A stretch of 64,000 nucleotides of DNA from Bacteroidales bacterium (GTDB lineage: Bacteria; Bacteroidota; Bacteroidia; Bacteroidales; M50B96), in NCBI GenBank assembly GCA_021740905.1, contig JAIOYV010000034.1, forward strand, positions 1 through 64,000, given 5' to 3'. Position numbers and translations under genes: made by a program. Shown here one piece after another: positions 1 to 64,000 of this stretch. Each line of letters opens with the position of its first letter. Within the stretch, counting starts at the first letter, position 1. The notes under the pieces are model-generated. The model had not been told where the DNA came from and ran no database searches. It saw nothing but the letters and a program-made list of their open reading frames with translations.

Positions 1-43
1 TTTCAACAAGGGGAAAGTCGAATTTTTTATACTTTTATGCAGT

Positions 44-110
44 GGAATAAAGCCCATAATTTTTTTTAAAAGTTTGCGCTTCAAAAATTGGAATTTTCGG
101 GCTTTATTCC
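44..110. repeat. Inverted repeat with 12-bp perfect arms
   Basis: The arms GGAATAAAGCCC (44-55) and GGGCTTTATTCC (99-110) are exact reverse complements separated by 43 bases of AT-rich sequence. It could be the terminator of a gene to the left of the window or a small mobile-element end. Nothing adjacent decides between these. Confidence 0.5.
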
Positions 111-544
111 TATATTAATCTTTCGGACAGCTATGAATCTTGACGAAGTTAATTTGAAAGTTTCATTAAGCCGGCAAGCCTGGATTTCGGATCAAGACTA
201 TATTCTCGACTTGCACAGCAACTCAATAGACTCGGTATTCCGGCAAATGAAATTTCTTTTGAAACAGGGTTGAGCATAGCAGAATCGAAGCGATTGAAGA
301 TTGCTGAATAAGCTTAATGCCAGGACAGGATTGTATTTAAAGAATTTTCTTTGCGGTAATAAATTTCCAATTTTCTTTATCTATTATTGTTCAGCAAAGT
401 GAGCAAGATTAAGATTCTAATTTTTAAAACCAATCACAGCTTTTGAAATTCAACCAAATACATGATTTTTTTCACTATTTAGAATGATTTCAAATGAATC
501 TATTCTATTTTTGCGGCCATCTTTACAAAACATATAAAACGATT
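111..544. other. Leader region of the pyrophosphatase gene, no supported gene
   Basis: AT-rich sequence upstream of the pyrophosphatase. A 46-codon frame from ATG 133 to 273 has no recognisable family and no convincing start context, so I do not call it. TATTTTTG at 506-513 fits the Bacteroidota -7 box (TAnnTTTG) and lies 31 bases before the ATG at 545, which supports that start. I see no good -33 TTG at the expected distance. Confidence 0.4.
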
Positions 545-3001
545 ATGAAAATGAAGAAGCATTTATCTCTCAGTTTGTTATTCACCATCCTGGCACCAGC
601 GTTTATGTTTGCCAGCGAGGCAGATTTAAAAATCCCGGATGATATGCATTCCCAAACTATTTTATATTGGGGATTTCTAATTACCATAGCTGGGTTCGTA
701 TTTGGTTTATTCCAATTCCTGAAAGTAAAAAAATTAAAGGCGCACAAGTCGATGCTTGATGTTGCCCAGGTAATTTACGAAACCGGAAAAACATATCTCC
801 TTCAACAAGGAAAATTTTTGGCTATTTTGTTCTTGTTTATCGGCGCAGCGGTCGCTTTTTATTTTGGCTACTTGTCGGATGCCAACTTTGGGTTTGGTGG
901 TGTTGCCATTATATTAGGCTGGACTGTGCTGGGTATTCTCGGCTCGTACAGCGTGGCCTGGTTTGGTATCAGGATGAATACCCTGGCCAATGCACGTATG
1001 GCATTTGCATCTTTGGAACGCAAACCTATCAAATTATTAAATATCCCTTTGACTGCCGGGATGAGTATTGGCGTCGTGCTGATCTCCCTGGAGCTAATCA
1101 TGATGTTAATCATCCTGATGTTTGTTCCGGGAGAATATGCCGGGGCAAGTTTTATTGGATTCGCTATTGGCGAATCGTTGGGAGCTTCCGTGCTTCGTAT
1201 AGCAGGTGGTATCTTCACCAAAATTGCAGATATCGGTTCCGACCTCATGAAAGTGATCTTTAAAATTGGCGAAGACGATCCCCGCAACCCGGGAACTATT
1301 GCCGACTGCGTGGGCGATAACGCCGGTGACTCGGTTGGACCAACTGCCGATGGTTTTGAAACATACGGAGTAACAGGAGTTGCCCTCATCTCTTTCATCC
1401 TACTTGCTATTGTTGATGTTTCTCTGCAGACCCAGCTTTTAGTTTGGATTTTCTTGATGCGTATTCTGATGATCATCACTTCAATCGGTGCTTATTGGAT
1501 CAATGGTGCCCTTGCTAATGCCAAATATAAAAATGTTGACGATCTTGATTTTGAAAAACCTTTGACTTCGTTGGTTTGGATCACATCCATACTTTCCATT
1601 GTGGTGACATTTGCAATCAGCTATCTCACCATTTACGACCTACCGCACAACATGTGGCTTACCTTGTCGGTAATCATTAGTGCCGGTACTTTGGGGGCAG
1701 CCTTAATCCCTGAATTTACCAAGCTTTTCACCTCGCCACATTCCACTCACGTAAAAGAAGTGGTAAATGCTTCGAAAGAAGGTGGGGCATCGCTGAACAT
1801 CCTATCTGGATTGGTAGCGGGTAACTTTTCAGCTTTTTGGATGGGGATGGTATTTTTCCTTCTCATGTTTGTTGCTTATTTTGCCAGTACTTACGGACTG
1901 GGCGAAGTAATGATTTATCCTTCGATTTTTGCTTTTGGCCTGGTCGCTTTTGGGATGCTCGGCATGGGCCCTGTTACTATTGCGGTCGATTCGTATGGCC
2001 CGGTAACTGATAACGCCCAATCGATTTATGAACTATCGTTGATTGAAGAAACCGAGGGCATTTCAGAAGAAATTGAAAGAGATTTTGGGTTCAAACCCGA
2101 TTTCGAAAAATCGAAACATTATCTTGAGGCAAACGACGGTGCCGGGAATACTTTTAAAGCTACCGCAAAACCTGTATTGATCGGTACTGCTGTGGTAGGT
2201 GCCACCACTATGATTTTCTCGCTTATCCTTGTCGTCCAACATACCTTGCACATAAAGCCTGAAGAAATCCTGAACGTTTTAAATCCTTATACGATCATGG
2301 GATTTCTGCTGGGAGGGGCGGTTGTTTACTGGTTTACCGGAGCAAGTATTCAAGCGGTAACTACTGGTGCAAGCCGTGCTGTTGCCTATATCAAAGATAA
2401 CATCAACCTCGACCCCAATGCACCCAAAAAAGCGGACTTGAAAAAATCGAGAGAAGTGGTCCAGATTTGTACTATATATGCACAAAAGGGAATGTGGAAT
2501 ATTTTTATTGCCATCTTCTCCTTTGCTCTGGCCTTTGCATTTATTTCATCGCCCATTGGGCTTACTTCGGATATTCTCGCAAGGGCCGGAGAACCTGGTG
2601 TTCATGACCAAATATTAAAACTATCAGCCCCAATATCCCTATTCATTGGATACCTTTTATCATTGGCCTTTTTTGGATTATTTCAGGCAATCTTTATGGC
2701 CAATGCAGGAGGATCATGGGACAACGCAAAGAAAATTATCGAAGTGGATATGAAAGAAAAAGGCACACCATTGCACGATGCAGCGGTTGTTGGCGATACT
2801 GTAGGTGATCCATATAAAGATACTTCTTCGGTTGCACTTAATCCGGTCATTAAATTTACAACCTTGTTTGGTCTTTTGGCAATGGAGATAGCAATTGCAG
2901 AACAATTCAGAGAAATTGCCCCATACATTGGCGTAGCATTTTTACTGGTAGCTTTATACTTTGTGTACCGTTCGTTCTACAAAATGAGAATCGGACAATA
3001 G
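545..3001 (+). CDS. hppA: Membrane-bound ion-translocating pyrophosphatase
   Basis: Polytopic membrane pump that couples hydrolysis of cytosolic pyrophosphate to H+ and/or Na+ export. The family catalytic signatures are all present: EDDPRNP, GDNAGD, and near the C-terminus GGSWDNAKK and VVGDTVGDPYKDTS, with about 16 hydrophobic segments. I chose ATG 545 (818 aa) over an earlier ATG at 494 because it begins a signal-like hydrophobic N-terminus and sits just after a TATTTTTG box. The segment GNTFKATAK places Lys (about residue 538) where K+-dependent enzymes have Ala, which from known family rules suggests a K+-independent enzyme. The usual GADLVGKVE loop reads GSDLMKVIF, so this is a divergent branch. 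Ion specificity cannot be settled from sequence. The gene stands alone and ends at a strong terminator. Confidence 0.93.
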   Translation: MKMKKHLSLSLLFTILAPAFMFASEADLKIPDDMHSQTILYWGFLITIAGFVFGLFQFLKVKKLKAHKSMLDVAQVIYETGKTYLLQQGKFLAILFLFIGAAVAFYFGYLSDANFGFGGVAIILGWTVLGILGSYSVAWFGIRMNTLANARMAFASLERKPIKLLNIPLTAGMSIGVVLISLELIMMLIILMFVPGEYAGASFIGFAIGESLGASVLRIAGGIFTKIADIGSDLMKVIFKIGEDDPRNPGTIADCVGDNAGDSVGPTADGFETYGVTGVALISFILLAIVDVSLQTQLLVWIFLMRILMIITSIGAYWINGALANAKYKNVDDLDFEKPLTSLVWITSILSIVVTFAISYLTIYDLPHNMWLTLSVIISAGTLGAALIPEFTKLFTSPHSTHVKEVVNASKEGGASLNILSGLVAGNFSAFWMGMVFFLLMFVAYFASTYGLGEVMIYPSIFAFGLVAFGMLGMGPVTIAVDSYGPVTDNAQSIYELSLIEETEGISEEIERDFGFKPDFEKSKHYLEANDGAGNTFKATAKPVLIGTAVVGATTMIFSLILVVQHTLHIKPEEILNVLNPYTIMGFLLGGAVVYWFTGASIQAVTTGASRAVAYIKDNINLDPNAPKKADLKKSREVVQICTIYAQKGMWNIFIAIFSFALAFAFISSPIGLTSDILARAGEPGVHDQILKLSAPISLFIGYLLSLAFFGLFQAIFMANAGGSWDNAKKIIEVDMKEKGTPLHDAAVVGDTVGDPYKDTSSVALNPVIKFTTLFGLLAMEIAIAEQFREIAPYIGVAFLLVALYFVYRSFYKMRIGQ

Positions 3002-3113
3002 GTTTAGAGTTGAGGAGTTCTTAGTTGAAAAGTTGAAGAGCTTAGTTCATTTGTTGGGAGTGTGGGGGTGACACGAAGTCACACCAACTCTTGATAGAAT
3101 CTCGTTCACACAT

Positions 3114-3150
3114 AAAAATCCCGATCCATAATTATGGATCGGGATTTTTT
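3114..3150. terminator. Bidirectional intrinsic terminator between convergent genes
   Basis: Perfect hairpin built on ATCCCGATCCATAA and its complement TTATGGATCGGGAT, with A-run on the left and T-run on the right, so it can serve the pyrophosphatase (plus) and the flippase operon (minus). Confidence 0.85.
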
Positions 3151-3270
3151 GTTTGAAATCAGGTCGAAAGCCCGAAGTACATAAAACCCATAAGGTTTTC
3201 GTATAATTATTATCGGCATAATTGCCAATTAGAGGCAGCTTCCTTAACAGCACCATCTGGCTATCAGTAA

Positions 3271-4752
3271 CTATCTCTTAAAAACCTTCTTTGTCAAATT
3301 GTTTGCTGCTAATGATAGCTCTTCCGAAATATTAAACAGATAGGTTAAGATAAGAAAAGTAGAGGCCGTAATGGAACTACGAACTGCAATATCAAAAATA
3401 TAATTATCGAAACCTGGGGTAAAATAACCTGCCAAATAGGCCAATATCGCTACTATAGAAATATATACATAGTGTAAATTATATGGCTGCAATTTAAACT
3501 TGTGCCATATAAAAATAAATTTCGCAAGATTAAAAGCGAATTTGGCCAGGAATGATGCTACTGCTGCACCTACTAAACCCATATAGGGTATAAAAATCAA
3601 ATTGAAAATCACGACTACAACAATCAGGGCAAATGAAAAAACGGATTGAGCCTTGTAATAGTCGGAATTTGCAATTATATGGGTACTTGCACCAGAAAGC
3701 ATATCCGATAAATAGGCAAGGCCTATGAAAAAAACGACCCACTTCCCTTCAATAAAATCAGTCCCCAATATCGAAATTATGTTTTTGTCGTTCACCCAAA
3801 GCCCAATAAATATGAGACAACCAAGAATATATTGATTTAAAGAAGTTTTATGATAAATAGAACTGATCATTTCAATGTCCTTATTCCGAAATGAATCAGC
3901 AATATAGGTAGAGCTTATTTTTAATATAGCTCGTGATGGTAATATTACCAGTGTCCCAAAAAAGAAACAAGTGGAATAAATACCGGCTGCACTTAAACCT
4001 ACCATATCTTCAACCATAATCCGGTCGATCTGAAAAGTTATTACAGCTGAGGTGGTAGATAAGATCCCAAAAAAACTGATACTGAGCACTGGCTTTATTA
4101 GGGATTTGTCAATAATCCCTTTTCGGGGCACATAGGACAATTGGCCTTCTCTGCTTAACAGGTACATAATGATGAACAGGGGGATAGAATAAGAGGCTAC
4201 ATATAAATATACGAAATCACCAAAATCGATTATATGAATTGCAAAACCAATTATTAAACACACGATTACGATACGCAATAGAAATTCCTTTAAGAATAAT
4301 CCCCTGGATGCGTTAAACAAGGCTTTATTATAATTATCAAGAAAATTATACAGAACTATAAAAAAGGACAAGGGATAAATAAGAAAGCTATATTGCTGCA
4401 ATAAATCCGAATTATTCTTTTCATCAAAAATGAAATATTTGTTTATGAAAAAGAATATGATCCCGACCAAAACAAATCCAATAAGGGATATTGAGCTACC
4501 TAGAAAAACAAATCCATTATGGTTTTTACTTTTATCCCTGAAAAATGGAAACATCTTTGTTGTAGTAGCGAGAAAACCGAGACTTGCAATTAGTGAGAAT
4601 ATTGTTGCATAAGAAACCAATACATTGACCAGCCCTATTTGCTCTGTTGAAAGTAGGCGTGGGAACAGAATGCCGGAAGTGAGAAACCCAATAATTGCCC
4701 CGGCATAAATAAATACCGTGCCCCGAATGGATTGTTTTTGAATTTCGCCCAC
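3271..4752 (-). CDS. Polysaccharide flippase, Wzx/MATE-like (last gene of the pse operon)
   Basis: A 493-residue integral membrane protein with about 12-14 hydrophobic helices and the N-terminal pattern of the MOP superfamily polysaccharide exporters (SIRGTVFIYAGAIIGFLTSG). Members flip lipid-linked oligosaccharides across the inner membrane. The start is GTG (4750-4752), five bases after the stop of pseI, so translation is probably coupled. As the last gene of the pseudaminic acid operon it is the obvious candidate to move a Pse-containing glycan or lipid intermediate to the periplasm. No Wzy polymerase or O-antigen ligase is in the window, so the substrate is inferred from context only. Confidence 0.82.
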   Translation of the reverse strand: MGEIQKQSIRGTVFIYAGAIIGFLTSGILFPRLLSTEQIGLVNVLVSYATIFSLIASLGFLATTTKMFPFFRDKSKNHNGFVFLGSSISLIGFVLVGIIFFFINKYFIFDEKNNSDLLQQYSFLIYPLSFFIVLYNFLDNYNKALFNASRGLFLKEFLLRIVIVCLIIGFAIHIIDFGDFVYLYVASYSIPLFIIMYLLSREGQLSYVPRKGIIDKSLIKPVLSISFFGILSTTSAVITFQIDRIMVEDMVGLSAAGIYSTCFFFGTLVILPSRAILKISSTYIADSFRNKDIEMISSIYHKTSLNQYILGCLIFIGLWVNDKNIISILGTDFIEGKWVVFFIGLAYLSDMLSGASTHIIANSDYYKAQSVFSFALIVVVVIFNLIFIPYMGLVGAAVASFLAKFAFNLAKFIFIWHKFKLQPYNLHYVYISIVAILAYLAGYFTPGFDNYIFDIAVRSSITASTFLILTYLFNISEELSLAANNLTKKVFKR

Positions 4753-4757
4753 CGTAA

Positions 4758-5792
4758 TTAATCAATTAAATCGAAACTTAGTGGCGTACCCCTTTGAATA
4801 TCCGATTTTGCTTTTTTGCCAACAACATCCACAAAGTGTTTTGGGTGTAAGCCCATGCCTGGCCGAATGGAACGTACATTTTTTTCGGTTATTGAATCCC
4901 CGGCTTTAATGTCCTCTACCACAAATAGGGAGCGTCCGAAAGCTTTGCTTTTCTTCACCTTTTCGTTCAATTCAAAACTTTCTTTCCCTAATGATTTTTC
5001 GGCCTCCCTCACAGCCTGCACCATGGCAGAGAATTCATCATAATCTAATGAAAAGGAAGCGTCTGGTCCGCCAATCGACTTGTTTAATATGAAATGCTTT
5101 TCGATTACCCGTGCACCCAAGGTGGTTGCCACAATGGGGACGGTAATCCCTAATGTATGATCGGACAAACCCACCTCAACCCCAAATGTTTTTTTCAGGA
5201 CAGGGATCATCACAAGATTTGCTTCATCAACCGGGGCAGGGTATGAGGAAGTGCATTTCAGTAGAACAATCTGATCGTTTCCGGCATCCCTGCATGTTTT
5301 TAAGGCCAACTCAATATCCTCGAAATCGGCAATTCCGGTGGAGATGATTATGGGTTTGCCTTTTCTTGCCACATAATTGATCAAGGGAATATCCTGGATT
5401 TCGAAGGAGGCAATTTTATAGGCAGGTACATCCAATTGCTCTAAAAAGTCGACGGCTGTTTTATCGAAGGGCGATGAGAAACAGACCAAGCCTTCCTCTT
5501 TGGCCACAGCAAAAAGTTCCTCGTGCCATTCCCAGGGCGTGTAAGCTTCCTGGTAAAGTTCGTACAGAGTCTTTCCCTTCCACAGCCCTTCCTTCAATTT
5601 AAAGTGATCGTGATCACAATCTAAAGTAATTGTATCGGCAGTGTAAGTTTGCAATTTGATGGCATCGGCCCCAGCCCTTTTGGCTGCCCTTATGGTTTCA
5701 ATGGCAACTTCCTTGTTCTGATTGTGGTTTGCAGAAAGCTCTGCGATGATAAATACGCTTTCAGATAAAGATTTATAAATATCTACTTTCAT
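4758..5792 (-). CDS. pseI: Pseudaminic acid synthase
   Basis: Condenses 2,4-diacetamido-2,4,6-trideoxy-L-altrose with phosphoenolpyruvate to give pseudaminic acid. The 344-residue protein has the NeuB-type TIM barrel (FIIAELSANHNQNKEVAIET near the N-terminus, then SFEIQDIPLI, GLSDHTLG, IEKHFIL) followed by a C-terminal SAF/antifreeze-like domain (from about residue 285, ending GTPLSFDLI). ATG 5792 is preferred to the upstream TTG at 5810. The gene overlaps the end of the acetyltransferase by 20 bases. The context of all other pse genes favours PseI over sialic or legionaminic acid synthase. Confidence 0.9.
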   Translation of the reverse strand: MKVDIYKSLSESVFIIAELSANHNQNKEVAIETIRAAKRAGADAIKLQTYTADTITLDCDHDHFKLKEGLWKGKTLYELYQEAYTPWEWHEELFAVAKEEGLVCFSSPFDKTAVDFLEQLDVPAYKIASFEIQDIPLINYVARKGKPIIISTGIADFEDIELALKTCRDAGNDQIVLLKCTSSYPAPVDEANLVMIPVLKKTFGVEVGLSDHTLGITVPIVATTLGARVIEKHFILNKSIGGPDASFSLDYDEFSAMVQAVREAEKSLGKESFELNEKVKKSKAFGRSLFVVEDIKAGDSITEKNVRSIRPGMGLHPKHFVDVVGKKAKSDIQRGTPLSFDLID

Positions 5793-6357
5793 TATTCCGT
5801 AATTCTTCAATTTCTTTATCCGAGAAATACTTTGGGTTGAAACATCCTACTAAAAGCCTATCCTCATTTTTATTGTCTACAAAATACTGTCCTTTTAATC
5901 TGCCTTCTGCAATCCAACCAGCTCTTGTATAAGCTTTTATTGATGAAATGTTCGATAGATACATTCCACCATATAGCTTTCGCATATCAAATTCTTCAAA
6001 TGCAAGTCTATTCCCCAATTTTATTGCTTCAACGGCCAAACCTTTTCCCAAATAGTTTCTATCTCCAATCAAAATAACCAAATCTGAGGTTTTATGAGAA
6101 TGATTGATTGGACCAAGTTTAATTGTTCCTATTATTATATTCTCTGCTTTATCATACAGCCCAAAGGTAAACAGGTTGTTGTTTTCCTTTCCATCCATTA
6201 TAGATTTAATTAAAACCTCCTTTGTGATTTCCCTTTTTGAACTTGTATAAAACCTCATAAGTTCATCATCCTTGAACCATAAAAGTACCCTATCATCAAT
6301 TTCCTTGATATCAATTTCTTTCAAAAACAATCTTTCTGATACATATTCATTTTTCAT
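5773..6357 (-). CDS. pseH: GNAT N-acetyltransferase, probable PseH
   Basis: A 194-residue GNAT-fold protein of the RimJ/RimL type. The acetyl-CoA loop region is visible around DRNYLGKGLAVEAI (about residues 98-111), followed by the usual NISSIKAYTRAGW segment. In the pathway PseH acetylates the 4-amino group made by PseC. The family is divergent, so the specific assignment rests mainly on position: the gene overlaps pseG by 11 bases upstream and pseI by 20 bases downstream, and no other acetyltransferase is in the operon. Confidence 0.78.
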   Translation of the reverse strand: MKNEYVSERLFLKEIDIKEIDDRVLLWFKDDELMRFYTSSKREITKEVLIKSIMDGKENNNLFTFGLYDKAENIIIGTIKLGPINHSHKTSDLVILIGDRNYLGKGLAVEAIKLGNRLAFEEFDMRKLYGGMYLSNISSIKAYTRAGWIAEGRLKGQYFVDNKNEDRLLVGCFNPKYFSDKEIEELRNNESRYL

Positions 6358-7345
6358 ATTCCAAGTTTTTAAAGGTTTCTAAAATTCTATTTGGTGATTT
6401 TAAATCGATTAAATCCCTATACCTATTTCGATAGACAGCCTGATTATCCGCAAGCTGAACAAGCCAGGTTTTAAGATTGTCGAATTCAATATTCTGAAAA
6501 TCCCCAAGAGGCTTGGCCATATCGGATGAAATCAGATAATTATAAAAGTTCCTTTGATTTTCGACAAAATAGCCCACCAAAAATGGCAAGCGCATAGCAA
6601 TGGCTTCAATGGCAACCGAACTGGATGGGAATAAACCAACCGATGAATCAGCCATCAAATTGGAAACTTGCTGTGCATTTAGGTTTCTCAATACTTCCAC
6701 ACCCGGATATTCATTCTGACTCATCTTCCCTTGATATGCGTTTCCTACTAAAACAGCTAAATTCAGGTTTAAGTTTAAATTCAAAATTTTTGTTGTAATT
6801 TTTGAGGTAATATCCCTTGGATCGGCACCCCCAATCCCGATCAATAAATCGTATTTTTTTGCCTGAATAGAATTTACCGGTTTCAGGAATGGGCTTCGGA
6901 GTAAGGCATATTTCAAACCCAGGAAAAGCTGAGTATAGGGCTCGCAGGAGAATTGGGATTCGTCAATCCCTTCTGCATGGTTGATCACCGCATCAGCCAC
7001 ATAATGTTTGTCGTGCATATCGTCGATGCAGACCAGCTTGCAGCCTTTCGTCATTATTTTTTGTTGATAGGCAGTGTCGAAAAAGTAATTGTCCAGCACA
7101 ACAATCTCATCCCCTGTTAAATTGGACAGGAATACATCGAAATGAGAATCATCGTCCGGTAAAGACACCACTTCCTGACAAATCAGATTGATTTCTGATA
7201 GTTGTTGTAGTGTAGGATTCCGTGTGGCATAGATCAAATAAAAGTCATCCTTCAGCATTTCGGACAAAGCCAAAGTACGGGTAAAATGCCCCATGCCAAT
7301 TTTAGGGCTACCATCTGCGCGTAGGATGACTTTAGGCTTGCCCAT
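6347..7345 (-). CDS. pseG: UDP-2,4-diacetamido-2,4,6-trideoxy-beta-L-altropyranose hydrolase
   Basis: Removes UDP from the bis-acetylated sugar to give the free substrate of PseI. The 332-residue protein shows the GT-B-like PseG fold: the N-terminal nucleotide-sugar loop RADGSPKIGMGHFTR (residues 9-23), the central LLIGIGGADPRD and the late SSSVAIEAIAM segment equivalent to the UDP-binding region of MurG-like proteins. It starts at ATG 7345 inside the end of pseF (14-base overlap) and overlaps pseH by 11 bases. Confidence 0.9.
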   Translation of the reverse strand: MGKPKVILRADGSPKIGMGHFTRTLALSEMLKDDFYLIYATRNPTLQQLSEINLICQEVVSLPDDDSHFDVFLSNLTGDEIVVLDNYFFDTAYQQKIMTKGCKLVCIDDMHDKHYVADAVINHAEGIDESQFSCEPYTQLFLGLKYALLRSPFLKPVNSIQAKKYDLLIGIGGADPRDITSKITTKILNLNLNLNLAVLVGNAYQGKMSQNEYPGVEVLRNLNAQQVSNLMADSSVGLFPSSSVAIEAIAMRLPFLVGYFVENQRNFYNYLISSDMAKPLGDFQNIEFDNLKTWLVQLADNQAVYRNRYRDLIDLKSPNRILETFKNLEYEK

Positions 7346-8027
7346 GGTTTAGTTTGTATTTTAATTCGGTTAATTTCCAGTCGGTTTCAGAATCGATGTC
7401 TTGTACTTCAATTTCATCGAGGATAAGAGCTGTAGATTTTTGGGTAAGCAAGCTTTTCTCATTTACGAAACTATTGTATTCCACCCAATAAAAAGAACCA
7501 CTGTCGTGATAACTTGGTGGTAAATCCTGGCTCCGTTTCGTGAAATATTCAGGCCAGTTTGCCTCAAGTATGTTTTTCTCGTTTATTTTGAAGGATCGCA
7601 GAATCGGAAATGAGAATGGGACTACCGGAACCACAGAGGTATAGTCTTCTTCATTCAGCATTTCGTGTCCCTGCATTAGCCGAACGATTTTTATTAAAGG
7701 GGCCGTGGGCAAAATGCAACAAATCTTGTCGAAAACTTTGCCTTCCTTTTTATAATACTCCACTACCTCAAGCACTACGTCGGCTAAGGTGGCGTGATCA
7801 TCAGCATTTTTTCCCGAACGCATCACCGGCACGTTTGCACCAGCTTCCCGGGCAACTTTTGCAATTTGGTGGTCATCAGTCGAAACCATGATCTCGTCGA
7901 ACAACCCGGATTCTATGGCAATCTCGATGGAATAAACAATTACGGGTTTCCCCAGAAAATCCTTGATGTTTTTTCCCGGAATCCGCTTACTCCCACCCCT
8001 TGCCGGTATAATTGCAATGTTAGCCAT
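7332..8027 (-). CDS. pseF: Pseudaminic acid cytidylyltransferase
   Basis: Activates pseudaminic acid with CTP to CMP-Pse. The 231-residue protein opens with the NTP-binding signature IIPARGGSKRIPGKNI (residues 5-20), followed by VSTDDHQIAKVA and CCILPTAPLI, typical of CMP-sugar synthetases. CMP-Neu5Ac and CMP-legionaminate synthetases share the fold, and the operon decides for Pse. It overlaps pseC by 8 bases and pseG by 14. Confidence 0.88.
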   Translation of the reverse strand: MANIAIIPARGGSKRIPGKNIKDFLGKPVIVYSIEIAIESGLFDEIMVSTDDHQIAKVAREAGANVPVMRSGKNADDHATLADVVLEVVEYYKKEGKVFDKICCILPTAPLIKIVRLMQGHEMLNEEDYTSVVPVVPFSFPILRSFKINEKNILEANWPEYFTKRSQDLPPSYHDSGSFYWVEYNSFVNEKSLLTQKSTALILDEIEVQDIDSETDWKLTELKYKLNHGQA

Positions 8028-9177
8028 GCCCGTAAAACTCGTTTATTTTATCCAGAACAAAGAGCTGCTCTTCATCCGTTAAAGTTGGGAAGATGGGTAG
8101 GCTCAGGCAGTGTTTGTAATAATTTTCGGCATGTGGGAAGTCTCCATCGCCCCACCCAAGATCACGGTAGTAGGGCATCAAATGCACCGGGATGTAATGC
8201 ACCTGGCAGAAAATGTTGAATTCCCTGAGAAAATTAATCAGCCCTGTCCTGTTTTCAAATTCACCCACGTACAAATGATAGGCATGGCCTTCAACCACAC
8301 CCGATTGCCCTTTTATGTATGATTTATCTCTTAAGGCTTCTTCATATTTTTTGGCAATGATCCTACGCTTTTTCATTCCTTCATCGGCTCTCGACAATTG
8401 GCTTAAGCCCAGGGCAGCCTGGATGTCTGTGAGCCGGTAATTATAACCCAGCTCTTGCATCTCGTAGTACCAGATGCCGTGGTTGTGTATTTTTTTCTCA
8501 GGATCTTGCTGAATGCCATGAGTGCGTAAATTCAACACTTTTTCATACAATGCCTTGTCGTTGGTGGTAATCATCCCTCCTTCTCCGGCAGCAATGTGTT
8601 TCACCGGATGGAAAGAGAATATGGCCATGTCGGCAAAGTTTGAATTTCCACAGTTTTGTTGCACTTCTTTGCTGTCGGTAAAATATCCACCGGGCGCATG
8701 ACAGGCATCTTCGATTATCCAAAGGCCATACTCATCGGCCAATTTTTGTAATGCTTCCAGGTCGACCGGTCGGCCTGCAAAATCAACAGGGATAATTCCT
8801 TTGTAAGTCCCCTTTGGGGAAGCCTGCAACAATTCCCTTATTTTATCCAAATCGATGAGATAGGTGTTGGGGTCAATATCGGCAAAAACCACATCGCCAC
8901 CGGCATAGCGCACGCAATTGGCCGAGGCAGCAAAAGTAATAGGTGTGGTGATCACTTTGTCTCCGGGTTGCACATTCAGGGCCAGGGCACACAGATGAAG
9001 GGCCGCCGTGCCATTCGAAACAGCCACGGCATATTTGCACCCAATGTATTCGGCAAAAGCATCTTCAAATTCTTTTACATTGGGCCCCTGGGTAAGGAAA
9101 TCCGATCTAAGGACTTTGGTCACAGCCTCAATATCGCTGTCGGTTATGTGCTGCCGTCCGTAAGGTATTCGTTTCAT
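8020..9177 (-). CDS. pseC: UDP-4-amino-4,6-dideoxy-N-acetyl-beta-L-altrosamine transaminase
   Basis: PLP-dependent DegT/DnrJ/EryC1 aminotransferase that puts the 4-amino group on the PseB product. Of the 385 residues, SNGTAALHL (54-62) contacts the cofactor phosphate, IIEDACHAPGG (154-164) holds the Asp that pairs with the pyridine nitrogen, and SFHPVKHIAAGEGGM (188-202) carries the Schiff-base lysine, Lys193. The start ATG overlaps the end of pseB by 4 bases (ATGA). Confidence 0.92.
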   Translation of the reverse strand: MKRIPYGRQHITDSDIEAVTKVLRSDFLTQGPNVKEFEDAFAEYIGCKYAVAVSNGTAALHLCALALNVQPGDKVITTPITFAASANCVRYAGGDVVFADIDPNTYLIDLDKIRELLQASPKGTYKGIIPVDFAGRPVDLEALQKLADEYGLWIIEDACHAPGGYFTDSKEVQQNCGNSNFADMAIFSFHPVKHIAAGEGGMITTNDKALYEKVLNLRTHGIQQDPEKKIHNHGIWYYEMQELGYNYRLTDIQAALGLSQLSRADEGMKKRRIIAKKYEEALRDKSYIKGQSGVVEGHAYHLYVGEFENRTGLINFLREFNIFCQVHYIPVHLMPYYRDLGWGDGDFPHAENYYKHCLSLPIFPTLTDEEQLFVLDKINEFYGHG

Positions 9178-10190
9178 AGGATAGGTTTAAAATTAGGGTC
9201 AACATGTTCGATAATTTTTTCCCGAAGACTTTCGATTGTTTCCCATTCCGTATTAGTGCCCGAGTTATATTTGAATCCTTTCTCCACTTCTTTCGCATTG
9301 AAGTGCTTCAGGTATTTCGATTTATCGGCATCGCTGGGAAGGATGGCAAAATACCGGTCGAATTCGATGGTGTTGTACGAATCGCTTTCGGTGATCATTT
9401 CTTCGTGCAACTTCTCCCCGGGACGGATTCCCACATCCTCTATTTTGGCATTGGGGGCAATGGCTTTGGCCACATCGAGAATTTTATAGGATGGTATTTT
9501 AGGCACAAATAATTCGCCCCCGATGGCATTTTCAAGTACCCACATCACCATATCGACGCCTTCTTCCAAAGAGATGTTGAAACGGGTCATTTCTTTATGG
9601 GTGATCGGGATTACGCCGGTCTTCGCGATGTTCCTGAAAAATGGAATGACTGATCCTCTCGATCCCATCACATTGCCATAGCGGACTACGGAAAAACGCA
9701 ATTCCCTTGAGCCTTTGATGTTGTTTGCAGCGATGAATAATTTATCGGAAACCAGTTTGGTAGCACCGTACAAATTGATTGGGGCAGCGGCTTTATCGGT
9801 AGAAAGGGCCACCACAATCTTCACATTCGTGTCCAGGGCTGCATCGATCACACTCTGAGCACCTCCAATATTGGTTTTGATAAATTCGTCGGGGTTGTAC
9901 TCTGCAGCCGGCACTTGTTTCAAAGCAGCAGCATGTACAATAATATCGATCCCCTGACAGGCCCTTTTAAACCGATTCGTATCCCTGATGTCGCCAATAA
10001 AATACCGGATCCCGGGGTATTTTTGCTTGTTGAATACCTGCGACATTTCAAATTGTTTCAGTTCGTCGCGTGAGTATATGACCAGTCGTTTGATGTTTGG
10101 GAATTTGGATAAGATCGTTCCCACAAACATTTTTCCAAACGAGCCTGTCCCTCCGGTAATTAACAGGGAGGTATTGTTTAAATCCATCAT
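9174..10190 (-). CDS. pseB: UDP-N-acetylglucosamine 4,6-dehydratase (inverting)
   Basis: First enzyme of the pathway: it dehydrates UDP-GlcNAc at C4/C6 and inverts C5. The 338-residue short-chain dehydrogenase shows the Rossmann motif TGGTGSFGKMF (residues 14-24), VALSTDKAAAP and the YGATK form of the YxxxK motif. Length and the FIGDIRD and HAAALKQVPAAEYNP segments match PseB rather than the membrane FlaA1/PglF type. Its ATG follows immediately after the stop of the upstream gene. Confidence 0.93.
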   Translation of the reverse strand: MMDLNNTSLLITGGTGSFGKMFVGTILSKFPNIKRLVIYSRDELKQFEMSQVFNKQKYPGIRYFIGDIRDTNRFKRACQGIDIIVHAAALKQVPAAEYNPDEFIKTNIGGAQSVIDAALDTNVKIVVALSTDKAAAPINLYGATKLVSDKLFIAANNIKGSRELRFSVVRYGNVMGSRGSVIPFFRNIAKTGVIPITHKEMTRFNISLEEGVDMVMWVLENAIGGELFVPKIPSYKILDVAKAIAPNAKIEDVGIRPGEKLHEEMITESDSYNTIEFDRYFAILPSDADKSKYLKHFNAKEVEKGFKYNSGTNTEWETIESLREKIIEHVDPNFKPIL

Positions 10191-11081
10191 CTATTCTTCT
10201 TTTTTGTGTAAGCGTAAGCGTTCAAAAGCATCGATAAACGATCCGGGTGTGCAATTAAATATCTTTGCATGGATACTTTCAGCATAGTCCCTGATCGTAA
10301 AATAGCCTTCAAAAGTATGTAAAAATTTCTGTAGTACTTCGTGCAGTTTCTTGTCTCCCTTGCCCTCCGTGGTTACTCCCATGGGAAGCCCTTTGGTTTT
10401 TCCTTCGTCGTAAAAATGCTTTTGGTTGACCAGCACCCGGTTGTTGTCATCCACCGATATTTCGGGGATCCACGAATGGTCAACCCCAAAGAGGTAAATT
10501 TCTTTAAAGCCCAGGTTCAGGCTAATCATTATGGATGGGATCGCCACGTTGTGCGGGCGGGTCATCCCCAGATTCCATTTAAAAAACAGATTCCTGAACC
10601 ACCTGAAACCTTCCACCGGGGTGTTGTTGAAATAATGTATGCTGACATTGGTATTGGTAGCTAAAATCTCCTGCCAGGCTTTGTAGTTTTTTGCTTGTGC
10701 AGGAATATAAAAACGGATTTTCCAGGTGGTCTTGGATGCAATGGCCTCAAAAATTTTACGGCCATTGTCCTTGTACATCTGTTTTATGTTTTCCAACCAA
10801 AACTCGGGGGCAGTGGTCACAAATATTTCTGGTTTTATCTTTTCGTATAGGTCGGTCTTCGGAAAATCGTTTACACAGATCAATTTCTTGCCTTTCAGGA
10901 ATTCGGGATTATCAGTAATCGATCTGTTGAGCGATGGCCCATTCCCTAGAATGATACAAGCCTGGTTTTCAAAATCTCTTTTGATCCTTCCGCGACATTT
11001 CGACAATAGGGCAACTTTGACGAGGGTCAGGGATGAACTGATCGCATTTTCAATAAACAATTTAATATCCAGTAAAAGCAT
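10191..11081 (-). CDS. Candidate pseudaminyl/sialyl-type glycosyltransferase (DUF115/GT42-like)
   Basis: First gene of the pse operon, 296 aa. ATG 11081 is chosen because an AAAGGAG ribosome site lies just before it; the longer frame would need a TTG. The segment CIILGNGPSLNRSI resembles the CMP-binding loop of Campylobacter CST-I/II sialyltransferases (GT42) and the DUF115/Maf motility-glycosylation proteins. The later GMTRPHNVAIPSIMI and LGFKEIYLFGVDHSW resemble the second conserved block of those families. This supports, but does not prove, transfer of CMP-Pse made by the next six genes. It could also be an MptE-like DUF115 enzyme with another role. It is the only glycosyltransferase-like gene in the operon. 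Confidence 0.6.
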   Translation of the reverse strand: MLLLDIKLFIENAISSSLTLVKVALLSKCRGRIKRDFENQACIILGNGPSLNRSITDNPEFLKGKKLICVNDFPKTDLYEKIKPEIFVTTAPEFWLENIKQMYKDNGRKIFEAIASKTTWKIRFYIPAQAKNYKAWQEILATNTNVSIHYFNNTPVEGFRWFRNLFFKWNLGMTRPHNVAIPSIMISLNLGFKEIYLFGVDHSWIPEISVDDNNRVLVNQKHFYDEGKTKGLPMGVTTEGKGDKKLHEVLQKFLHTFEGYFTIRDYAESIHAKIFNCTPGSFIDAFERLRLHKKEE

Positions 11082-11342
11082 GCTCCTTTTATAAAAAGTT
11101 GAACCGTTTTGAACCAACGAAAATATGGTGGTAAAAGTATGAATTTTTGAGAGGGCTGCAATTGAAGCTTCATATCTATTTATTTCATTTGCACGATCAA
11201 GATGGTTTTTTTGAAAGTCATCAAACCAATATCCCCATTGACAGAAAAGCCAATAATAGTTCCATCTTTTTTCACAATGGAAACATGAAAAACCAAAGGA
11301 AACTCTTACCTTTGAATCAATTACTCTTTAAAAACTAAAGCT

Positions 11343-12581
11343 ATGAAAAAGTTGGCCTTTTTATTCTCTATTTTTCTGATGTCTTATGGGATAAATCATT
11401 CTCAAATCAATTTAGATTCTTGCCTCGTTGCCTATTATCCATTAGATAGTATCCCAATAGATTATAGCATTTATGGCATTCAGGGAACAATAAATGGAGC
11501 GACACTCGATACAGGTAGAAATGGTTTTGCAAACACAGCCTTTCATTTCAATGGTGTTAATCAAACCATTGATTGCGATACAAATCAACGGGGGATAACC
11601 AATAAGGTAACAGCATCAGCATGGATACGAAAAACTACGGTGAATACAAATGTAGAGGTTATCCTATTGAAATATCATGGTGGAAACGGAAGCATTCAAC
11701 AAGGGTTTCAATTGGTTCTCCACCCGGGCGGTCATCCAAGAATTTCGGGAAAGATGGGACAAAGTAGTTTGTATGGTTACTATATGTTTATTGCTGATGA
11801 AATAAATGTGGCAGATGGAGCCTGGCATCATGTGCTCGGAACTATCGATCAAAATGAATGGAGTCTTTGGGTTGATGGATACCATGCAGGAACTTTTACC
11901 GGAATTAGCCCAAATCCATCGCTGGTTAACACTCAACCTCTTGTCATTGGTTTTTTAAATGAAACACAAGAGTTTTATTTTAATGGCACAATCGATGAAG
12001 TCCGTATTTATAACAGGGTTTTGAACAGTGCTGAGATTGCTTTGTTATCCGACCAATCGTTTATCGATTCTACCTATCTTGTTCAACCCGACACACAGCT
12101 GATTGCCCTTCCCCAGGGTTGGAGCATTTTTTCTACCTTTATCGAACCGGACTTTCCAAACATGGACAGTATCATGGCCGATATTGTCAACTCGGTCATA
12201 ATCGTGAAGGATGGAAATGGTTTGACCTATTGGCCACAATGGGGATTAAATGCGATTGGGTCTTTGGATTTTCTAAACGGGTATCAAATTAAAATGATGG
12301 TGCCACACACATTGCAGATAATAGGGACGCAAGTGCAACCCGAATTATATACAATCCCACTTCCCCAGGGTTGGAGCATTATTGGATACCTCCGCGAATC
12401 GCCTCTATCGGTCGCAACCGTGTTTTCAAGCATTTCAAGTTCTGTCCATATTGTAAAAAATGGGTCAGGGCAGGTGTATTGGCCTACTTATGGGCTTAAT
12501 CTGATTGGCAACATGCAACCAGGCCAGGGCTATCAAATCAAGATGAATGTAGCACAAAACCTGGTTTACCCGGCCAATTAA
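11343..12581 (+). CDS. Secreted LamG-domain protein with a duplicated C-terminal domain
   Basis: A 412-residue exported protein with a signal peptide (MKKLAFLFSIFLMSYGINHS). Residues about 35-245 form a concanavalin A/LamG-like domain (LVAYYPLDS, AFHFNGVNQ, IDEVRIYNRVL). Then two copies of an 84-residue unit start at about residues 256 and 339, each with LPQGWSI, IVK(D/N)G, YWP..GLN.IG and GYQIKM. Units of this kind occur in Bacteroidota surface proteins, but I know of no assigned function. There is no obvious T9SS sorting tail after the second unit. It is divergent from the pse operon, and the products may be adhesive or carbohydrate-binding. Confidence 0.72.
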   Translation: MKKLAFLFSIFLMSYGINHSQINLDSCLVAYYPLDSIPIDYSIYGIQGTINGATLDTGRNGFANTAFHFNGVNQTIDCDTNQRGITNKVTASAWIRKTTVNTNVEVILLKYHGGNGSIQQGFQLVLHPGGHPRISGKMGQSSLYGYYMFIADEINVADGAWHHVLGTIDQNEWSLWVDGYHAGTFTGISPNPSLVNTQPLVIGFLNETQEFYFNGTIDEVRIYNRVLNSAEIALLSDQSFIDSTYLVQPDTQLIALPQGWSIFSTFIEPDFPNMDSIMADIVNSVIIVKDGNGLTYWPQWGLNAIGSLDFLNGYQIKMMVPHTLQIIGTQVQPELYTIPLPQGWSIIGYLRESPLSVATVFSSISSSVHIVKNGSGQVYWPTYGLNLIGNMQPGQGYQIKMNVAQNLVYPAN

Positions 12582-12670
12582 ACGGTGCCTACAAAATTGC
12601 TTGTAGGGGAAGCCCATCTTGCCAAGAGTCGTCCATAATTTACTTTGACAACTCTTTCAATAAAACCTGT

Positions 12671-12713
12671 CTCCCTTCGCCGAGGGGAGATGTCGACAGA
12701 CAGAGGGGTGAAA
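12671..12713. repeat. REP-like GC-rich hairpin element
   Basis: CTCCC (12671-12675) pairs with GGGAG (12685-12689) across a short loop, followed by GATGTCGACAGACAGAGGGG, which contains the palindrome TGTCGACA. The composition differs from the AT-rich surroundings. Similar 'ctcccc...gacagagggg' strings are common between genes in many bacteria. Only one copy is visible here. Confidence 0.35.
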
Positions 12714-12722
12714 AAGAACGAT

Positions 12723-13923
12723 CTACTCCACCACCATTTTCCACACCCACTTCATTTCTTTTTGCTGAACCATCAGAGAATACAAGCCTGGGGTTACTTC
12801 TCCCATTTTTATTTCTTGTGAAAGCTTTTTATCTGATGATATTTCCTTCTAATAAATTTCCTGCCCGGTGGAATTGAAAATGTGCAAGTTCAAATCATCC
12901 TTCAACACTAAACTTCCCGATAGGAAAAAATTGCCCTGGTTGGGATTGGGGTAAATCTGGATCGGAGCCTCCCCTCCCATTTCATCAATATCAAAAGTAA
13001 AAATTTGCATCATTGATGTGTCCGAACCGCACTGGTTTGCCGATATCAAAGTTGCCGTGTACCACATATTTTGATTTAAAACAGGGTAGTCGTGTTCGGG
13101 GTTGGACTTGGTTGAAATGGGCGAACCATCGCCAAAATCCCAGAAATAATAGTAGGCATCCTGCGACTGGTTGATGAAATTGACATGGTTGAAGGCCTCG
13201 AAGAAGTTGAAGGCTGATATTGCATCGGTTTGTTCTGTTACCCAAACGGAGTCGATTGTGACACAACCCAGCATATCGGTGAGGGTCAGGGTGTATAAAC
13301 CCACAGAGTCGATTATAGTGTAATCGTTATGGTAGCCATTGCTCCAATAGTAATCGTAGAGGGTGGAATTGCCGCCATCGAGGGCCAGGCTTTGGTCGGG
13401 GCATTTGGCAGTGTCGGTGGGGAGGATGCCAACAGGCAAAGGAAGCAAGGTCAGGTTTATTTCAACAGTGTAGGCCACGGTACAGGTTGCCGATGAAACG
13501 GTTACATAAAAGAAACCGGAACTATTGGTTAATAAAACATTGGAAGTATCGCCACTTTGCGACACATAAGAAAACATACTGTCACAGACTATCCAGACAG
13601 TATCGCCCGTGCAAATTTCAGGATCGAAAATCATATCAAACTCCATATTCTCATAAGAAACCGCTATGCTATCCTGCAACATGCAAAATTCGGTGGAAAC
13701 AGTGACAAAATAATTCCCTGCCTGGTCAATTGTAATCGGATTACTTGTTTCGCCTGTACCTCATTGGTAGGCAAATCCTATTGGCGTTTGCAAATACCCT
13801 GATGCATAAGGGCAAATTTCAACGTCTGGCCCCTAAGTCGAGAGTTAGAATTACCTCATCGAAATAAAGGTGAAAATTAATTTCTTCATTGCAATAAGGT
13901 GATTGAAGGTGTCCTGTGTAAGT
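12723..13923 (-). pseudogene. Broken T9SS-sorted surface protein (PKD domain) with two nonsense codons and a frameshift
   Basis: Reading the minus strand, homologous-looking protein continues from about 13923 to 12723 across three lesions. The first is a G-run at 13830-13833 with one G too many: the frame before it ends EVILTLDLG and the frame after it resumes with GPDVEICPYAS. The second is TGA at 13763-13761 within GFAYQ-stop-GTGETSNP, where family members have Trp. The third is TAG at 12851-12849 within NSTGQEIY-stop-KEISSDKK, after which a normal sorting-domain end (GEVTPGLYSLMV) follows. The longest open piece (277 codons, 12849-13682) holds a PKD domain (YYFWDFGDGSPIS) and the start of a T9SS type A sorting domain (IQIYPNPNQGNF). 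The N-terminal part and signal peptide are gone. Confidence 0.85.
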
Positions 13924-14233
13924 TCAATATCTTGCTTTTTGCTTTAATAAAAGCAGATAGATTTAATTCCCCTTTTTGACTATGAAGAGGTGGAAAAATT
14001 AAATCTGCTCGAACTCCATTTCTAATTAGTTCTGATTTCGCAACTTCGTGAAATAAATTAATATGACAACTAGAAGTAGTTAAGCTTTACTTACCTCTAG
14101 CTCCTGAAATTCTTATTGGATTATCAAATGCGTCTATAAAATTATCGTATGCTACTTGCAAAATATTTAAAGTATTTGCACTACTGATATTGTTTTGAAT
14201 TTTAATCTTTACATCATTCAGTAGAGTTTCTTC
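13886..14233 (-). pseudogene. Unrecognised gene remnant, 116 codons with one internal TAA
   Basis: One frame stays open for 116 codons except for TAA at 14089-14087. The residues look protein-like on both sides: LNDVKIKIQNNISSANTLN and AFDNPIRISGARGK before it, FHEVAKSELIRNGVRADLI and LSAFIKAKSKILNLHR after it. There is no ATG-led complete gene. A neighbouring frame upstream (VEIKAKIGRNSTE) may be the preceding part after a frameshift. I do not recognise the family. It abuts and slightly overlaps the surface-protein remnant at 13886-13923, so the junction between two unrelated dead genes lies there. Confidence 0.5.
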
Positions 14234-14318
14234 CTATTTTAGCCTTTATTTCCACACAAGCAAAGATGAATGTTTGTTGACTATAAATCAAAGACTATAG
14301 GTAACACTTTGAGAACAA

Positions 14319-14348
14319 TTGACACCTTCATCTATTTTCCTACTTTTG
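14319..14348 (+). promoter_or_regulatory. Bacteroidota-type promoter of ribF
   Basis: TTG at 14319-14321, a 19-base spacer and TACTTTTG at 14341-14348 match the -33/-7 pattern of the Bacteroidota primary sigma factor. It lies 19 bases before the GTG start of ribF. Confidence 0.7.
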
Positions 14349-14367
14349 CACATTAAATACTAAGAAA

Positions 14368-15309
14368 GTGAAAGTTTACCACAATATTGAAGATTTTTCT
14401 ACTCCAATCCCCATTGTGACTATGGGCATGTTTGATGGGGTGCATTTGGGGCACAAGATAATCCTGGATAGGTTGAAAGAATTATCTGATGAAAAAAATG
14501 GAGAGTCGGTTGTTATTACGTTCTGGCCTCATCCGCGGCTGGTCCTGAAAAACGGAAATGGCAATCTCCGATATTTAAGCACCATCGATGAAAAGCTTTT
14601 GCTGCTTGAAGAGGCAGGAGTTAAGCACACCATTATTCTGCCATTTACTGCTGACCTTTCGCAAAAAACAGCGAGTGAATTTATCGAGGAAATCCTTGTC
14701 AAAAAAGTTGGCATAAAATATCTTATTGCAGGTTTCGATCACCATTTTGGAAAAGACAGAAAAGGCTCGCTCGAAGATTTAAACACTTGTGCCGGAAAAT
14801 TTGATTTTGAAGTAGAAAAGCTCGATGCACTTTTTATCGATGATAAAGCGGTCAGCTCCACCTTGATCCGCGACATCATCGAAATGGGTGATATTCCAAC
14901 TGCCAATCGATACCTGGGCTATGAATATTTTATTCTCGGAAAAGTAATTTCCGGGAACAGGATTGGCCGTTCCATTGGTTTCCCCACAGCGAATATTGAA
15001 TTGACTGACGGGCACAAACTTCGACCCGGCATTGGGGTTTATGCTGTGGAAGTAATTTACAATAAACAAATTTTTCAGGGCATGTTGAACATTGGTATCC
15101 GGCCAACCATCGACGAAGCCACCAAAGTGAAAAGCATCGAGGTGCATATTTTCGATTTCGACAAGGACATTTACGGGCATGAAGTGTCGGTCGTTTTCAA
15201 GCAAAAAATCCGAGAAGAAAAGAAATTCGACAGTGTGGTAGAATTGCAAAAGCAATTGGAAGCTGATCGGTTTACAGTGAAAGCATTGTTGAGTAGTTGG
15301 GGGGAGTAG
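14368..15309 (+). CDS. ribF: Bifunctional riboflavin kinase / FAD synthetase
   Basis: Converts riboflavin to FMN and then FAD. The 313-residue protein has the N-terminal nucleotidyltransferase domain (GMFDGVHLGHKIIL, residues 20-33; TFWPHPRLVL; AGFDHHFGKDRKG; STLIRDII) and the C-terminal riboflavin kinase barrel (GNRIGRSIGFPTANI, then GVYAVEV, NIGIRPT and EVHIFDF). The start is GTG, set by the promoter just upstream. The next gene is a flavoprotein, a plausible user of the product. Confidence 0.95.
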   Translation: MKVYHNIEDFSTPIPIVTMGMFDGVHLGHKIILDRLKELSDEKNGESVVITFWPHPRLVLKNGNGNLRYLSTIDEKLLLLEEAGVKHTIILPFTADLSQKTASEFIEEILVKKVGIKYLIAGFDHHFGKDRKGSLEDLNTCAGKFDFEVEKLDALFIDDKAVSSTLIRDIIEMGDIPTANRYLGYEYFILGKVISGNRIGRSIGFPTANIELTDGHKLRPGIGVYAVEVIYNKQIFQGMLNIGIRPTIDEATKVKSIEVHIFDFDKDIYGHEVSVVFKQKIREEKKFDSVVELQKQLEADRFTVKALLSSWGE

Positions 15310-15340
15310 GTAATTAAGTAATTGGGTAATTTAGTTAATG
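15308..15340. repeat. Degenerate 8-bp intergenic repeat
   Basis: Between ribF and the next gene the sequence runs as four related octamers, GTAATTAA, GTAATTGG, GTAATTTA and GTTAATGA. It is one of several short-period repeats found between genes in this window. Confidence 0.5.
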
Positions 15341-15345
15341 ATGAA

Positions 15346-16026
15346 ATGGCAAACTCCTATTCAACAGCTAAAAGCGATTTGCAATTAGTTCCTTTCGAGA
15401 TAAGCAGGAAACATCAGCTTGCGGAGGATGTCTATTTGATTTCGGTACCACGCAAAAGCGATTTCGAAGCAGGGCAGGTGGTGGCCGTAAGCTTGTCGGA
15501 TGGACAAACCCCTCGTTTGTACAGCATTGCAAGCGGAAATGCCGGCCCGGAAATTTCCATTCTTTTCAACATAAAGAAAGATGGATTTCTTAGCCCACAA
15601 CTAGCTAACAGCAAGGAAGGTGATCGTATTTTGGTATCGGCTCCTTTTGGGAATTTTACCTGCCGGGATGAAAAGGCTTGCTGGATTGCATCGGGCACCG
15701 GGATTGCCCCTTTTGCATCGATGTTTTTTTCCGGGCAGTGGAAAGGAAAAACATTGATTCATGGAGGAAGGACAGTTGATTCGTTTTATTTTCAGGATGA
15801 TATTGCTCCTGTGATGAAAGAAAGTTACATCCGGTGCTGTTCGCAGGAAAATGGTCTGGGACTGTATCAAGGGAGGTTAACTTCCTATTTGAAGGAGCAG
15901 ACCTACCTCGACCTCAGCCAAAAATATTATCTCTGCGGAAGCCCCGAAATGGTGGTCGATGTGCGGGATATTCTCATCAGCAAAAAAGTGCCTTTCGAAA
16001 ATATTATTTCTGAAATCTATTTTTAA
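15346..16026 (+). CDS. Ferredoxin/flavodoxin-NADP+ reductase-like flavoprotein
   Basis: A 226-residue FAD/NAD(P)-binding oxidoreductase of the FNR family. The FAD motif TPRLYSIAS, the substrate/NAD motif ASGTGIAPFASM and the C-terminal YYLCGSPEMVVDVRDIL are visible, and the chain ends EIYF, as in bacterial ferredoxin-NADP+ reductases that stack an aromatic residue on the flavin. There is no iron-sulfur domain. ATG 15346 is preferred to the TTG at 15322, which lies in the intergenic repeat. It lies three bases before rlmN, so the two are cotranscribed. Confidence 0.85.
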   Translation: MANSYSTAKSDLQLVPFEISRKHQLAEDVYLISVPRKSDFEAGQVVAVSLSDGQTPRLYSIASGNAGPEISILFNIKKDGFLSPQLANSKEGDRILVSAPFGNFTCRDEKACWIASGTGIAPFASMFFSGQWKGKTLIHGGRTVDSFYFQDDIAPVMKESYIRCCSQENGLGLYQGRLTSYLKEQTYLDLSQKYYLCGSPEMVVDVRDILISKKVPFENIISEIYF

Positions 16027-16029
16027 GAC

Positions 16030-17070
16030 ATGGAAAAACCGTCCTTATTCGGAAAAACCCTCGACGAACTGAAACAAGTTGCCTCAAAGCTTGATCTGCC
16101 AAAGTACGCAGCAAAACAAATGGCGGAATGGCTGTATAAGAAAAACGTTGTCAGCATTGAAGAAATGAGCAACCTGTCGAAGAAAACCAGAGAGGACTTG
16201 GCGACTAATTTTCAAATGGGCAAAGTCGCTCATTCAAAGGAACAAGTTTCGGTCGATGGCACCAAGAAATACCTTTTCCCATCGGGACAAAATAAATTTA
16301 TCGAAGCAGCCTACATCCCCGATGAGGATAGGGCCACGCTTTGTGTTTCATCGCAGGTGGGATGTAAAATGGGCTGCCTTTTTTGCATGACGGGCAAGCA
16401 GGGCTTTCAGTCGAATCTATCGGCAGGTGAAATTGTAAATCAAATATTCAGTCTTCCCGAAAAAGAAAAACTGACCAACATAGTATACATGGGCATGGGC
16501 GAGCCTTTCGACAATCTACAGGAAGTCTTAAAAAGCCTCGAAATCCTGACTTCGGAATGGGGGGCAGGGATGAGCCCTCGCCGGATCACGGTTTCAACAA
16601 TCGGGATTGTACCTGCCATGGAGGAGTTTCTCGAAAAAAGCGAGTGCCACCTGGCCGTTAGCCTGCACACTCCCTTCGACGAAGAGCGCAGAAAATTGAT
16701 GCCTATAAATACAGTGTACCCAATCAATAAGGTATTGAGCGAAGTCCGTTCATGGGATTTTGGAAAACAGCGAAGACTCTCCTTTGAATACATCATGTTT
16801 AAGGATTTGAACGACACAACCGCCCATGTGAATGAATTGGCACGTTTGCTAAATGGCCTGCGTTGTCGCATCAACCTGATCCGTTTCCATCCCATCCCCG
16901 ACACACCGCTGTTGAGCAGCGACAGCGAAAAAATGGAATCGTTTAAAGCAGCCCTCGAAGTCAAAGGGATTACAACTACCATCCGACGTTCCCGAGGTGA
17001 GGATATTTATGCAGCCTGTGGTTTGCTTTCTACGAAAGAATTGGTGAAGAAAGAGGAATCGGATTATTAA
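16030..17070 (+). CDS. rlmN: Dual-specificity 23S rRNA/tRNA adenine-C2 methyltransferase
   Basis: Radical SAM enzyme that methylates A2503 of 23S rRNA and A37 of some tRNAs. The cluster-binding motif CKMGCLFC lies near residue 114, and the methyl-carrying Cys is in IYAACGLLS near the C-terminus. YMGMGEPFDNL and RRITVSTIGIVP are further RlmN signatures. Its length (346 aa) is normal. It matches RlmN rather than the resistance enzyme Cfr by these motifs and by its housekeeping context. Confidence 0.95.
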   Translation: MEKPSLFGKTLDELKQVASKLDLPKYAAKQMAEWLYKKNVVSIEEMSNLSKKTREDLATNFQMGKVAHSKEQVSVDGTKKYLFPSGQNKFIEAAYIPDEDRATLCVSSQVGCKMGCLFCMTGKQGFQSNLSAGEIVNQIFSLPEKEKLTNIVYMGMGEPFDNLQEVLKSLEILTSEWGAGMSPRRITVSTIGIVPAMEEFLEKSECHLAVSLHTPFDEERRKLMPINTVYPINKVLSEVRSWDFGKQRRLSFEYIMFKDLNDTTAHVNELARLLNGLRCRINLIRFHPIPDTPLLSSDSEKMESFKAALEVKGITTTIRRSRGEDIYAACGLLSTKELVKKEESDY

Positions 17071-17180
17071 AATCAGTATTAATAATGGTCAATATTTTTT
17101 AAGAAAGACTTCAAAAATTTCATTAGGATTTCACCCTTAAACACTGTATATTAGCGAACTTTTTTGAGTAGACTGAAAAA

Positions 17181-18071
17181 ATGGCAAAAGGCGGAAAAGA
17201 CAAGACTTCCAAGAGTTTTAAGAACAGGTTACGTAGTTCATATTTTACAACAATACTATCCATTTCGCTTGTTTTGTTCCTGATAGGCTTAATGGGGTTG
17301 TTGCTATTGAACAGCCAGCGCTTGTCGGATTACGTGAAAGAAAACATCGGCTTTTCGGTTATCCTGAAAGACAACATCAAAGAAGTCGACATCATTCGCC
17401 TGCAAAAAGAATTGGATGCAACCCATTATATAAAATCGACCGAATACATCCCCAAAGAAAGGGCTGCCCGCGAATTCAGCGAAGAACTAGGCGAAGACTT
17501 TGTCACCTTCCTGGATTACAACCCCCTTCTTGCGAGCATCGAAGTGAAACTCTATGCCGGTTATGCCAACCCAGACAGTATTGCCGTTATCGAAGGTAGT
17601 TTTCAGGATTATGCGCAGGTAAAAGAGGTGTATTATCAAAAGAACCTGGTCCACCTGATCAACGACAACCTCAAACGGATTAGCTTTTACATATTCATAT
17701 TCAGCCTTTTGTTATTGCTTATCGCAGTAGTGTTGATCAACAATACTATCAGGCTATCGGTGTACTCTAAACGATTTATCATAAACACCATGCAGCTTGT
17801 TGGGGCCACCAATTCCTTTATTCGAAGGCCCTTTATGTACAATAGCATATTTCAGGGATTGTTGGGTGCCGCTATTGCCATTCTGTTGCTGTTGGGCCTT
17901 ATCGATGTGGCACAAAAAGAACTGAGTGGTGTGATCAGCTTTAAGGAATATGAACTCTTGTCCATCCTATTTGCTATTGTAGTAGCAGTGGGTATTGTGT
18001 TGACTGGTATTTCAGCCTGGTTTGCAGTAAACAAATATTTAAGGATGAAGGCTGATGAACTTTATTATTGA
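17181..18071 (+). CDS. ftsX: Cell division ABC transporter subunit FtsX
   Basis: A 296-residue inner membrane protein with a cytoplasmic N-terminus, a first helix at about residues 22-45, a periplasmic loop that controls peptidoglycan hydrolases in the family (EVDIIRLQKELDATHYIKST..), and three C-terminal helices ending in an FtsX permease domain. FtsE, its ATPase partner, is not in the window. The gene begins a conserved Bacteroidota run: ftsX, a DUF3098 gene, uppP, truB, queA. Confidence 0.9.
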   Translation: MAKGGKDKTSKSFKNRLRSSYFTTILSISLVLFLIGLMGLLLLNSQRLSDYVKENIGFSVILKDNIKEVDIIRLQKELDATHYIKSTEYIPKERAAREFSEELGEDFVTFLDYNPLLASIEVKLYAGYANPDSIAVIEGSFQDYAQVKEVYYQKNLVHLINDNLKRISFYIFIFSLLLLLIAVVLINNTIRLSVYSKRFIINTMQLVGATNSFIRRPFMYNSIFQGLLGAAIAILLLLGLIDVAQKELSGVISFKEYELLSILFAIVVAVGIVLTGISAWFAVNKYLRMKADELYY

Positions 18072-18135
18072 TAAAGGTGTACTATTTATCTCTTATCATA
18101 AGAATTATTAAGACAAAAAGTAAATATTGAGAAGC

Positions 18136-18447
18136 ATGAAAAAGACTGACAAACAAAAAAGAGCGGAGCAAAAACCGGAAAAAGTGGGGATAAAAAAACA
18201 AGAACCTAATGAACTTGGATTTGCAATAGGAAAAGAAAACTACATGTATCTGATAATCGGTTTTGTCATTATTATTATTGGATTTTTGTTGATGATAGGT
18301 GGTGGTTCCGACGATCCAAACGTGTTTAGCGAAGAAGTATTTAGCTGGCGAAGGATCACCCTGGCACCTATTGTTGTTTTGTTTGGGTTTGTTTTTGAAA
18401 TCTGGGCCATTATGAAAAAGCCTAAAAATATAGAGGAAGCAATTTAA
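18136..18447 (+). CDS. Small DUF3098-type membrane protein
   Basis: A 103-residue protein with a lysine-rich head, two hydrophobic helices (about residues 38-57 and 77-95) and [20 protein letters not shown] between them, the hallmark of the DUF3098 family found between ftsX and uppP in Bacteroidota. ATG 18136 is better than the TTG at 18127. Its TAA overlaps the ATG of uppP by one base. Its function is unknown; position suggests a role at the envelope or division site. Confidence 0.82.
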
Positions 18448-19235
18448 TGCATTGGTTAGAAGCACTTATTCTTGGCCTGGTTCAAGGCCTTTCTGAATTT
18501 CTCCCGATCAGTTCGAGCGGGCATCTCGAAATTGGTAAAGAAATTTTGAATGTAACAGCTAAAGACAATATCACTTTCACCGTTGTGGTACATGGGGCAA
18601 CAGTACTCAGCACCATCATCGTGTTTTGGAAAGATATTGTTGACATATTCAAAGGTTTGTTCGAATTCAAATGGAATGAATCGACGCAATATGCACTTAA
18701 AATCATTGTTTCGATGATCCCGGTTTTGATAGTAGGGGTGTTTTTCGCCGATGAAGTGGAATCGTTTTTTGGAGGGCAAATCTTATTCGTCGGTTGGATG
18801 TTGTTGATTACGTCAGCATTGCTGGCTTTCACCTATTATGCAAAGCCCCGTGCCAAGAGCATTAGCTACAGGGATTCGTTCATTATCGGGATAGCCCAGG
18901 CCATTGCCGTTTTGCCAGGTATTTCACGTTCAGGGTCAACCATTGCCACAGGGTTATTATTAGGCAATCAAAAAGAAGGAATAGCAAAATTTTCTTTTCT
19001 CATGGTGCTTGTGCCTATAATTGGGGGAAACCTAAAGGATATGTTTTCGGCCCCTGCAACTGGTCATTCATCCATTGGTGCATTACCTTTGATGGTTGGC
19101 TTTTTGGCCGCCTTTATTTCAGGGTTGCTGGCATGTAAGTGGATGGTCAGCGTTGTAAAAAAGGGGAAACTTATTTATTTTGCTATTTACTGCTTTATCG
19201 TAGGTAGTATCGCCATTGTGTATGGCTTTATGTAA
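18447..19235 (+). CDS. uppP: Undecaprenyl-diphosphatase
   Basis: Integral membrane phosphatase that recycles undecaprenyl diphosphate to the monophosphate lipid carrier used for peptidoglycan and surface glycans. The 262-residue protein shows both BacA/UppP active-site loops: [18 protein letters not shown] (residues 11-28) and [14 protein letters not shown]. It has eight or so helices. Translation is coupled to the DUF3098 gene by a one-base overlap. Confidence 0.95.
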
Positions 19236-19247
19236 ATCAATTAACAA

Positions 19248-19961
19248 ATGTTTTTCAGCGAAACAACCAGAAAAACAGATTTTCAAACAGGGCTTCTCAT
19301 TTTAATCGACAAACCATATCGTTGGTCATCATTTGATGTGGTAAAAAAGATCAAGAGTTTGCTGCGCTACCGTTTGGATCTGAAAAAAATAAAAATAGGG
19401 CATGGGGGTACGCTCGATCCATTGGCCACTGGGTTGATGATTGTAGCCACTGGCAAATTCACCAAACAGCTTTTCGAAATACAAGGCGAAGACAAAGAAT
19501 ATATCGCAGACATTAAGCTGGGGGCCACAACTCCTTCTTATGATTTAGAAACCGAAGTTGATGCAACTTTCAGTGTAGAAGGATTGTCGAAAGAAAGGGT
19601 GGAAGAAGTATTGGCCGGATTTATAGGTGAGAACCAACAATTGCCCCCAATATTTTCTGCCAAATGGGTTGATGGGAAAAGGGCCTACGAATATGCAAGA
19701 AAAGGACAAGATTTGGAAATGAAGCCTTCTCAGGTGTATATTCGCGAAATAGAATTGTTGAATTTCGATTTGCCCGACATCGTTGTACGAGTAAAGTGCT
19801 CGAAAGGCACCTACATACGAAGCCTGGCCCACGATATCGGAGTAAGACTGGAAAACGGGGCACATTTAACCGGATTAAGGAGAACTTTTTCGGGCGATTT
19901 TAAACTAAGTAAGGCTTTAACTGTTAATGACTTTGAAGAACTGATAATGAAAATGGAATAG
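19248..19961 (+). CDS. truB: tRNA pseudouridine-55 synthase
   Basis: Makes pseudouridine 55 in the T-loop of tRNAs. The 237-residue protein carries LILIDKPYRWSSFDVV and the catalytic motif IGHGGTLDPLATGLMIV, with the nucleophilic Asp, and KCSKGTYIRSLAHDIG later. It is shorter than the E. coli enzyme because it lacks most of the PUA domain, as is usual in Bacteroidota. It lies twelve bases downstream of uppP. Confidence 0.95.
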   Translation: MFFSETTRKTDFQTGLLILIDKPYRWSSFDVVKKIKSLLRYRLDLKKIKIGHGGTLDPLATGLMIVATGKFTKQLFEIQGEDKEYIADIKLGATTPSYDLETEVDATFSVEGLSKERVEEVLAGFIGENQQLPPIFSAKWVDGKRAYEYARKGQDLEMKPSQVYIREIELLNFDLPDIVVRVKCSKGTYIRSLAHDIGVRLENGAHLTGLRRTFSGDFKLSKALTVNDFEELIMKME

Positions 19962-20002
19962 TCAGGTTTTCGATGGAAATAAAAATTTAATTTTTAATAT
20001 AT

Positions 20003-21052
20003 ATGAAACTATCTCAATTTAAGTACAATTTACCGGAAGAGCTAATTTCGCTATACCCTGCAAAAAACAGGGACGAGGCGAGATTAATGGTTATCAACAG
20101 GGAAACCGGTGCAATAAAGCACCACATTTTTAAAGATGTAATCGATTTTTTCGGTGATAAGGATGTGATGGTATTCAACAATACCAAGGTATTCCCAGCC
20201 AGGCTTTATGGCAATAAAGAAAAAACCGGGGCCGAAATTGAGGTTTTCCTGCTTAGGGAACTGAACCAGGATCAACGTCTGTGGGATGTTCTGGTCGACC
20301 CGGCAAGGAAAATCAGGATTGGGAACAAATTGTATTTTGGTAAAGATGATTTACTGGTTGCCGAAGTAATAGACAACACCACATCACGGGGGCGAACCCT
20401 TCGCTTCCTGTACGACGGGCCTTACGACGAGTTTAAGAAAACTCTTTATTCGTTGGGCGAAACCCCACTACCGAAATTTATAAACCGGAAGGTGGTCCCA
20501 GACGATAAAGACCGCTACCAGACCATTTATGCCAAACACGAGGGTGCTGTGGCTGCCCCAACTGCTGGTATGCACTTTAGTCGCGAATTGATGAAGCGAC
20601 TCGAAATCAAGGGGGTCGATTTTGCTGAGATTACTCTGCATGTTGGCCTGGGTAACTTCCGCAGTGTGGACGTAGAAGATCTGACTAAACACAAAATGGA
20701 CTCGGAGCAGATTATTATTAAAGAAGAAGCCTGCGACCGGATAAATGAGGCAAAGGACACCAAGCACAATGTTTGCGCTGTGGGCACAACCGTATTGCGT
20801 ACGTTGGAAAGTTCTGTTTCGACCCAAGGTCATGTTAAACCTTTCGAGGGCTGGACCAACAAGTTTATTTTTCCGCCATATCAGGTGCGTGTTCCTAATA
20901 AAATGATCACCAATTTCCACCTACCCCAAACCACATTGCTTATGATGGTTTCGGCCTTTTCGGGTTTCGATTTGTTATTTAATGCCTACGATGTGGCCAT
21001 TAAAGAGAAGTATCGGTTTGGGACGTATGGCGATGCCATGTTGATAATTTAG
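20003..21052 (+). CDS. queA: S-adenosylmethionine:tRNA ribosyltransferase-isomerase
   Basis: Transfers ribose from SAM to 7-aminomethyl-deazaguanine in tRNA, giving epoxyqueuosine. The 349-residue protein has [20 protein letters not shown] at the N-terminus, the [12 protein letters not shown] block, [14 protein letters not shown] and the late [19 protein letters not shown] block, all QueA signatures. Its length is normal. It is the last gene before an intrinsic terminator. Confidence 0.96.
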
Positions 21053-21076
21053 GTAATTAAAAAGCTTTTATATTGA

Positions 21077-21105
21077 AAACCCCTTGAATATTCAGGGGGT
21101 TTTTG
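21077..21105 (+). terminator. Intrinsic terminator after queA
   Basis: CCCCTTGAA and TTCAGGGGG pair (one G-T wobble) between an A-run and TTTTT. It lies between queA and the ATG of the next gene, so the pseudouridine synthase may need its own promoter or read-through. Confidence 0.82.
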
Positions 21106-21126
21106 ATTTTTATATCAGATATCTTC

Positions 21127-21699
21127 ATGAACAAGCACCGGCACTTCATCCTACACAAACCTTTTGGCTATTTATCCCAGTTTATCAGCTTTGATAAATC
21201 GAAGAGGAAAATGCTGGGTTCGTTGTATGATTTTCCTGAGGGGACAATGGCTATAGGTCGCCTGGATGCCGACTCGGAGGGATTGTTATTTCTTACCACT
21301 GATGGTGTATTGAGCGAATGTATTCGAAGCCGAAAAGTAGAAAAGGAATATTATGCACAGGTTGATGGGGTGATCGATGAAATTGCCATTGAAAAATTAC
21401 AAACTGGGGTTGAAATCGGCATTGAAGGTAAAAGGTATATCACACGACCTTGTCAGGCTTTTCGGATTGTACCTGACCCCAGTTTTCCACCTCGAACAAA
21501 AAAAATCCGCGACGACAGGCATGGACAAACAAGTTGGGTATCTATTATCGTAGCAGAAGGAAAATTCAGGCAAATACGGAAAATGACTGCTTCAGTGGGC
21601 TTCCCTACCCTGCGGTTATTTCGGGTACGGATCGGGAATGTTCATCTTAATGAAATGAGGGCCGGAGAAGTAACCGAAGTATCTGGTTTTGATATTTGA
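21127..21699 (+). CDS. rRNA large/small subunit pseudouridine synthase, RsuA/RluE family
   Basis: A 190-residue pseudouridine synthase. IGRLDADSEGLLFLTTDG is the catalytic motif with the Asp nucleophile, and GKFRQIRKMTASVGFPTLRL is the second conserved block of the RsuA/RluB/E/F group. It lacks an S4 domain, as in RluE (position 2457 of 23S rRNA), but I leave the exact target open. ATG 21127 is chosen because the TTG at 21103 lies in the terminator's T-run. Confidence 0.88.
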   Translation: MNKHRHFILHKPFGYLSQFISFDKSKRKMLGSLYDFPEGTMAIGRLDADSEGLLFLTTDGVLSECIRSRKVEKEYYAQVDGVIDEIAIEKLQTGVEIGIEGKRYITRPCQAFRIVPDPSFPPRTKKIRDDRHGQTSWVSIIVAEGKFRQIRKMTASVGFPTLRLFRVRIGNVHLNEMRAGEVTEVSGFDI

Positions 21700-21720
21700 G
21701 TGATCCAAAGACAAACATAA

Positions 21721-21767
21721 AAAACCACGAATGTGTGAATATATTCATTCTCACATTCGTGGCTTTT
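21721..21767. terminator. Bidirectional terminator between convergent genes
   Basis: CCACGAATGTG (21725-21735) and CACATTCGTGG (21752-21762) are perfect arms, with AAAA before and TTTT after. It separates the pseudouridine synthase from the M56-TonB gene. Confidence 0.85.
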
Positions 21768-21784
21768 AATTCAACAATGCAATT

Positions 21785-23107
21785 CTACTTCGTCTCTTTC
21801 TTTTTGTCCGAATCAAGCATAAAATTAATTGGGACCGTGTAGGCTACTTTTACAGCTTTCCCTTTTTGCTTACCAGGCGTAAAATCGGTTAACGATGAAA
21901 CTACGCGTAAAGCTTCCTCGGTGAGCTCTGGTGCTGCACATGTAACCATTTTGTTGTCTTTGTTGGGCTTAATGGCCTTTGTCTTAGCTTCCTTTACACT
22001 TACAACTTTGCCTTTTTCGTCGACAACAAACTGTACATATACTTTCCCCTGAATCCCTTCCTTTCTCGAATTCTCGGGATACTTCACGTTGCTCGCAATG
22101 AATTTTTTCAAGCCTTCATCTCCTCCATTTAAAAATACCGGCATTTCTTCCACAACTGTATATGGCTCAGATTCGCTTGCCTTCTTTATAGTGTCCTGTA
22201 CTATTTCTGGATTGATTTCATTGATAATGGTAAAAGATGTTCCTTTAGTATTATTGGTAAAAGCCATTAGAAGGATGGCAACCACAGGGATCGTAATCAA
22301 CATTCGTAACGAGGCCCATTTCGTAGATTTTTCTTTTTTCATCATGATTAAGCGTTTTTTTAAAAGTGATTGATTAAAACTATTTACTATTGAATTATAG
22401 GGTATGCCGGTTGTTTGTGCGAATAATATTTGTTGATAATGAAAACGGTCGCTCCCATTTCGAAGGACCTGCTGGTCTGCTTGGTATTCGTGAATGTGTT
22501 GGATGCTTTTTTTATACATCCACACAAAAGGGTTAAACCATTGAAAGATGCTAACACATTCAATCAATAGGATGTCGAACGAATGGTATTGGCTTATGTG
22601 GGCTTTCTCGTGTTGGATAACCTCGTTGATGTGCTCCGTGTCTTTGTCGTTTGTGGCAATAAAAATCAGGTTGAAAAAGGAGAAAGGGGCAATGTCTCTA
22701 TCTGTAAAAACCACTTTTACACCATCGTGATATGTAATGCTATTTTTGATCACCAAGAATCCCAATTGGCCAATGCGCCAAAAAAAACGGGAAAGAAAAA
22801 AGGCAAAGCCGGCAAAATATACTGCCTGGATAATTCCCCACAAAAAGTTTTCTGAAGACATAGCGCGTCCAACAGGTTCTTCAACAATGGTGATAGTTTC
22901 CAAAAAAACCTGGCCAACCGGATTGCCTGAACTCCATGAGTAATTCATTTTAATTTCAGGAATAATTATACTGAACAATACAGACAATAGAAGGAAGGTT
23001 CGGTTCATTGCAAAATGATTGTGCTTCTGCAAAAACAACAGGTAGGCAAAGTAAAATATGCCCAGGCTTATAAAGGATTTCAACAAATAAATAATAAGTG
23101 CATCCAT
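21785..23107 (-). CDS. M56 family (BlaR1-like) membrane metallopeptidase with TonB C-terminal domain
   Basis: A 440-residue protein. Four hydrophobic helices surround a zinc peptidase domain with HEKAH and the downstream HEYQAD (about residues 185-240); a fourth helix (ITIPVVAILLMAFTNN) leads to a periplasmic TonB_C domain (KVYVQFVVDEKGKVVSV.., ending KVAYTVPINFML). Proteins of this kind sense an envelope signal and inactivate a BlaI-type repressor. In Bacteroidota the penicillin-sensor domain of BlaR1 is replaced by TonB_C, and the ligand is generally unknown. It lies five bases after the repressor gene, and no beta-lactamase is nearby. Confidence 0.88.
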   Translation of the reverse strand: MDALIIYLLKSFISLGIFYFAYLLFLQKHNHFAMNRTFLLLSVLFSIIIPEIKMNYSWSSGNPVGQVFLETITIVEEPVGRAMSSENFLWGIIQAVYFAGFAFFLSRFFWRIGQLGFLVIKNSITYHDGVKVVFTDRDIAPFSFFNLIFIATNDKDTEHINEVIQHEKAHISQYHSFDILLIECVSIFQWFNPFVWMYKKSIQHIHEYQADQQVLRNGSDRFHYQQILFAQTTGIPYNSIVNSFNQSLLKKRLIMMKKEKSTKWASLRMLITIPVVAILLMAFTNNTKGTSFTIINEINPEIVQDTIKKASESEPYTVVEEMPVFLNGGDEGLKKFIASNVKYPENSRKEGIQGKVYVQFVVDEKGKVVSVKEAKTKAIKPNKDNKMVTCAAPELTEEALRVVSSLTDFTPGKQKGKAVKVAYTVPINFMLDSDKKKETK

Positions 23108-23112
23108 AATAT

Positions 23113-23478
23113 TTAGCTATTTTCTTCGGTTTTCATTTCATTTATCAAATCTTCCAATTCTCCGGCAGATAGCTTTTCTTCTTGTGCAAAAAAGGAAACC
23201 ATCTGTTTGAATGAATTGCCAAAATAATCCTTCATGAATAATTTATAATGTGAGCGAGCATAATCTTCTTTGCTGATCAAAGGGTAATACTGATGTGTTT
23301 TTCCGAATGCATGATACCCAACAACTCCCTTTTTTTCCAATATCCTGATAATGGTCGATACGGTGTTATAAGCCGGTTTAGGTTCTGGCATTTGCTCTAT
23401 GATGTCCTTCACAAAAGCCTTTTCCATATCCCAGAGGATTTGCATTATTTGTTCTTCTGCGTAAGTAAGCTTCTTCAT
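23113..23478 (-). CDS. BlaI/MecI/CopY-family transcriptional repressor
   Basis: A 121-residue winged-helix repressor. LTYAEEQIMQILWDMEKAFV is the classic N-terminus, KPAYNTVSTIIRILEKKGVV the recognition helix, and the C-terminal part the dimer arm that the membrane peptidase would cut. It controls itself and the M56-TonB gene: the four-half-site operator lies directly on its promoter. Confidence 0.93.
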   Translation of the reverse strand: MKKLTYAEEQIMQILWDMEKAFVKDIIEQMPEPKPAYNTVSTIIRILEKKGVVGYHAFGKTHQYYPLISKEDYARSHYKLFMKDYFGNSFKQMVSFFAQEEKLSAGELEDLINEMKTEENS

Positions 23479-23507
23479 TTTTCTTTTTCTTCTGATAAAA
23501 TTCTTGA

Positions 23508-23538
23508 CAAATATAAAACTAAATACTTAGTTATACAA
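23508..23538 (-). promoter_or_regulatory. Promoter of the blaI-M56 operon
   Basis: On the minus strand TTG (23538-23536) is followed after exactly 20 bases by TATATTTG (23515-23508), a full Bacteroidota promoter, 29 bases before the blaI ATG. The operator array covers its -33 box and spacer. Confidence 0.8.
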
Positions 23539-23552
23539 CTAAGTCGGTAGTT
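23517..23552. promoter_or_regulatory. BlaI-type operator: four alternating half-sites on a 10-bp period
   Basis: AACTAA (23517-22), TTAGTT (23527-32), AACTAA (23537-42) and GTAGTT (23547-52, one mismatch) alternate in orientation, each separated by four bases, the first two spacers both ATAC. Neighbouring half-sites form dyads, the best being ACTTAGTT/AACTAAGT (23525-23544). This is what cooperative binding of two BlaI dimers on one DNA face would need. Confidence 0.8.
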
Positions 23553-23710
23553 AAATTATTGTGAAGAAAGGAAAATTTTTATGGAAACACTTCTATCCAT
23601 TTGTTTGTTTGGATATTAAGGATGAACGGAAAGTCTTCGGGCAAAGATAGATGACAGAAAGCTAATTTGAAAAATCTCCTCAATGGTTTGGAACAATAAA
23701 AATTTCGACA

Positions 23711-23738
23711 TAAAAAAACAGGGCCGAATAGCCCTGTT
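23711..23738 (-). terminator. Intrinsic terminator of the lipoprotein gene
   Basis: On the minus strand AACAGGGC and GCCCTGTT pair around a six-base loop and are followed by a run of T. Confidence 0.8.
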
Positions 23739-23772
23739 CTTTAACTTGAAACCTACTTCTACTGAATAGGTT

Positions 23773-24498
23773 TTAAATATCTTTGCTCGGTTCCTGATCC
23801 ATAAGACTGGCATCCATCACAATAATATCGTATTTGTAACCCGATCCAAAATCTTTGTTCAGGGTGACTATGCCCTCAAAGGTAACCGTATCGCCCAAAG
23901 CGACCTCATCGTTTGTGGTAATGGTTAGATCGAAAAGTTCGTTGAATTTGCTACCATCTTGTATGTGAACCCAATTTCTGTTTAAGATGCCAGCATTGTA
24001 TTTTACTACCTGTCCGCTCACAATCACTTTCTTTCCTTCATAGCTATCCATATTTTCAAATAGGGCTGCCAAGCTTATGCCCCCTTCCGCAGGGCTAATG
24101 TTTATCTCAACTTTGTCTACGGATTTCAGGCTATTATGCGGATCCTTCTCTGGTTCGTCTTTGGCGATTACAGCCTGGTCGCTGACAGATGTAATAAAAT
24201 AAATGACATCAAATGTACGCTCCAATTCCTTGCTCTCGAAATTCCGCATTTCCATCCCGCTCGTAAAATAGAGGGTCTGACCTTCGTGGAAATCACCTAA
24301 AGTAGTGGCCAACCAACGTTTTTCACTACCTTCTTCAACTTTCAGGTAGGAATATGTTTTTCCGCCAATTACTTCAACTACCTTTACTTTATGAACGTAT
24401 GTGTCGTTCGGTATAATTGGTTGTGCTTCTTCTCCTTTACAGCCGGCAAGAGCCAAAAATGCGACCATCAAAAATGGGATAATGTTCTTTACTTTCAT
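23773..24498 (-). CDS. Lipoprotein with an OB-fold-like C-terminal domain
   Basis: A 241-residue lipoprotein from ATG 24498 (an upstream start at 24528 would spoil the signal peptide). The lipobox is LALAGC. The region after about residue 130 (LFENMDSYEGKKVIVSGQVV, NWVHIQDGS, GDTVTFEGIVTLN) resembles the tOB/NigD-like and DUF4920-type OB folds found in bacterial lipoproteins. The first half (KVVEVIGGKTYSYLKVEEG) repeats a similar beta pattern and may be a second such domain. Its function is unknown. It is transcribed alone toward a terminator. Confidence 0.75.
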   Translation of the reverse strand: MKVKNIIPFLMVAFLALAGCKGEEAQPIIPNDTYVHKVKVVEVIGGKTYSYLKVEEGSEKRWLATTLGDFHEGQTLYFTSGMEMRNFESKELERTFDVIYFITSVSDQAVIAKDEPEKDPHNSLKSVDKVEINISPAEGGISLAALFENMDSYEGKKVIVSGQVVKYNAGILNRNWVHIQDGSKFNELFDLTITTNDEVALGDTVTFEGIVTLNKDFGSGYKYDIIVMDASLMDQEPSKDI

Positions 24499-24638
24499 TC
24501 TTTTTTTTCTTGAATTAATAATCGCCAAAAGTAAGGAAAATTGAACATAAATTAATCATTCTAAAGAAACTGTTTAGGGCTACTTTTCGAAGCAATTTGT
24601 GGGGGTAAAATATTTTTTTGAAAAAATGAATTTTGTTT

Positions 24639-24667
24639 TTGTAGTTTGGAAACTAAGTCTATCTTTG
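24639..24667 (+). promoter_or_regulatory. Promoter of tRNA-Asp
   Basis: TTG at 24639-24641, an 18-base spacer and TATCTTTG at 24660-24667, the consensus Bacteroidota -7 box, 25 bases before the mature tRNA. Confidence 0.7.
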
Positions 24668-24692
24668 CACCGCAATTTGAGCAAAGTACTAT

Positions 24693-24766
24693 GGTCTGGT
24701 AGTTCAGTTGGTTAGAATATCGGCCTGTCACGCCGAGGGTCGCGAGTTCGAGTCTCGTCCAGACCG
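24693..24766 (+). tRNA. tRNA-Asp (GUC)
   Basis: A 74-base cloverleaf: acceptor GGTCTGG (24693-24699) pairs with CCAGACC (24759-24765), the discriminator is G. Anticodon stem TCGGC/GCCGA (24720-24, 24732-36) holds loop CTGTCAC with anticodon GTC at 24727-24729. The T-loop GTTCGAGTC is present. CCA is not encoded. Confidence 0.96.
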
Positions 24767-24799
24767 CAAAAAGCTTCGGGAAACCGAGGCTTTTTTTGT
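24767..24799 (+). terminator. Intrinsic terminator of tRNA-Asp
   Basis: AAGCTTCGG and CCGAGGCTT pair (one G-T) around AAA and are followed by seven or more T. Confidence 0.85.
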
Positions 24800-24825
24800 T
24801 TAAAACAATGAGCGATTATTAAGGA

Positions 24826-25102
24826 TCAAGCGGAACAATCCGGAAACCCGAACCCGAAAAATCATGTGGGCATTGCATAAGTTTCCCTGGCCCCAATCCT
24901 GATATTGGTTGTAATCGACGACATCGACAGGGTAGTCGATGAGGTGATCAAAAGCGATACAATAACAATCAACCAGAAACCGATCTGGCTTGCGTTTCCA
25001 ACAACCCACTCCAGCCTTAGGTACACCATGTCCCCATCAATGGTAAACAAGGGGGGTGTGAAGACACCTCCCAAATGTTCCAATTTATTTTGCTTCTTGC
25101 AT
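24826..25102 (-). pseudogene. N-terminal relic of an SLC12-like transporter gene
   Basis: From ATG 25102 the frame reads MQEAK, then TAA (25087-25085), then IGTFG, then a one-base frameshift in a G-rich stretch, then GVFTPPLF.., MVYLRLEWVVGN and LSMSSITTNIRIGA, ending at TGA 24864-24862 with a few more codons to 24826. This is the amino end of the SLC12-like family: compare GVFTPSILTILGVIMYMRL in the intact gene at 29273. The relic's WVVGN is closer to the family norm than the intact gene's MIVGE, so it is the remains of a different paralogue, not a recent copy. Everything after the second helix is missing. Confidence 0.82.
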
Positions 25103-25161
25103 ATTTCAGAACGATATGTGACTCTAAGAAAAAAACGGCTTGCCTGGTTTTTGACGAGAAG

Positions 25162-26208
25162 CTACAAGGTTGCCATCTCGTCGTTATCGAAATTCCTTCG
25201 GTAATAGTTCATGTACTCCACTTTTCTTTCCAACGAATCGATAACAGCATGGTTGAAGTTTACCTTTTCGAACGTTTGTGCACTTCCTAAACCACCCGGA
25301 CTAAACACATTGATTTCCATTAATTTGTCGCCCACAATATCAAGCCCAACCAAAAACATCCCGTCCTGGACCAATTTGGGGCGTACTATTTCAGCCAATC
25401 TTAGGTGTTCCTCCGTAATAACTGCCTGTGCCAGTTTTCCACCTGCATGGATATTACTTCGCATATCGTCGCCTTTTCGTAGCCTGCGAAAGGCAGCATA
25501 TTTGCCTTTGTAGCGCATCGGTTGGCCATTCATCATGAAAAGCCGGATATCACCATCGATTGCTGCCGGCAGATATTCCTGGCCTATAATGTAACCATCG
25601 CGAAGCAAAGATTCGACAATTTGATTCAAGTTCGCCCTATCATCCGGTTTGACAAGAAACACGCCTGACCCTCCTGAACCCTGTAATGGTTTAAGTACGA
25701 TATTCCCTCCGTGTTCCTCGGCAAATTGTTTGATCTCTTTTGTATCGCGGGTAATTATTGTTTTTGGCCTAACCTCTTCGGGGAAAAGTTGAAAATAGGT
25801 TTTGTTTACGGCTTTCGACAGGCCATTGGGATCGTTTAAAACAATTACACCATGGCGCATGGCAATACGTCCGAAGTTGATTCCAGCCACCTGTGCCCAT
25901 GATCTTGTCCCTGTTTCGTTGGCCGGGTCGCTGCGTAACAACAGCACATCCAGATCATCAACAGTAATCCTTTCCTTTAGGGCATTTTTTCCTTGAAGGG
26001 TATTCAGATATATTTCGTTCGACTTATATTGTTTTTTGGGGACTGACCGGGCGCGGGCACGGATACTCTCATCTGCATCATAAGCCAGGTCGCCCAGCCC
26101 CATTATCCAAACTTCATGACCACGGTTTATGGCAGACACTGCTAATCGTGTGGTGGTGTAACCTGATTGCTCTGTGTTGATATCATTTACAACTATTCCT
26201 AATCTCAT
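25162..26208 (-). CDS. GshB-like ATP-grasp ligase
   Basis: A 348-residue member of the glutathione synthetase/RimK ATP-grasp group, which joins a carboxylate to an amine at the cost of ATP. ATP-grasp elements seen are NIVLKPLQGSGGSGVFLV (about residues 170-187), YIIGQEYLPAAIDGDIRLF and the Mg-binding LMEINVFSPGGLGS. No gshA or GshF is in the window, so true glutathione synthesis cannot be assumed. It is the third gene of an operon whose first two genes are an N-formylglutamate amidohydrolase-like enzyme and a QEGLA peptidase. Its ATG overlaps the TAA of the peptidase gene by one base. A role in making a small amide-linked product is an inference. Confidence 0.8.
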   Translation of the reverse strand: MRLGIVVNDINTEQSGYTTTRLAVSAINRGHEVWIMGLGDLAYDADESIRARARSVPKKQYKSNEIYLNTLQGKNALKERITVDDLDVLLLRSDPANETGTRSWAQVAGINFGRIAMRHGVIVLNDPNGLSKAVNKTYFQLFPEEVRPKTIITRDTKEIKQFAEEHGGNIVLKPLQGSGGSGVFLVKPDDRANLNQIVESLLRDGYIIGQEYLPAAIDGDIRLFMMNGQPMRYKGKYAAFRRLRKGDDMRSNIHAGGKLAQAVITEEHLRLAEIVRPKLVQDGMFLVGLDIVGDKLMEINVFSPGGLGSAQTFEKVNFNHAVIDSLERKVEYMNYYRRNFDNDEMATL

Positions 26209-28112
26209 TATGTTTTCCTTTTTATTAAATTTATAAGCGTAAGACCATTTCTCAGGTCTTTCAATTTTTCAACGGTTTGTGGGGTATCAAAGTAGCTTGG
26301 CCTCAACGGGGCGGGGTGTAATACTTTGCGCCATTGAAGCTCTTTTACAATTGGGATATGGTCGGCTGAAATTTTGCCTACAAACAAAGGCTCCAATTCA
26401 CCTCCCTTCTTTATATATTCTAAAAGCTGTACCAAACCCCGCAAATATACAGCATCTTTTGTTAATCCACCACTGCGGAATGTCCGCATGGCTATATAGA
26501 AAGCGGTGTAGCGTTCAAAGCCGTGTACATTATTCAGTTCACGAAACACATCGATAAATGTGGCCCCATTGATCATGTTGCGGGCGGCCACTACACGGGC
26601 GGCCAATAAGCGCATCCTGGGTTGGGTCAATCCATCTACCATGTATTCGGACAGAACTGCAAGGCCCTCCTGCAACTCTTCATATCCGGCCAGACCCACA
26701 TATAATTGTCTAAGGGGTTGAGCCTTGCCATTGATGTGGGTCAAAACATGCGTTCCTACTTCATGCTGGATCAGGGCCTCGATTCGGGCAGTAGGGATTT
26801 TTAAGTGTGACCCGATGAGCACGTTTCCATGTGATACCATCAAGCCCGAAATATCGTCACGAACCACCACTTTATTTCGGATTTCGGGAACCGTTTTTTT
26901 AAACCAGGCTATCTCTTGATTGGCCCTTGCCGCAAAAGCTTTCGCATCGACTGAAAAGCCTGTGGCCTCTTCCCTGCTGCGGGGCGATAGTTGCTGCAAT
27001 AGTTCAAGCGACATATCCATCAAAGAGTCTTCGATGCCACCAAACAGTTGAAGGCTGCCGTACATAAAGGAGCGTGTTCCCCGGTCGATGAGCATGGTGA
27101 ACTTGCGGTCCAGTTCCAGTTGTTGCCCCCTGAAAAGCTGGGCCAAGGTTGGATCTTCAATTTTTTCGATGGGCACCTGAAAAAGCCGCCGCTTGGACAG
27201 GGCCGGGTCTACAACCAACGGACGGTAGGTAAATTGCGGTGCAACCTCAAATTTATTTCGTTGAAAGGCTGCCCATGCTGCCTTGCTGTTGGTAGGTGTG
27301 ACCTGCAAAAGAAAATCGAATTCGTTGCATATATTCGCCAATTGGCGGTCGATCTCCCAAACGGCCTTTACCATACTCCTGCGACCCAGACTCTGGTAAT
27401 GAAGCGGGCGATAAGGTGTGTGGACAAGCGTAAATTCGAAGAAACAATTTTTTAAGGCTTTGGCAAATCTCCGTTGCAGATCGCGGCGAAGGAGAGGGAA
27501 AATTTGCTTTGTCTCAGCATCGCGATAGATGGGGCGGACCTCGATCCCTATGATGTGACAACCCAGCTCTTTTGCTTCGGCCATCGAAAGCACGGGAGAC
27601 AAACCCGATGGCGATATTTTAGTGGCTTCCACTATTTCAACTTTTGCTGCTTCCCTGCGGATTTTTACCTCCCTCAATGCACCCGCAAGGGTTTCGATAG
27701 TTGAATTTATGGCCGTTTTCTTTGGCTTGAAAATGGTAAAGGCCGGTTTGTAAGTGGGCATTTCGCTGTATTGGCCATCATCCTGAGTTAGCCAGACTTC
27801 CAATATCAGGAACGACCCAAAACTTTTTTTTAAGGTTTGGGCGATTCGTTTTACCAGCACAGAAATTTGTTTTTGTTGATTTCGGTTCCCGGTGGCAATC
27901 AGGTACGATGCTTCGCCAATGATAAGCCGTTCGGATAGTGAGTCATCGTTTGTGACCCGCTGGCGATAGATGCAAAGGAAGGGCAGTTGCCTGTCGATGT
28001 GCAAACGTCCCCACAGGGGAAGTGTTCGGCGAACCTGCTTGTTTTCTGCCAATCGCTCACAAATCGTGTCGATAAAGCTATCCGTGATTGGGCTAATTTG
28101 TTTTTTTACCAT
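26208..28112 (-). CDS. DUF1704 / QEGLA-motif putative metallopeptidase (MATCAP-related family)
   Basis: A 634-residue protein annotated in databases as 'flavohemoglobin expression-modulating QEGLA motif protein'. The central region carries HEVGTH (an HExxxH zinc motif) followed about 30 residues on by LQEGLA, whose Glu would be the third ligand. The same motif pair defines the eukaryotic tubulin tyrosine carboxypeptidases MATCAP1/2, which belong to this family, so metallopeptidase activity is a fair inference. The first 300 or so residues form a separate domain (RDAETKQIFPLLRRDLQRRF..). It overlaps the amidohydrolase gene by 7 bases and the ATP-grasp gene by one, so the three proteins are probably made in fixed proportion. 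Confidence 0.85.
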   Translation of the reverse strand: MVKKQISPITDSFIDTICERLAENKQVRRTLPLWGRLHIDRQLPFLCIYRQRVTNDDSLSERLIIGEASYLIATGNRNQQKQISVLVKRIAQTLKKSFGSFLILEVWLTQDDGQYSEMPTYKPAFTIFKPKKTAINSTIETLAGALREVKIRREAAKVEIVEATKISPSGLSPVLSMAEAKELGCHIIGIEVRPIYRDAETKQIFPLLRRDLQRRFAKALKNCFFEFTLVHTPYRPLHYQSLGRRSMVKAVWEIDRQLANICNEFDFLLQVTPTNSKAAWAAFQRNKFEVAPQFTYRPLVVDPALSKRRLFQVPIEKIEDPTLAQLFRGQQLELDRKFTMLIDRGTRSFMYGSLQLFGGIEDSLMDMSLELLQQLSPRSREEATGFSVDAKAFAARANQEIAWFKKTVPEIRNKVVVRDDISGLMVSHGNVLIGSHLKIPTARIEALIQHEVGTHVLTHINGKAQPLRQLYVGLAGYEELQEGLAVLSEYMVDGLTQPRMRLLAARVVAARNMINGATFIDVFRELNNVHGFERYTAFYIAMRTFRSGGLTKDAVYLRGLVQLLEYIKKGGELEPLFVGKISADHIPIVKELQWRKVLHPAPLRPSYFDTPQTVEKLKDLRNGLTLINLIKRKT

Positions 28113-28906
28113 TTCGCCCCTAGCTGTTTTAATTCTTCCAGCACTCCTTTTACAGTGGATTGAAGTGCCATGTCGATTTTTTTAATCTGATCCTGATCCG
28201 GAATTCCGGTCCATTCGTCCATAAAGAATTTTTTAAATTCAACCGATAAACAGCAAGCTGATTCCTGGAAGTTCTGGTGGATCCATCTTCCAAATTGCCC
28301 GCCCTTGAATTTTATGTTTTCACGCACATCGAGTTTTCGTGAGTCATAATCGTAGTTACCGAGGTCGGACATAAAGCGATCAACGAGGGGTGCCCATTTT
28401 TCCCGGTCCATGGTCCCTGTTCCTATGTTTACTTCGGGGTTTAATTCTGCGTCGGCAGGCGGGCCATCGGGCGACTCGCGCCGATAGCAATACGAATGTA
28501 GGTCGAACACCACAAAACGGCCATATCTTTTTTCCAGGTCAGAAAATAGTTTGTGGGCTTCCGCATAAAAGGCATCATATTCAGCCAGCGAACGATCAAT
28601 AATTTCGGCAGGAAGGTCAGATTTCCACACGTTCAAACCCCAGGCATCTTCAGGCAAAATATACACAGCTTTTTCGCGGGGCCGGTTCAAATCGACCTCG
28701 AATCGAGAGTGGGTTGCAATAATCCGCGTATTTCCCATGCTCGTCCAGATTCCTGTAAAAGGATCCTCCTCTTGTAGCTGACCGGTATCGCTCAGTGCAA
28801 TCAGGACTGCCACTTCGGGCCGTAGCCTATGCCCATCGTGGATGGCTGTGGCTACCAGAGGCCCATTGCCAAGGTGTGTTTCCCAAATTTTATTTTGATC
28901 GTTCAT
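28106..28906 (-). CDS. N-formylglutamate amidohydrolase-family protein
   Basis: A 266-residue protein of the FGase (HutG2) zinc-dependent amidohydrolase superfamily. VATAIHDGHRLRP near the N-terminus, SRFEVDLNRPREKAVY (about residues 66-81) and FVVFDLHSYCYRR are the conserved blocks with metal-binding His and Asp. FGases cleave N-formylglutamate in histidine breakdown, but no hut gene is here. Linked instead to a QEGLA peptidase and an ATP-grasp ligase, it may act on another acylated amino acid or on a product of that ligase. It is the first gene of the operon. Confidence 0.83.
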   Translation of the reverse strand: MNDQNKIWETHLGNGPLVATAIHDGHRLRPEVAVLIALSDTGQLQEEDPFTGIWTSMGNTRIIATHSRFEVDLNRPREKAVYILPEDAWGLNVWKSDLPAEIIDRSLAEYDAFYAEAHKLFSDLEKRYGRFVVFDLHSYCYRRESPDGPPADAELNPEVNIGTGTMDREKWAPLVDRFMSDLGNYDYDSRKLDVRENIKFKGGQFGRWIHQNFQESACCLSVEFKKFFMDEWTGIPDQDQIKKIDMALQSTVKGVLEELKQLGAKW

Positions 28907-29272
28907 GTTTCCTGTCTCTATATCTTATATCTTTTTACTCACTTATCATTCCTTAATTTTAATAGTTGGACATAAAATTTAAAGGAAAATTTATTACGAA
29001 AATAGTGTTTCATTTGAATCTACACACTACTTACGGGTATTGTTTTACAAGGATTTTCAGTAACTTTGGAATCTAATGTCAACAAATTTGCGTTTAAAGT
29101 CTTTATTTCCGGAATTAATCGAAAAACTGGTTTAAAAAAGAGACTATCGAATATTTTCTTAGTCACATATTTTCATGTAATTTTATGGTTAAACCATCAT
29201 TCCTCCGTGTATTCTCAATTAAAATTGTATTTTAGTCTTTTTGACAAAACTTACTTTTAATTGATATAGAAA
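28907..29272. other. Divergent intergenic region
   Basis: 366 bases between the amidohydrolase operon (minus) and the transporter-ATPase fusion (plus). It must hold both promoters, but I find no clean TTG/TAnnTTTG pair, and no gene or repeat that I can support. Confidence 0.4.
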
Positions 29273-32200
29273 ATGGCGAAGTCCAACAAATTCGGCGCAT
29301 TCAAGGGAGTATTCACCCCTTCCATTCTGACCATCCTGGGTGTAATAATGTACATGCGTCTGCCTATGATAGTGGGAGAATCGGGATTGTTTGCCACTTT
29401 GGGGATAATAGTAGTGGCACACATCATATCCATTACAACAGGCTTAAGTGTCTCGTCTATTGCCACTGATAAAAAAGTGGAGGCGGGAGGCACTTATTTC
29501 ATCATTTCTCGAAGTTTGGGCTTGCCCATTGGTGGAACGCTTGGTCTGGCTTTGTTTGTGGGCTTGTCGTTTAGTGTTAGTCTTTACCTGATTGGTTTTG
29601 CCGAAAGTTTCCTCAGCTATTGGGGCTTTGGAATGGACATTAATTCGATTCGGATTGCCGGAAGTGCCATTCTGTTGCTGGTCACCATCCTTACCTTTAT
29701 AAGTACCTCGCTGGCTTTGAAAACCCAGTATTTTATTATGGCCGCCATATTCTTATCGTTGATTTCCATTTTCTTTGGCAAGCATGATTATGTGCCCGAA
29801 TTGCCCAATCTAACCGGAACTGGCACAGGGGTTTCTTTGATGGTTTTGTTTGGGATATTTTTTCCGGCAGTAACAGGTTTCGAGGCGGGGGTTTCGATGT
29901 CGGGCGATTTGAAAGACCCGAAGAAATCAATTCCCGTTGGTACACTCTCAGCTGTACTGGTAGGTTTGGTGGCCTATATTTTCCTTGCCTTTTTCTTTTC
30001 TTATTCGGTGGATGGTAATTTGCTGAAAGACGACCCACAAGCTTTATTGAAAATTTCGTGGATACCTGAGCTTGTTATTGCTGGTATTTGGGGTGCTACT
30101 TTGTCCTCTGCATTAGGAAGCATACTTGGAGCACCCCGTATTTTGCAGGCCACTGCCCTGGACAAGATAACCCCAAAAATATTTGCCAAAGGCGTAGGCC
30201 CGGCCAACGAACCCCGAAACGCCCTCATCCTTTCGTTTCTGATTGCCGAAGCCGGCATCCTGATTGGCGACCTGGACATTATTGCCCGGATTGTTTCCAT
30301 CTTTTTCATTACGACCTACGGGTTCCTGAATTTGAGCAGTGCTTTCGAAGCCATGACCAGTGCCGATTTCAGGCCCTCCTTCAAAACTCCGATATGGGCT
30401 AGCCTGGTTGGTTCTGCAGCCTGTTTCCTGGTGATGATCCAGCTCGACTTTGTGGCCATGCTGGGGGCTACCGTAATTTTAGGCTTGCTGTTTTTATACT
30501 TGAAACGAAAAGAATTGAGCCTTCAAACCGGTGATACGTGGGGCAGCATCTGGGCCTCGATGGTGAAATATGGGATTGCCAAACTCAGCAAAACTGCCTT
30601 TCACCACCGCAACTGGAGGCCCAACATTATTATGTTCTGTGGACAGGACAACGAAAGACCCGGACTCATAAAATTGGGCAACGATATAGTCGGGAAATTA
30701 GGCATGCTTTCGGGCTTCGAAATTGAACTGACCGATGATACAAGTCTGCGAAAATCAGTTTTTCAAACACGCTTACAATCTACAGGGAACGAAACCACTA
30801 TCCGAAAATACAGCAGCCAGTCTTTGTACGAGGGTATGGACGACATTACCCGTTTGTACGGTATTGGCGGCTTTGAACCGAATACGGTGTTTATTGGCTG
30901 GAGCAAGAATCCCAAAAACCAGGCGGCTTTTCAGGAATTTGCAAAAAACCTGAACCACAATAATTTCAATTCAATCTTTTTCAGATACAATGAAGCACGG
31001 GCTTTGGGGAACAACAAAACCATCGATATTTGGTGGAGCGGACAGGGGCGAAACCTTAGTTTTGCCATTGGCCTTATTCGACACCTTACCGCGTCGGCTA
31101 CGTGGAAAAATGCTAAGGTTCGGTTATTGGTGATAGCCCAGGATGCCAACCAAATAGAGAGGGCATATAAATCGCTCCACACCATTGTTGAAGATTACCG
31201 GGTAACTATGGAGATTGAAATCATCAATAATTCCTTCGAAAAACTGGACGAGAAAACCATTATAGCCGACCGCTCGCAGCAAACCGACCTGGCTATACTT
31301 TGTGTGCCGGAAAGGAAAATCAAAAACTTCGAGAAACATTATGATGAGTACAATTCACTAACCCAACAATTAGGATCGAGTCTGTTGATTAGTGGTTCGA
31401 CCCATTTCGAGGAGTACAACCTGTTCCCCGTAAAAACACAACTGGTGATGAAACCTGAGGCCGGAAGTATGGCCCTGCCCGATTTGGCCCAATCACAATT
31501 CACTCAAATTGCAGAAATCACGGCGAAAGTTGATGCCTACCAACAGGAATCTGCCAATAAATTATTTATAGGTTCGTTCCAACCTATTTATATCGAAAGC
31601 ATAGGCTTTGTGGACGACATCAAACGATTGATCGGCGCAAATAACACGGCCCTCCAAAAAATACTCTGGTATAGCGATAAACCGAAACAATCGAAAGTGC
31701 TGAAAAAAGCGAGAAATGATTTCTATTTCAAATTGAAAAAATTGATTGAATCCTTTTTGAAAGAGAAGCTTACGGTGCAGCGCGAATTGTTAGGCTCGGG
31801 CTTGTCATCTTTTCAGGTATCCAACATCGAATACTTAAAAGACACACCATCGAAAATAAGACTTGTCCTTAACCGGAAAGAATTCCTTTCAAAAGAAATA
31901 TCCAAAGAGAAAATATACAAACTTATATTGCGCTCGCGATTGACAAAGCCATTTTTGGGCAAAGATCAGTTTCAGGTAAAAATTAGCTATCGCGATTTGG
32001 CTTCCTATTTTATGCACGATCAGAAACAAGTCCATCTCGCCGATGATTTGCAAAAGATTCAGAAGTATTACATTACATTCCTTGGCGAAATAAAGGGGAT
32101 AATCCTGGAAGAAGAAGTTCAATTCGAAAGCATCAGCAAAAAAATTAGCGACAAAACTTTAGAGAAATCCAACCTGGATGAAATTTATGCCCAGGCAAAA

Positions 32201-34375
32201 AACATGGTTGGCGAACTAAAAACATACATCGAAAAAGAACAAAAACAACTCTACCAAATTTTAAAAGGAAATGCCCGCAACGGCGCGAACAAGTTGGTGC
32301 AGGCAATTGACAGCCTTGATCCTCAATCGGAAATAAACCAAAACAACAGAGGCCGGAAATACTATAAAAACCTACTCGAAGCCAACGAGAATTTTGCCTC
32401 ACAATGTTTTGATGCCTGCCAATATTTTACCAACCGGCTGTACCTCGAAATACTTCTGAACACCTACAAAAACAGGGTGAAAGAAAACATGGAACTTTTT
32501 TCCGCCTCACTTATCCAGAAAATAAATTCGGGCTTGCTCTCAAGAATAAAACAAATTCAGAAAAGCATATCGGACAATAAGGAGGATGCGAAAGCCTTGC
32601 TGTTGATAGGTGTTGATTTTGAAATGGAGTGGGACACAAGTTTCGATGAATTCTACGAAACCCTGCGCACGAAAACAATCGAGCTTTCGGAGAACCTGCC
32701 TGAAAATATCACCATTGCACAAAACATTGGAACGGTTGGCGAAACGGTAAATCAAACGGAAAGCCTTTCCCTTATCGAAGTGCCGGCAATGCAAATGTCG
32801 CACTACCTAACAGAGCTACGATTGTTAAGCCCGGTGAAGGAGGAGCTGGAAAAAATAGCGACTAAGCTCAACACCCAATATTATCACCTGAAAGACCTTA
32901 CAAGCTACCTGCATTTCGAAATTGAAAACATCGACCGGGAAGCACTCGACAGAAACGAGCTTATTAAGCAGATTGTGACAGAAACACAACAAGAACTGAA
33001 CGATGAGATTGTTGCAATTGAAAAAATCCAAAAGGAACTTTCGATATATACCCTTAAGCAATCCGAACAAGTATTTTCAGCCTTGTCGATCCATAAGATA
33101 AAAGACAGCAGCGAAGAATTGTCGCACCTTATCCGCGAAGTGCAAAGCCGTAAAAGTGTAGGGCGTTTGGCAATACTTCGTGATAAGTTTGTTGTCGGCT
33201 ATCAAAAACTTTTGGTGCAAGTACTTTATACAAAAAGCGAGGGGATATTGCTGGCCAACGAATTGTCGGAGCAAACACAAAAGCAAAGTATACATGAACA
33301 GATCCTGAATTTTGTTGAAAAGAAAAGCCCTAAACCCGCAGTATTTCATAAAATACCGAATTATTATAAAAGCCTGTTCAGTGGAAAATCAAGCATTAGC
33401 CATGAGTTTTGGATTGAACGTCCCATCGAGGAAAACCAATTCGCGAAAGCCTTGGTACGCTACAATGATATTAAGCGGGGCGGGATTATGGTGATAGGCG
33501 AACGCAATTCGGGCAAGACCGCTTTGTGTCGTTACCTGGCCGGAAAGCATTTCGAGGCGGCAAAAAACGTCCATGTCCATGCCCCTGTAAACGGTTCGGT
33601 AAAAACCGAAGACTTTCTAATGGCTTTGAAGGAAGCGACCAAACTACAGGGCAACGCACACGAAATTATCGACAAGCTGCCCCATAATATCATCCTCGTT
33701 ATCCACGACCTCGAACTTTGGTGGGAAAGGACCCGGGAGGGCGGGCAGGTTATCGCACTCATCCTTGAATTGATAAAACAGTTTGGGCATAAAACCTTCT
33801 TCGTTGTCAATCTAAATAATCATGCCCACGCCTTTCTGGGCAAGCTGTTTAAGTTGGAAAACTATTTTTTCAGTTCCATTTATTGCCGCCCCTTCGATGC
33901 CGAAGAGATAAAGGATTTAATACTGACCAGGCATCGCAGCAGTGGCCTAAGATTTAATCTTCGGAAAAAGGAAGAGCAGCAATTATCGAAGGTAAAACAG
34001 GCAAGTCTGTTCAATAAATATTTCAAAGTATCGAAAGGGAACCCCGGACAGGCCCTTCAAACATGGTTAACCAGTGTTCAAGTTTTTGCAAACAACATGC
34101 TTACGATAAGCGAACCGGTTGAACCCAACCACGCCGTGCTGGAAAACCTCCCCGACGAATGGTCCATAGTGCTTGCCCAGATACTGATCCACAAACGGGT
34201 CGATAGTGGCAAGCTATCGCGTATTACAGGCATGTCGCCCGAAAGCATGGACGATTTGCTGACCACGCTCCTTATGTCGGGCTTGCTGACCGACCGGGGT
34301 AACAATGTGTTTATGATCAACTATTATGTGAATAAGGAAGTCAGCAAAGTATTAACAAACAAAGAAATCATTTAA
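29273..34375 (+). CDS. SLC12-like cation-chloride cotransporter fused to a coiled-coil and P-loop ATPase
   Basis: A 1700-residue fusion. Residues 1-430 are an APC/SLC12-type transporter with about 12 helices (GVFTPSILTILGVIMYMRL, VSSIATDKKVEAGGTYFII). Residues about 430-770 match the cytoplasmic SLC12 C-domain (NWRPNIIMFCGQDNERPG). Residues about 780-1370 are long charged helices likely to form coiled coils. Then a nucleotidase domain follows: Walker A GERNSGKT (1409-1416) and a Walker B-like ILVIHDLE (1474-1481), and a C-terminal winged-helix-like tail (SGKLSRITGMSPESMDDLL). SLC12 proteins move Cl- with Na+ and/or K+ and set cell volume in animals; bacterial members are little studied and normally have no ATPase. 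An MscS-like gene follows ten bases later. I infer an ATP-sensing or AAA/STAND-type gate on the transporter; energy coupling is not shown. Confidence 0.85.
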   Translation: MAKSNKFGAFKGVFTPSILTILGVIMYMRLPMIVGESGLFATLGIIVVAHIISITTGLSVSSIATDKKVEAGGTYFIISRSLGLPIGGTLGLALFVGLSFSVSLYLIGFAESFLSYWGFGMDINSIRIAGSAILLLVTILTFISTSLALKTQYFIMAAIFLSLISIFFGKHDYVPELPNLTGTGTGVSLMVLFGIFFPAVTGFEAGVSMSGDLKDPKKSIPVGTLSAVLVGLVAYIFLAFFFSYSVDGNLLKDDPQALLKISWIPELVIAGIWGATLSSALGSILGAPRILQATALDKITPKIFAKGVGPANEPRNALILSFLIAEAGILIGDLDIIARIVSIFFITTYGFLNLSSAFEAMTSADFRPSFKTPIWASLVGSAACFLVMIQLDFVAMLGATVILGLLFLYLKRKELSLQTGDTWGSIWASMVKYGIAKLSKTAFHHRNWRPNIIMFCGQDNERPGLIKLGNDIVGKLGMLSGFEIELTDDTSLRKSVFQTRLQSTGNETTIRKYSSQSLYEGMDDITRLYGIGGFEPNTVFIGWSKNPKNQAAFQEFAKNLNHNNFNSIFFRYNEARALGNNKTIDIWWSGQGRNLSFAIGLIRHLTASATWKNAKVRLLVIAQDANQIERAYKSLHTIVEDYRVTMEIEIINNSFEKLDEKTIIADRSQQTDLAILCVPERKIKNFEKHYDEYNSLTQQLGSSLLISGSTHFEEYNLFPVKTQLVMKPEAGSMALPDLAQSQFTQIAEITAKVDAYQQESANKLFIGSFQPIYIESIGFVDDIKRLIGANNTALQKILWYSDKPKQSKVLKKARNDFYFKLKKLIESFLKEKLTVQRELLGSGLSSFQVSNIEYLKDTPSKIRLVLNRKEFLSKEISKEKIYKLILRSRLTKPFLGKDQFQVKISYRDLASYFMHDQKQVHLADDLQKIQKYYITFLGEIKGIILEEEVQFESISKKISDKTLEKSNLDEIYAQAKNMVGELKTYIEKEQKQLYQILKGNARNGANKLVQAIDSLDPQSEINQNNRGRKYYKNLLEANENFASQCFDACQYFTNRLYLEILLNTYKNRVKENMELFSASLIQKINSGLLSRIKQIQKSISDNKEDAKALLLIGVDFEMEWDTSFDEFYETLRTKTIELSENLPENITIAQNIGTVGETVNQTESLSLIEVPAMQMSHYLTELRLLSPVKEELEKIATKLNTQYYHLKDLTSYLHFEIENIDREALDRNELIKQIVTETQQELNDEIVAIEKIQKELSIYTLKQSEQVFSALSIHKIKDSSEELSHLIREVQSRKSVGRLAILRDKFVVGYQKLLVQVLYTKSEGILLANELSEQTQKQSIHEQILNFVEKKSPKPAVFHKIPNYYKSLFSGKSSISHEFWIERPIEENQFAKALVRYNDIKRGGIMVIGERNSGKTALCRYLAGKHFEAAKNVHVHAPVNGSVKTEDFLMALKEATKLQGNAHEIIDKLPHNIILVIHDLELWWERTREGGQVIALILELIKQFGHKTFFVVNLNNHAHAFLGKLFKLENYFFSSIYCRPFDAEEIKDLILTRHRSSGLRFNLRKKEEQQLSKVKQASLFNKYFKVSKGNPGQALQTWLTSVQVFANNMLTISEPVEPNHAVLENLPDEWSIVLAQILIHKRVDSGKLSRITGMSPESMDDLLTTLLMSGLLTDRGNNVFMINYYVNKEVSKVLTNKEII

Positions 34376-34385
34376 TATTCGAGAT

Positions 34386-35087
34386 ATGAGAATCCTGATT
34401 GCACTTGTCGTTGTAATTGTATCGGCAATCCTGATCAATTCCTTTAAGCTTGCCCTTAACAAATTGCTTTTGAGGTATAAGTTGGCAAAAAGGGTGTACA
34501 AAGTACTGCCCATTGTGGAACTGATATTTTGGATGGCCCTGATGTTTTGGATCGTCAATTTTTTGTTCGAAGAATATACATTTTACAATCTCCTGGTGGC
34601 CTCGCTCATGTTTGTGGCCATCCTGTTTGTTTCGTGGTACTACATCCGGAATTTCATTGCAGGGATATTTTTCCGGCTTCAAAATAAATTTATCATCGGC
34701 GACATCATCCAGTTTGCCGAAATCACCGGAAACATTAAAAAGTTAACCTCAAGTCACCTGGTTATTGAAGCCAAAGAAGGCCAGGTAATGCGCATCCCCT
34801 ATTCCAAACTGAGCAACGAAATTATTTCGGAGCACACCGATCTGAATACCTTCCAGGAATCGAAAATCACACTAAAACCAAACCTTAGCCTTGGAAAAGA
34901 TCAAACAAAGGAAGCCATCGTTTCCAGCATTTTGCTGTCGCCCTGGCAAAAGCTAAACCGTAAACCCAACGTAAAATTTATTGCAGAAGAGGAAAACCAC
35001 TATGTTTTTGAGGTGAATGTAAGCACCAAAAACGAAAAGCATTTGGGCTATTTGATTAGTGCTTTAAAAAAGGAGTTTGAAAAATAG
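34386..35087 (+). CDS. Small-conductance mechanosensitive channel (MscS-like)
   Basis: A 233-residue membrane protein. Three helices (about residues 2-18, 40-60, 65-85) are followed by the MscS beta-domain: FIIGDIIQFAEITGNIKKLT and GQVMRIPYSKLSNEII match the conserved core, and an alpha/beta tail completes the cage. MscS channels release solutes on hypo-osmotic shock. It starts ten bases after the transporter-ATPase fusion and is surely cotranscribed, linking ion uptake and emergency release in one unit. Confidence 0.85.
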   Translation: MRILIALVVVIVSAILINSFKLALNKLLLRYKLAKRVYKVLPIVELIFWMALMFWIVNFLFEEYTFYNLLVASLMFVAILFVSWYYIRNFIAGIFFRLQNKFIIGDIIQFAEITGNIKKLTSSHLVIEAKEGQVMRIPYSKLSNEIISEHTDLNTFQESKITLKPNLSLGKDQTKEAIVSSILLSPWQKLNRKPNVKFIAEEENHYVFEVNVSTKNEKHLGYLISALKKEFEK

Positions 35088-35189
35088 TATAATAACTTAT
35101 CCAGGAATTGTCATCCCGAGCCACAAGCCAAGAAAAAAAGGGCACAAAAAGGAAGGATTTTATTAAGGCTATTTTTAGGTTAAAATTGC

Positions 35190-35217
35190 ATCAAAACATT
35201 TCATGTAATGTTTTGAT
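35190..35217. promoter_or_regulatory. Operator-like inverted repeat on the promoter of the Omp28-like gene
   Basis: ATCAAAACATT (35190-35200) and AATGTTTTGAT (35207-35217) are perfect 11-base arms with a six-base spacer. The right arm contains the TTG of the promoter, as expected for a repressor or activator site. Confidence 0.6.
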
Positions 35218-35241
35218 TTAAACATAAAAACACTAGTTTTG
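35213..35241 (+). promoter_or_regulatory. Promoter of the Omp28-like T9SS gene
   Basis: TTG at 35213-35215, an 18-base spacer and TAGTTTTG at 35234-35241 fit the Bacteroidota promoter. It lies 33 bases before the ATG. Confidence 0.6.
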
Positions 35242-35274
35242 TTATAATGTCTATTAATTAAAAAAAGAAACAAA

Positions 35275-37131
35275 ATGAAAAAGATTTACATTTTATTGAT
35301 CTCAATTATTTTTGCGACAATTTCTACCTATTCGCAAACAACGATCTACAGTTTCGATTTCGAGAACTACACAGCCGGTATCGGGATTGCATCACAGGCT
35401 GGTACCCCATGGACTACCTGGAGCGGCACTACTGGTGGGTCTGAAGATCCTGTCGTTTCTACCGACTTTGCAGCAAGCGGTATAAATTCTGTAAAGTGTG
35501 TCACCAACAACGACCTGGTGCTTGACCTTGCCGACCTTACTACAGGAAGGTATCAGATTACATTCGATATTTTTGTGAAAACCGGCAAGGTTGCTTACCT
35601 AAACCTACTGCAGGATTTTGCCGCATCGAACAGTGAATGGGCAACCCAAACGTATTTTAATGTAAATGGCACAGGAACAGTGGATGCCAATGGTGAATCG
35701 ACGGGCACCTTTACTTTCACCCACGAGACCTGGGTCAATATAAATTATATTATTGACCTGGACGATGATTTTGCTACCTTGTACATCGATGGCGTTGAGA
35801 TTGTGAGCTGGAAGTGGAGTTTAGGGTCATTTGGAAGTGGTACGATGGTGAAACTGGATGCCGTTAATTTTTATGGTTGGACAGATGATTTAGGCAATGG
35901 TTCACAGTTTTATATCGACGACGTAAGCGTGATACAGCAACTATCACTCGATGGGCCAAGCAACCTTGCTGCAGTTGTTACGGCCAACGATATTGCACTC
36001 GACTGGACTGCCCCCGTAACAACCCCCGACAGCTATATCTTGTCGAGAAACGGGAGTATTGTTGCCACAGGCATCGCCACGCTTACCTATAGCCAACCCG
36101 ATATGTACCCAAATACATACGATTATGTGGTTCGTGGCCATTATAGTGGACTAGGATATTCTTCATCGTCGAACACAGCAACAGCAGTAGTTACAGGTGG
36201 TGTTGACCGTGATTTGGTGCTTTTCGAAATCAGTACTGGTACGTGGTGCGGGTATTGTCCGGGAGCTGCCATGGGTGCCGACGACCTCGAAGCCGCCAGC
36301 TACAATGTAGCCATAATTGAATACCACAATGGTGACCCTTATGCCACCACCGATTGCGGAATCCGCGAAAACTACTACAGTATAAACAGTTGGCCAACAA
36401 CAGTTGTAGATGGAATTGCAGGATTTTCGGGCGGGAACGCCACCACAAGCCTTTTCCCCGATTACGAGTATTTGTACAACGATCGAAAAGATGTCCCCTC
36501 GGTCCATTTGGTCGATCTGCAAGTTACGTATATCGATAGCACCAATTACGTAGCCTCAATTACCGTTGAGCAATCGAACCCTTATTTTTCTGATGGATTG
36601 GTGCTACGAGCTGCATTGACCGAATCGCACATACCAGAAGTCTGGGGTGGATTGACGGAAGTGAATTTTGTTTGTCTCCAGATGTACCCCGATGCTTATG
36701 GCACACCCATTAATTTCGCTTCCAGCACAACCTACTCCACCACCATTAATTTCGCATTAGGTAATGCTGTTACCGAAAATTGCGAATTTATTGTCTTCCT
36801 CCAACACGATCCCTCAAAAGAAGTGATCCAGACTGCCCGTTTCCATTTTTCAACAGTCGGGATAGGAAAGGCCCTCGCCGAAAATTACATCAACGTTTAC
36901 CCCAACCCCAGCCATGGAGAATTTAACTTAGACATTACCACGCCCAAGACCAAATCGTTCGACATTTCGATTATGAACCTGGCCGGGCAGGTTGTTGAGC
37001 AATTTCAAATTGAGCAGGTCAACATCATCAGTAAAAACATTGATTTGAGTAAATATGACTCAGGTTTTTATTTTATTCGGATTGGCGATGGAACTGATAC
37101 TGTAATGAAAAAGATACAAGTGATCAAATAG
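35275..37131 (+). CDS. T9SS-exported Omp28-like thioredoxin-fold surface protein
   Basis: A 618-residue protein with a signal peptide (residues 1-20), a jelly-roll/LamG-like domain (about 24-220; YIDGVEIVSWKW, FYIDDVSVI), a fibronectin type III domain (about 224-305; PSNLAAVVTANDIALDWTAP), an Omp28-type domain (about 308-530) with an exposed thioredoxin-like WCGYCPGA, and a C-terminal T9SS type A sorting domain (INVYPNPSHGEFNL..). The CxxC suggests redox or disulfide chemistry at the cell surface, but Omp28 proteins have no firmly assigned reaction. It is transcribed alone and closed by a strong terminator. Confidence 0.85.
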   Translation: MKKIYILLISIIFATISTYSQTTIYSFDFENYTAGIGIASQAGTPWTTWSGTTGGSEDPVVSTDFAASGINSVKCVTNNDLVLDLADLTTGRYQITFDIFVKTGKVAYLNLLQDFAASNSEWATQTYFNVNGTGTVDANGESTGTFTFTHETWVNINYIIDLDDDFATLYIDGVEIVSWKWSLGSFGSGTMVKLDAVNFYGWTDDLGNGSQFYIDDVSVIQQLSLDGPSNLAAVVTANDIALDWTAPVTTPDSYILSRNGSIVATGIATLTYSQPDMYPNTYDYVVRGHYSGLGYSSSSNTATAVVTGGVDRDLVLFEISTGTWCGYCPGAAMGADDLEAASYNVAIIEYHNGDPYATTDCGIRENYYSINSWPTTVVDGIAGFSGGNATTSLFPDYEYLYNDRKDVPSVHLVDLQVTYIDSTNYVASITVEQSNPYFSDGLVLRAALTESHIPEVWGGLTEVNFVCLQMYPDAYGTPINFASSTTYSTTINFALGNAVTENCEFIVFLQHDPSKEVIQTARFHFSTVGIGKALAENYINVYPNPSHGEFNLDITTPKTKSFDISIMNLAGQVVEQFQIEQVNIISKNIDLSKYDSGFYFIRIGDGTDTVMKKIQVIK

Positions 37132-37168
37132 GTTTTGAGATAATTTTGGCTTGAAACCAGTTCGTATA

Positions 37169-37214
37169 AAAAGTTCCTGTTACACCCGGAATTTAGGGTG
37201 TATCAGGAACTTTT
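37169..37214 (+). terminator. Intrinsic terminator of the Omp28-like gene
   Basis: AAAAGTTCCTG and CAGGAACTTTT (11 pairs), a T-T mismatch, then TACACCC/GGGTGTA (7 pairs). T-rich sequence follows. Confidence 0.8.
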
Positions 37215-37289
37215 ACTTTGGATAATAAAGATGAAATAAAAGGAATTCCTTTTATGCAGATGTTATTTGGCATTTTGAAAACCAATAAA

Positions 37290-37622
37290 ATGAGAACTAT
37301 CTTGACATTTATAATGGGATTTCTTTTCTCTTTTTCACCTTTGCAGTCAATTGAAAAAGACAATCAAAAATATTTTTCCTTTTCAAATTCCATATTTGCA
37401 TACCATGAGATTAAAAGTCATTCTGTTAACTCTGAATTCAAGTCCGAGTTTGTCGGAAACTTTAATGAAAATTATGGTTTTCTATATTGTCAATTTCAAA
37501 ATATCGACAATTCAACAATGACTCTTGGGCTTATAAATATCAATTCATTTGATGAAATTTTAAATGACGTTACGAGAAGTAGTGACAATGAAATATTATG
37601 GGAAAATAAAGTATGGAAATAA
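37290..37622 (+). CDS. Small exported hypothetical protein
   Basis: From ATG 37290 the product is 110 residues, with a signal peptide (MRTILTFIMGFLFSFSPLQS) and a polar mature part rich in Asn, Phe and Ser (DNQKYFSFSNSIFAYHEIK). I do not recognise the family. Earlier possible starts are TTG 37218 and ATG 37254; ATG 37290 gives the best signal peptide. The last bases overlap the start of a broken VOC gene, and the end (EILWENKVWK) has no clear domain, so this may itself be a truncated gene. Confidence 0.45.
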   Translation: MRTILTFIMGFLFSFSPLQSIEKDNQKYFSFSNSIFAYHEIKSHSVNSEFKSEFVGNFNENYGFLYCQFQNIDNSTMTLGLININSFDEILNDVTRSSDNEILWENKVWK

Positions 37623-37974
37623 AAGAATGGTACACCAAAAATTCAGGGCTTGAAATTAATGAATGGGGTTCGTCGAGTTTTGAATCCAGAAACATGAACA
37701 GACCTGACGAGATAAACTCGCTTTAATGGATGCCTTTCAAAAAGGGGATGAGTATTTTTCACCATCCCAAAAAGATTTTATGATTAATTACCGGGTTCAG
37801 ACTATGGAAGCACTTGTAAGCAAACTTAGAGAAAACAGAGTAACCATCCTTGACAGCATGGCAACATACAACTATGGTAAATTTATCCATATCATGGACC
37901 CAGAAGGTAACAAGATAGAGCTGTGGGAACCCATTGATTTGTGTATTATTGAAAAAGGGTGGCAAGACCACTAA
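37613..37974 (+). pseudogene. Broken VOC/glyoxalase-family gene
   Basis: From ATG 37613 the frame reads MEIKEWYTKNSGLEINEWG, typical of the first half of VOC proteins, then reaches TAA (37724-37726) where a sense codon such as CAA is expected, then WMPFKKG. At the run of five A and four G (37739-37747) one G is missing, and the frame changes to GDEYFSPSQKDFMINYRVQ, ending normally with FIHIMDPEGNKIELWEP. The first 15 or so residues of the usual VOC fold are also absent. So there are two or three independent lesions in a short gene. The 82-codon open piece from 37726 is only the second half. Confidence 0.85.
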
Positions 37975-37997
37975 ATGATAAAGAACGACGCATCAAC

Positions 37998-38025
37998 AAA
38001 AAAAGCCGGTATACCCGGCTTTTTT
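37998..38025. terminator. Bidirectional terminator before the glycogen genes
   Basis: A7-GCCGG, loop TATAC, CCGGC-T6. It closes the glycogen synthase-phosphorylase gene on the minus strand and the dead VOC gene on the plus strand. Confidence 0.88.
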
Positions 38026-38043
38026 CAATTCATTTCTCTTTTC

Positions 38044-41000
38044 CTATATCCACCTCACAAAATTAAAATCCTGGCGGTGGGGTATGCAGTCGCAGGTAGG
38101 GAACATGCGGATCCCATAGTTTGTGATGCCTGCCTTTTGCACCTGAAACTCGATTTCGTAGAATGTCAAACTGTTCTCTGTATGTGTTTGCTTGAACAGT
38201 TGTGTCTTTGAGACTTTCACCTTTTGGTTGCTGTCCAGTTCGGCAAACACGATTTCCAGGCTGATGTCCTTGGCATCCATTTCAGGAAGTCGCAATACAA
38301 CCTGTATTTTATTTTTCGCGCCAAGCTCTAGTGTCCCGGTGCCCATGGATGGGAATTGTGTTTCAACAACTTCAATTTTATCCCAGTTGCGCGCCACTTT
38401 CTTTTTCCATTGGGCAAGGGTTTGTACGCTTTGGTAATAATTTTTCCGCAGCTCGTTGGTGCGATTAAACAGTTTTCCGTAGAAACCAGCCTGGTAATCT
38501 TCGATCATCCGTTTCATCGTAAACTTGGGTGCCACATGGGCAATCGAATTCTTGATATAACCTATCCATTTTTCGGGAATATTGTTGCTGTTCCGGTTGT
38601 AGAAAAGGGGCTGAACCTCCTGTTCGAGGATGTTGTAAATCAATTCAGCATCAAGCTGATTCTGCAAGTGCTGATCGTCGTATGTTTTTTCCATGGGTAA
38701 TGCCCAACCGGCTTTATCTTCGTAGCCTTCTACCCACCAGCCATCGAGGACCGAGAAGTGGAGGCCGCCGTTCATCACGGCTTTCATGCCACTGGTACCG
38801 GAAGCTTCGAGGGGGCGGGTTGGGGTGTTCATCCAAATATCAACGCCCTGCACCAGTTTTTTGGCCAGTTCGATATCATAGTTTTCGAGGAAAAGGATTT
38901 TGCCAAGGAACTGGGGCATGCGCGAGATTTCTACAATATCTTTTATCAAATCCTGTCCCGGTTTGTCGTTAGGGTGGGCTTTTCCGGCAAAAAGGAACAA
39001 CACTGGTTTATCGGGGTTATTCACAATGGAAGCTAGCCGATCGATATTATTGAAAAGAAGTTTTGCTCGTTTATAGGTGGCAAACCTTCGGGCAAAGCCG
39101 ATTACCAACGTGTTTTCGTTCAGCAATTTTAAAACGCCCATCATTTTGTGCGGGTCTTCGTGACGGCGGATCCAGTTTTTTTCGACCCTATGTTTTATAT
39201 AATCGATGAGGATTTTTCGCTGTGCCTGTCGGATTTTCCAAATTTTTTCGTCGGGTACCTGATAGATTTTTTCCCATCGGTCTAAGTCGATTTGGTTGTG
39301 GATGAAATCATCGCCCAGATGCTGGTTGTACAATTTCTGCCATGCCTTGGCTGTCCACGAAGGATAATGCACCCCGTTGGTGACATACGAAATGTGCAGC
39401 TCGTTGGGGTAATATCCTGGGTACATGGGGTTGAACATCTCCTTCGAAACCTCACCGTGCAACCAACTCACCCCGTTTACTTCCTGCGAGAGGTTCAGGG
39501 CCAGGTGGCTCATAGAAAAGTTTTCGTTACGGTCGGGCACATTGATTTTTCCGAGAGCCAGGAATTCAACCCATGAAATATTTAAACGCTTTGGATAGTG
39601 TGACATATAAGTCCGTACCAAATCTTCATTGAACGTATCGTGACCGGCAGGCACAGGCGTGTGTGTTGTAAACAAGGTAGATGCCCTGACGATTTCGAGC
39701 GATTCGGCAAAAGTGAAATTCTTTTTGCTGATCAAGTTGTTCAAACGCTCAAGCCCGATAAAGGCAGCATGTCCCTCGTTGCAGTGGTATAAATCGGGGC
39801 TGGCCCCAATTGCATTTAAGGCACGGATTCCCCCAACCCCGATTATCATTTCCTGTTTAAAACGGTGTTCGTTGTCGCCGCCATAAAGCTGGTAGGTGAT
39901 GGCGCGGTCGGCTTCGCTGTTTTCATCAATATCGGTATCCAATAAATACAATTTGATGCGCCCCACATTCAATTGCCATATTTTCGCGTACACTGAACGA
40001 CCGGGTAGGTAAACCGAGATTTTCATCCCATTTCCTTCCTTGTCTAAAACAGGTTGCATTGGTAAATGCAAAAACTTTTGGCGTTCGTAAGTGGCAATTT
40101 GTTCGCCATGTATGGTAATTACCTGCTTAAAATAACCCTGGCGGTATAACAAGCCCACCCCGATCATGTTTACATTCGAGTCGCTGGCTTCTTTCAAATA
40201 ATCGCCGGCAAGGATGCCCAGGCCTCCTGAGAAAATTTTCACCGAATCGTGAAAGCCATACTCCATACTGAAATAGGCAAGCGATTTACCCTCTTCATCA
40301 AGAGGTTCGGCCATATAATCCCTGAATTTACCGATTACCTCCTGGTAGTTTTCAACAAAATTCTTATCGGTTTCGAGTTCTGAAAACCGTTCAAAGGACA
40401 TTAATTCCAACAAGGCAATCGGGTTATAGCGGCTTTCGCGCCAAAGGGCCGGATCCATGTATTCGAACAGGTCGACAGCCTCGTAATTCCACGACCACCA
40501 AAGGTTTTTCGATAGCTCGGTCAATCCCGAAAGACTTTTGGGAACAATGGCTTGCACCATCGCTTTACGCCAAACAGGTTGATCGGTCCCTTTGGGTTTG
40601 ATCCTTCCCTGTTCCGGTTCGATAGGTTTTAGCTCGGCAATCTTATCCTGGCGGTCGTCGAGTTTTTTAAGGGCAATCCGATAAGCATCGAAATATTTCC
40701 CAATCATATTTTCCCAACGAAGGAGACGCGAAATTTCAAAAGCAGAATTTCTGGCCGACTTTATCTCCGATTCCGTTTTCGTACTAAAACTGGCAATAAT
40801 CGCTGCAATTTGCCCTACGACTACTTCATTTGTACTATTCATCCGTTCAACAATGTAAATCCCATTGTTGCTGACATTTTCGCTTGCCAAAATCCAGCGA
40901 CCAATCCCGGTGAGAGATGTGGTTACAGTTGGGATTGAAAATGCAATACTTTCCAGTGCAGTGTATCCCCAGGGTTCGTAATACGAGGGGAAAACAGTTA

Positions 41001-42291
41001 AGTCGAAGCCAATCAGGAGATCGAAATAGGTCATATTGAAAACACCATCGTTCCCATCAAGAAAAGCAGGGACAAATACGACTTTCAACTTCGAACCCTT
41101 TTCATTTTTTAAGTCAAGCGAATTCACCTTCCTCATTATAGGATCGAAATCCTGGTCGTGAAGCCCATGGGAGAGTATCCTATCTTGTGGATCAAAGTTG
41201 CTGTCCTTGTTTTGCAATTTTTCGACTAGCTCTTTGCGGGCACCGTAGTTATTGGCTGGTACCATGATGAATGCGATAATGTCTTTGGCCTGTTTTTCGG
41301 ACTTGTCGACTTGGGCAATGGCATCGATAAAAACATCGGTGCCCTTGTTTTCAAACTCGTAGTGCCCACTGTGCAGGATCAACAAAGTATCGTCGCTAAA
41401 TTTTTGTCCGCATAAAGCTCCGGCCACTTCAAACAACTTTTTTCGAGCCGTGTCCCGCTTCTTTTGAAAGTTATTTTCATCGGGCAAAAAATTATCCTCA
41501 AACCCGTCGGGTGTAATTACATCTACTTCTTTTTCCAGGAAATGAGCACATTCGATACCCGACAAACTACTGGCGGTTGTAAACGAATCGGCAATGTTCG
41601 AAGATATTTTTTCGATGGATTGCTTTGAGACCACCTTGTATTTTTGGGCTACCTCGGTGGGTTTATAGTTTTCGATAGCATCGTAAAACCGCTCGCCCTT
41701 GTCGGCCAAGGCATGTCCTAAAACCGTAGAATGTGCGGTAAAGGTTGTGGCCACGTTCGGTACAAAATTCTTTAAATACAGGATGCCGGCCCCCGTGTTC
41801 CACTCGTGAAAATGGGCCACGATGGCAGTGCGGAGATTAAAATGGAAACGGCTAAAACTTTCGATCACTTTTCCGGTGGCATAGCCAAATAAAACCGGCT
41901 CGATATAGTCCCACTGCCCCGAAATGGAGTCGAGTTTGTTGCTATCCCAGAGGTCGGCAAAAATACTGTCCTTTTGGCTAAAAAAGGTAGTAAAGTCGAC
42001 CAGGATGACGAGGGGCTTGCCAGGGATGTTCCACCGGCCCACGCGCACATGGAGGCCTTCGGCGGTGGCCTTGTTTCGCCAGATGCTAAATATTTTGTTG
42101 TCTTCGATAAATTCGCTGTGGTCGTTCGATTCGCGGTATACATCGGGGCCAATCAAAATGAGGTTGTCCTCGTACTCTTTCACCAGTGTTTTTGCTTTGG
42201 TCGAAACCACCGTGTGGATCCCGCTTATCTTGTTGCACACCTCCCAGCTCACCTCGAACAGGGCATGTGGCTTTTCAATATTGTTTATCAT
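38044..42291 (-). CDS. Fused glycogen synthase (GT3-like) and alpha-glucan phosphorylase (GT35)
   Basis: A 1415-residue protein from ATG 42291 (a TTG lies upstream at 42321). The first 550 or so residues match eukaryote-like GT3 glycogen synthase: HALFEVSWEVCNKISGIHTV at the N-terminus, FTAHSTVLGHAL, and FPSYYEPWGYTALESIAFSI in the donor site. After a linker comes a DUF3417 segment (SLSGLTELSKNLWWSWN) and a GT35 phosphorylase: YFSMEYGFHDSVKIFSGGLG, VTNGVHYPSW, and EASGTSGMKAVMNGGLH, which holds the PLP lysine. Building and breaking alpha-1,4-glucan are thus on one chain. Such long proteins are known among Bacteroidota. GH57, GT4 and debranching genes follow upstream on the same strand. Confidence 0.9.
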   Translation of the reverse strand: MINNIEKPHALFEVSWEVCNKISGIHTVVSTKAKTLVKEYEDNLILIGPDVYRESNDHSEFIEDNKIFSIWRNKATAEGLHVRVGRWNIPGKPLVILVDFTTFFSQKDSIFADLWDSNKLDSISGQWDYIEPVLFGYATGKVIESFSRFHFNLRTAIVAHFHEWNTGAGILYLKNFVPNVATTFTAHSTVLGHALADKGERFYDAIENYKPTEVAQKYKVVSKQSIEKISSNIADSFTTASSLSGIECAHFLEKEVDVITPDGFEDNFLPDENNFQKKRDTARKKLFEVAGALCGQKFSDDTLLILHSGHYEFENKGTDVFIDAIAQVDKSEKQAKDIIAFIMVPANNYGARKELVEKLQNKDSNFDPQDRILSHGLHDQDFDPIMRKVNSLDLKNEKGSKLKVVFVPAFLDGNDGVFNMTYFDLLIGFDLTVFPSYYEPWGYTALESIAFSIPTVTTSLTGIGRWILASENVSNNGIYIVERMNSTNEVVVGQIAAIIASFSTKTESEIKSARNSAFEISRLLRWENMIGKYFDAYRIALKKLDDRQDKIAELKPIEPEQGRIKPKGTDQPVWRKAMVQAIVPKSLSGLTELSKNLWWSWNYEAVDLFEYMDPALWRESRYNPIALLELMSFERFSELETDKNFVENYQEVIGKFRDYMAEPLDEEGKSLAYFSMEYGFHDSVKIFSGGLGILAGDYLKEASDSNVNMIGVGLLYRQGYFKQVITIHGEQIATYERQKFLHLPMQPVLDKEGNGMKISVYLPGRSVYAKIWQLNVGRIKLYLLDTDIDENSEADRAITYQLYGGDNEHRFKQEMIIGVGGIRALNAIGASPDLYHCNEGHAAFIGLERLNNLISKKNFTFAESLEIVRASTLFTTHTPVPAGHDTFNEDLVRTYMSHYPKRLNISWVEFLALGKINVPDRNENFSMSHLALNLSQEVNGVSWLHGEVSKEMFNPMYPGYYPNELHISYVTNGVHYPSWTAKAWQKLYNQHLGDDFIHNQIDLDRWEKIYQVPDEKIWKIRQAQRKILIDYIKHRVEKNWIRRHEDPHKMMGVLKLLNENTLVIGFARRFATYKRAKLLFNNIDRLASIVNNPDKPVLFLFAGKAHPNDKPGQDLIKDIVEISRMPQFLGKILFLENYDIELAKKLVQGVDIWMNTPTRPLEASGTSGMKAVMNGGLHFSVLDGWWVEGYEDKAGWALPMEKTYDDQHLQNQLDAELIYNILEQEVQPLFYNRNSNNIPEKWIGYIKNSIAHVAPKFTMKRMIEDYQAGFYGKLFNRTNELRKNYYQSVQTLAQWKKKVARNWDKIEVVETQFPSMGTGTLELGAKNKIQVVLRLPEMDAKDISLEIVFAELDSNQKVKVSKTQLFKQTHTENSLTFYEIEFQVQKAGITNYGIRMFPTCDCIPHRQDFNFVRWI

Positions 42292-42428
42292 TGTCGTTCT
42301 ATTTAATTCTGTAATCAACACAGGAACAAAGCATTTGTTCCGATGAAATTTTTTATTTTGGTTCGCAAATTTGCAATATTATTTCCACAAAAAAAGGCGT
42401 GAAACCAGGAATTTTCAAACCCTCTCGC

Positions 42429-42444
42429 TTGCAAACGTTTGCAA
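42429..42444. promoter_or_regulatory. LacI-family operator-like palindrome upstream of the glycogen synthase-phosphorylase gene
   Basis: TTGCAAACGTTTGCAA is a perfect 16-base palindrome with the central CG typical of LacI/GalR-family operators; its core fits the cre/MalR type TGNAANCGNTNNCA. It lies 138 bases before the ATG at 42291 on the minus strand. No LacI-type gene is in the window. Confidence 0.55.
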
Positions 42445-42546
42445 TGGTAGGGTTGAATTTTAAACTGTTGATGTGAAATGACCAAGGTGCAGGTTATTGA
42501 ACACAATAAGGATTATTCCAAATTGGAGACATGAAATCCTGTATTA

Positions 42547-42588
42547 ACCAACACTTTCAAGGTTTTTAAAAACCTTGAAAGTGTTGGT
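42547..42588. repeat. 42-bp perfect palindrome (terminator or mobile repeat)
   Basis: Each arm is 21 bases, starting ACCAACACTTTCAAGG and meeting at TTTTTAAAAA, with no mismatch and no loop. It lies nine bases beyond the stop of the GH57 gene (minus strand), where it can act as a terminator. The sequence is unusually long and symmetrical for that role, and similar 'CAACACTTTCAAGG' palindromes recur in Bacteroidota intergenic DNA as I recall it. Confidence 0.7.
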
Positions 42589-42596
42589 ATCTCTCT

Positions 42597-43898
42597 CTAT
42601 TTTTTACCCTTAGGATTCTTTTTCTGCGCCTTTATCTTGCGCAAACTTGCTTGATAACTTTTTATCTTAGCCTGTATTTCTTCCTCGCTAAGTTCTTCTT
42701 CAACAGAAACAGGACATAACGCTTTTACCCTACTTGTGAAATCGCTGATTACGTTCATGTAGTTGATAAATGCATCGTAAGGTGAATTGTATGGGTTGAA
42801 ATATTTGTGTACATCGCCATCCGAAAACCACTTGGTACACATGTAGTAGAAATGGTCGCTGTTTTGGAGCTTCTGCCAATCGCTGATAATGTCCTTTCCA
42901 GTAAATTTTTCAATTATCGGAAGAAGGGCATACAGTTTCTCGTAGGCTTCGTCCTGAAGCTCGTTGCCCAACCAGGCGGTGAGGTCGCGCTCTTCGTCGG
43001 CCCACGAAATGGCATCTGGTACGTTGATGGCCGAAACGGGGTCGAATTTTTTGGCCACTTCCGAAGCGGTCAAAAAGCCAATGTTGGTTTTATCGATAAT
43101 TTGGGAAGGGAACGCTTTCAGGAATTCAAAAATCCCGGTGCGCGCATCTTGGTGCTCGCCAAAGGTTTCGTAGTCCATAAACAGGTTGAGCACCTCTTGC
43201 TTTGGGTCGATGGCTTTTATCCAACCTACATATTTGTCGGCAGTCAATGGCCATTCGCCCCATCCCTGGTTCGAGAAACGGAAAGCTATATCATCGCTCA
43301 AAGTATAGTTTTTCAGCAATAATTTTAGTTTTGGGTCGATGGTGTTGTTGTACAAATAATTGGGACTTTTCCAACCTAAAATATGTTTTGCCCCTTCGGT
43401 GATCATGGCCTTATAACCCAATTGGGCAACCATTTCGCCAATTTCATCGGAATAAACCAACTCCGTATTTCTAAAAACGGTTGGGGTTTGCTTAAAATGT
43501 TTTTTGATGAGGTCGCCATGGAGTTTTACTTGCCTCACAAATTCATCTTTATCTCTTAATGAGGACAACGAATGGGAATAGGTCTCAGCCAGAAATTCGA
43601 CTGACCCGGTGGCTGCCAGCTTTTTGAAGCTTTCCAACACTTCGGGGGCATACATTTCGAATTGCTCCATCACCGATCCCGAAAGGGAATAGGTCACTTT
43701 AAATTTCTTTCCATACTTTTCAATCAGTTCGAGCATCACCTGGTTGGCTGGCAGGTAGCAATTGTTGGCCACTTTCTCCATGATTGCCCGGTTGTTGAAA
43801 TCATCAAAATAATAATGATCGTTCCCTATATCGAAAAATCGGTACCGCTTTAACCGGAATGGCTGGTGTACCTGAAAATATAAACAAATCGTTTTCAT
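42597..43898 (-). CDS. GH57 glycoside hydrolase (alpha-amylase / glucanotransferase type)
   Basis: A 433-residue cytoplasmic GH57 protein. ICLYFQVHQPFRLKRYRFFD at the N-terminus is the first conserved region, SLSGSVMEQFEMYAPEV the second, VEFLAETYSHSL contains the third, and LFMDYETFGEHQDARTGIF holds the likely acid/base Asp. GH57 members cleave or rearrange alpha-1,4/1,6-glucans. Bacteroides carry the same trio GH57 / GT4 / debranching enzyme. It follows the GT4 gene by 24 bases. Confidence 0.9.
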   Translation of the reverse strand: MKTICLYFQVHQPFRLKRYRFFDIGNDHYYFDDFNNRAIMEKVANNCYLPANQVMLELIEKYGKKFKVTYSLSGSVMEQFEMYAPEVLESFKKLAATGSVEFLAETYSHSLSSLRDKDEFVRQVKLHGDLIKKHFKQTPTVFRNTELVYSDEIGEMVAQLGYKAMITEGAKHILGWKSPNYLYNNTIDPKLKLLLKNYTLSDDIAFRFSNQGWGEWPLTADKYVGWIKAIDPKQEVLNLFMDYETFGEHQDARTGIFEFLKAFPSQIIDKTNIGFLTASEVAKKFDPVSAINVPDAISWADEERDLTAWLGNELQDEAYEKLYALLPIIEKFTGKDIISDWQKLQNSDHFYYMCTKWFSDGDVHKYFNPYNSPYDAFINYMNVISDFTSRVKALCPVSVEEELSEEEIQAKIKSYQASLRKIKAQKKNPKGKK

Positions 43899-43922
43899 CG
43901 TTGTATCCTTTTTTCTTCCTTT

Positions 43923-45206
43923 TTAATCTAAAACCGATTGGTAAACCTCTTTTACTTTGAAGGCTGCATTTTCCCAAATCAGGTTATCTACTTCTTCCTT
44001 GCCATATTTGCTGAACATAGCCTCCAAACTATCGTATTTCAAAATTCCATAAATAGCATCGGCCATGGCGTCTATGTCCCAAAAATCGACTTTCACAGCA
44101 TGTTTCAGGATTTCAGAAACCCCCGATTGCTTTGAAATTATTACCGGTACATTGGACCGCATCGCTTCAAGGGGCGAAATACCAAAGGGTTCCGATACGG
44201 AAGGCATCACATATACATCGCTCATCTGGAACATATCATCTACTTCGGCACCTTTCAGGAATCCTGCAAAATGGAATTTGTCGGCTATCTTAAGCTCTGC
44301 CACACGACGTATTACCTTATTCATCATGTCGCCGCTACCGGCCATCACAAAACGTACGTTGGGATAATTTTGGAGGACCTTCGCGGCAGCTTCCACAAAA
44401 TATTCCGGCCCTTTCTGAAAAGTGATCCTTCCGAGGAAAGTCACAATTTTATCATCGATGCCCTTTGTGACCGATTTCTTTTTCTTCTTTTCAACCGGCT
44501 CAACGGCATTGTGCACAGCCACCACTTTATCGGGATCGATGCCATAGCGGTCGATCACAATGTTACGGGTCAGGTTGCTCACGGCAATTACTTTGTCGGC
44601 GGCTTGCATCCCTTCGCGCTCGATATCATATACCAATTGGTTCACATTTTCGCCACTTCGGTCGAATTCGGTGGCGTGCATGTGGACAACCAATGGTTTG
44701 CCTGAAATCTGTTTGGCTGCAATCCCGGCCCGGTAGGTCAACCAGTCGTGTGCATGGATCACATCAAAATCGTTTTCGGCGGCAATGGCCGAAGCAACCA
44801 AAGCATATCGGGCCACTTCTTCCATGAGGCTGGTGCCATATTTTCCGGTGAATTTAAAATCGCTCGAAAATACCGAATCGGTCACTACGGTTTTATCCAG
44901 TAATTTTTCTGTTGATAGTTTTTCAAATTCTTCGGGCGATAAATAGGGAAGTAGGTTTGAACCCACTTCGATATAGGTAAATTTTTTCCAAAATTCTTGC
45001 GTCGAAATCTCTCTTTTGGTCATCGAAACCCCCTCTGCCTGTTGTAGTTTTACAAAGCTTTGGTCTTCATCGCCAAAGGCTTTGGGTACCACAAACAATA
45101 CTTCTACATCGTGGAGGGACAGGCCCTTTGTAAGACCATAACATGCTGTTCCCAGTCCACCAGTAATGTGGGGAGGAAACTCCCATCCAAACATTAGTAC
45201 TTTCAT
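43923..45206 (-). CDS. GT4 glycosyltransferase of the glycogen cluster
   Basis: A 427-residue GT-B retaining glycosyltransferase. FGWEFPPHITGGLGTACYGL (residues 6-25) is the glycogen/starch synthase-type acceptor loop, IHAHDWLTYRAGIAA follows, and the donor site shows FLGRITFQKGPEYFVEAA and MPSVSEPFGISPLEAM with the conserved E-x7-E. The position between the debranching enzyme and GH57 suggests a role in alpha-glucan synthesis or priming. The exact donor and acceptor are not evident. Confidence 0.87.
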   Translation of the reverse strand: MKVLMFGWEFPPHITGGLGTACYGLTKGLSLHDVEVLFVVPKAFGDEDQSFVKLQQAEGVSMTKREISTQEFWKKFTYIEVGSNLLPYLSPEEFEKLSTEKLLDKTVVTDSVFSSDFKFTGKYGTSLMEEVARYALVASAIAAENDFDVIHAHDWLTYRAGIAAKQISGKPLVVHMHATEFDRSGENVNQLVYDIEREGMQAADKVIAVSNLTRNIVIDRYGIDPDKVVAVHNAVEPVEKKKKKSVTKGIDDKIVTFLGRITFQKGPEYFVEAAAKVLQNYPNVRFVMAGSGDMMNKVIRRVAELKIADKFHFAGFLKGAEVDDMFQMSDVYVMPSVSEPFGISPLEAMRSNVPVIISKQSGVSEILKHAVKVDFWDIDAMADAIYGILKYDSLEAMFSKYGKEEVDNLIWENAAFKVKEVYQSVLD

Positions 45207-45308
45207 ATTTTTATTTATTTCAGTATAAAGTAATTAGTATCGAGTATTTGGAGGTAAGTAATACCATCTCTTTGAGTTGTCTTTATACTTGATACTTTCT
45301 TCTTGATA

Positions 45309-47267
45309 CTATTCGCTATATATAGTTATTAATTCTTTTACTCTTAGCAATTCGGCTACACTTCCGGCATGGCTAATAGCACCACCTGGATGATTTGGTG
45401 GATCTCCATCGAACACTTCCGAAATAGTGCCTATCCCATGACGACTCATTTCTTTTTCGATCCCGTTGTAAAACTTCTTTATGAAATCGACCCCCGATTT
45501 TTCATGTAATTTCAAATATGCTTCAGCAAAATGTCCAATCAACCAGGGCCAAACTGTACCCTGGTGAATGGCATTGTTCCTACTGGCCTGATCGCCTTCG
45601 TACGTGCCTTTATAATTTGGATTTTTGGGCGATAAAGTCCGCAATCCTTTTTTTGTCAATAGTTCTTTCTGCACCTTATCAACAACTGCCTTTTTCATAT
45701 CTTTTGTTAGTGGAGAGAATGGTAGCGATGCTGCAAAAATCTGATTCGGACGAACAGCCCAATCAGTTATCTCATCGTTGACATAATCGGCCAGATAATT
45801 TCGTTCGCTTTTCCAAAATGTGTTAATAAATGATTTTTCGATTTTGCAAGGCAAGTCTTTCCATTCTTCGATAAACTCTTTGTCTTTGTTTTTTTCAGCA
45901 ACAACTATTGCAAACTGGACAGCATTGTACCACAAAGCATTAATTTCAACGGCATAACCTGTTCGGGGAGTAACTGGGGAACCATCAATCAAAGCATCCA
46001 TCCAGGTTACCGATACACCTTCGTGGCCTGCCCAAATAAGCCCATTTTCCGTCATTCTTATATTGAAGTCTGCACACTTTTTGAAGCCTTCTAAAATGGC
46101 CTTCATCTTTGCCCAGTATTTCTTTTTAATGTTGGCATAATTTCCGGTTTTATCGGCATATTGTTGAATCGTCCAGAAATACCACAAAGGAGCGTCTGCC
46201 GAGTTATAAGATGCATAATCGCCATATCCCATATTTGGAAAAAGTGCCCCGTTTAATTCCGAAGACATGGTATCTAACACCTCTTCGCAAGTTTTCACAT
46301 CACCTACTGATAAAGTGAGTCCAGGCAAGGCAATAAATGTGTTTCTGCCCCTACGTCCATACCAGGGGAACCCGGCATAAATTTCCACTTTTTCTTTACT
46401 CCTAACAATAAATTGCTGGGCGGCATTTTTCAAGTTATTATGAAAACTGTCTCGTGGTGTACGGGCAGTTAGTTCCTTATCAAATTGCTCGTTCAGCGAT
46501 TTGGCAGTCGTTTGTTTTACCCCTGCCGAGAAAATAATGCTCTCGCCTTTTTCAATATCGAATTCGAAATGACCGGGCACAAATAAGTCCTCTGAGTATT
46601 CGTAGCCCCTACGTTGTTCTTCGATGTACTCGATGTTCTTATACCAGTCAGGCAATGCCACAAAATCCGCCTTCTTCGATGTTTGCATATACAACCAGGG
46701 ATAATTGTTGTACATCTGCGATTTAATGCCATTGGGGATATTTTCAACATCGGTATTGGCATACGGGTTTTCTTTGCTTAAAGCATGTACACTACGGTAG
46801 GCCAAAAATGGCTGAAGCTTTATTTTTGTCGGGCTATGTGCGTCCAACAACGTATACCGCAAAAGTATCCTGGCTTCGTTTTGGATGAGGATCATTTCTT
46901 TTTTTAGCAATACGCCCCCAACCCTATATACGATGGTCGGCATGGGGTCCATCGTAAAGCTCATGGCATATTTATGCCCTTTGGGTTCCCAGACATTGCC
47001 TGGGTATTTGTGCACTCCCAGTCTAAATTCTGCACCGTGTTGAATCACAGTTTCGTCTAAATTGGATAGCAACACATGGTTTTGATTGTCGATCTCGGGA
47101 AGAGGGCAAACCAACAATCCATGATATTTTCGCGTGTTCGATCCAATAACAGTGGTGTTGGCATACGAGCCGGCCCTGTTCGATCGTAACAGTTCAACAT
47201 GTAAAGAATATTCAAGATTTATCAGGTGGTTTTTATCAATATCAAGGTAACTCATTTCAATTTTCAT
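45309..47267 (-). CDS. Glycogen debranching enzyme (amylo-alpha-1,6-glucosidase, GH133-like)
   Basis: A 652-residue protein. The N-terminal beta domain (SNRAGSYANTTVIGSNTRKYHG, truncated here to its key residues RAGSYANTT..RKYHG) is the GDE N-terminal fold. The C-terminal (alpha/alpha)6 barrel shows FPWYGRRGRNTFIALPGLTL, DAPLWYFWTIQQY, VSWMDA-like VTWMDALIDG and NAIHQGTVWPWLIGH. It hydrolyses 1,6-branches left by phosphorylase. It starts at ATG 47267, and an alternative ATG lies at 47255. It is the first gene of the minus-strand glycogen group; a 102-base gap separates it from the GT4 gene. Confidence 0.92.
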   Translation of the reverse strand: MKIEMSYLDIDKNHLINLEYSLHVELLRSNRAGSYANTTVIGSNTRKYHGLLVCPLPEIDNQNHVLLSNLDETVIQHGAEFRLGVHKYPGNVWEPKGHKYAMSFTMDPMPTIVYRVGGVLLKKEMILIQNEARILLRYTLLDAHSPTKIKLQPFLAYRSVHALSKENPYANTDVENIPNGIKSQMYNNYPWLYMQTSKKADFVALPDWYKNIEYIEEQRRGYEYSEDLFVPGHFEFDIEKGESIIFSAGVKQTTAKSLNEQFDKELTARTPRDSFHNNLKNAAQQFIVRSKEKVEIYAGFPWYGRRGRNTFIALPGLTLSVGDVKTCEEVLDTMSSELNGALFPNMGYGDYASYNSADAPLWYFWTIQQYADKTGNYANIKKKYWAKMKAILEGFKKCADFNIRMTENGLIWAGHEGVSVTWMDALIDGSPVTPRTGYAVEINALWYNAVQFAIVVAEKNKDKEFIEEWKDLPCKIEKSFINTFWKSERNYLADYVNDEITDWAVRPNQIFAASLPFSPLTKDMKKAVVDKVQKELLTKKGLRTLSPKNPNYKGTYEGDQASRNNAIHQGTVWPWLIGHFAEAYLKLHEKSGVDFIKKFYNGIEKEMSRHGIGTISEVFDGDPPNHPGGAISHAGSVAELLRVKELITIYSE

Positions 47268-47287
47268 TAAAAAATTAATACAATTCT

Positions 47288-47305
47288 ATAATTGTAAACA
47301 ATTAT
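47288..47305. promoter_or_regulatory. Inverted repeat upstream of the debranching enzyme gene
   Basis: ATAATTGT and ACAATTAT, 8-base perfect arms with a two-base spacer, end 21 bases before the ATG. It is a possible operator, but it is AT-rich, so chance is not excluded. Confidence 0.4.
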
Positions 47306-47440
47306 TTTTCAGCTATATATTCCTTACTCCCTGGGAATTTTTTCCAGCTTTAAAGGAAAATATTTTTTCCGAAAGGAGATTAAGATTAGGTTAAATTTTT
47401 CGGGGGAGAAAAGGGAACAATTCGAGTCATGCTCCAGGAG

Positions 47441-47536
47441 TGGAATATCCCAAAACCAAAAAACCCCAGACTCTCGCCCAGGGTTACATTATATTATTTG
47501 TATAAAGTATTATCCTTTCAATGCTTCAACACCAGG
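47441..47536 (-). repeat. Direct repeat copy A: duplicated atpG tail and terminator
   Basis: This stretch aligns along its whole length with 51291-51386. Shared blocks include ATCCCAAAACCAAAAAACCCC and ATCCTTTCA.TGC. Read on the minus strand, copy A still encodes EALKG-stop (preceded by GV), matching the GAEALKG-stop end of atpG. It is therefore a duplicated end of atpG with its terminator, now beyond the stop of the giant repeat-protein gene. Confidence 0.75.
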
Positions 47537-47538
47537 AT

Positions 47539-50500
47539 TTAATCTTTCAACACCTTAAATACCAAAACCTGATCATTTCTTCTAATGGACAGAAAATAGA
47601 TACCCTGTGAGAAACCAATAAAACTAAACGCAGCAGGACTTTCGGATATTTGTCTGACATATATCTCCTTCCCTAAAACACTGTAAAACCGCACCATGTA
47701 ACCTGGTCTTAGGTTTTCAATTAACAAGATATCATTTACAGGATTTGGGGATATTGAAATATCAGAACCTATTAATTCTGAAACATCAGAAAAAGTAAAA
47801 CAATCCGATGTATCAGTCCCACATTCATTGCTGACAATGACGGCATAACTTCCAAGAGTCATAGGGGTAAAAGTATTCGTTGTTTCATTCGGGACAGGGT
47901 TTAATGTGGCACAGTCGATCCACTGATAACTTGTGTGTAGCATAAGTTCGGTGGTCAAGATATTCCCATTGAATAGGTCAATAACAGGATCGGGGGTGAA
48001 AATCAGGGTAAGGTCGAGGTTGATAAGAGAATCGCATCCATCCACACTTTGCAAACTTTGCGTATAGGAACCCGAAGCATTGTAAGCCACGCTGTTTAAC
48101 CAATATTCATCGCAGGCCGAATCAACCAGGTTAACTTCAAAAACAGGAAGTATATTCAAATTTAAGGTAATGAGGCTATCACAACCCGCTGCATTCGTCG
48201 AGGTGTAAGTAGCGCTATTATTGCTACTGGTGTATGTATTTCCATCAATCCAGGTATAAGAACCACAGGCCGTGACTTCATCAAAACCTGCACTTGATTC
48301 GTTAATGGTAAGATTAAGATGTACGATACTATCGCATCCTGCTGTAGTACTCAAAGTGTAAGTCGCCGTATTATTGTTACCGGTGTATGTGTTTCCGTCA
48401 ATCCAGGTAGTTGAATCGCAGGCTGTGATTGCATCATAACCAACTGTTGATTCATTTATGATTAGATCGAGATGAATGATACTATCGCATCCTGCCGCGG
48501 TGTTCATAGTGTAAGTTGCCGTGTTGTTGCTACTGGTATATGTATTTCCATCCATCCATGTGTATGAATCACAGGCAGAGATCTGATCATACGTTTCGGT
48601 GGTTTCATTAATAGTAAGATCAAGATGTATAATGCTATCGCAACCCACAGAATTAGTCAAATAATAAGTAGCTGTATTATTGCTGCTGGTATATGTGATT
48701 CCATTAATCCAGGTATAAGAATCACAAGCAATGATTTCATCATACACCTGGGTTGATTCAATAATGGTTAGGTTAAGATATATGACACTATCACAACCAG
48801 CTGTATTTGTTAAAGTATAGGTTGCCGTGTTATTGTTACTGGTATAGGTATTTCCATCAAACCAATAATAATAATCACAAGTTGTGGTTTCATCAACCAT
48901 TACGGTTGATTCATTTACGGTAAGATCAAGATGTATGATACTATCGCAACCAGCTGCATTGGTCAAAATGTAAGTAGCTGTATTATTGCTACTGGTATAC
49001 GTATTTCCATCCATCCAGGTATAGGAGTCACAAACTGTGATTTGATCATACAAATTTGTTGATTCATTAATGGTTAGGTTGAGATGAACAATACTATCGC
49101 AACCGGCTGCATTAGTCAATGTGTGAGTTGCTGTATTGTTGCTACTGGTGTAAGTAATTCCATCCATCCAAGTATAAGAATCACAAGCTGTGATTTCATC
49201 AAAACTTTCAGTCGATTCAAGGATCGTTAAATCTAAAAACATTGTAATGATGCTATCGCACGCATCGGCATTTATCATTGTGTAAACAGCCGTATTGTTG
49301 CTACTGGTATATGTAATACCATCAATCCAGGTATAAGAATCACAAGCTATAACTTCATCAGAGTAGGTAAGGGAATCAAAAAAGACTAAATTCAAGTGTA
49401 TGATGCTATCACACCCTAAACTATTTGTCAGTGTGTCAGTTGCTATATTATTACTGCTGGTATAGGTGTTTCCATCTATCCATGTATAGGGCTCGCAAGT
49501 ATAAATTTCATCATAGCTTTCGCTTGCTTCATTGATGGTTAGGTTTAGACGGATAACACTATCACAACCTATACTATTGATAAGGGTGTCGTAATAAATT
49601 CCTGAATTGGTATATAGTTGATTCGTTTGTGCCCAAAAATATTCGTCACAGGCATCAGCAAATATATTAGAATCTGAAGGAGCACAAGTATTCAGTTTTA
49701 AAAGATAATCTGCACCAAATGGGAAGGCATTTGACATAAGTAAATGCATATCAATAGAATCGGGGTCGAAATCCACAATATCGTCCAAATGACCCGCGAC
49801 ATAAATCGCATTGTCTATCCATTTTAGTCCCCAGGAATAATTCCATGAAGGTTCCATATTATGTAAAAGTCCGGCCCAAATAAAATCGCCTTCCGGTTCC
49901 AAGGTAAGGACATAAGTTTCTTTTCCGGTAAGATAATTTGTGGTAAGGTTAAATGAATCAGCGGATAGGTCAAAATCACATGTTCCCCGCATGTTCCCGC
50001 TAATGGCTATTTGATTGGATGTGTTTAGCGAAACATTCCAACCTTCGATAATAAGGGAGGAACGATACCCCTGACCCCATAAAAAATTTGCCGCAGAGTC
50101 CCACATAGCTACAACAGTTTGCACCGAATCGAGTAAGTAAACAGAATTACTATCAGGATCTAAGTCCACTTGCAATAACATGTTATTGGTGCCGGTCAAT
50201 ACTAAATTATCATAAGAATCAATGTCCAGATCCAACACATGATAACTAGTATTGCCATAATTTTTGAACCACTCAACTGATCCGGCAGAGTCAAGCTTTA
50301 AAACATAGCCACTACCATCTGCCACATAATACTCTTCAACTGTTGTGTTGTTAATTTTTATGTTTAAGGAATCATGAAAATAGCCCCCAACATACAGGTT
50401 GTTAGCCGAATTTATCACTATAGAAGAGGCATGTAATGATAGTGTTGCGTCAAATGGCGTTACCCATTTAATCTGTCCGGCAGTGTCGTATTTACAAACA

Positions 50501-51117
50501 AATCCTCCAGCTTCTCCATTATAAGGATTGATTATTGAATCGTTTTTGATATAGTAACGAAACTCACCACAGACATATAAATTATCTTCATTATCAAGAA
50601 CTGATCTTCGGGTTGCAAATTGATACGAACGCAGCACTGCATTGTGCCATATATAATTACCATCCAGATCGAGTTTGAGGACAAACGATATTTCATCGGA
50701 ATTGGTGGTTGTTAATAAAGCATCGTTGGGGCCCGGGTCGAAATCGTAGGTACCGGATTGATTCTGAATATGCCCAGAGATATAGACATAGTTCCCTCTA
50801 CATTTAACTTCTCTTGGCCGGACAACTCCCCAACCGGAAAGTCTTTCAATAAATTTTGTCCAGATCACATTTCCGGCGGGGTCAAACTTGTATACAGCTC
50901 CGCAATATTGAGAGGGACCATTTAAAAGACCTGCATTGTCGAGGCTGAAGTCGGTTAAAGTATCCCCTACGCTAACAGTATAAATATTATTGTACTGGTC
51001 CACATCCACTTCCGAAAATGAATGTTCGCCATAAATGTGGGCCCATTCAAATACCTGGGCATTGATCAATTGTGTCACAAACAAAAAAAGTGAAATCAAA
51101 AAAGTAGTCTTTTTCAT
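47539..51117 (-). CDS. Giant T9SS-exported protein with eleven 51-residue repeats
   Basis: A 1192-residue protein from ATG 51117, which starts a clear signal peptide (MKKTTFLISLFLFVTQLINA). The longer frame to 51339 runs into the duplicated atpG terminator and is not used. Residues about 20-480 are SBBP-like propeller repeats (YKFDPAGNVIWTKF, LKLDSAGSVEWFKNYG). Residues 490-1051 are eleven units of about 51 residues, each beginning C(D/E)SYTW and containing TYTSSNNTATYTLTN, AGCDSIIHLNLTI. The tail has an Ig-like part (SYAVIVSNECGTDTSDCF) and a T9SS type A sorting domain (ISISPNPVNDILLI). It is probably a long adhesin or stalk on the cell surface. Two Cys per unit could form disulfides within or between repeats. 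Confidence 0.87.
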   Translation of the reverse strand: MKKTTFLISLFLFVTQLINAQVFEWAHIYGEHSFSEVDVDQYNNIYTVSVGDTLTDFSLDNAGLLNGPSQYCGAVYKFDPAGNVIWTKFIERLSGWGVVRPREVKCRGNYVYISGHIQNQSGTYDFDPGPNDALLTTTNSDEISFVLKLDLDGNYIWHNAVLRSYQFATRRSVLDNEDNLYVCGEFRYYIKNDSIINPYNGEAGGFVCKYDTAGQIKWVTPFDATLSLHASSIVINSANNLYVGGYFHDSLNIKINNTTVEEYYVADGSGYVLKLDSAGSVEWFKNYGNTSYHVLDLDIDSYDNLVLTGTNNMLLQVDLDPDSNSVYLLDSVQTVVAMWDSAANFLWGQGYRSSLIIEGWNVSLNTSNQIAISGNMRGTCDFDLSADSFNLTTNYLTGKETYVLTLEPEGDFIWAGLLHNMEPSWNYSWGLKWIDNAIYVAGHLDDIVDFDPDSIDMHLLMSNAFPFGADYLLKLNTCAPSDSNIFADACDEYFWAQTNQLYTNSGIYYDTLINSIGCDSVIRLNLTINEASESYDEIYTCEPYTWIDGNTYTSSNNIATDTLTNSLGCDSIIHLNLVFFDSLTYSDEVIACDSYTWIDGITYTSSNNTAVYTMINADACDSIITMFLDLTILESTESFDEITACDSYTWMDGITYTSSNNTATHTLTNAAGCDSIVHLNLTINESTNLYDQITVCDSYTWMDGNTYTSSNNTATYILTNAAGCDSIIHLDLTVNESTVMVDETTTCDYYYWFDGNTYTSNNNTATYTLTNTAGCDSVIYLNLTIIESTQVYDEIIACDSYTWINGITYTSSNNTATYYLTNSVGCDSIIHLDLTINETTETYDQISACDSYTWMDGNTYTSSNNTATYTMNTAAGCDSIIHLDLIINESTVGYDAITACDSTTWIDGNTYTGNNNTATYTLSTTAGCDSIVHLNLTINESSAGFDEVTACGSYTWIDGNTYTSSNNSATYTSTNAAGCDSLITLNLNILPVFEVNLVDSACDEYWLNSVAYNASGSYTQSLQSVDGCDSLINLDLTLIFTPDPVIDLFNGNILTTELMLHTSYQWIDCATLNPVPNETTNTFTPMTLGSYAVIVSNECGTDTSDCFTFSDVSELIGSDISISPNPVNDILLIENLRPGYMVRFYSVLGKEIYVRQISESPAAFSFIGFSQGIYFLSIRRNDQVLVFKVLKD
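47965..49650 (-). repeat. Eleven tandem ~153-bp coding repeats
   Basis: Each unit codes for about 51 residues with Cys at unit position 1 and in GCDS. Units 3-9 are the most alike; the first and last are divergent, as usual when an array grows in the middle. Confidence 0.88.
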
Positions 51118-51290
51118 GGTGATTGAAATTAATTTACAAATTATGGTTCTGTAAAAAAGTGCTTTTTCCAAAATCAAAGGTACATATATTTTTATCGAAA
51201 AAACGAATTTGAAAATTCTCGCTGCGATTTTATCAAAACATTCAAGTAACCAAATTTGAACAGTTGAGATAGTCGCTATGTGAGTATATG

Positions 51291-51386
51291 GGAGAATCCC
51301 AAAACCAAAAAACCCCGGACATTTGCCAAGGGTTTTCATTTATAATATTTTCAAAAAGGGTTATCCTTTCAGTGCCTCGGCACCAC
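51291..51386 (-). repeat. Direct repeat copy B: end of atpG with its terminator
   Basis: The parental copy of the repeat at 47441-47536. It includes the last eight codons of atpG. A hairpin of AAAACCC with GGGGTTTT followed by T on the minus strand forms the terminator of the atp operon. Confidence 0.75.
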
Positions 51387-52245
51387 CCACAATTTCCAAA
51401 ATTTCGTTGGTAATGGCACTCTGGCGGGCTTTGTTGTAATGTAGCTTGAGTTCGCGGATAAGCTCGGTGGCATTGTCGGTGGCCTTGTGCATGGCGGTCA
51501 TACGGGCACCATGTTCTGATGCGTTCGAGTCTAATAGGGCTTTGTAAATTTGAACCTTTAAACTTTTTGGGATCAGTTCGTTTACAATATATTCTTTCGA
51601 TGGCTCAAAAATATAGTCCCTGTTTTGAGTAGCTGTATTTTCCTTATTTTCTTCTATTACAACAGGAAGAAATTGTTCTTTGGTCAATATTTGAACAGCT
51701 GCATTTTTAAATTGATTATAAACCAAATCAATTCGGGCATAGGTTCCATCAACAAATAAATCCATCAGCTCTTGAGCGATAGAAGAAACATTTTCAAAGA
51801 TCAGCTTTTCGTAGACGTCGTTATGGTTAGCAATTACATTAAATCCCTTTGATTTAAGCAAATCGCCTGATTTTTTTCCGATGGTGAGGAAGTCAACTTT
51901 TTTAGCTGCCAATAGATCACGGTAATCATTTTCGGCAAGTTCGATGGCACGTTTTACCACGTTGGCATTAAAGGCACCACACAAACCCCGGTTCGATGTT
52001 ACGGTTACGATCAGTACTTTTTTGATCTCGCGTTGCTGGCCATATTTGTTGTCCTCCCGGTCGTCGAGGCTGGCAGAAAGGCTTGTCAGGATTTCATGCA
52101 GTTTAATCGCATAAGGGCGCATTTGGACAATGGCATCCTGTGCGCGCTTCAACTTGGCAGCCGAAACCATTTTCATGGCCTGGGTAATCTGCCGGGTCGA
52201 AGTGACCGATGAAATCCTCGTACGTATTTCTTTTAAACTTCCCAT
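51361..52245 (-). CDS. atpG: ATP synthase F1 subunit gamma
   Basis: The 294-residue rotor shaft. LKEIRTRISSVTSTRQITQAMKMV at the N-terminus (key residues RI..V..TRQIT.AMKMV) and the C-terminal SEHGARMTAMHKATDNA and YNKARQSAITNEILEIVGGA are diagnostic. It is the last gene of the operon atpBEFHAG. Confidence 0.97.
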   Translation of the reverse strand: MGSLKEIRTRISSVTSTRQITQAMKMVSAAKLKRAQDAIVQMRPYAIKLHEILTSLSASLDDREDNKYGQQREIKKVLIVTVTSNRGLCGAFNANVVKRAIELAENDYRDLLAAKKVDFLTIGKKSGDLLKSKGFNVIANHNDVYEKLIFENVSSIAQELMDLFVDGTYARIDLVYNQFKNAAVQILTKEQFLPVVIEENKENTATQNRDYIFEPSKEYIVNELIPKSLKVQIYKALLDSNASEHGARMTAMHKATDNATELIRELKLHYNKARQSAITNEILEIVGGAEALKG

Positions 52246-52323
52246 TCTTTGTTATTGATTATTGATGAATGATTATTGATGAATAAGTTTTTGACGTATT
52301 TATCAATAATCATTAATCCTTTA
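52246..52323. repeat. Period-7 repeat between atpA and atpG
   Basis: TTGATTA, TTGATGA, ATGATTA, TTGATGA follow one another at about 52255-52284, and a complementary stretch (ATCAATAATCATTAATC) lies at 52303-52319, so the RNA could form a hairpin between the two genes. Confidence 0.55.
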
Positions 52324-53904
52324 TCATTTTTTATAGTCTGATGCTAGGTCTTTTGCTACTTTCTCAAGGATGGCAGTGACTTCATCTGTCAATTTGCCTT
52401 TGCGTAATTCTTCCAACGCTTCAGGGTGTTTGGCTTCGAGGAAATCGAGATATTTTGCTTCAAATTCTTTTACCTTGTTCACAGGAACATTGGATAAAAG
52501 GTCTTTTGTTCCGCAGAAAATTATAGCTACCTGTTTTTCAACCGATACCGGCGAATACTGCAACTGCTTCAGGATTTCAACGTTTCGTGCTCCTTTTCCG
52601 AGTACGGCTTTGGTGGCTGCATCGAGGTCGGAACCAAATTTCGAGAAAGCTTCCAGTTCGCGGTACTGTGCCTGGTCGAGTTTCAGGGTACCAGCCACTT
52701 TCTTCATCGACTTGATCTGAGCATTTCCACCTACCCTCGATACCGAAATACCAACGTTGATAGCGGGACGTACTCCGGCGTTAAATAGGTTCGACTCAAG
52801 GAAAATCTGACCATCGGTGATCGAAATTACGTTGGTGGGGATATAAGCCGAAACGTCGCCTGCCTGGGTTTCGATAATTGGAAGCGCAGTCAACGAACCT
52901 CCCCCTTTTATCAAATGCTTTATCGATTCCGGTACATCGTTCATCTGTTGCGCAATGCTATCGGCATTGATAATTTTCGCAGCCCGCTCTAATAATCTTG
53001 AGTGAAGATAAAATACATCGCCAGGATAGGCTTCCCGGCCTGGTGGACGACGGAGCAGCAAGGATACTTCACGATAGGAAACAGCCTGTTTCGACAAATC
53101 ATCGTAAATAATCAATGCAGCGCGGCCAGTATCGCGGAAAAATTCACCGATAGCAGCACCAGCATAAGGAGCATAAAATTGCATGGCCGCAGGGTCGGAT
53201 GCCGTGGCACAAACGATGGTAGTGTATTCCAAAGCCCCATTCTTTTCGAGGGTTTTGGCAATGTTGGCTACGGTCGATCCTTTTTGTCCAATGGCCACAT
53301 AAATACAATATACGGGTTCGCCTTTGGCATAAAATTCTTTTTGGTTGATAATAGTATCAATAGCAATGGCAGTCTTTCCTGTTTGGCGGTCACCGATGAT
53401 TAATTCGCGCTGGCCACGACCAATAGGGATCATCGAGTCGATAGCCTTGATACCAGTCTGCAATGGCTCGTTAACCGGCTGGCGGAAAATAACCCCAGGA
53501 GCTTTCCGTTCGAGAGGCATATTGAAGCGTTCGCCTTCAATTGGGCCACGGCCATCCAATGGATCGCCAATGGTGTTGATTACTCGTCCTAACATGCCTT
53601 CGCCCACATCGATAGAAGCAATTTTTTCGGTACGTTTTACGATATCTCCTTCTTTTATTTCGTCGGACTTACCCATTAAAACAACACCCACGTTGTCTTC
53701 TTCGAGGTTAAGCACAATCCCTTTCACTCCGTTTTCGAATTCAACCAGTTCGTTGGCTTGTACATTCGACAAGCCGTAAACACGGGCAATCCCATCGCCT
53801 ACCTGTAGTACAGAACCAATTTCCTCTAAATCGGATTCGGTTTTTAAGCCTTCGAGTTGTTGTTTTAAAATTTCAGAAACTTCTGCAGGTTTAATATCAG
53901 CCAT
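52324..53904 (-). CDS. atpA: ATP synthase F1 subunit alpha
   Basis: The 526-residue non-catalytic nucleotide-binding subunit. The P-loop [10 protein letters not shown] is near residue 170, [19 protein letters not shown] precedes it, and the alpha signature [36 protein letters not shown] follows. It lies between atpH and atpG. Its catalytic partner atpD is not in the window. Confidence 0.98.
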
Positions 53905-53934
53905 AGCTATATTTTATTTCTATTATTTATCTAA

Positions 53935-54492
53935 TTATAATTTTATTTCATAATCGTCGGTAACCAAATGACGCTTCACAAATTTCAGTCTTGATGCAAC
54001 ACTGGCATCAAACTGTTGATCCTCTACACGAAGTACAAAGCCCCCGATCAATTCGGGTCGAATATCAAGGATCAGGTCTATTTTTGTTTTGAATACCTTT
54101 TCGGTTATTTGCTTGATCTCCTCAACTGCCTTTGCACTAATTTCGATGGCCGACACAAAATTGGCCGATTTAATCCCAAGATCCCTGCGGGCAAGATCAA
54201 GGAAGTTTCTGGCGATATCCGACAGGTACACTTCGCGCTTGTTTTTTAGGATCAGGAAAAGAAAATCGAGTGTCATTTTTTCTACCGATTTGCCAAACAT
54301 CAAACGAAATATTTCCTGTTTCTTATTGCTTTTTATAATGGGGCTTTCGATGAGGAATTTAAAATCCTCCACCGACTTGGCAATAAGCTGGATATATACC
54401 ATGTCTTTTTTGATTGCTTCGGTCAATTGGTTTTCCTTGGCAAGCTCAAAAAGTGCTTTGGCGTATCGAACGGTTATTTTACTTTGGTTCAT
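53935..54492 (-). CDS. atpH: ATP synthase F1 subunit delta
   Basis: A 185-residue peripheral-stalk subunit. The N-terminal helical bundle (ITVRYAKALFELAKENQL) and the C-terminal conserved block (LILDIRPELIGGFVLRVEDQQ..DASVASRLKFV) are typical. It lies 30 bases before atpA. Confidence 0.95.
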   Translation of the reverse strand: MNQSKITVRYAKALFELAKENQLTEAIKKDMVYIQLIAKSVEDFKFLIESPIIKSNKKQEIFRLMFGKSVEKMTLDFLFLILKNKREVYLSDIARNFLDLARRDLGIKSANFVSAIEISAKAVEEIKQITEKVFKTKIDLILDIRPELIGGFVLRVEDQQFDASVASRLKFVKRHLVTDDYEIKL

Positions 54493-54538
54493 GTTCTGTT
54501 TTCTTCGGATTATCGCGAACGGTTCTCAAGATACAGTC

Positions 54539-55033
54539 TTAGTTCATGTTGATTTCTTTCAACATTTCTTCAATGTATTTTTGTTGATCTTTGGCATCGG
54601 CTAATTCACGTTTCAGGATTTTCTCTGCAATCTGGACCGATAGCAAAGTAACCTGGTTCTTGATCTCAGTGAGGGCCATTGCCTTTTCGGTTTGGATACG
54701 TTCGCGGGCTGTTTCAACCAATTTATTGGCTTCAACAGTAGCCTGAACTTTTGCTTCTTTAATGATATTGTCCTTCACCTCCCTGGCTTCCTTGATCAAA
54801 TTGTCGCGTTCGACTTTCGCTTCGACAATAAATTTTTCATTGTCGGCTTGCATCAGTTGCATTTCAACTTTTGCCTGTTCGGCCGATTGCAATGCACCTT
54901 CGATCGACTCTTCACGATCTTTCAACGATTTCAGGATGGGTTTCCAGGCAAATTTTCCAAGTACGAAAAGAACAATGCTAAACGAAAGCACCATCCAAAA
55001 CAACAATCCATAATCGGGGGTAACTAAGCCCAT
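54539..55033 (-). CDS. atpF: ATP synthase F0 subunit b
   Basis: A 164-residue peripheral-stalk subunit. One N-terminal membrane helix (GLLFWMVLSFSIVLFVLGKF), then a long amphipathic helix (ILKSLKDREESIEGAL, EQAKVEMQL) that pairs with a second b. A terminator-like hairpin precedes it in the mRNA. Confidence 0.95.
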   Translation of the reverse strand: MGLVTPDYGLLFWMVLSFSIVLFVLGKFAWKPILKSLKDREESIEGALQSAEQAKVEMQLMQADNEKFIVEAKVERDNLIKEAREVKDNIIKEAKVQATVEANKLVETARERIQTEKAMALTEIKNQVTLLSVQIAEKILKRELADAKDQQKYIEEMLKEINMN

Positions 55034-55077
55034 AGTCGTATATTTTTAGTTTCAGTATTAATTTTAAATCTCTGTTT

Positions 55078-55200
55078 TTCAGTCTTCAGTCTTCAGTCTC
55101 CAGTCTCCAGTTTTTTATTCTTAGCATACAGTTGACAACTGCCAACTGCGGACTGTTTTTTGCCGACTGCCAACTGTGGATTACTTACTGCCAACTGAAA
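55078..55200. repeat. Period-7 degenerate repeats between atpF and atpE
   Basis: CAGTCTT, CAGTCTT, CAGTCTC, CAGTCTC run from about 55080 to 55107, then variants of AACTGCC/GACTGCC (55135-55198). The spacer is non-coding and much longer than the other gaps in the operon. Confidence 0.65.
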
Positions 55201-55240
55201 AAAAACTTACAGTCCGGCCAACCGCCAGGACTGTAAGCAA
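55190..55240 (-). terminator. Strong intrinsic terminator inside the atp operon, after atpE
   Basis: On the minus strand CTTACAGTCC (55237-55228) pairs perfectly with GGACTGTAAG (55215-55206), with extra GGC/GCC pairs in the loop, and is followed directly by eight T. It lies 14 bases past the atpE stop and before atpF, so transcripts of atpB-atpE would be partly released here. Confidence 0.75.
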
Positions 55241-55251
55241 AATTTCTGATG

Positions 55252-55509
55252 TTAGATGAAAAGGATAAGGAGACAAACTACGATAGCGAAGAATGCTACC
55301 CCCTCAACCAATGCAGCAGCAACAATCATATTCGAGCGGATATCACCAACAGCCTCTGGCTGACGGGCAATAGCGTCCATTGCTTTGCCACCAATACCGC
55401 CAATACCGATACCAGCACCAATTACAGCAATACCAGCTCCGATGCCGGCTCCCATTTTTGCGATTGCGATGTCTGCAATTACTAACAAAATACTTGATAA
55501 TGAAAACAT
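55252..55509 (-). CDS. atpE: ATP synthase F0 subunit c
   Basis: An 85-residue proteolipid of two helices. GAGIGAGIAVIGAGIGIGGIG is helix 1 (key glycines spaced by two or four), KAMDAIARQPEA is the polar loop, and AAALVEGVAFFAIVVCLLI is helix 2, with the ion-binding Glu. Helix 1 has no Gln at the Na+-ligand position, which favours H+. ATG 55509 is the only start that fits. Confidence 0.96.
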   Translation of the reverse strand: MFSLSSILLVIADIAIAKMGAGIGAGIAVIGAGIGIGGIGGKAMDAIARQPEAVGDIRSNMIVAAALVEGVAFFAIVVCLLILFI

Positions 55510-55543
55510 AATTATATGTGTTTGGTTAAAAAATTCACTTTTA

Positions 55544-56638
55544 TTAATGATGTTCTTCAACTGCCATCCCGAAATAAAGGGCCGACAACAGGGTAAATAC
55601 ATAAGCCTGGATAAATGCAACCAGCAATTCCAGGAAAGTCATAAAAATGGTAAAGGCAATCGACAGGATGGAAATTCCATATCCTGCCACGATGTTCATA
55701 CTACCAAAAATAAATATCAAACTAAAAAAGCCTAAAGCGATGATATGTCCCGCTGTAATGTTCGCAAACAAACGGACCATCAAAACAAATGGCTTCGTGA
55801 ATACTCCAATTAATTCAACAACCGGCATCAATGGAATAGGAACTTTTAGCCACGAGGGAACATCAGGCCAGAAGATGTGCTTCCAGTAGGCACCGTTTCC
55901 ACTAAAAGTGGTAATGCCGAAAGTGAACAGTGCCAGTACTAAAGTTACTGCAATGTTTCCTGTTACGTTTGCACCTCCTGGAAGTATAGGGACTAGTCCC
56001 AATAAGTTGTTGAGGAAGATAAAAAAGAAAATAGTTAAGAGATAGGGAACGTACCTTTCGTATTTTTTCTCGCCAATGGAAGCTTTTGCCACATCGTCGC
56101 GGATAAAAATAATAAGGGGTTCGAGGAAACTCTGCATTCCTTTTGGTGCTTGTCCCTCCCTTCGTTGATATGATTTTGCAATCGATATAAACACCCAAAG
56201 CAAGAGGCCTAGGCTGAAAAATATGGCCAATACATTTTTGGTAATCGAAAAATCGAGAGGCAAAACTTGCTCCCCGGTCGAAAGGGTTTCAACGATTTTC
56301 CCTTTGTTTTCACCTTCCATCATCAACATGAAATTACTGTGTGTTTCGTGACCATGGTGAAATTTGGATGACATAAATATTTTCAATCCTTGCTCTTTGC
56401 TGATAAGGATAATGGGAAGGGGAAGCGATAAATGAAAATCGCCAATGGTGGCAACGTGCCAATCGTAGGAGTCGGCAATGTGGTCCATGATAAAACTGCC
56501 AGGTTCGAATTTTGCTGATCCGTGCGGATCATGTCCACCTTCTGGTTCGCTTGCCAGCACAGTACCAGCACTAAAGCTAATTGCAATTAAGATCGCAAGC
56601 AGTGTCGTAAACGACTTATGTATAGAAAACCAACTCAT
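55544..56638 (-). CDS. atpB: ATP synthase F0 subunit a
   Basis: A 364-residue proton-channel subunit. The essential Arg is in LMVRLFANITAGH (about residues 285-297), and the last helix holds FIQAYVFTLLSALYF. The protein is about 100 residues longer than the E. coli subunit: it has a signal-like start (TTLLAILIAISFSAGTVLAS), then a periplasmic His-rich segment (GHDPHGS, HHGHETH), a known Bacteroidota feature. It is the first gene of the operon. Confidence 0.95.
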   Translation of the reverse strand: MSWFSIHKSFTTLLAILIAISFSAGTVLASEPEGGHDPHGSAKFEPGSFIMDHIADSYDWHVATIGDFHLSLPLPIILISKEQGLKIFMSSKFHHGHETHSNFMLMMEGENKGKIVETLSTGEQVLPLDFSITKNVLAIFFSLGLLLWVFISIAKSYQRREGQAPKGMQSFLEPLIIFIRDDVAKASIGEKKYERYVPYLLTIFFFIFLNNLLGLVPILPGGANVTGNIAVTLVLALFTFGITTFSGNGAYWKHIFWPDVPSWLKVPIPLMPVVELIGVFTKPFVLMVRLFANITAGHIIALGFFSLIFIFGSMNIVAGYGISILSIAFTIFMTFLELLVAFIQAYVFTLLSALYFGMAVEEHH

Positions 56639-56671
56639 CTAATTATCTATTTATAAAGATTTTTCGATGCG

Positions 56672-56703
56672 CAAAAATAGATAATTTAAGTTTAAAGTAT
56701 CAA
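56672..56703 (-). promoter_or_regulatory. Promoter of the atp operon
   Basis: On the minus strand TTG (56703-56701), 21 bases, then TATTTTTG (56679-56672), 33 bases before the atpB ATG. It matches the Bacteroidota consensus. Confidence 0.65.
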
Positions 56704-56920
56704 GCTTTTTTTGAAATTTGTATCCTATTGGGCAATGGCAAAGGCATTTGATTTAACCCGTTGATACTTGGATGTTTGAGAAGATGAGTGAATTAGCTGT
56801 GTAAATAATTCAGATATTTAGGCACTCGAAAGGTGAAATGGGATTTGTAAAATATGTCCTAAAAATAAGAAGAAATTAGATTTTGGATTTTTACGATTTG
56901 TGTGTTTGTAGATGCCAATA

Positions 56921-57039
56921 ACCCTGTATTTGATACAAAATCATACCAACATTACCCCGTATTTGTTACAAGATAGTGTTATGTTACCCTGTATTTGATA
57001 CAAAATAGTTGTATATTTACCCTGTATTTAAAACAATGG
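56921..57039 (+). promoter_or_regulatory. Four iterated sites (period 32-33 bp) before and onto the AAA/DUF4143 start codon
   Basis: ACCCTGTATTTGATACAA and close variants begin at 56921, 56954, 56986 and 57019. Each holds the dyad TGTAT-TTG-ATACA; the second has one change per side and the fourth has lost the right arm. The period is three helical turns, so the sites face the same side of the DNA. The last copy runs into the ATG at 57036. An iterated operator for strong cooperative repression is the simplest reading. Confidence 0.75.
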
Positions 57040-58391
57040 CTATGATATTTAATCGTAAGATATATGACAAATTGCTAAAATGGAAGAATTCAGAAAGGCG
57101 TAAACCTCTAGTTATGAGAGGTGCCAGACAGGTTGGGAAATCAACCCTGATCCGGGAGTTCTCGAAGGAGTTCGATTTTTTTATTGAACTGAACCTGGAA
57201 CGGAAAGAAGACCTTCTTGTTTTCGATTTAGACAAGGTAACTGAAATCCTTGACCTGCTCTTAATTAAGAATGAAGTTTCCTTACAAAAAGGGCAACTGT
57301 TGCTATTCATAGATGAAATACAGGAATCGCCTAAGGCCATTAGTTTGCTTCGGTTCTTTTACGAAGACCTGCCCGACCTGCATGTTATCTGTGCGGGTTC
57401 GTTGTTGGAACATGTTATTGAAAATATCCCATCTTTTCCGGTAGGGAGGATTCAGCAAATGGTTTTGCACCCCTTCGATTTTGAAGAATTTATGGGGGCC
57501 AAAGGGAATAGCCAGCTTGTCGAGCAATTGGATGAAATCCCGATAAAACCATTTTTGCACGACACACTCTTAAAGCATTTCCACGAATATGCTATGGTTG
57601 GAGGAATGCCCGAGGTTGTTAAGACACTCGTGGCCAACAAAAACTATCTGGAATTATATGAGGTGTACGACGAGATATGGCAAACCTATAAAGACGACAT
57701 CGAAAAATATGGGCGAAATTCGACCGAAAAAAAAGTACTCAGGCACATTGTCGAAACAGCCGCTTACGAGAAAGACCGGATCACCCTGGCTGGGTTTGGG
57801 AACTCGAATTACAAAAGCCGTGAGGTAAGCGAGGCTTTGTTGGCATTGGACAAAGCAAGGCTGATTCAAACCATTTACCCAACAATTAGTACCATTCCCC
57901 CCCAGGAAATTGATAGTAAGAGAAAACCACGTTTACAATTTTTAGATACTGGCTTGCTCAATTACATCATGAAAATACAGGCAGAATTTATAGGGATAAC
58001 AAGCTTAAATGATTTCTATCGTGGAAAGATTATCCAGCATTTGGTTTACCAACTTATCCAATCGCAAAATTCCTCGGTGGGTTTTAAACTGCATTTTTGG
58101 GTTCGCGAAAAAGTAAATAGTTCTTCCGAAGTAGATCTTATTTATCAATATAAGCAATATTTGATCCCAATCGAAGTAAAATCAGGATCGCAGGGACGGT
58201 TGCGCTCACTGCATCAATTTATGGAAAATACGAACCATCCTTACGCCATCCGTTTGCTCGCCAATAAACTTTCGGTTGAGCAAGTATCGACCCCTGGAGG
58301 TAAAGAATATATGCTGTTGAATTTGCCCTATTATCTATCTACACTAATCGAGCAATATATTGAATGGTTTGTTTCGGGAAAGGGTGTTTAA
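57036..58391 (+). CDS. AAA-family ATPase with DUF4143 domain
   Basis: A 451-residue protein of the AAA_14/DUF4143 group. Walker A is GARQVGKST near residue 30, Walker B LLLFIDEIQ near residue 90, and the sensor region DLHVICAGSLLEHV follows; the C-terminal half is the DUF4143 domain with a nuclease-like core (KVNSSSEVDLIYQYKQYLIPIEVKSG: key residues E.D....L.PIEVKSG). The biological role of this large family is not established; proposals include defence and DNA transactions. ATG 57036 is chosen because the TTG at 57009 lies within the operator repeats. It is a monocistronic unit. Confidence 0.87.
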   Translation: MAMIFNRKIYDKLLKWKNSERRKPLVMRGARQVGKSTLIREFSKEFDFFIELNLERKEDLLVFDLDKVTEILDLLLIKNEVSLQKGQLLLFIDEIQESPKAISLLRFFYEDLPDLHVICAGSLLEHVIENIPSFPVGRIQQMVLHPFDFEEFMGAKGNSQLVEQLDEIPIKPFLHDTLLKHFHEYAMVGGMPEVVKTLVANKNYLELYEVYDEIWQTYKDDIEKYGRNSTEKKVLRHIVETAAYEKDRITLAGFGNSNYKSREVSEALLALDKARLIQTIYPTISTIPPQEIDSKRKPRLQFLDTGLLNYIMKIQAEFIGITSLNDFYRGKIIQHLVYQLIQSQNSSVGFKLHFWVREKVNSSSEVDLIYQYKQYLIPIEVKSGSQGRLRSLHQFMENTNHPYAIRLLANKLSVEQVSTPGGKEYMLLNLPYYLSTLIEQYIEWFVSGKGV

Positions 58392-58510
58392 GGATTTCAT
58401 CGCGATTTTTTCACTTCATACTATATCCAAACAGGGGGAGTTTATTTGAATGTTATAGTAAGTAGCTACGGAAACGATTTTTTTATATTTTTGAACAAAA
58501 GAAAATTAGT

Positions 58511-59350
58511 ATGCGGAGGATATTGGTTGCCATTGATTTTTCGGGGGATTCGTTCAACGCCTTGGAGCATGGTATTTTATTGGCCAACGGCCTGGGGACC
58601 CATCTCAGGTTGGTGCATATTAAAAAGGACGATGATTTTGATGTTCCCTACGACCCGGGTTCAAACCTATCGAAAAGGCCCCGCTCGCAGGAAGAATACC
58701 TTGAAATCCTTCTCGAAAAATACAAGCCTTTATATAAAGTGGACGATGGCATTTTCGATTTTAAAATCAGAAAAGGAAAAGTGTATGTAGAGGTTTCGAA
58801 CCAGGCACGCTACGACGATTCATTCCTGATTATTTGCGGTACACATGGTGTATCGGGTTTCGAAGAATACCTGCTGGGGAGCAATGCCTTCAGGATTGTG
58901 AGCAAAGCCGGTTGCCCGGTGTTGACGGTAAGGCATGGCTTTATGCCCGAACCCATGAAGAAGATTATTGTCCCACTGGATGTTACCGGCCAGACCCGCC
59001 AAAAAGTACCTTGGGCAATTGATCTGGCTATGGCTTATGATGCCCAAATACATGTGCTTGGAGTACGCGAAATGTCAACAAAAGAGGTGGTTGAGAAGAT
59101 CACCAAATATGTCGACCAGGTGGCCGACCACATTACAAGCAAAGGATTAAATGTGGTGAAAGAAATAATGACAGGTTCAAATATCACTAATATTACCATT
59201 GAGTATGCGAAACAGGTGTCGGCTGATTTGATTATCATTATGACCGAGCAAACCGAAAGCCCCGAAAATATTTGGCTTGGCCCTTATGCCCGTCAAATGG
59301 TGAACCATTCGCCCATTCCGGTGTTGAGCATCCATCCACCCGATCAATAG
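58511..59350 (+). CDS. Universal stress protein with two Usp domains
   Basis: A 279-residue tandem UspA protein. Domain 1 starts RRILVAIDFSGDSFNALEHG and ends with GTHGVSGFEEYLLGSNA..CPVLTV, an almost complete ATP-binding loop. Domain 2 starts KKIIVPLDVTGQTRQKVPWA and ends with IPVLSI, with a degraded loop (TEQTESPENIWLGPYA). Such proteins bind ATP or signal under starvation and stress. A TATTTTTG box at 58486-58493 is a likely -7 element. Confidence 0.88.
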   Translation: MRRILVAIDFSGDSFNALEHGILLANGLGTHLRLVHIKKDDDFDVPYDPGSNLSKRPRSQEEYLEILLEKYKPLYKVDDGIFDFKIRKGKVYVEVSNQARYDDSFLIICGTHGVSGFEEYLLGSNAFRIVSKAGCPVLTVRHGFMPEPMKKIIVPLDVTGQTRQKVPWAIDLAMAYDAQIHVLGVREMSTKEVVEKITKYVDQVADHITSKGLNVVKEIMTGSNITNITIEYAKQVSADLIIIMTEQTESPENIWLGPYARQMVNHSPIPVLSIHPPDQ

Positions 59351-59363
59351 AAAATTTTTAGTT

Positions 59364-59864
59364 ATGATGAGATTAAACATTGACAAACAACAACACATTC
59401 AAAGAACAAACTGGATTTTCCTTCTTGCTATTTTGATAGGATTGATCACATCATTCGATTCCTATTCGCAAACCGAGGAATCCGATATTTTCTTTTCTCT
59501 CCAACACAGTAATTCTGATATGGGAAAAGTGAAAATTCATCAGGATGCCCGATTGCACCGACTGGTCGAAAAAAAGATTGCTCAAAGCAGGATGGATATG
59601 TCGATCCCCGGATACAGGATACAGATTTACTCAGGCTCTGATAAACGGGAGGAAGCCTTTCAGGTGAAAGCCCGGTTTATGAAGCAGTTCCCCAAATATA
59701 CGCCCGATTTAATTTACAGCGAACCCTATTTTAAATTAAGGGTAGGAAATTTCCGCACAAAACAGGAAGGCTACAAATTATTCAAACTCATAAAAAAGCA
59801 CTTTCCAAATTCCTATTTTGTGATCGAAAACAAAATGGAGTGGCCTGAGATTGAAAAAGATTGA
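59364..59864 (+). CDS. SPOR-domain protein
   Basis: A 166-residue protein with a signal anchor (about residues 12-32, WIFLLAILIGLITSFDSYS) and a C-terminal SPOR domain (GYRIQIYSGSDKREEAFQVK, YFKLRVGNFRTKQEGYKLFK). SPOR domains bind denuded peptidoglycan glycans at division sites. It lies 13 bases after the stress-protein gene and is coupled to the next gene by a one-base overlap (TGATG). Confidence 0.87.
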   Translation: MMRLNIDKQQHIQRTNWIFLLAILIGLITSFDSYSQTEESDIFFSLQHSNSDMGKVKIHQDARLHRLVEKKIAQSRMDMSIPGYRIQIYSGSDKREEAFQVKARFMKQFPKYTPDLIYSEPYFKLRVGNFRTKQEGYKLFKLIKKHFPNSYFVIENKMEWPEIEKD

Positions 59865-60700
59865 TGGAAAGCGAAGAATTGGAAAATAAGGCACGAAAGA
59901 TAAGGATTGATGTAATCCGTTCACTTGCTGAAGCTGGATCGGGACATCTTGGTGGTTCGCTTGGGTTAGCCGATATATTTACCGCACTCTATTTTTTTCT
60001 GTTGAAGCATGATCCAAAAAATCCTGTGTGGCCCGATCGCGACCGCTTGATTTTATCGATTGGTCATGTTGCCCCTGTATATTATGCAAGTCTGGCCCAC
60101 GCCGGATATTTCCCGGTCGAAGAACTATTAACACTCCGTAAACTCGGATCAAGGCTTCAAGGCCACCCGGGCCGCGATCATGGATTGCCAGGGATCGAAC
60201 TTTCGGCTGGCAGCCTCGGTCAGGGATTATCGGTGGCTGTTGGGATGGCCCTAGCCGGAAAAATCGACCAAAAAAACTACCTTGTTTGCTCGGTGCACGG
60301 CGATGGAGAATTACAGGAAGGCTCGATTTGGGAAGCCGCCATGAGTGCCTCGCACCACAAACTGGATAATTTGATCGCCATCGTCGACCGGAACAAAGTA
60401 CAAATTGATGGGCCGACATCCGATGTAATGGAAATTGAACCTTTGGCCGATAAATGGAAATCGTTTGGCTGGCAGGTTTTTCAGTGCAATGGAAACTCCA
60501 CCCCGGATTTTATTTCCACTTTTCAGGAAGCCCGGAAAACCTTTGGAAAGCCTTCGGTAATTATCGCCAAAACACAAATGGGCAAAGGCATCCTCGAAAT
60601 CGAAGGGGATTATCGCTGGCATGGCAAAGCCCCATCAAAAGAAGAAGCCAAAAAATTTATTGCCCTTCTGGATCGCCAGGGTTTTAGCCAAGAAAACTAA
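59864..60700 (+). CDS. Transketolase, N-terminal (thiamine diphosphate-binding) subunit
   Basis: A 278-residue half transketolase. SGHLGGSLGLADIFTALYF, ELSAGSLGQGLSVAVGMAL and the ThDP motif VHGDGELQEGSIWEAAM..DRNKVQIDG are all visible. Split transketolases work as heterodimers with a C-terminal pyrimidine-domain subunit usually encoded next door. Here the following gene is an unrelated secreted protein, so the partner must be elsewhere. ATG 59864 overlaps the stop of the SPOR gene. Confidence 0.92.
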   Translation: MESEELENKARKIRIDVIRSLAEAGSGHLGGSLGLADIFTALYFFLLKHDPKNPVWPDRDRLILSIGHVAPVYYASLAHAGYFPVEELLTLRKLGSRLQGHPGRDHGLPGIELSAGSLGQGLSVAVGMALAGKIDQKNYLVCSVHGDGELQEGSIWEAAMSASHHKLDNLIAIVDRNKVQIDGPTSDVMEIEPLADKWKSFGWQVFQCNGNSTPDFISTFQEARKTFGKPSVIIAKTQMGKGILEIEGDYRWHGKAPSKEEAKKFIALLDRQGFSQEN

Positions 60701-60746
60701 TCTTGTACTAAATTGTTATCATCATTATAAACTTAAATACTATTTT

Positions 60747-61490
60747 ATGAAGAAAATTGCTACTATTTTAATTATCCTGGCCATGCCATTTTTCGGTATC
60801 AATTTGGCTCATGCCCAATGTACCCCGGATGCAAGTTGTGTAGACACTGGTGATCCTGGACAGATGTGTCCCGATTCTCTAGTCGATGGAATGGTTAATG
60901 TTCCCTACATGGAAGTGATCACCGTATTGCCTCCGCCAAGTGCTGTAGTAAGTGGGTTTCCGATAACATTGAGCCATATAAAGATTGTAAGTGTATCGAA
61001 CTTGCCTCCGGGCTTGACCTATCAAAGTAATGCCCCTGACGACCTATTCGAGGTGGGGACCAATTATTGCATCCTTATTGATGGAACACCCTCCACTGAA
61101 GGCATTTTCACTCTCGAAATAGAAGTCATGCCATACCTTCTGGGCTTTCCAACAGGTACTACAGTTACCGACAGCACTTCCCTATTTATCAAAATACTGC
61201 CCGAAGCAAATTCGGTGGCGGCATTTTCTCAAAAAGGTTTTTCTATTGATATGGTTTACCCCAACCCAACTACCGGTCAAAGCACGGTACTCTTTTCCTT
61301 GCCCCAACCTGGCGCGGTACAAATTTCGGTAAGCGATGGGCTGGGCCGTGAAATAATCCAAGAACAAAAAGATTTCCCGCAAGGCGAAAATTCTTTTTCG
61401 GTCGATGCCAGTTCAATCATGCCTGGCCTTTATTACTATTCCCTAACTTTTCGCGATCAATCGAAAAACGGGATATTAATGAAACAGTAG
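60747..61490 (+). CDS. T9SS-exported protein with Ig-like domain
   Basis: A 247-residue protein from ATG 60747, which starts a signal peptide (MKKIATILIILAMPFFGINL). The mature start is Cys-rich (CTPDASCVDTGDPGQMCPD). The middle (ITLSHIKIVSVSNLPPGLTY, YCILIDGTPSTEGIFTLEIE) looks like a putative Ig/cadherin-like domain, and the end is a T9SS type A sorting domain (DMVYPNPTTGQSTVLFSL). It lies seven bases before the TonB-dependent receptor gene, which suggests joint action at the outer membrane. Confidence 0.82.
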   Translation: MKKIATILIILAMPFFGINLAHAQCTPDASCVDTGDPGQMCPDSLVDGMVNVPYMEVITVLPPPSAVVSGFPITLSHIKIVSVSNLPPGLTYQSNAPDDLFEVGTNYCILIDGTPSTEGIFTLEIEVMPYLLGFPTGTTVTDSTSLFIKILPEANSVAAFSQKGFSIDMVYPNPTTGQSTVLFSLPQPGAVQISVSDGLGREIIQEQKDFPQGENSFSVDASSIMPGLYYYSLTFRDQSKNGILMKQ

Positions 61491-61497
61491 GGTGCGC

Positions 61498-63765
61498 ATG
61501 AAGTATTTCTTATGTATTGTTTTATGTTTCTTTATTTTCAACATTGAAGCCCAAGAATCGGGTATAGCTGGTAAAGTAAGCGATTCGGAAAGTGGCGAGG
61601 CGTTGATTGGCGTGCATGTTTTTTATGATAAAAACCACGGTATCGCCACCGATCAGGACGGTTTTTTCCGGTTTACCCTGCCACCAGGAAATTACCACCT
61701 ACGTTTGCGTTATCTTGGTTACGATGAAAAATTGGTAGATGCCCTTGTTGCTGAAAACAAAACCACTGAGATTGAAATCTCCCTAAAACCTTCGACTACT
61801 TTGCTACAAGGTGTGGTGGTTTCGGCAGGTCGGTTCGAGCAAAAACTTAGTGATGTGACCGTGTCGATGGAAGTGATGAAACCCAATTTCATCGAAAAGC
61901 TGAATGTGGTGACCATGGAAACAGCGCTGAACAAAGTGCCAGGCCTAACCATTTCGGATGGCCAGGCGAGCATCCGTGGGGGCAATGGCTGGAGCTACGG
62001 AGTTGGTAGTCGGGTGCTTATTTTGGTGGATGATCTGCCCATGTTAAGTCCCGACGCAGGCGATGCCAAATTCGAGTTTATCCCTATGGAAAACATTGCC
62101 CAGGTCGAAATTATCAAAGGGGCGGCTTCCGCTTTATATGGATCATCGGCCCTAAACGGGGCGGTGAACATCCGCACTGCTTGGCCCACCAAACCATCCG
62201 AAACCAAAATCATTCTGAACAATGGAATTTATCTTTCGCCCAAAAGGGAAGAATTGAAATGGTGGGGAAAGAATATCCCGTTTTATCATTCCACAGGATT
62301 CTTGCACAGTCGGCAAAATGGAAATCTCGATTTTGTGTTTGGCGGAAATTATTACCATGATGGGGGCTACCGCACCGAAAACTTTGAAAATCGGTACAGG
62401 TATAATTTAGGGATCCGCTACCGCGATAAAAAAATCCACGGTTTGGCTTATGGCGTAAATACGGGCTTCATGAATGTCGACAAGATAGATTTCTTGATGT
62501 GGCAAGGGGCTCCCGATTTGGTTTACATCCACGACCCCGCTTCGGTTTCCCCTACAAAAGGCTACCGATTGAACATTGACCCGTTTATTAATTTTTATAG
62601 CAGCAGGGCGGGTAAACACTCTTTGCGCTCGCGCTTTTACCGGGTGGTCAACAACATCGAAGGCGATCAACTTAGCAATAGGGGCGACCAGTATTTTCTG
62701 GAATATCAATACCATCAAAAAATAAAAGAGAAATCGTCGATTACTGCCGGCCTGTCCTCCCTTCAGGCAAACACAAAGGCCGAGTTGTTTGGCGATCACA
62801 CCAGTGCCAACTATTCCGTGTTTGCCCAGTTCGACACGCGACTTTGGGACAGGCTATCGGTTTCGCTGGGCACCCGCTGGGAAAACTACCGCCTCGATGA
62901 AGAATCTGCATCTTCAATGCCCTTATTCCGTTCGGGGTTAAATTATCAATTGGACGACTTTACCTTTTTAAGGGCAAGTTACGGGCAGGGATACCGTTTC
63001 CCCACCATTGCTGAAAAATACACCTACACCAATCTGGGAGGTTTGCAAATACTCCCCAACCCAAACCTGGAACCCGAAACTGGTTGGAATACTGAAATTG
63101 GAATCAAACAAGGGATCAAGTTAGGAAACTGGAAAGGCTATGTTGATCTAGCGGCTTTCCTTACCGAATACCAGAATATGATGGAGTTCAGCTTTGGGGC
63201 TTATGATTCGGTAAATTACGAACCCATCACCAGCGACACAGTATTTGGTCTATTGGGTTTCCAGTCAAGAAACATAGGCCAGGCCAGGATTACCGGCGTA
63301 GAGTTTTCGATGAACGGGACTGGAACTATCGGCATCTTCGATGTAAATTTGTTGGCCGGATATACTTATGTTGTACCCGTTGATTTGAACTCCGACTCTA
63401 TTTACCGTAGCCTCAAAAGCAACGCCGACAACTACCTTAAATATCGTTTTTCGCACCTGGCCAAAGGCGACCTGGAAATCGGATACAAGAAATTCTCACT
63501 TGGCGTTTCATACCTCTACAATAGCCATATCAAAAATATCGACAAGTATTTTGAAGTTGGTTTTGTACTGCCCGGGCTTAAAGAATATCGCGAAGAACAC
63601 AACAAAGGCTTCCATGTGTTTGACTTTAGGCTGGCTTACGAAACATCCGATAATTTCCGCTTTGCCCTCTATCTGAAAAATGCCTTCAACAACGAATACA
63701 TGATCCGCCCCGGCGACATTCCTGCCCCCCGAAACGTGGCCATGCAAGTGGTGATGAGGTTTTAG
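61498..63765 (+). CDS. TonB-dependent outer membrane receptor
   Basis: A 755-residue receptor with a signal peptide (MKYFLCIVLCFFIFNIEAQ), a CarbopepD_reg-type domain (about residues 22-105; AGKVSDSESGEALIGVHVFY), a plug (about 110-225; NKVPGLTISDGQASIRGG, VLILVDDLPMLS, IEIIKG-like VEIIKGAASALYGSSALNGA) and a 22-strand-type barrel ending NVAMQVVMRF with the terminal Phe for BAM. ATG 61498 is used instead of GTG 61492. Substrate is unknown: it is not a SusC type (no SusD follows), and length and plug fit siderophore/cobalamin-like receptors. Confidence 0.92.
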   Translation: MKYFLCIVLCFFIFNIEAQESGIAGKVSDSESGEALIGVHVFYDKNHGIATDQDGFFRFTLPPGNYHLRLRYLGYDEKLVDALVAENKTTEIEISLKPSTTLLQGVVVSAGRFEQKLSDVTVSMEVMKPNFIEKLNVVTMETALNKVPGLTISDGQASIRGGNGWSYGVGSRVLILVDDLPMLSPDAGDAKFEFIPMENIAQVEIIKGAASALYGSSALNGAVNIRTAWPTKPSETKIILNNGIYLSPKREELKWWGKNIPFYHSTGFLHSRQNGNLDFVFGGNYYHDGGYRTENFENRYRYNLGIRYRDKKIHGLAYGVNTGFMNVDKIDFLMWQGAPDLVYIHDPASVSPTKGYRLNIDPFINFYSSRAGKHSLRSRFYRVVNNIEGDQLSNRGDQYFLEYQYHQKIKEKSSITAGLSSLQANTKAELFGDHTSANYSVFAQFDTRLWDRLSVSLGTRWENYRLDEESASSMPLFRSGLNYQLDDFTFLRASYGQGYRFPTIAEKYTYTNLGGLQILPNPNLEPETGWNTEIGIKQGIKLGNWKGYVDLAAFLTEYQNMMEFSFGAYDSVNYEPITSDTVFGLLGFQSRNIGQARITGVEFSMNGTGTIGIFDVNLLAGYTYVVPVDLNSDSIYRSLKSNADNYLKYRFSHLAKGDLEIGYKKFSLGVSYLYNSHIKNIDKYFEVGFVLPGLKEYREEHNKGFHVFDFRLAYETSDNFRFALYLKNAFNNEYMIRPGDIPAPRNVAMQVVMRF

Positions 63766-63965
63766 GAGTTGAAGAGTTGAAAAGTATAAAGTTGAGAAGA
63801 GTTCAGAGTAAGGAATTTCTGGGTTGAAACTTAAATGAACCAATTTTTTTAGTTCAAAAATTGTAGTTGTTGAGCAGCTCAAAGTCATTCGTGTTGCTAA
63901 ATTTCTAATTTCCATTTTTAGGGAATTCCAACTCAGAACTTTCTAATTCAGAACTTCCCAACTTG
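63766..63965. repeat. Degenerate heptamer repeats after the receptor gene
   Basis: GAGTTGA/AGTTGAA units run from about 63768 to 63800, and CAGAACT, CAGAACTTCC and CTCAGAACTC units from about 63930 to 63980. No gene is supported to the window's end. Confidence 0.5.
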
Positions 63966-64000
63966 GAAACTCAGAACTCTCAATAACCCTTCTGCCTATG

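Follow-up and report, generated by a model that had tools for sequence, protein, structure and literature searches.

Description of the locus

The window, a 64,000-nucleotide stretch of a Bacteroidales bacterium contig (JAIOYV010000034.1), carries a gene that joins an SLC12-type transporter to a helical region, an AAA+ domain and a winged helix, followed on the same strand by a gene for an MscS-fold protein (Table 1). A first-pass annotation of this DNA had proposed a 1700-residue frame with an SLC12 transporter and its cytoplasmic domain, a helical linker of ~600 residues, the GERNSGKT and ILVIHDLE motifs, a winged-helix-like tail and an MscS-like gene ten bases downstream, and these features were borne out: the transporter and its C-terminal domain match Pfam models, the linker is seen in the predicted structure (at ~680 residues), both motifs lie where they had been placed, the tail is present in the predicted structure with the ORC2 match extending across it, and the downstream gene scores above the PF00924 cut-off.

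Table 1. Coordinates of the fusion gene, its parts and the adjoining gene in the window
Feature	Residues	Position	Strand	Basis
SLC12 - helical region - AAA+ - winged-helix fusion gene	1700 aa	29273..34375	+	Single ORF, start ATG
SLC12/APC transmembrane domain	13-451	29309..30625	+	Pfam AA_permease (PF00324), E 1e-42
SLC12 C-terminal cytoplasmic domain	452-676	30626..31300	+	PF03522; aligns with KCC and NKCC chains
Helical region	677-1357	31301..33343	+	Predicted structure; hhalign homology to other modules
AAA+ domain with C-terminal winged helix	1358-1700	33344..34372	+	Predicted structure, structure match, alignment
Walker A, GERNSGKT	1409-1416	33497..33520	+	Lys1415 in 92/92 SLC12-fused modules
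Non-standard Walker B-like site, ILVIHDLE	1474-1481	33692..33715	+	Module alignment
Winged helix	~1621-1696	34133..34360	+	Model secondary structure; ORC2 match
MscS-fold partner	233 aa	34386..35087	+	PF00924, E 1.5e-11, over cut-off; starts 10 bases after fusion stop

In the transporter half, PF03522 is matched with E 1.4e-8 (34.7 bits, cut-off 27), and aa 254-555 match 32 SLC12 structures at E <= 1e-10. Residues A275, S278 and S279 align with A610, S613 and S614 of human NKCC1, given as its Na+ site in the available text of PMC7889885, and are kept in 90, 89 and 89 of 91 fused proteins, respectively. A K-Cl cotransporter label was set aside: at 381.7 bits the protein falls short of the 953.4 bits that TIGR00930 sets as its curated cut-off for whole proteins, and in TM8 it has an NKCC-like Ser-Ser pair where the aligned KCC4 has Gly-Ala.

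The model of aa 677-1700 (mean pLDDT 84.6, pTM 0.57) has helices of up to ~75 residues between aa ~744 and ~1318 and an AAA+ fold with a winged helix, which makes the ATPase, left by the first-pass annotation between AAA, STAND and other families, an AAA+ protein by predicted fold. Its best structural match is ORC2 (1w5t; Z 15.6, 323 residues, rmsd 5.5), and the structure-search matches cover mostly model residues 683-1020, with no fold assigned to the helical region; judged from the model, ORC/Cdc6, TnsC and NSF D2 appear to be the closest folds to the AAA+ part, and Apaf-1 and NRC3 are among the Foldseek matches listed for the module. None of the Pfam, NCBIfam and PADLOC models scanned describes the module; the P-loop domain had no Pfam match above cut-off (AAA_22, 20.5 bits against a cut-off of 27), and the nSTAND models returned no hit for the window protein and matched its relatives (nSTAND1/3) below cut-off. 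Instead of the canonical Walker B hhhhDE the window has H1478-D1479-L-E1481, with N or H at position 1478 in 68 and D1479 in 89 of the 92 SLC12-fused modules, and because this site is atypical, ATP hydrolysis by the module is uncertain. Among stand-alone modules only 33 of 54 have the Walker A Lys.

The partner is predicted to have three transmembrane helices, a beta domain and a C-terminal alpha/beta domain (model pLDDT 92.2), and the 50 Foldseek matches listed for the model are either MscS-type channels or membrane proteins without a name that align with such channels. The Gly/Ala-rich pore helix is absent, with G or A at 2 of 20 residues of TM3. In SLC12-linked partners generally the small pore-lining residues are replaced by bulky ones; with partners shorter than 180 aa left out, the pore helix has a mean G+A of 2.41 of 20 in 79 SLC12-linked partners versus 6.67 in the 51 that accompany stand-alone modules. 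At three Fulvivirga loci the soluble C-terminal domain is the sole recognisable part of the MscS partner; at L129, L131 and L138 what is still recognisable of MscS matches profile positions 155-242 of 244, which correspond to the C-terminal domain, and at L145 a 123-aa neighbour had no match to the MscS profile.

Conservation and genomic context

The fusion is not confined to this assembly. At all 80 kept loci from other species, relatives match over nearly the whole length, with 33-56% identity (best segment), and the gene is one uninterrupted frame in 78, including L156 in Desulfoluna limicola, whose chromosome (NZ_AP024488.1) is complete. Flexithrix dorotheae and Fulvivirga are further culturable carriers of the gene pair. 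An assembly artefact or a chance joining of two genes, for which the sole support is a two-frame reading at L164 and L200, is ruled out for practical purposes by these full-length, single-frame relatives.

In a search for the same architecture and its neighbour across genomes, 73 of the 78 single-frame fused genes were directly followed on their own strand by an MscS-profile gene, with gaps of -56 to +174 and overlap in 40 of the 73; L164 and L200, excluded from the 78, are both followed by such a gene as well. The same neighbour comes next in 11 of 12 fused genes of a second set, two of which duplicate loci of the species scan, and the MscS partner adjoins the module in 64 of 68 non-SLC12 cases. 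The latter were examined out of 78 places (G097, G085, G262, G325, G380, G282, G391, G298, G271 and G185 were left out), and the four lacking a partner include L101 (partial, E 4.5e-8) and L122 (contig end). At L026 one neighbour entry shows an opposite-strand match, which is not the true partner. Plain SLC12 genes, used as controls, had an MscS-like neighbour in 0 of 10 cases within flanks of ~1.5 kb (more at L022, less on one side at L012). The window genome holds six PF00924 genes, two of them directly downstream of its two module genes. The partner is missing next door in L181, L185, L197 and L028 and is thus not strictly required in cis. A promoter/terminator scan came out at shuffle level (14 versus 13.8 expected; 5 versus 7.4) and so provides no operon evidence.

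Across 68 loci, distances between partners are correlated with those between AAA+ domains (r 0.616; 0.443 with SLC12 held constant) and not with those between SLC12 parts when AAA+ is held constant (r 0.006), a pattern that suggests, and because of SLC12-helical-AAA co-divergence and saturation only suggests, that the divergence of the partner tracks the AAA+ domain and not SLC12.

The ATPase is no peculiarity of SLC12 proteins: the module is widespread, being found both on its own and in a second kind of fusion. By hhalign (probability 98.8, E 7.8e-17, and 98.2, E 4.2e-14), its helical region is a homologue of the N-terminal portions of modules that stand alone or are fused to an antiporter. 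Stand-alone modules lie beside canonical MscS channels, one such pair being in the window genome and another in Novosphingobium pentaromativorans; a canonical channel of such a pair is 332 aa long. On Novosphingobium and Caulobacter plasmids an NCBI-annotated ATPase gene is followed by a mechanosensitive channel gene; in several bacterial phyla the module recurs beside other ion channels and transporters. Five of eight ~1500-aa forms (L075, L077, L078, L079 and L081) are fused to Na_H_Exchanger, and the N-terminal part of the other three (L082, L083 and L084) had no Pfam match, so that a reading of all eight as antiporter fusions was dropped. Operons of the antiporter-fused form contain TrkH and TrkA in 3/3 tested, and MscS is also found in such operons. 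From a four-protein alignment, and with no profile match, we float the idea that the neighbour in L097 and L098 may be an MscS protein without the beta domain. The 92 SLC12-fused modules group as a single clan in an unrooted tree (support 0.852).

Proposed function and alternatives

The gene pair may encode a regulated ion-uptake complex. Its N-terminal half would be a Na+-coupled, NKCC-like cation-chloride cotransporter, and its cytoplasmic tail, comprising the helical stalk, the ORC/STAND-like AAA+ domain and the winged helix, would serve as a nucleotide-bound conformational switch. The MscS-fold protein would be a dedicated partner that binds the AAA+ unit through its C-terminal alpha/beta domain; where the membrane part of the partner persists, it would be an anchor, perhaps with a membrane-tension input, and would not serve as a normal release valve. 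Originally, a free-standing AAA+ protein would have regulated a genuine MscS channel; the AAA+ unit would later have been fused once to SLC12 and, in another lineage, to an antiporter, after which the channel would have decayed into a scaffold. A nucleotide switch that binds MscS proteins at the C-terminal domain and controls ion channels or transporters, here an NKCC-like transporter, is to our minds an even bet. The ion or osmotic role is a best guess, because relatives of the module share operons with K+ and Na+/H+ transport genes. The complex also poses a symmetry problem, in that a heptameric MscS would meet a dimeric SLC12.

The first-pass annotation had suggested a cell-volume or turgor module with ion uptake and emergency release in one operon, and of this the ionic or osmotic part stands as that best guess. 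A working valve under the same ATPase as the SLC12 uptake would fit the predicted MscS fold with its three transmembrane helices and the canonical MscS channels that adjoin the stand-alone module; with the small-residue pore motif replaced by bulky residues in the SLC12-linked set, and soluble-only remnants in Fulvivirga, emergency release through this partner is unlikely. We give similarly little weight to a membrane-tethered DNA-binding or trafficking ATPase for which SLC12 would be an anchor or substrate sensor (a transceptor): the nearest folds appear to be ORC/Cdc6, TnsC and NSF D2, and DNA binding is common among winged helices, but the transport-site residues are conserved and stand-alone modules pair with canonical channels.

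A role in defence or cell suicide, in which a STAND-like sensor opens or blocks a membrane effector upon phage attack, would make sense of an ORC/STAND-like ATPase with a large helical sensor region, of weak PADLOC matches in the AAA+ region (the best to mad8, with E 2.6e-5 in L078, an antiporter fusion, and 0.001 in L021, a stand-alone module) and of two module copies on plasmids. It seems quite improbable, since the sole PADLOC match of the window protein is Csa3 (E 0.0023), within the SLC12 part, its C-terminal 891 aa had no match in 50,697 phage records or in plasmids, the neighbours of the module include TrkH, TrkA and antiporter genes, and the SLC12 fusions form one clan. Least credible among the functional readings is ATP-driven transport, with AAA+ hydrolysis making a primary pump of a secondary transporter; the covalent link and the Walker A motif, intact in 92/92 fused modules, would permit it, but an NKCC-type Na+ site that is complete points to conventional gradient coupling, Walker B is atypical, and the module also accompanies channels, which require no power source.

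Beyond the regulated-uptake reading, we consider it possible, if rather doubtful, that AAA+ stalk modules dock as oligomers under MscS-fold proteins through the C-terminal domain, with nucleotide state and membrane tension determining how the attached channel or transporter is gated, and so constitute an undescribed class of ATP-switched ion conductance. If so, the SLC12 branch would be a bacterial counterpart of NKCC/KCC volume control, in which a mechanosensor-derived scaffold and an AAA+ switch stand in for kinases. The recurrence of the AAA+ switch beside ion channels and transporters hints at an undescribed control of ion balance: an ATPase is hard-wired to a cation-chloride cotransporter and to further routes for ions, regularly accompanied by a probably decayed mechanosensitive channel. 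In this system a connection of ion uptake with nucleotide state and membrane tension can be tested directly, and the module is a defined candidate partner for MscS C-terminal domains. The literature searched, with subscription papers and preprints outside its scope, returned no paper on an SLC12-AAA+ fusion or an AAA+/MscS pair.

Comparison with known systems

In animals, cation-chloride cotransporters have a central part in setting cell volume and neuronal chloride, and animal SLC12 members are regulated by phosphorylation; to our knowledge, little is known about the regulation of their prokaryotic counterparts. The window protein has the transmembrane and C-terminal domains and the NKCC-type Na+ site in common with SLC12 cotransporters (NKCC1, NCC, KCC and archaeal MaCCC), which are without its ~1000-residue helical and AAA+ tail and its MscS-fold partner; for archaeal SLC12, the available text of PMC4301019 cites the isolated C-terminal domain alone. 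As modelled, the module resembles ORC/Cdc6 and STAND AAA+ ATPases in having an AAA+ core followed by a winged helix, but it follows a long helical stalk and is carried by a transporter, and its Walker B is of the form [N/H/E]-[D/N/G]-L-[E/Q] in place of hhhhDE. TrkH/TrkA K+ uptake systems and CPA antiporters are neighbours or fusion partners of the same AAA+ module, and we know of no AAA+ unit described as part of either. The partner shares its fold and PF00924 with MscS mechanosensitive channels but, unlike them, is without a small-residue TM3. According to the available text of PMC4440785, the cytoplasmic domain of E. coli MscS binds FtsZ, so that the C-terminal region is a protein-docking surface there, as is proposed for the window partner, although in E. 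coli the bound protein is a different one and the channel itself is functional.

Results

The transporter half of the fusion protein (Table) has KCC4, KCC2 and other SLC12 members as its closest solved structures. PMC7889885 places the Na+ site of human NKCC1 at A610, S613 and S614, which align with A275, S278 and S279 of the window protein; these are conserved in 90, 89 and 89 of 91 fused proteins, respectively, and the aligned KCC4 differs in having Gly-Ala where the Ser pair stands. At the aligned NKCC1 K+ site, P198, T201 and Y75 are kept in 91, 86 and 90 of the 91, respectively, and the NKCC1 Asn is replaced by Thr in 77. Our best guess is therefore an NKCC-like, Na+-coupled transporter. 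A plain SLC12 relative (745 aa) lies on another contig of the same genome.

A structure model of aa 677-1700, built from a 79-row alignment, has a mean pLDDT of 84.6 and a pTM of 0.57, so the relative placement of the tail domains is uncertain. It resembles ORC2, Cdc6, PABY2304, RuvB, TnsC and Apaf-1 (Foldseek), and the match to ORC2 1w5t spans the AAA+ domain and winged helix (VIA-align; Z 15.6, 323 residues, rmsd 5.5). By sequence only, the top PDB profile matches are Clp-type AAA+ proteins (E 1.9e-4) and winged-helix regulators. Walker A is intact, with Lys1415 in 92/92 SLC12-fused modules, and Walker B is atypical (position 1478 N or H in 68, D1479 in 89, E1481 in 78). Among stand-alone modules, Arg replaces the Walker A Lys in 12/54 and a few more lack it; some of these copies may therefore be unable to hydrolyse, or even bind, ATP.

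Coordinates of features in the window and at related loci
Location	Strand	Feature	Evidence or detail
21785-23107	-	TonB C-terminal domain joined to BlaR1-type M56 peptidase	
25162-28906	-	Glutathione synthetase-like ATP-grasp enzyme, QEGLA/MATCAP-family protein, N-formylglutamate amidohydrolase-like protein	overlapping genes
29273-34375	+	SLC12 fusion	1700 aa
aa 13-451		APC-type transporter domain	PF00324, E 1e-42
after aa 451		SLC12 C-terminal domain	PF03522, above cut-off
aa ~744-1318		Helices up to about 75 residues (AAA+ domain and winged helix lie beyond this range)	model
34386-35087	+	MscS-like partner	233 aa
35275-37131	+	Secreted protein directly downstream of MscS-like gene	type IX secretion sorting tail, Omp28-like stretch
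38044-42321	-	Glycogen synthase + DUF3417 + phosphorylase fusion	1425 aa; PF05693, PF00343; clusters with GH57 and glycogen debranching genes
L021:4228-8252 (G000:C87, own genome)		Transporter-free module, 14 bases, canonical MscS	1003 and 332 aa; Na+/Ca2+ exchanger gene convergent downstream
L078:1520-10792	-	Operon: membrane protein, antiporter-module fusion, MscS, TrkH, TrkA	membrane protein 414 aa, no Pfam match; L075 and L082 have a like operon
L143:5103-5990		Second, canonical MscS gene immediately upstream of SLC12 fusion	MAG
L129:4584-5864, L145:4615-5880		Divergent Na_H_Exchanger gene directly upstream of SLC12 fusion	Fulvivirga and Imperialibacter, where the MscS partner has shrunk

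Among 60 relatives examined, the window's own genome included, nine others carry the fusion in a single frame of 1650-1750 aa (G026, G030, G034, G029, G019, G053, G055, G020 and G006), and G051 carries it as two contig-end pieces. A scan of named species genomes gave 368 relatives, and the top 80 were retained; all 80 align from residue 52 or earlier to residue 1682 or later, and 78 are one frame (L164 and L200 read as two). The fusion reported by the first-pass annotation thus recurs well outside its own assembly. Carriers among these best 80, named from record titles and often MAGs, include Bacteroidales, Cyclobacteriaceae, Fulvivirga, Thermonema rossianum, Flexithrix dorotheae, Ignavibacterium, Marinimicrobia, Rhodothermia, Calditrichota and the complete chromosome of Desulfoluna limicola.

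The MscS neighbour, also noted in that annotation, recurs as well: the next same-strand gene matches a profile of MscS-like partners in 73/78 of these single-frame loci, vs 0/10 plain SLC12 genes within the flanks examined. Gaps run from -56 to +174 bases, with overlap in 40/73 (in 26 of them over four bases, as is typical of ATGA). The partner is missing from this position at five loci: L181, L185, L197, L142, where the contig ends after another 583 bases, and L145, where a soluble protein of 123 aa takes its place. An additional genome set has the partner beside 11/12 fused genes (exception L028); L026 and L105 among the 12 duplicate scan loci L202 and L166.

An AAA+/winged-helix profile matches 78/394 genomes of a phylum sample, mostly in transporter-free proteins of roughly 930-1150 aa. 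The helical region at their N-terminus and that of the window protein are homologous (hhalign 98.8%, E 7.8e-17, 438 columns). Eight separate proteins of ~1465-1501 aa begin with a Na_H_Exchanger domain in 5/8, and the helical part is homologous in seven (E 4.2e-14). At L078, L075 and L082 this gene is followed by MscS, TrkH and TrkA, and the L078-type operon has the appearance of a full K+ homeostasis unit. In a small group (L086, L095, L097, L098), a shorter module occurs with a small membrane protein and a Na_H_Exchanger gene. An MscS-profile frame adjoins the module on the same strand in 64/68 non-SLC12 places examined, upstream in some lineages. The window's genome has six PF00924 genes, including precisely both module partners. 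RefSeq annotates Novosphingobium pentaromativorans with 'AAA family ATPase' then 'mechanosensitive ion channel family protein', and a Caulobacter plasmid in the same order.

The model of the window partner (pLDDT 92.2) combines three TM helices with a beta domain and a C-terminal alpha/beta domain, and its Foldseek matches are MscS-type. SLC12-linked partners have lost the pore motif: over the 20 residues preceding the TM3 hinge, G+A averages 2.41 (range 0-8) in 79 of them vs 6.67 (range 5-10) in 51 stand-alone-module partners, and aromatics 3.59 vs 0.98, respectively (rank test p 2.6e-20, to be read as descriptive, since the sequences are related). G+A is also low in eight partners of the ~1500-aa forms (2.62) and two countable partners of the small group (3.00). 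Fulvivirga partners (L129, L131, L138) are 111-116 aa without a hydrophobic stretch; these remnants match just the profile end (positions 155-242 of 244), so the C-terminal domain is the element kept longest.

Over 68 loci, partner distances correlate with those of the AAA+ domain (r 0.616; reached by 0/500 permutations), helical part (0.519) and SLC12 (0.477). The partner-SLC12 correlation is 0.006 with AAA+ held constant, and partner-AAA+ 0.443 with SLC12 held constant. That partner divergence tracks AAA+ rather than SLC12 is suggestive, given the large distances and the common ancestry of the loci. An unrooted tree of 158 modules places the 92 SLC12-fused ones in one clan (support 0.852) and seven of the eight ~1500-aa forms in a second (0.999); each fusion appears to have arisen once in the sampled modules.

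Discussion

The analysis establishes the architecture, its spread, the pairing with MscS-like genes, the sharing of the module and the loss of the pore motif. We propose that the AAA+ unit would dock on the C-terminal domain of MscS and switch whichever ion pathway is attached. This pathway would be the MscS channel in the ancestral two-gene form and the transporter in the fusions, where the channel would decay to a scaffold. The identity of its transporters suggests an osmotic or ionic role for the system. Weak mad8 matches of relatives would instead fit an anti-phage defence switch, but nothing in the window protein speaks for one, and we consider it improbable.

In the literature searched, with partial coverage, no account of the module, the SLC12 fusion or the AAA+/MscS pair was found, nor a dedicated model for the module in Pfam, NCBIfam and PADLOC scans. 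Every part falls in a known fold class. A docking role for an MscS cytoplasmic domain has a precedent with FtsZ (PMC4440785).
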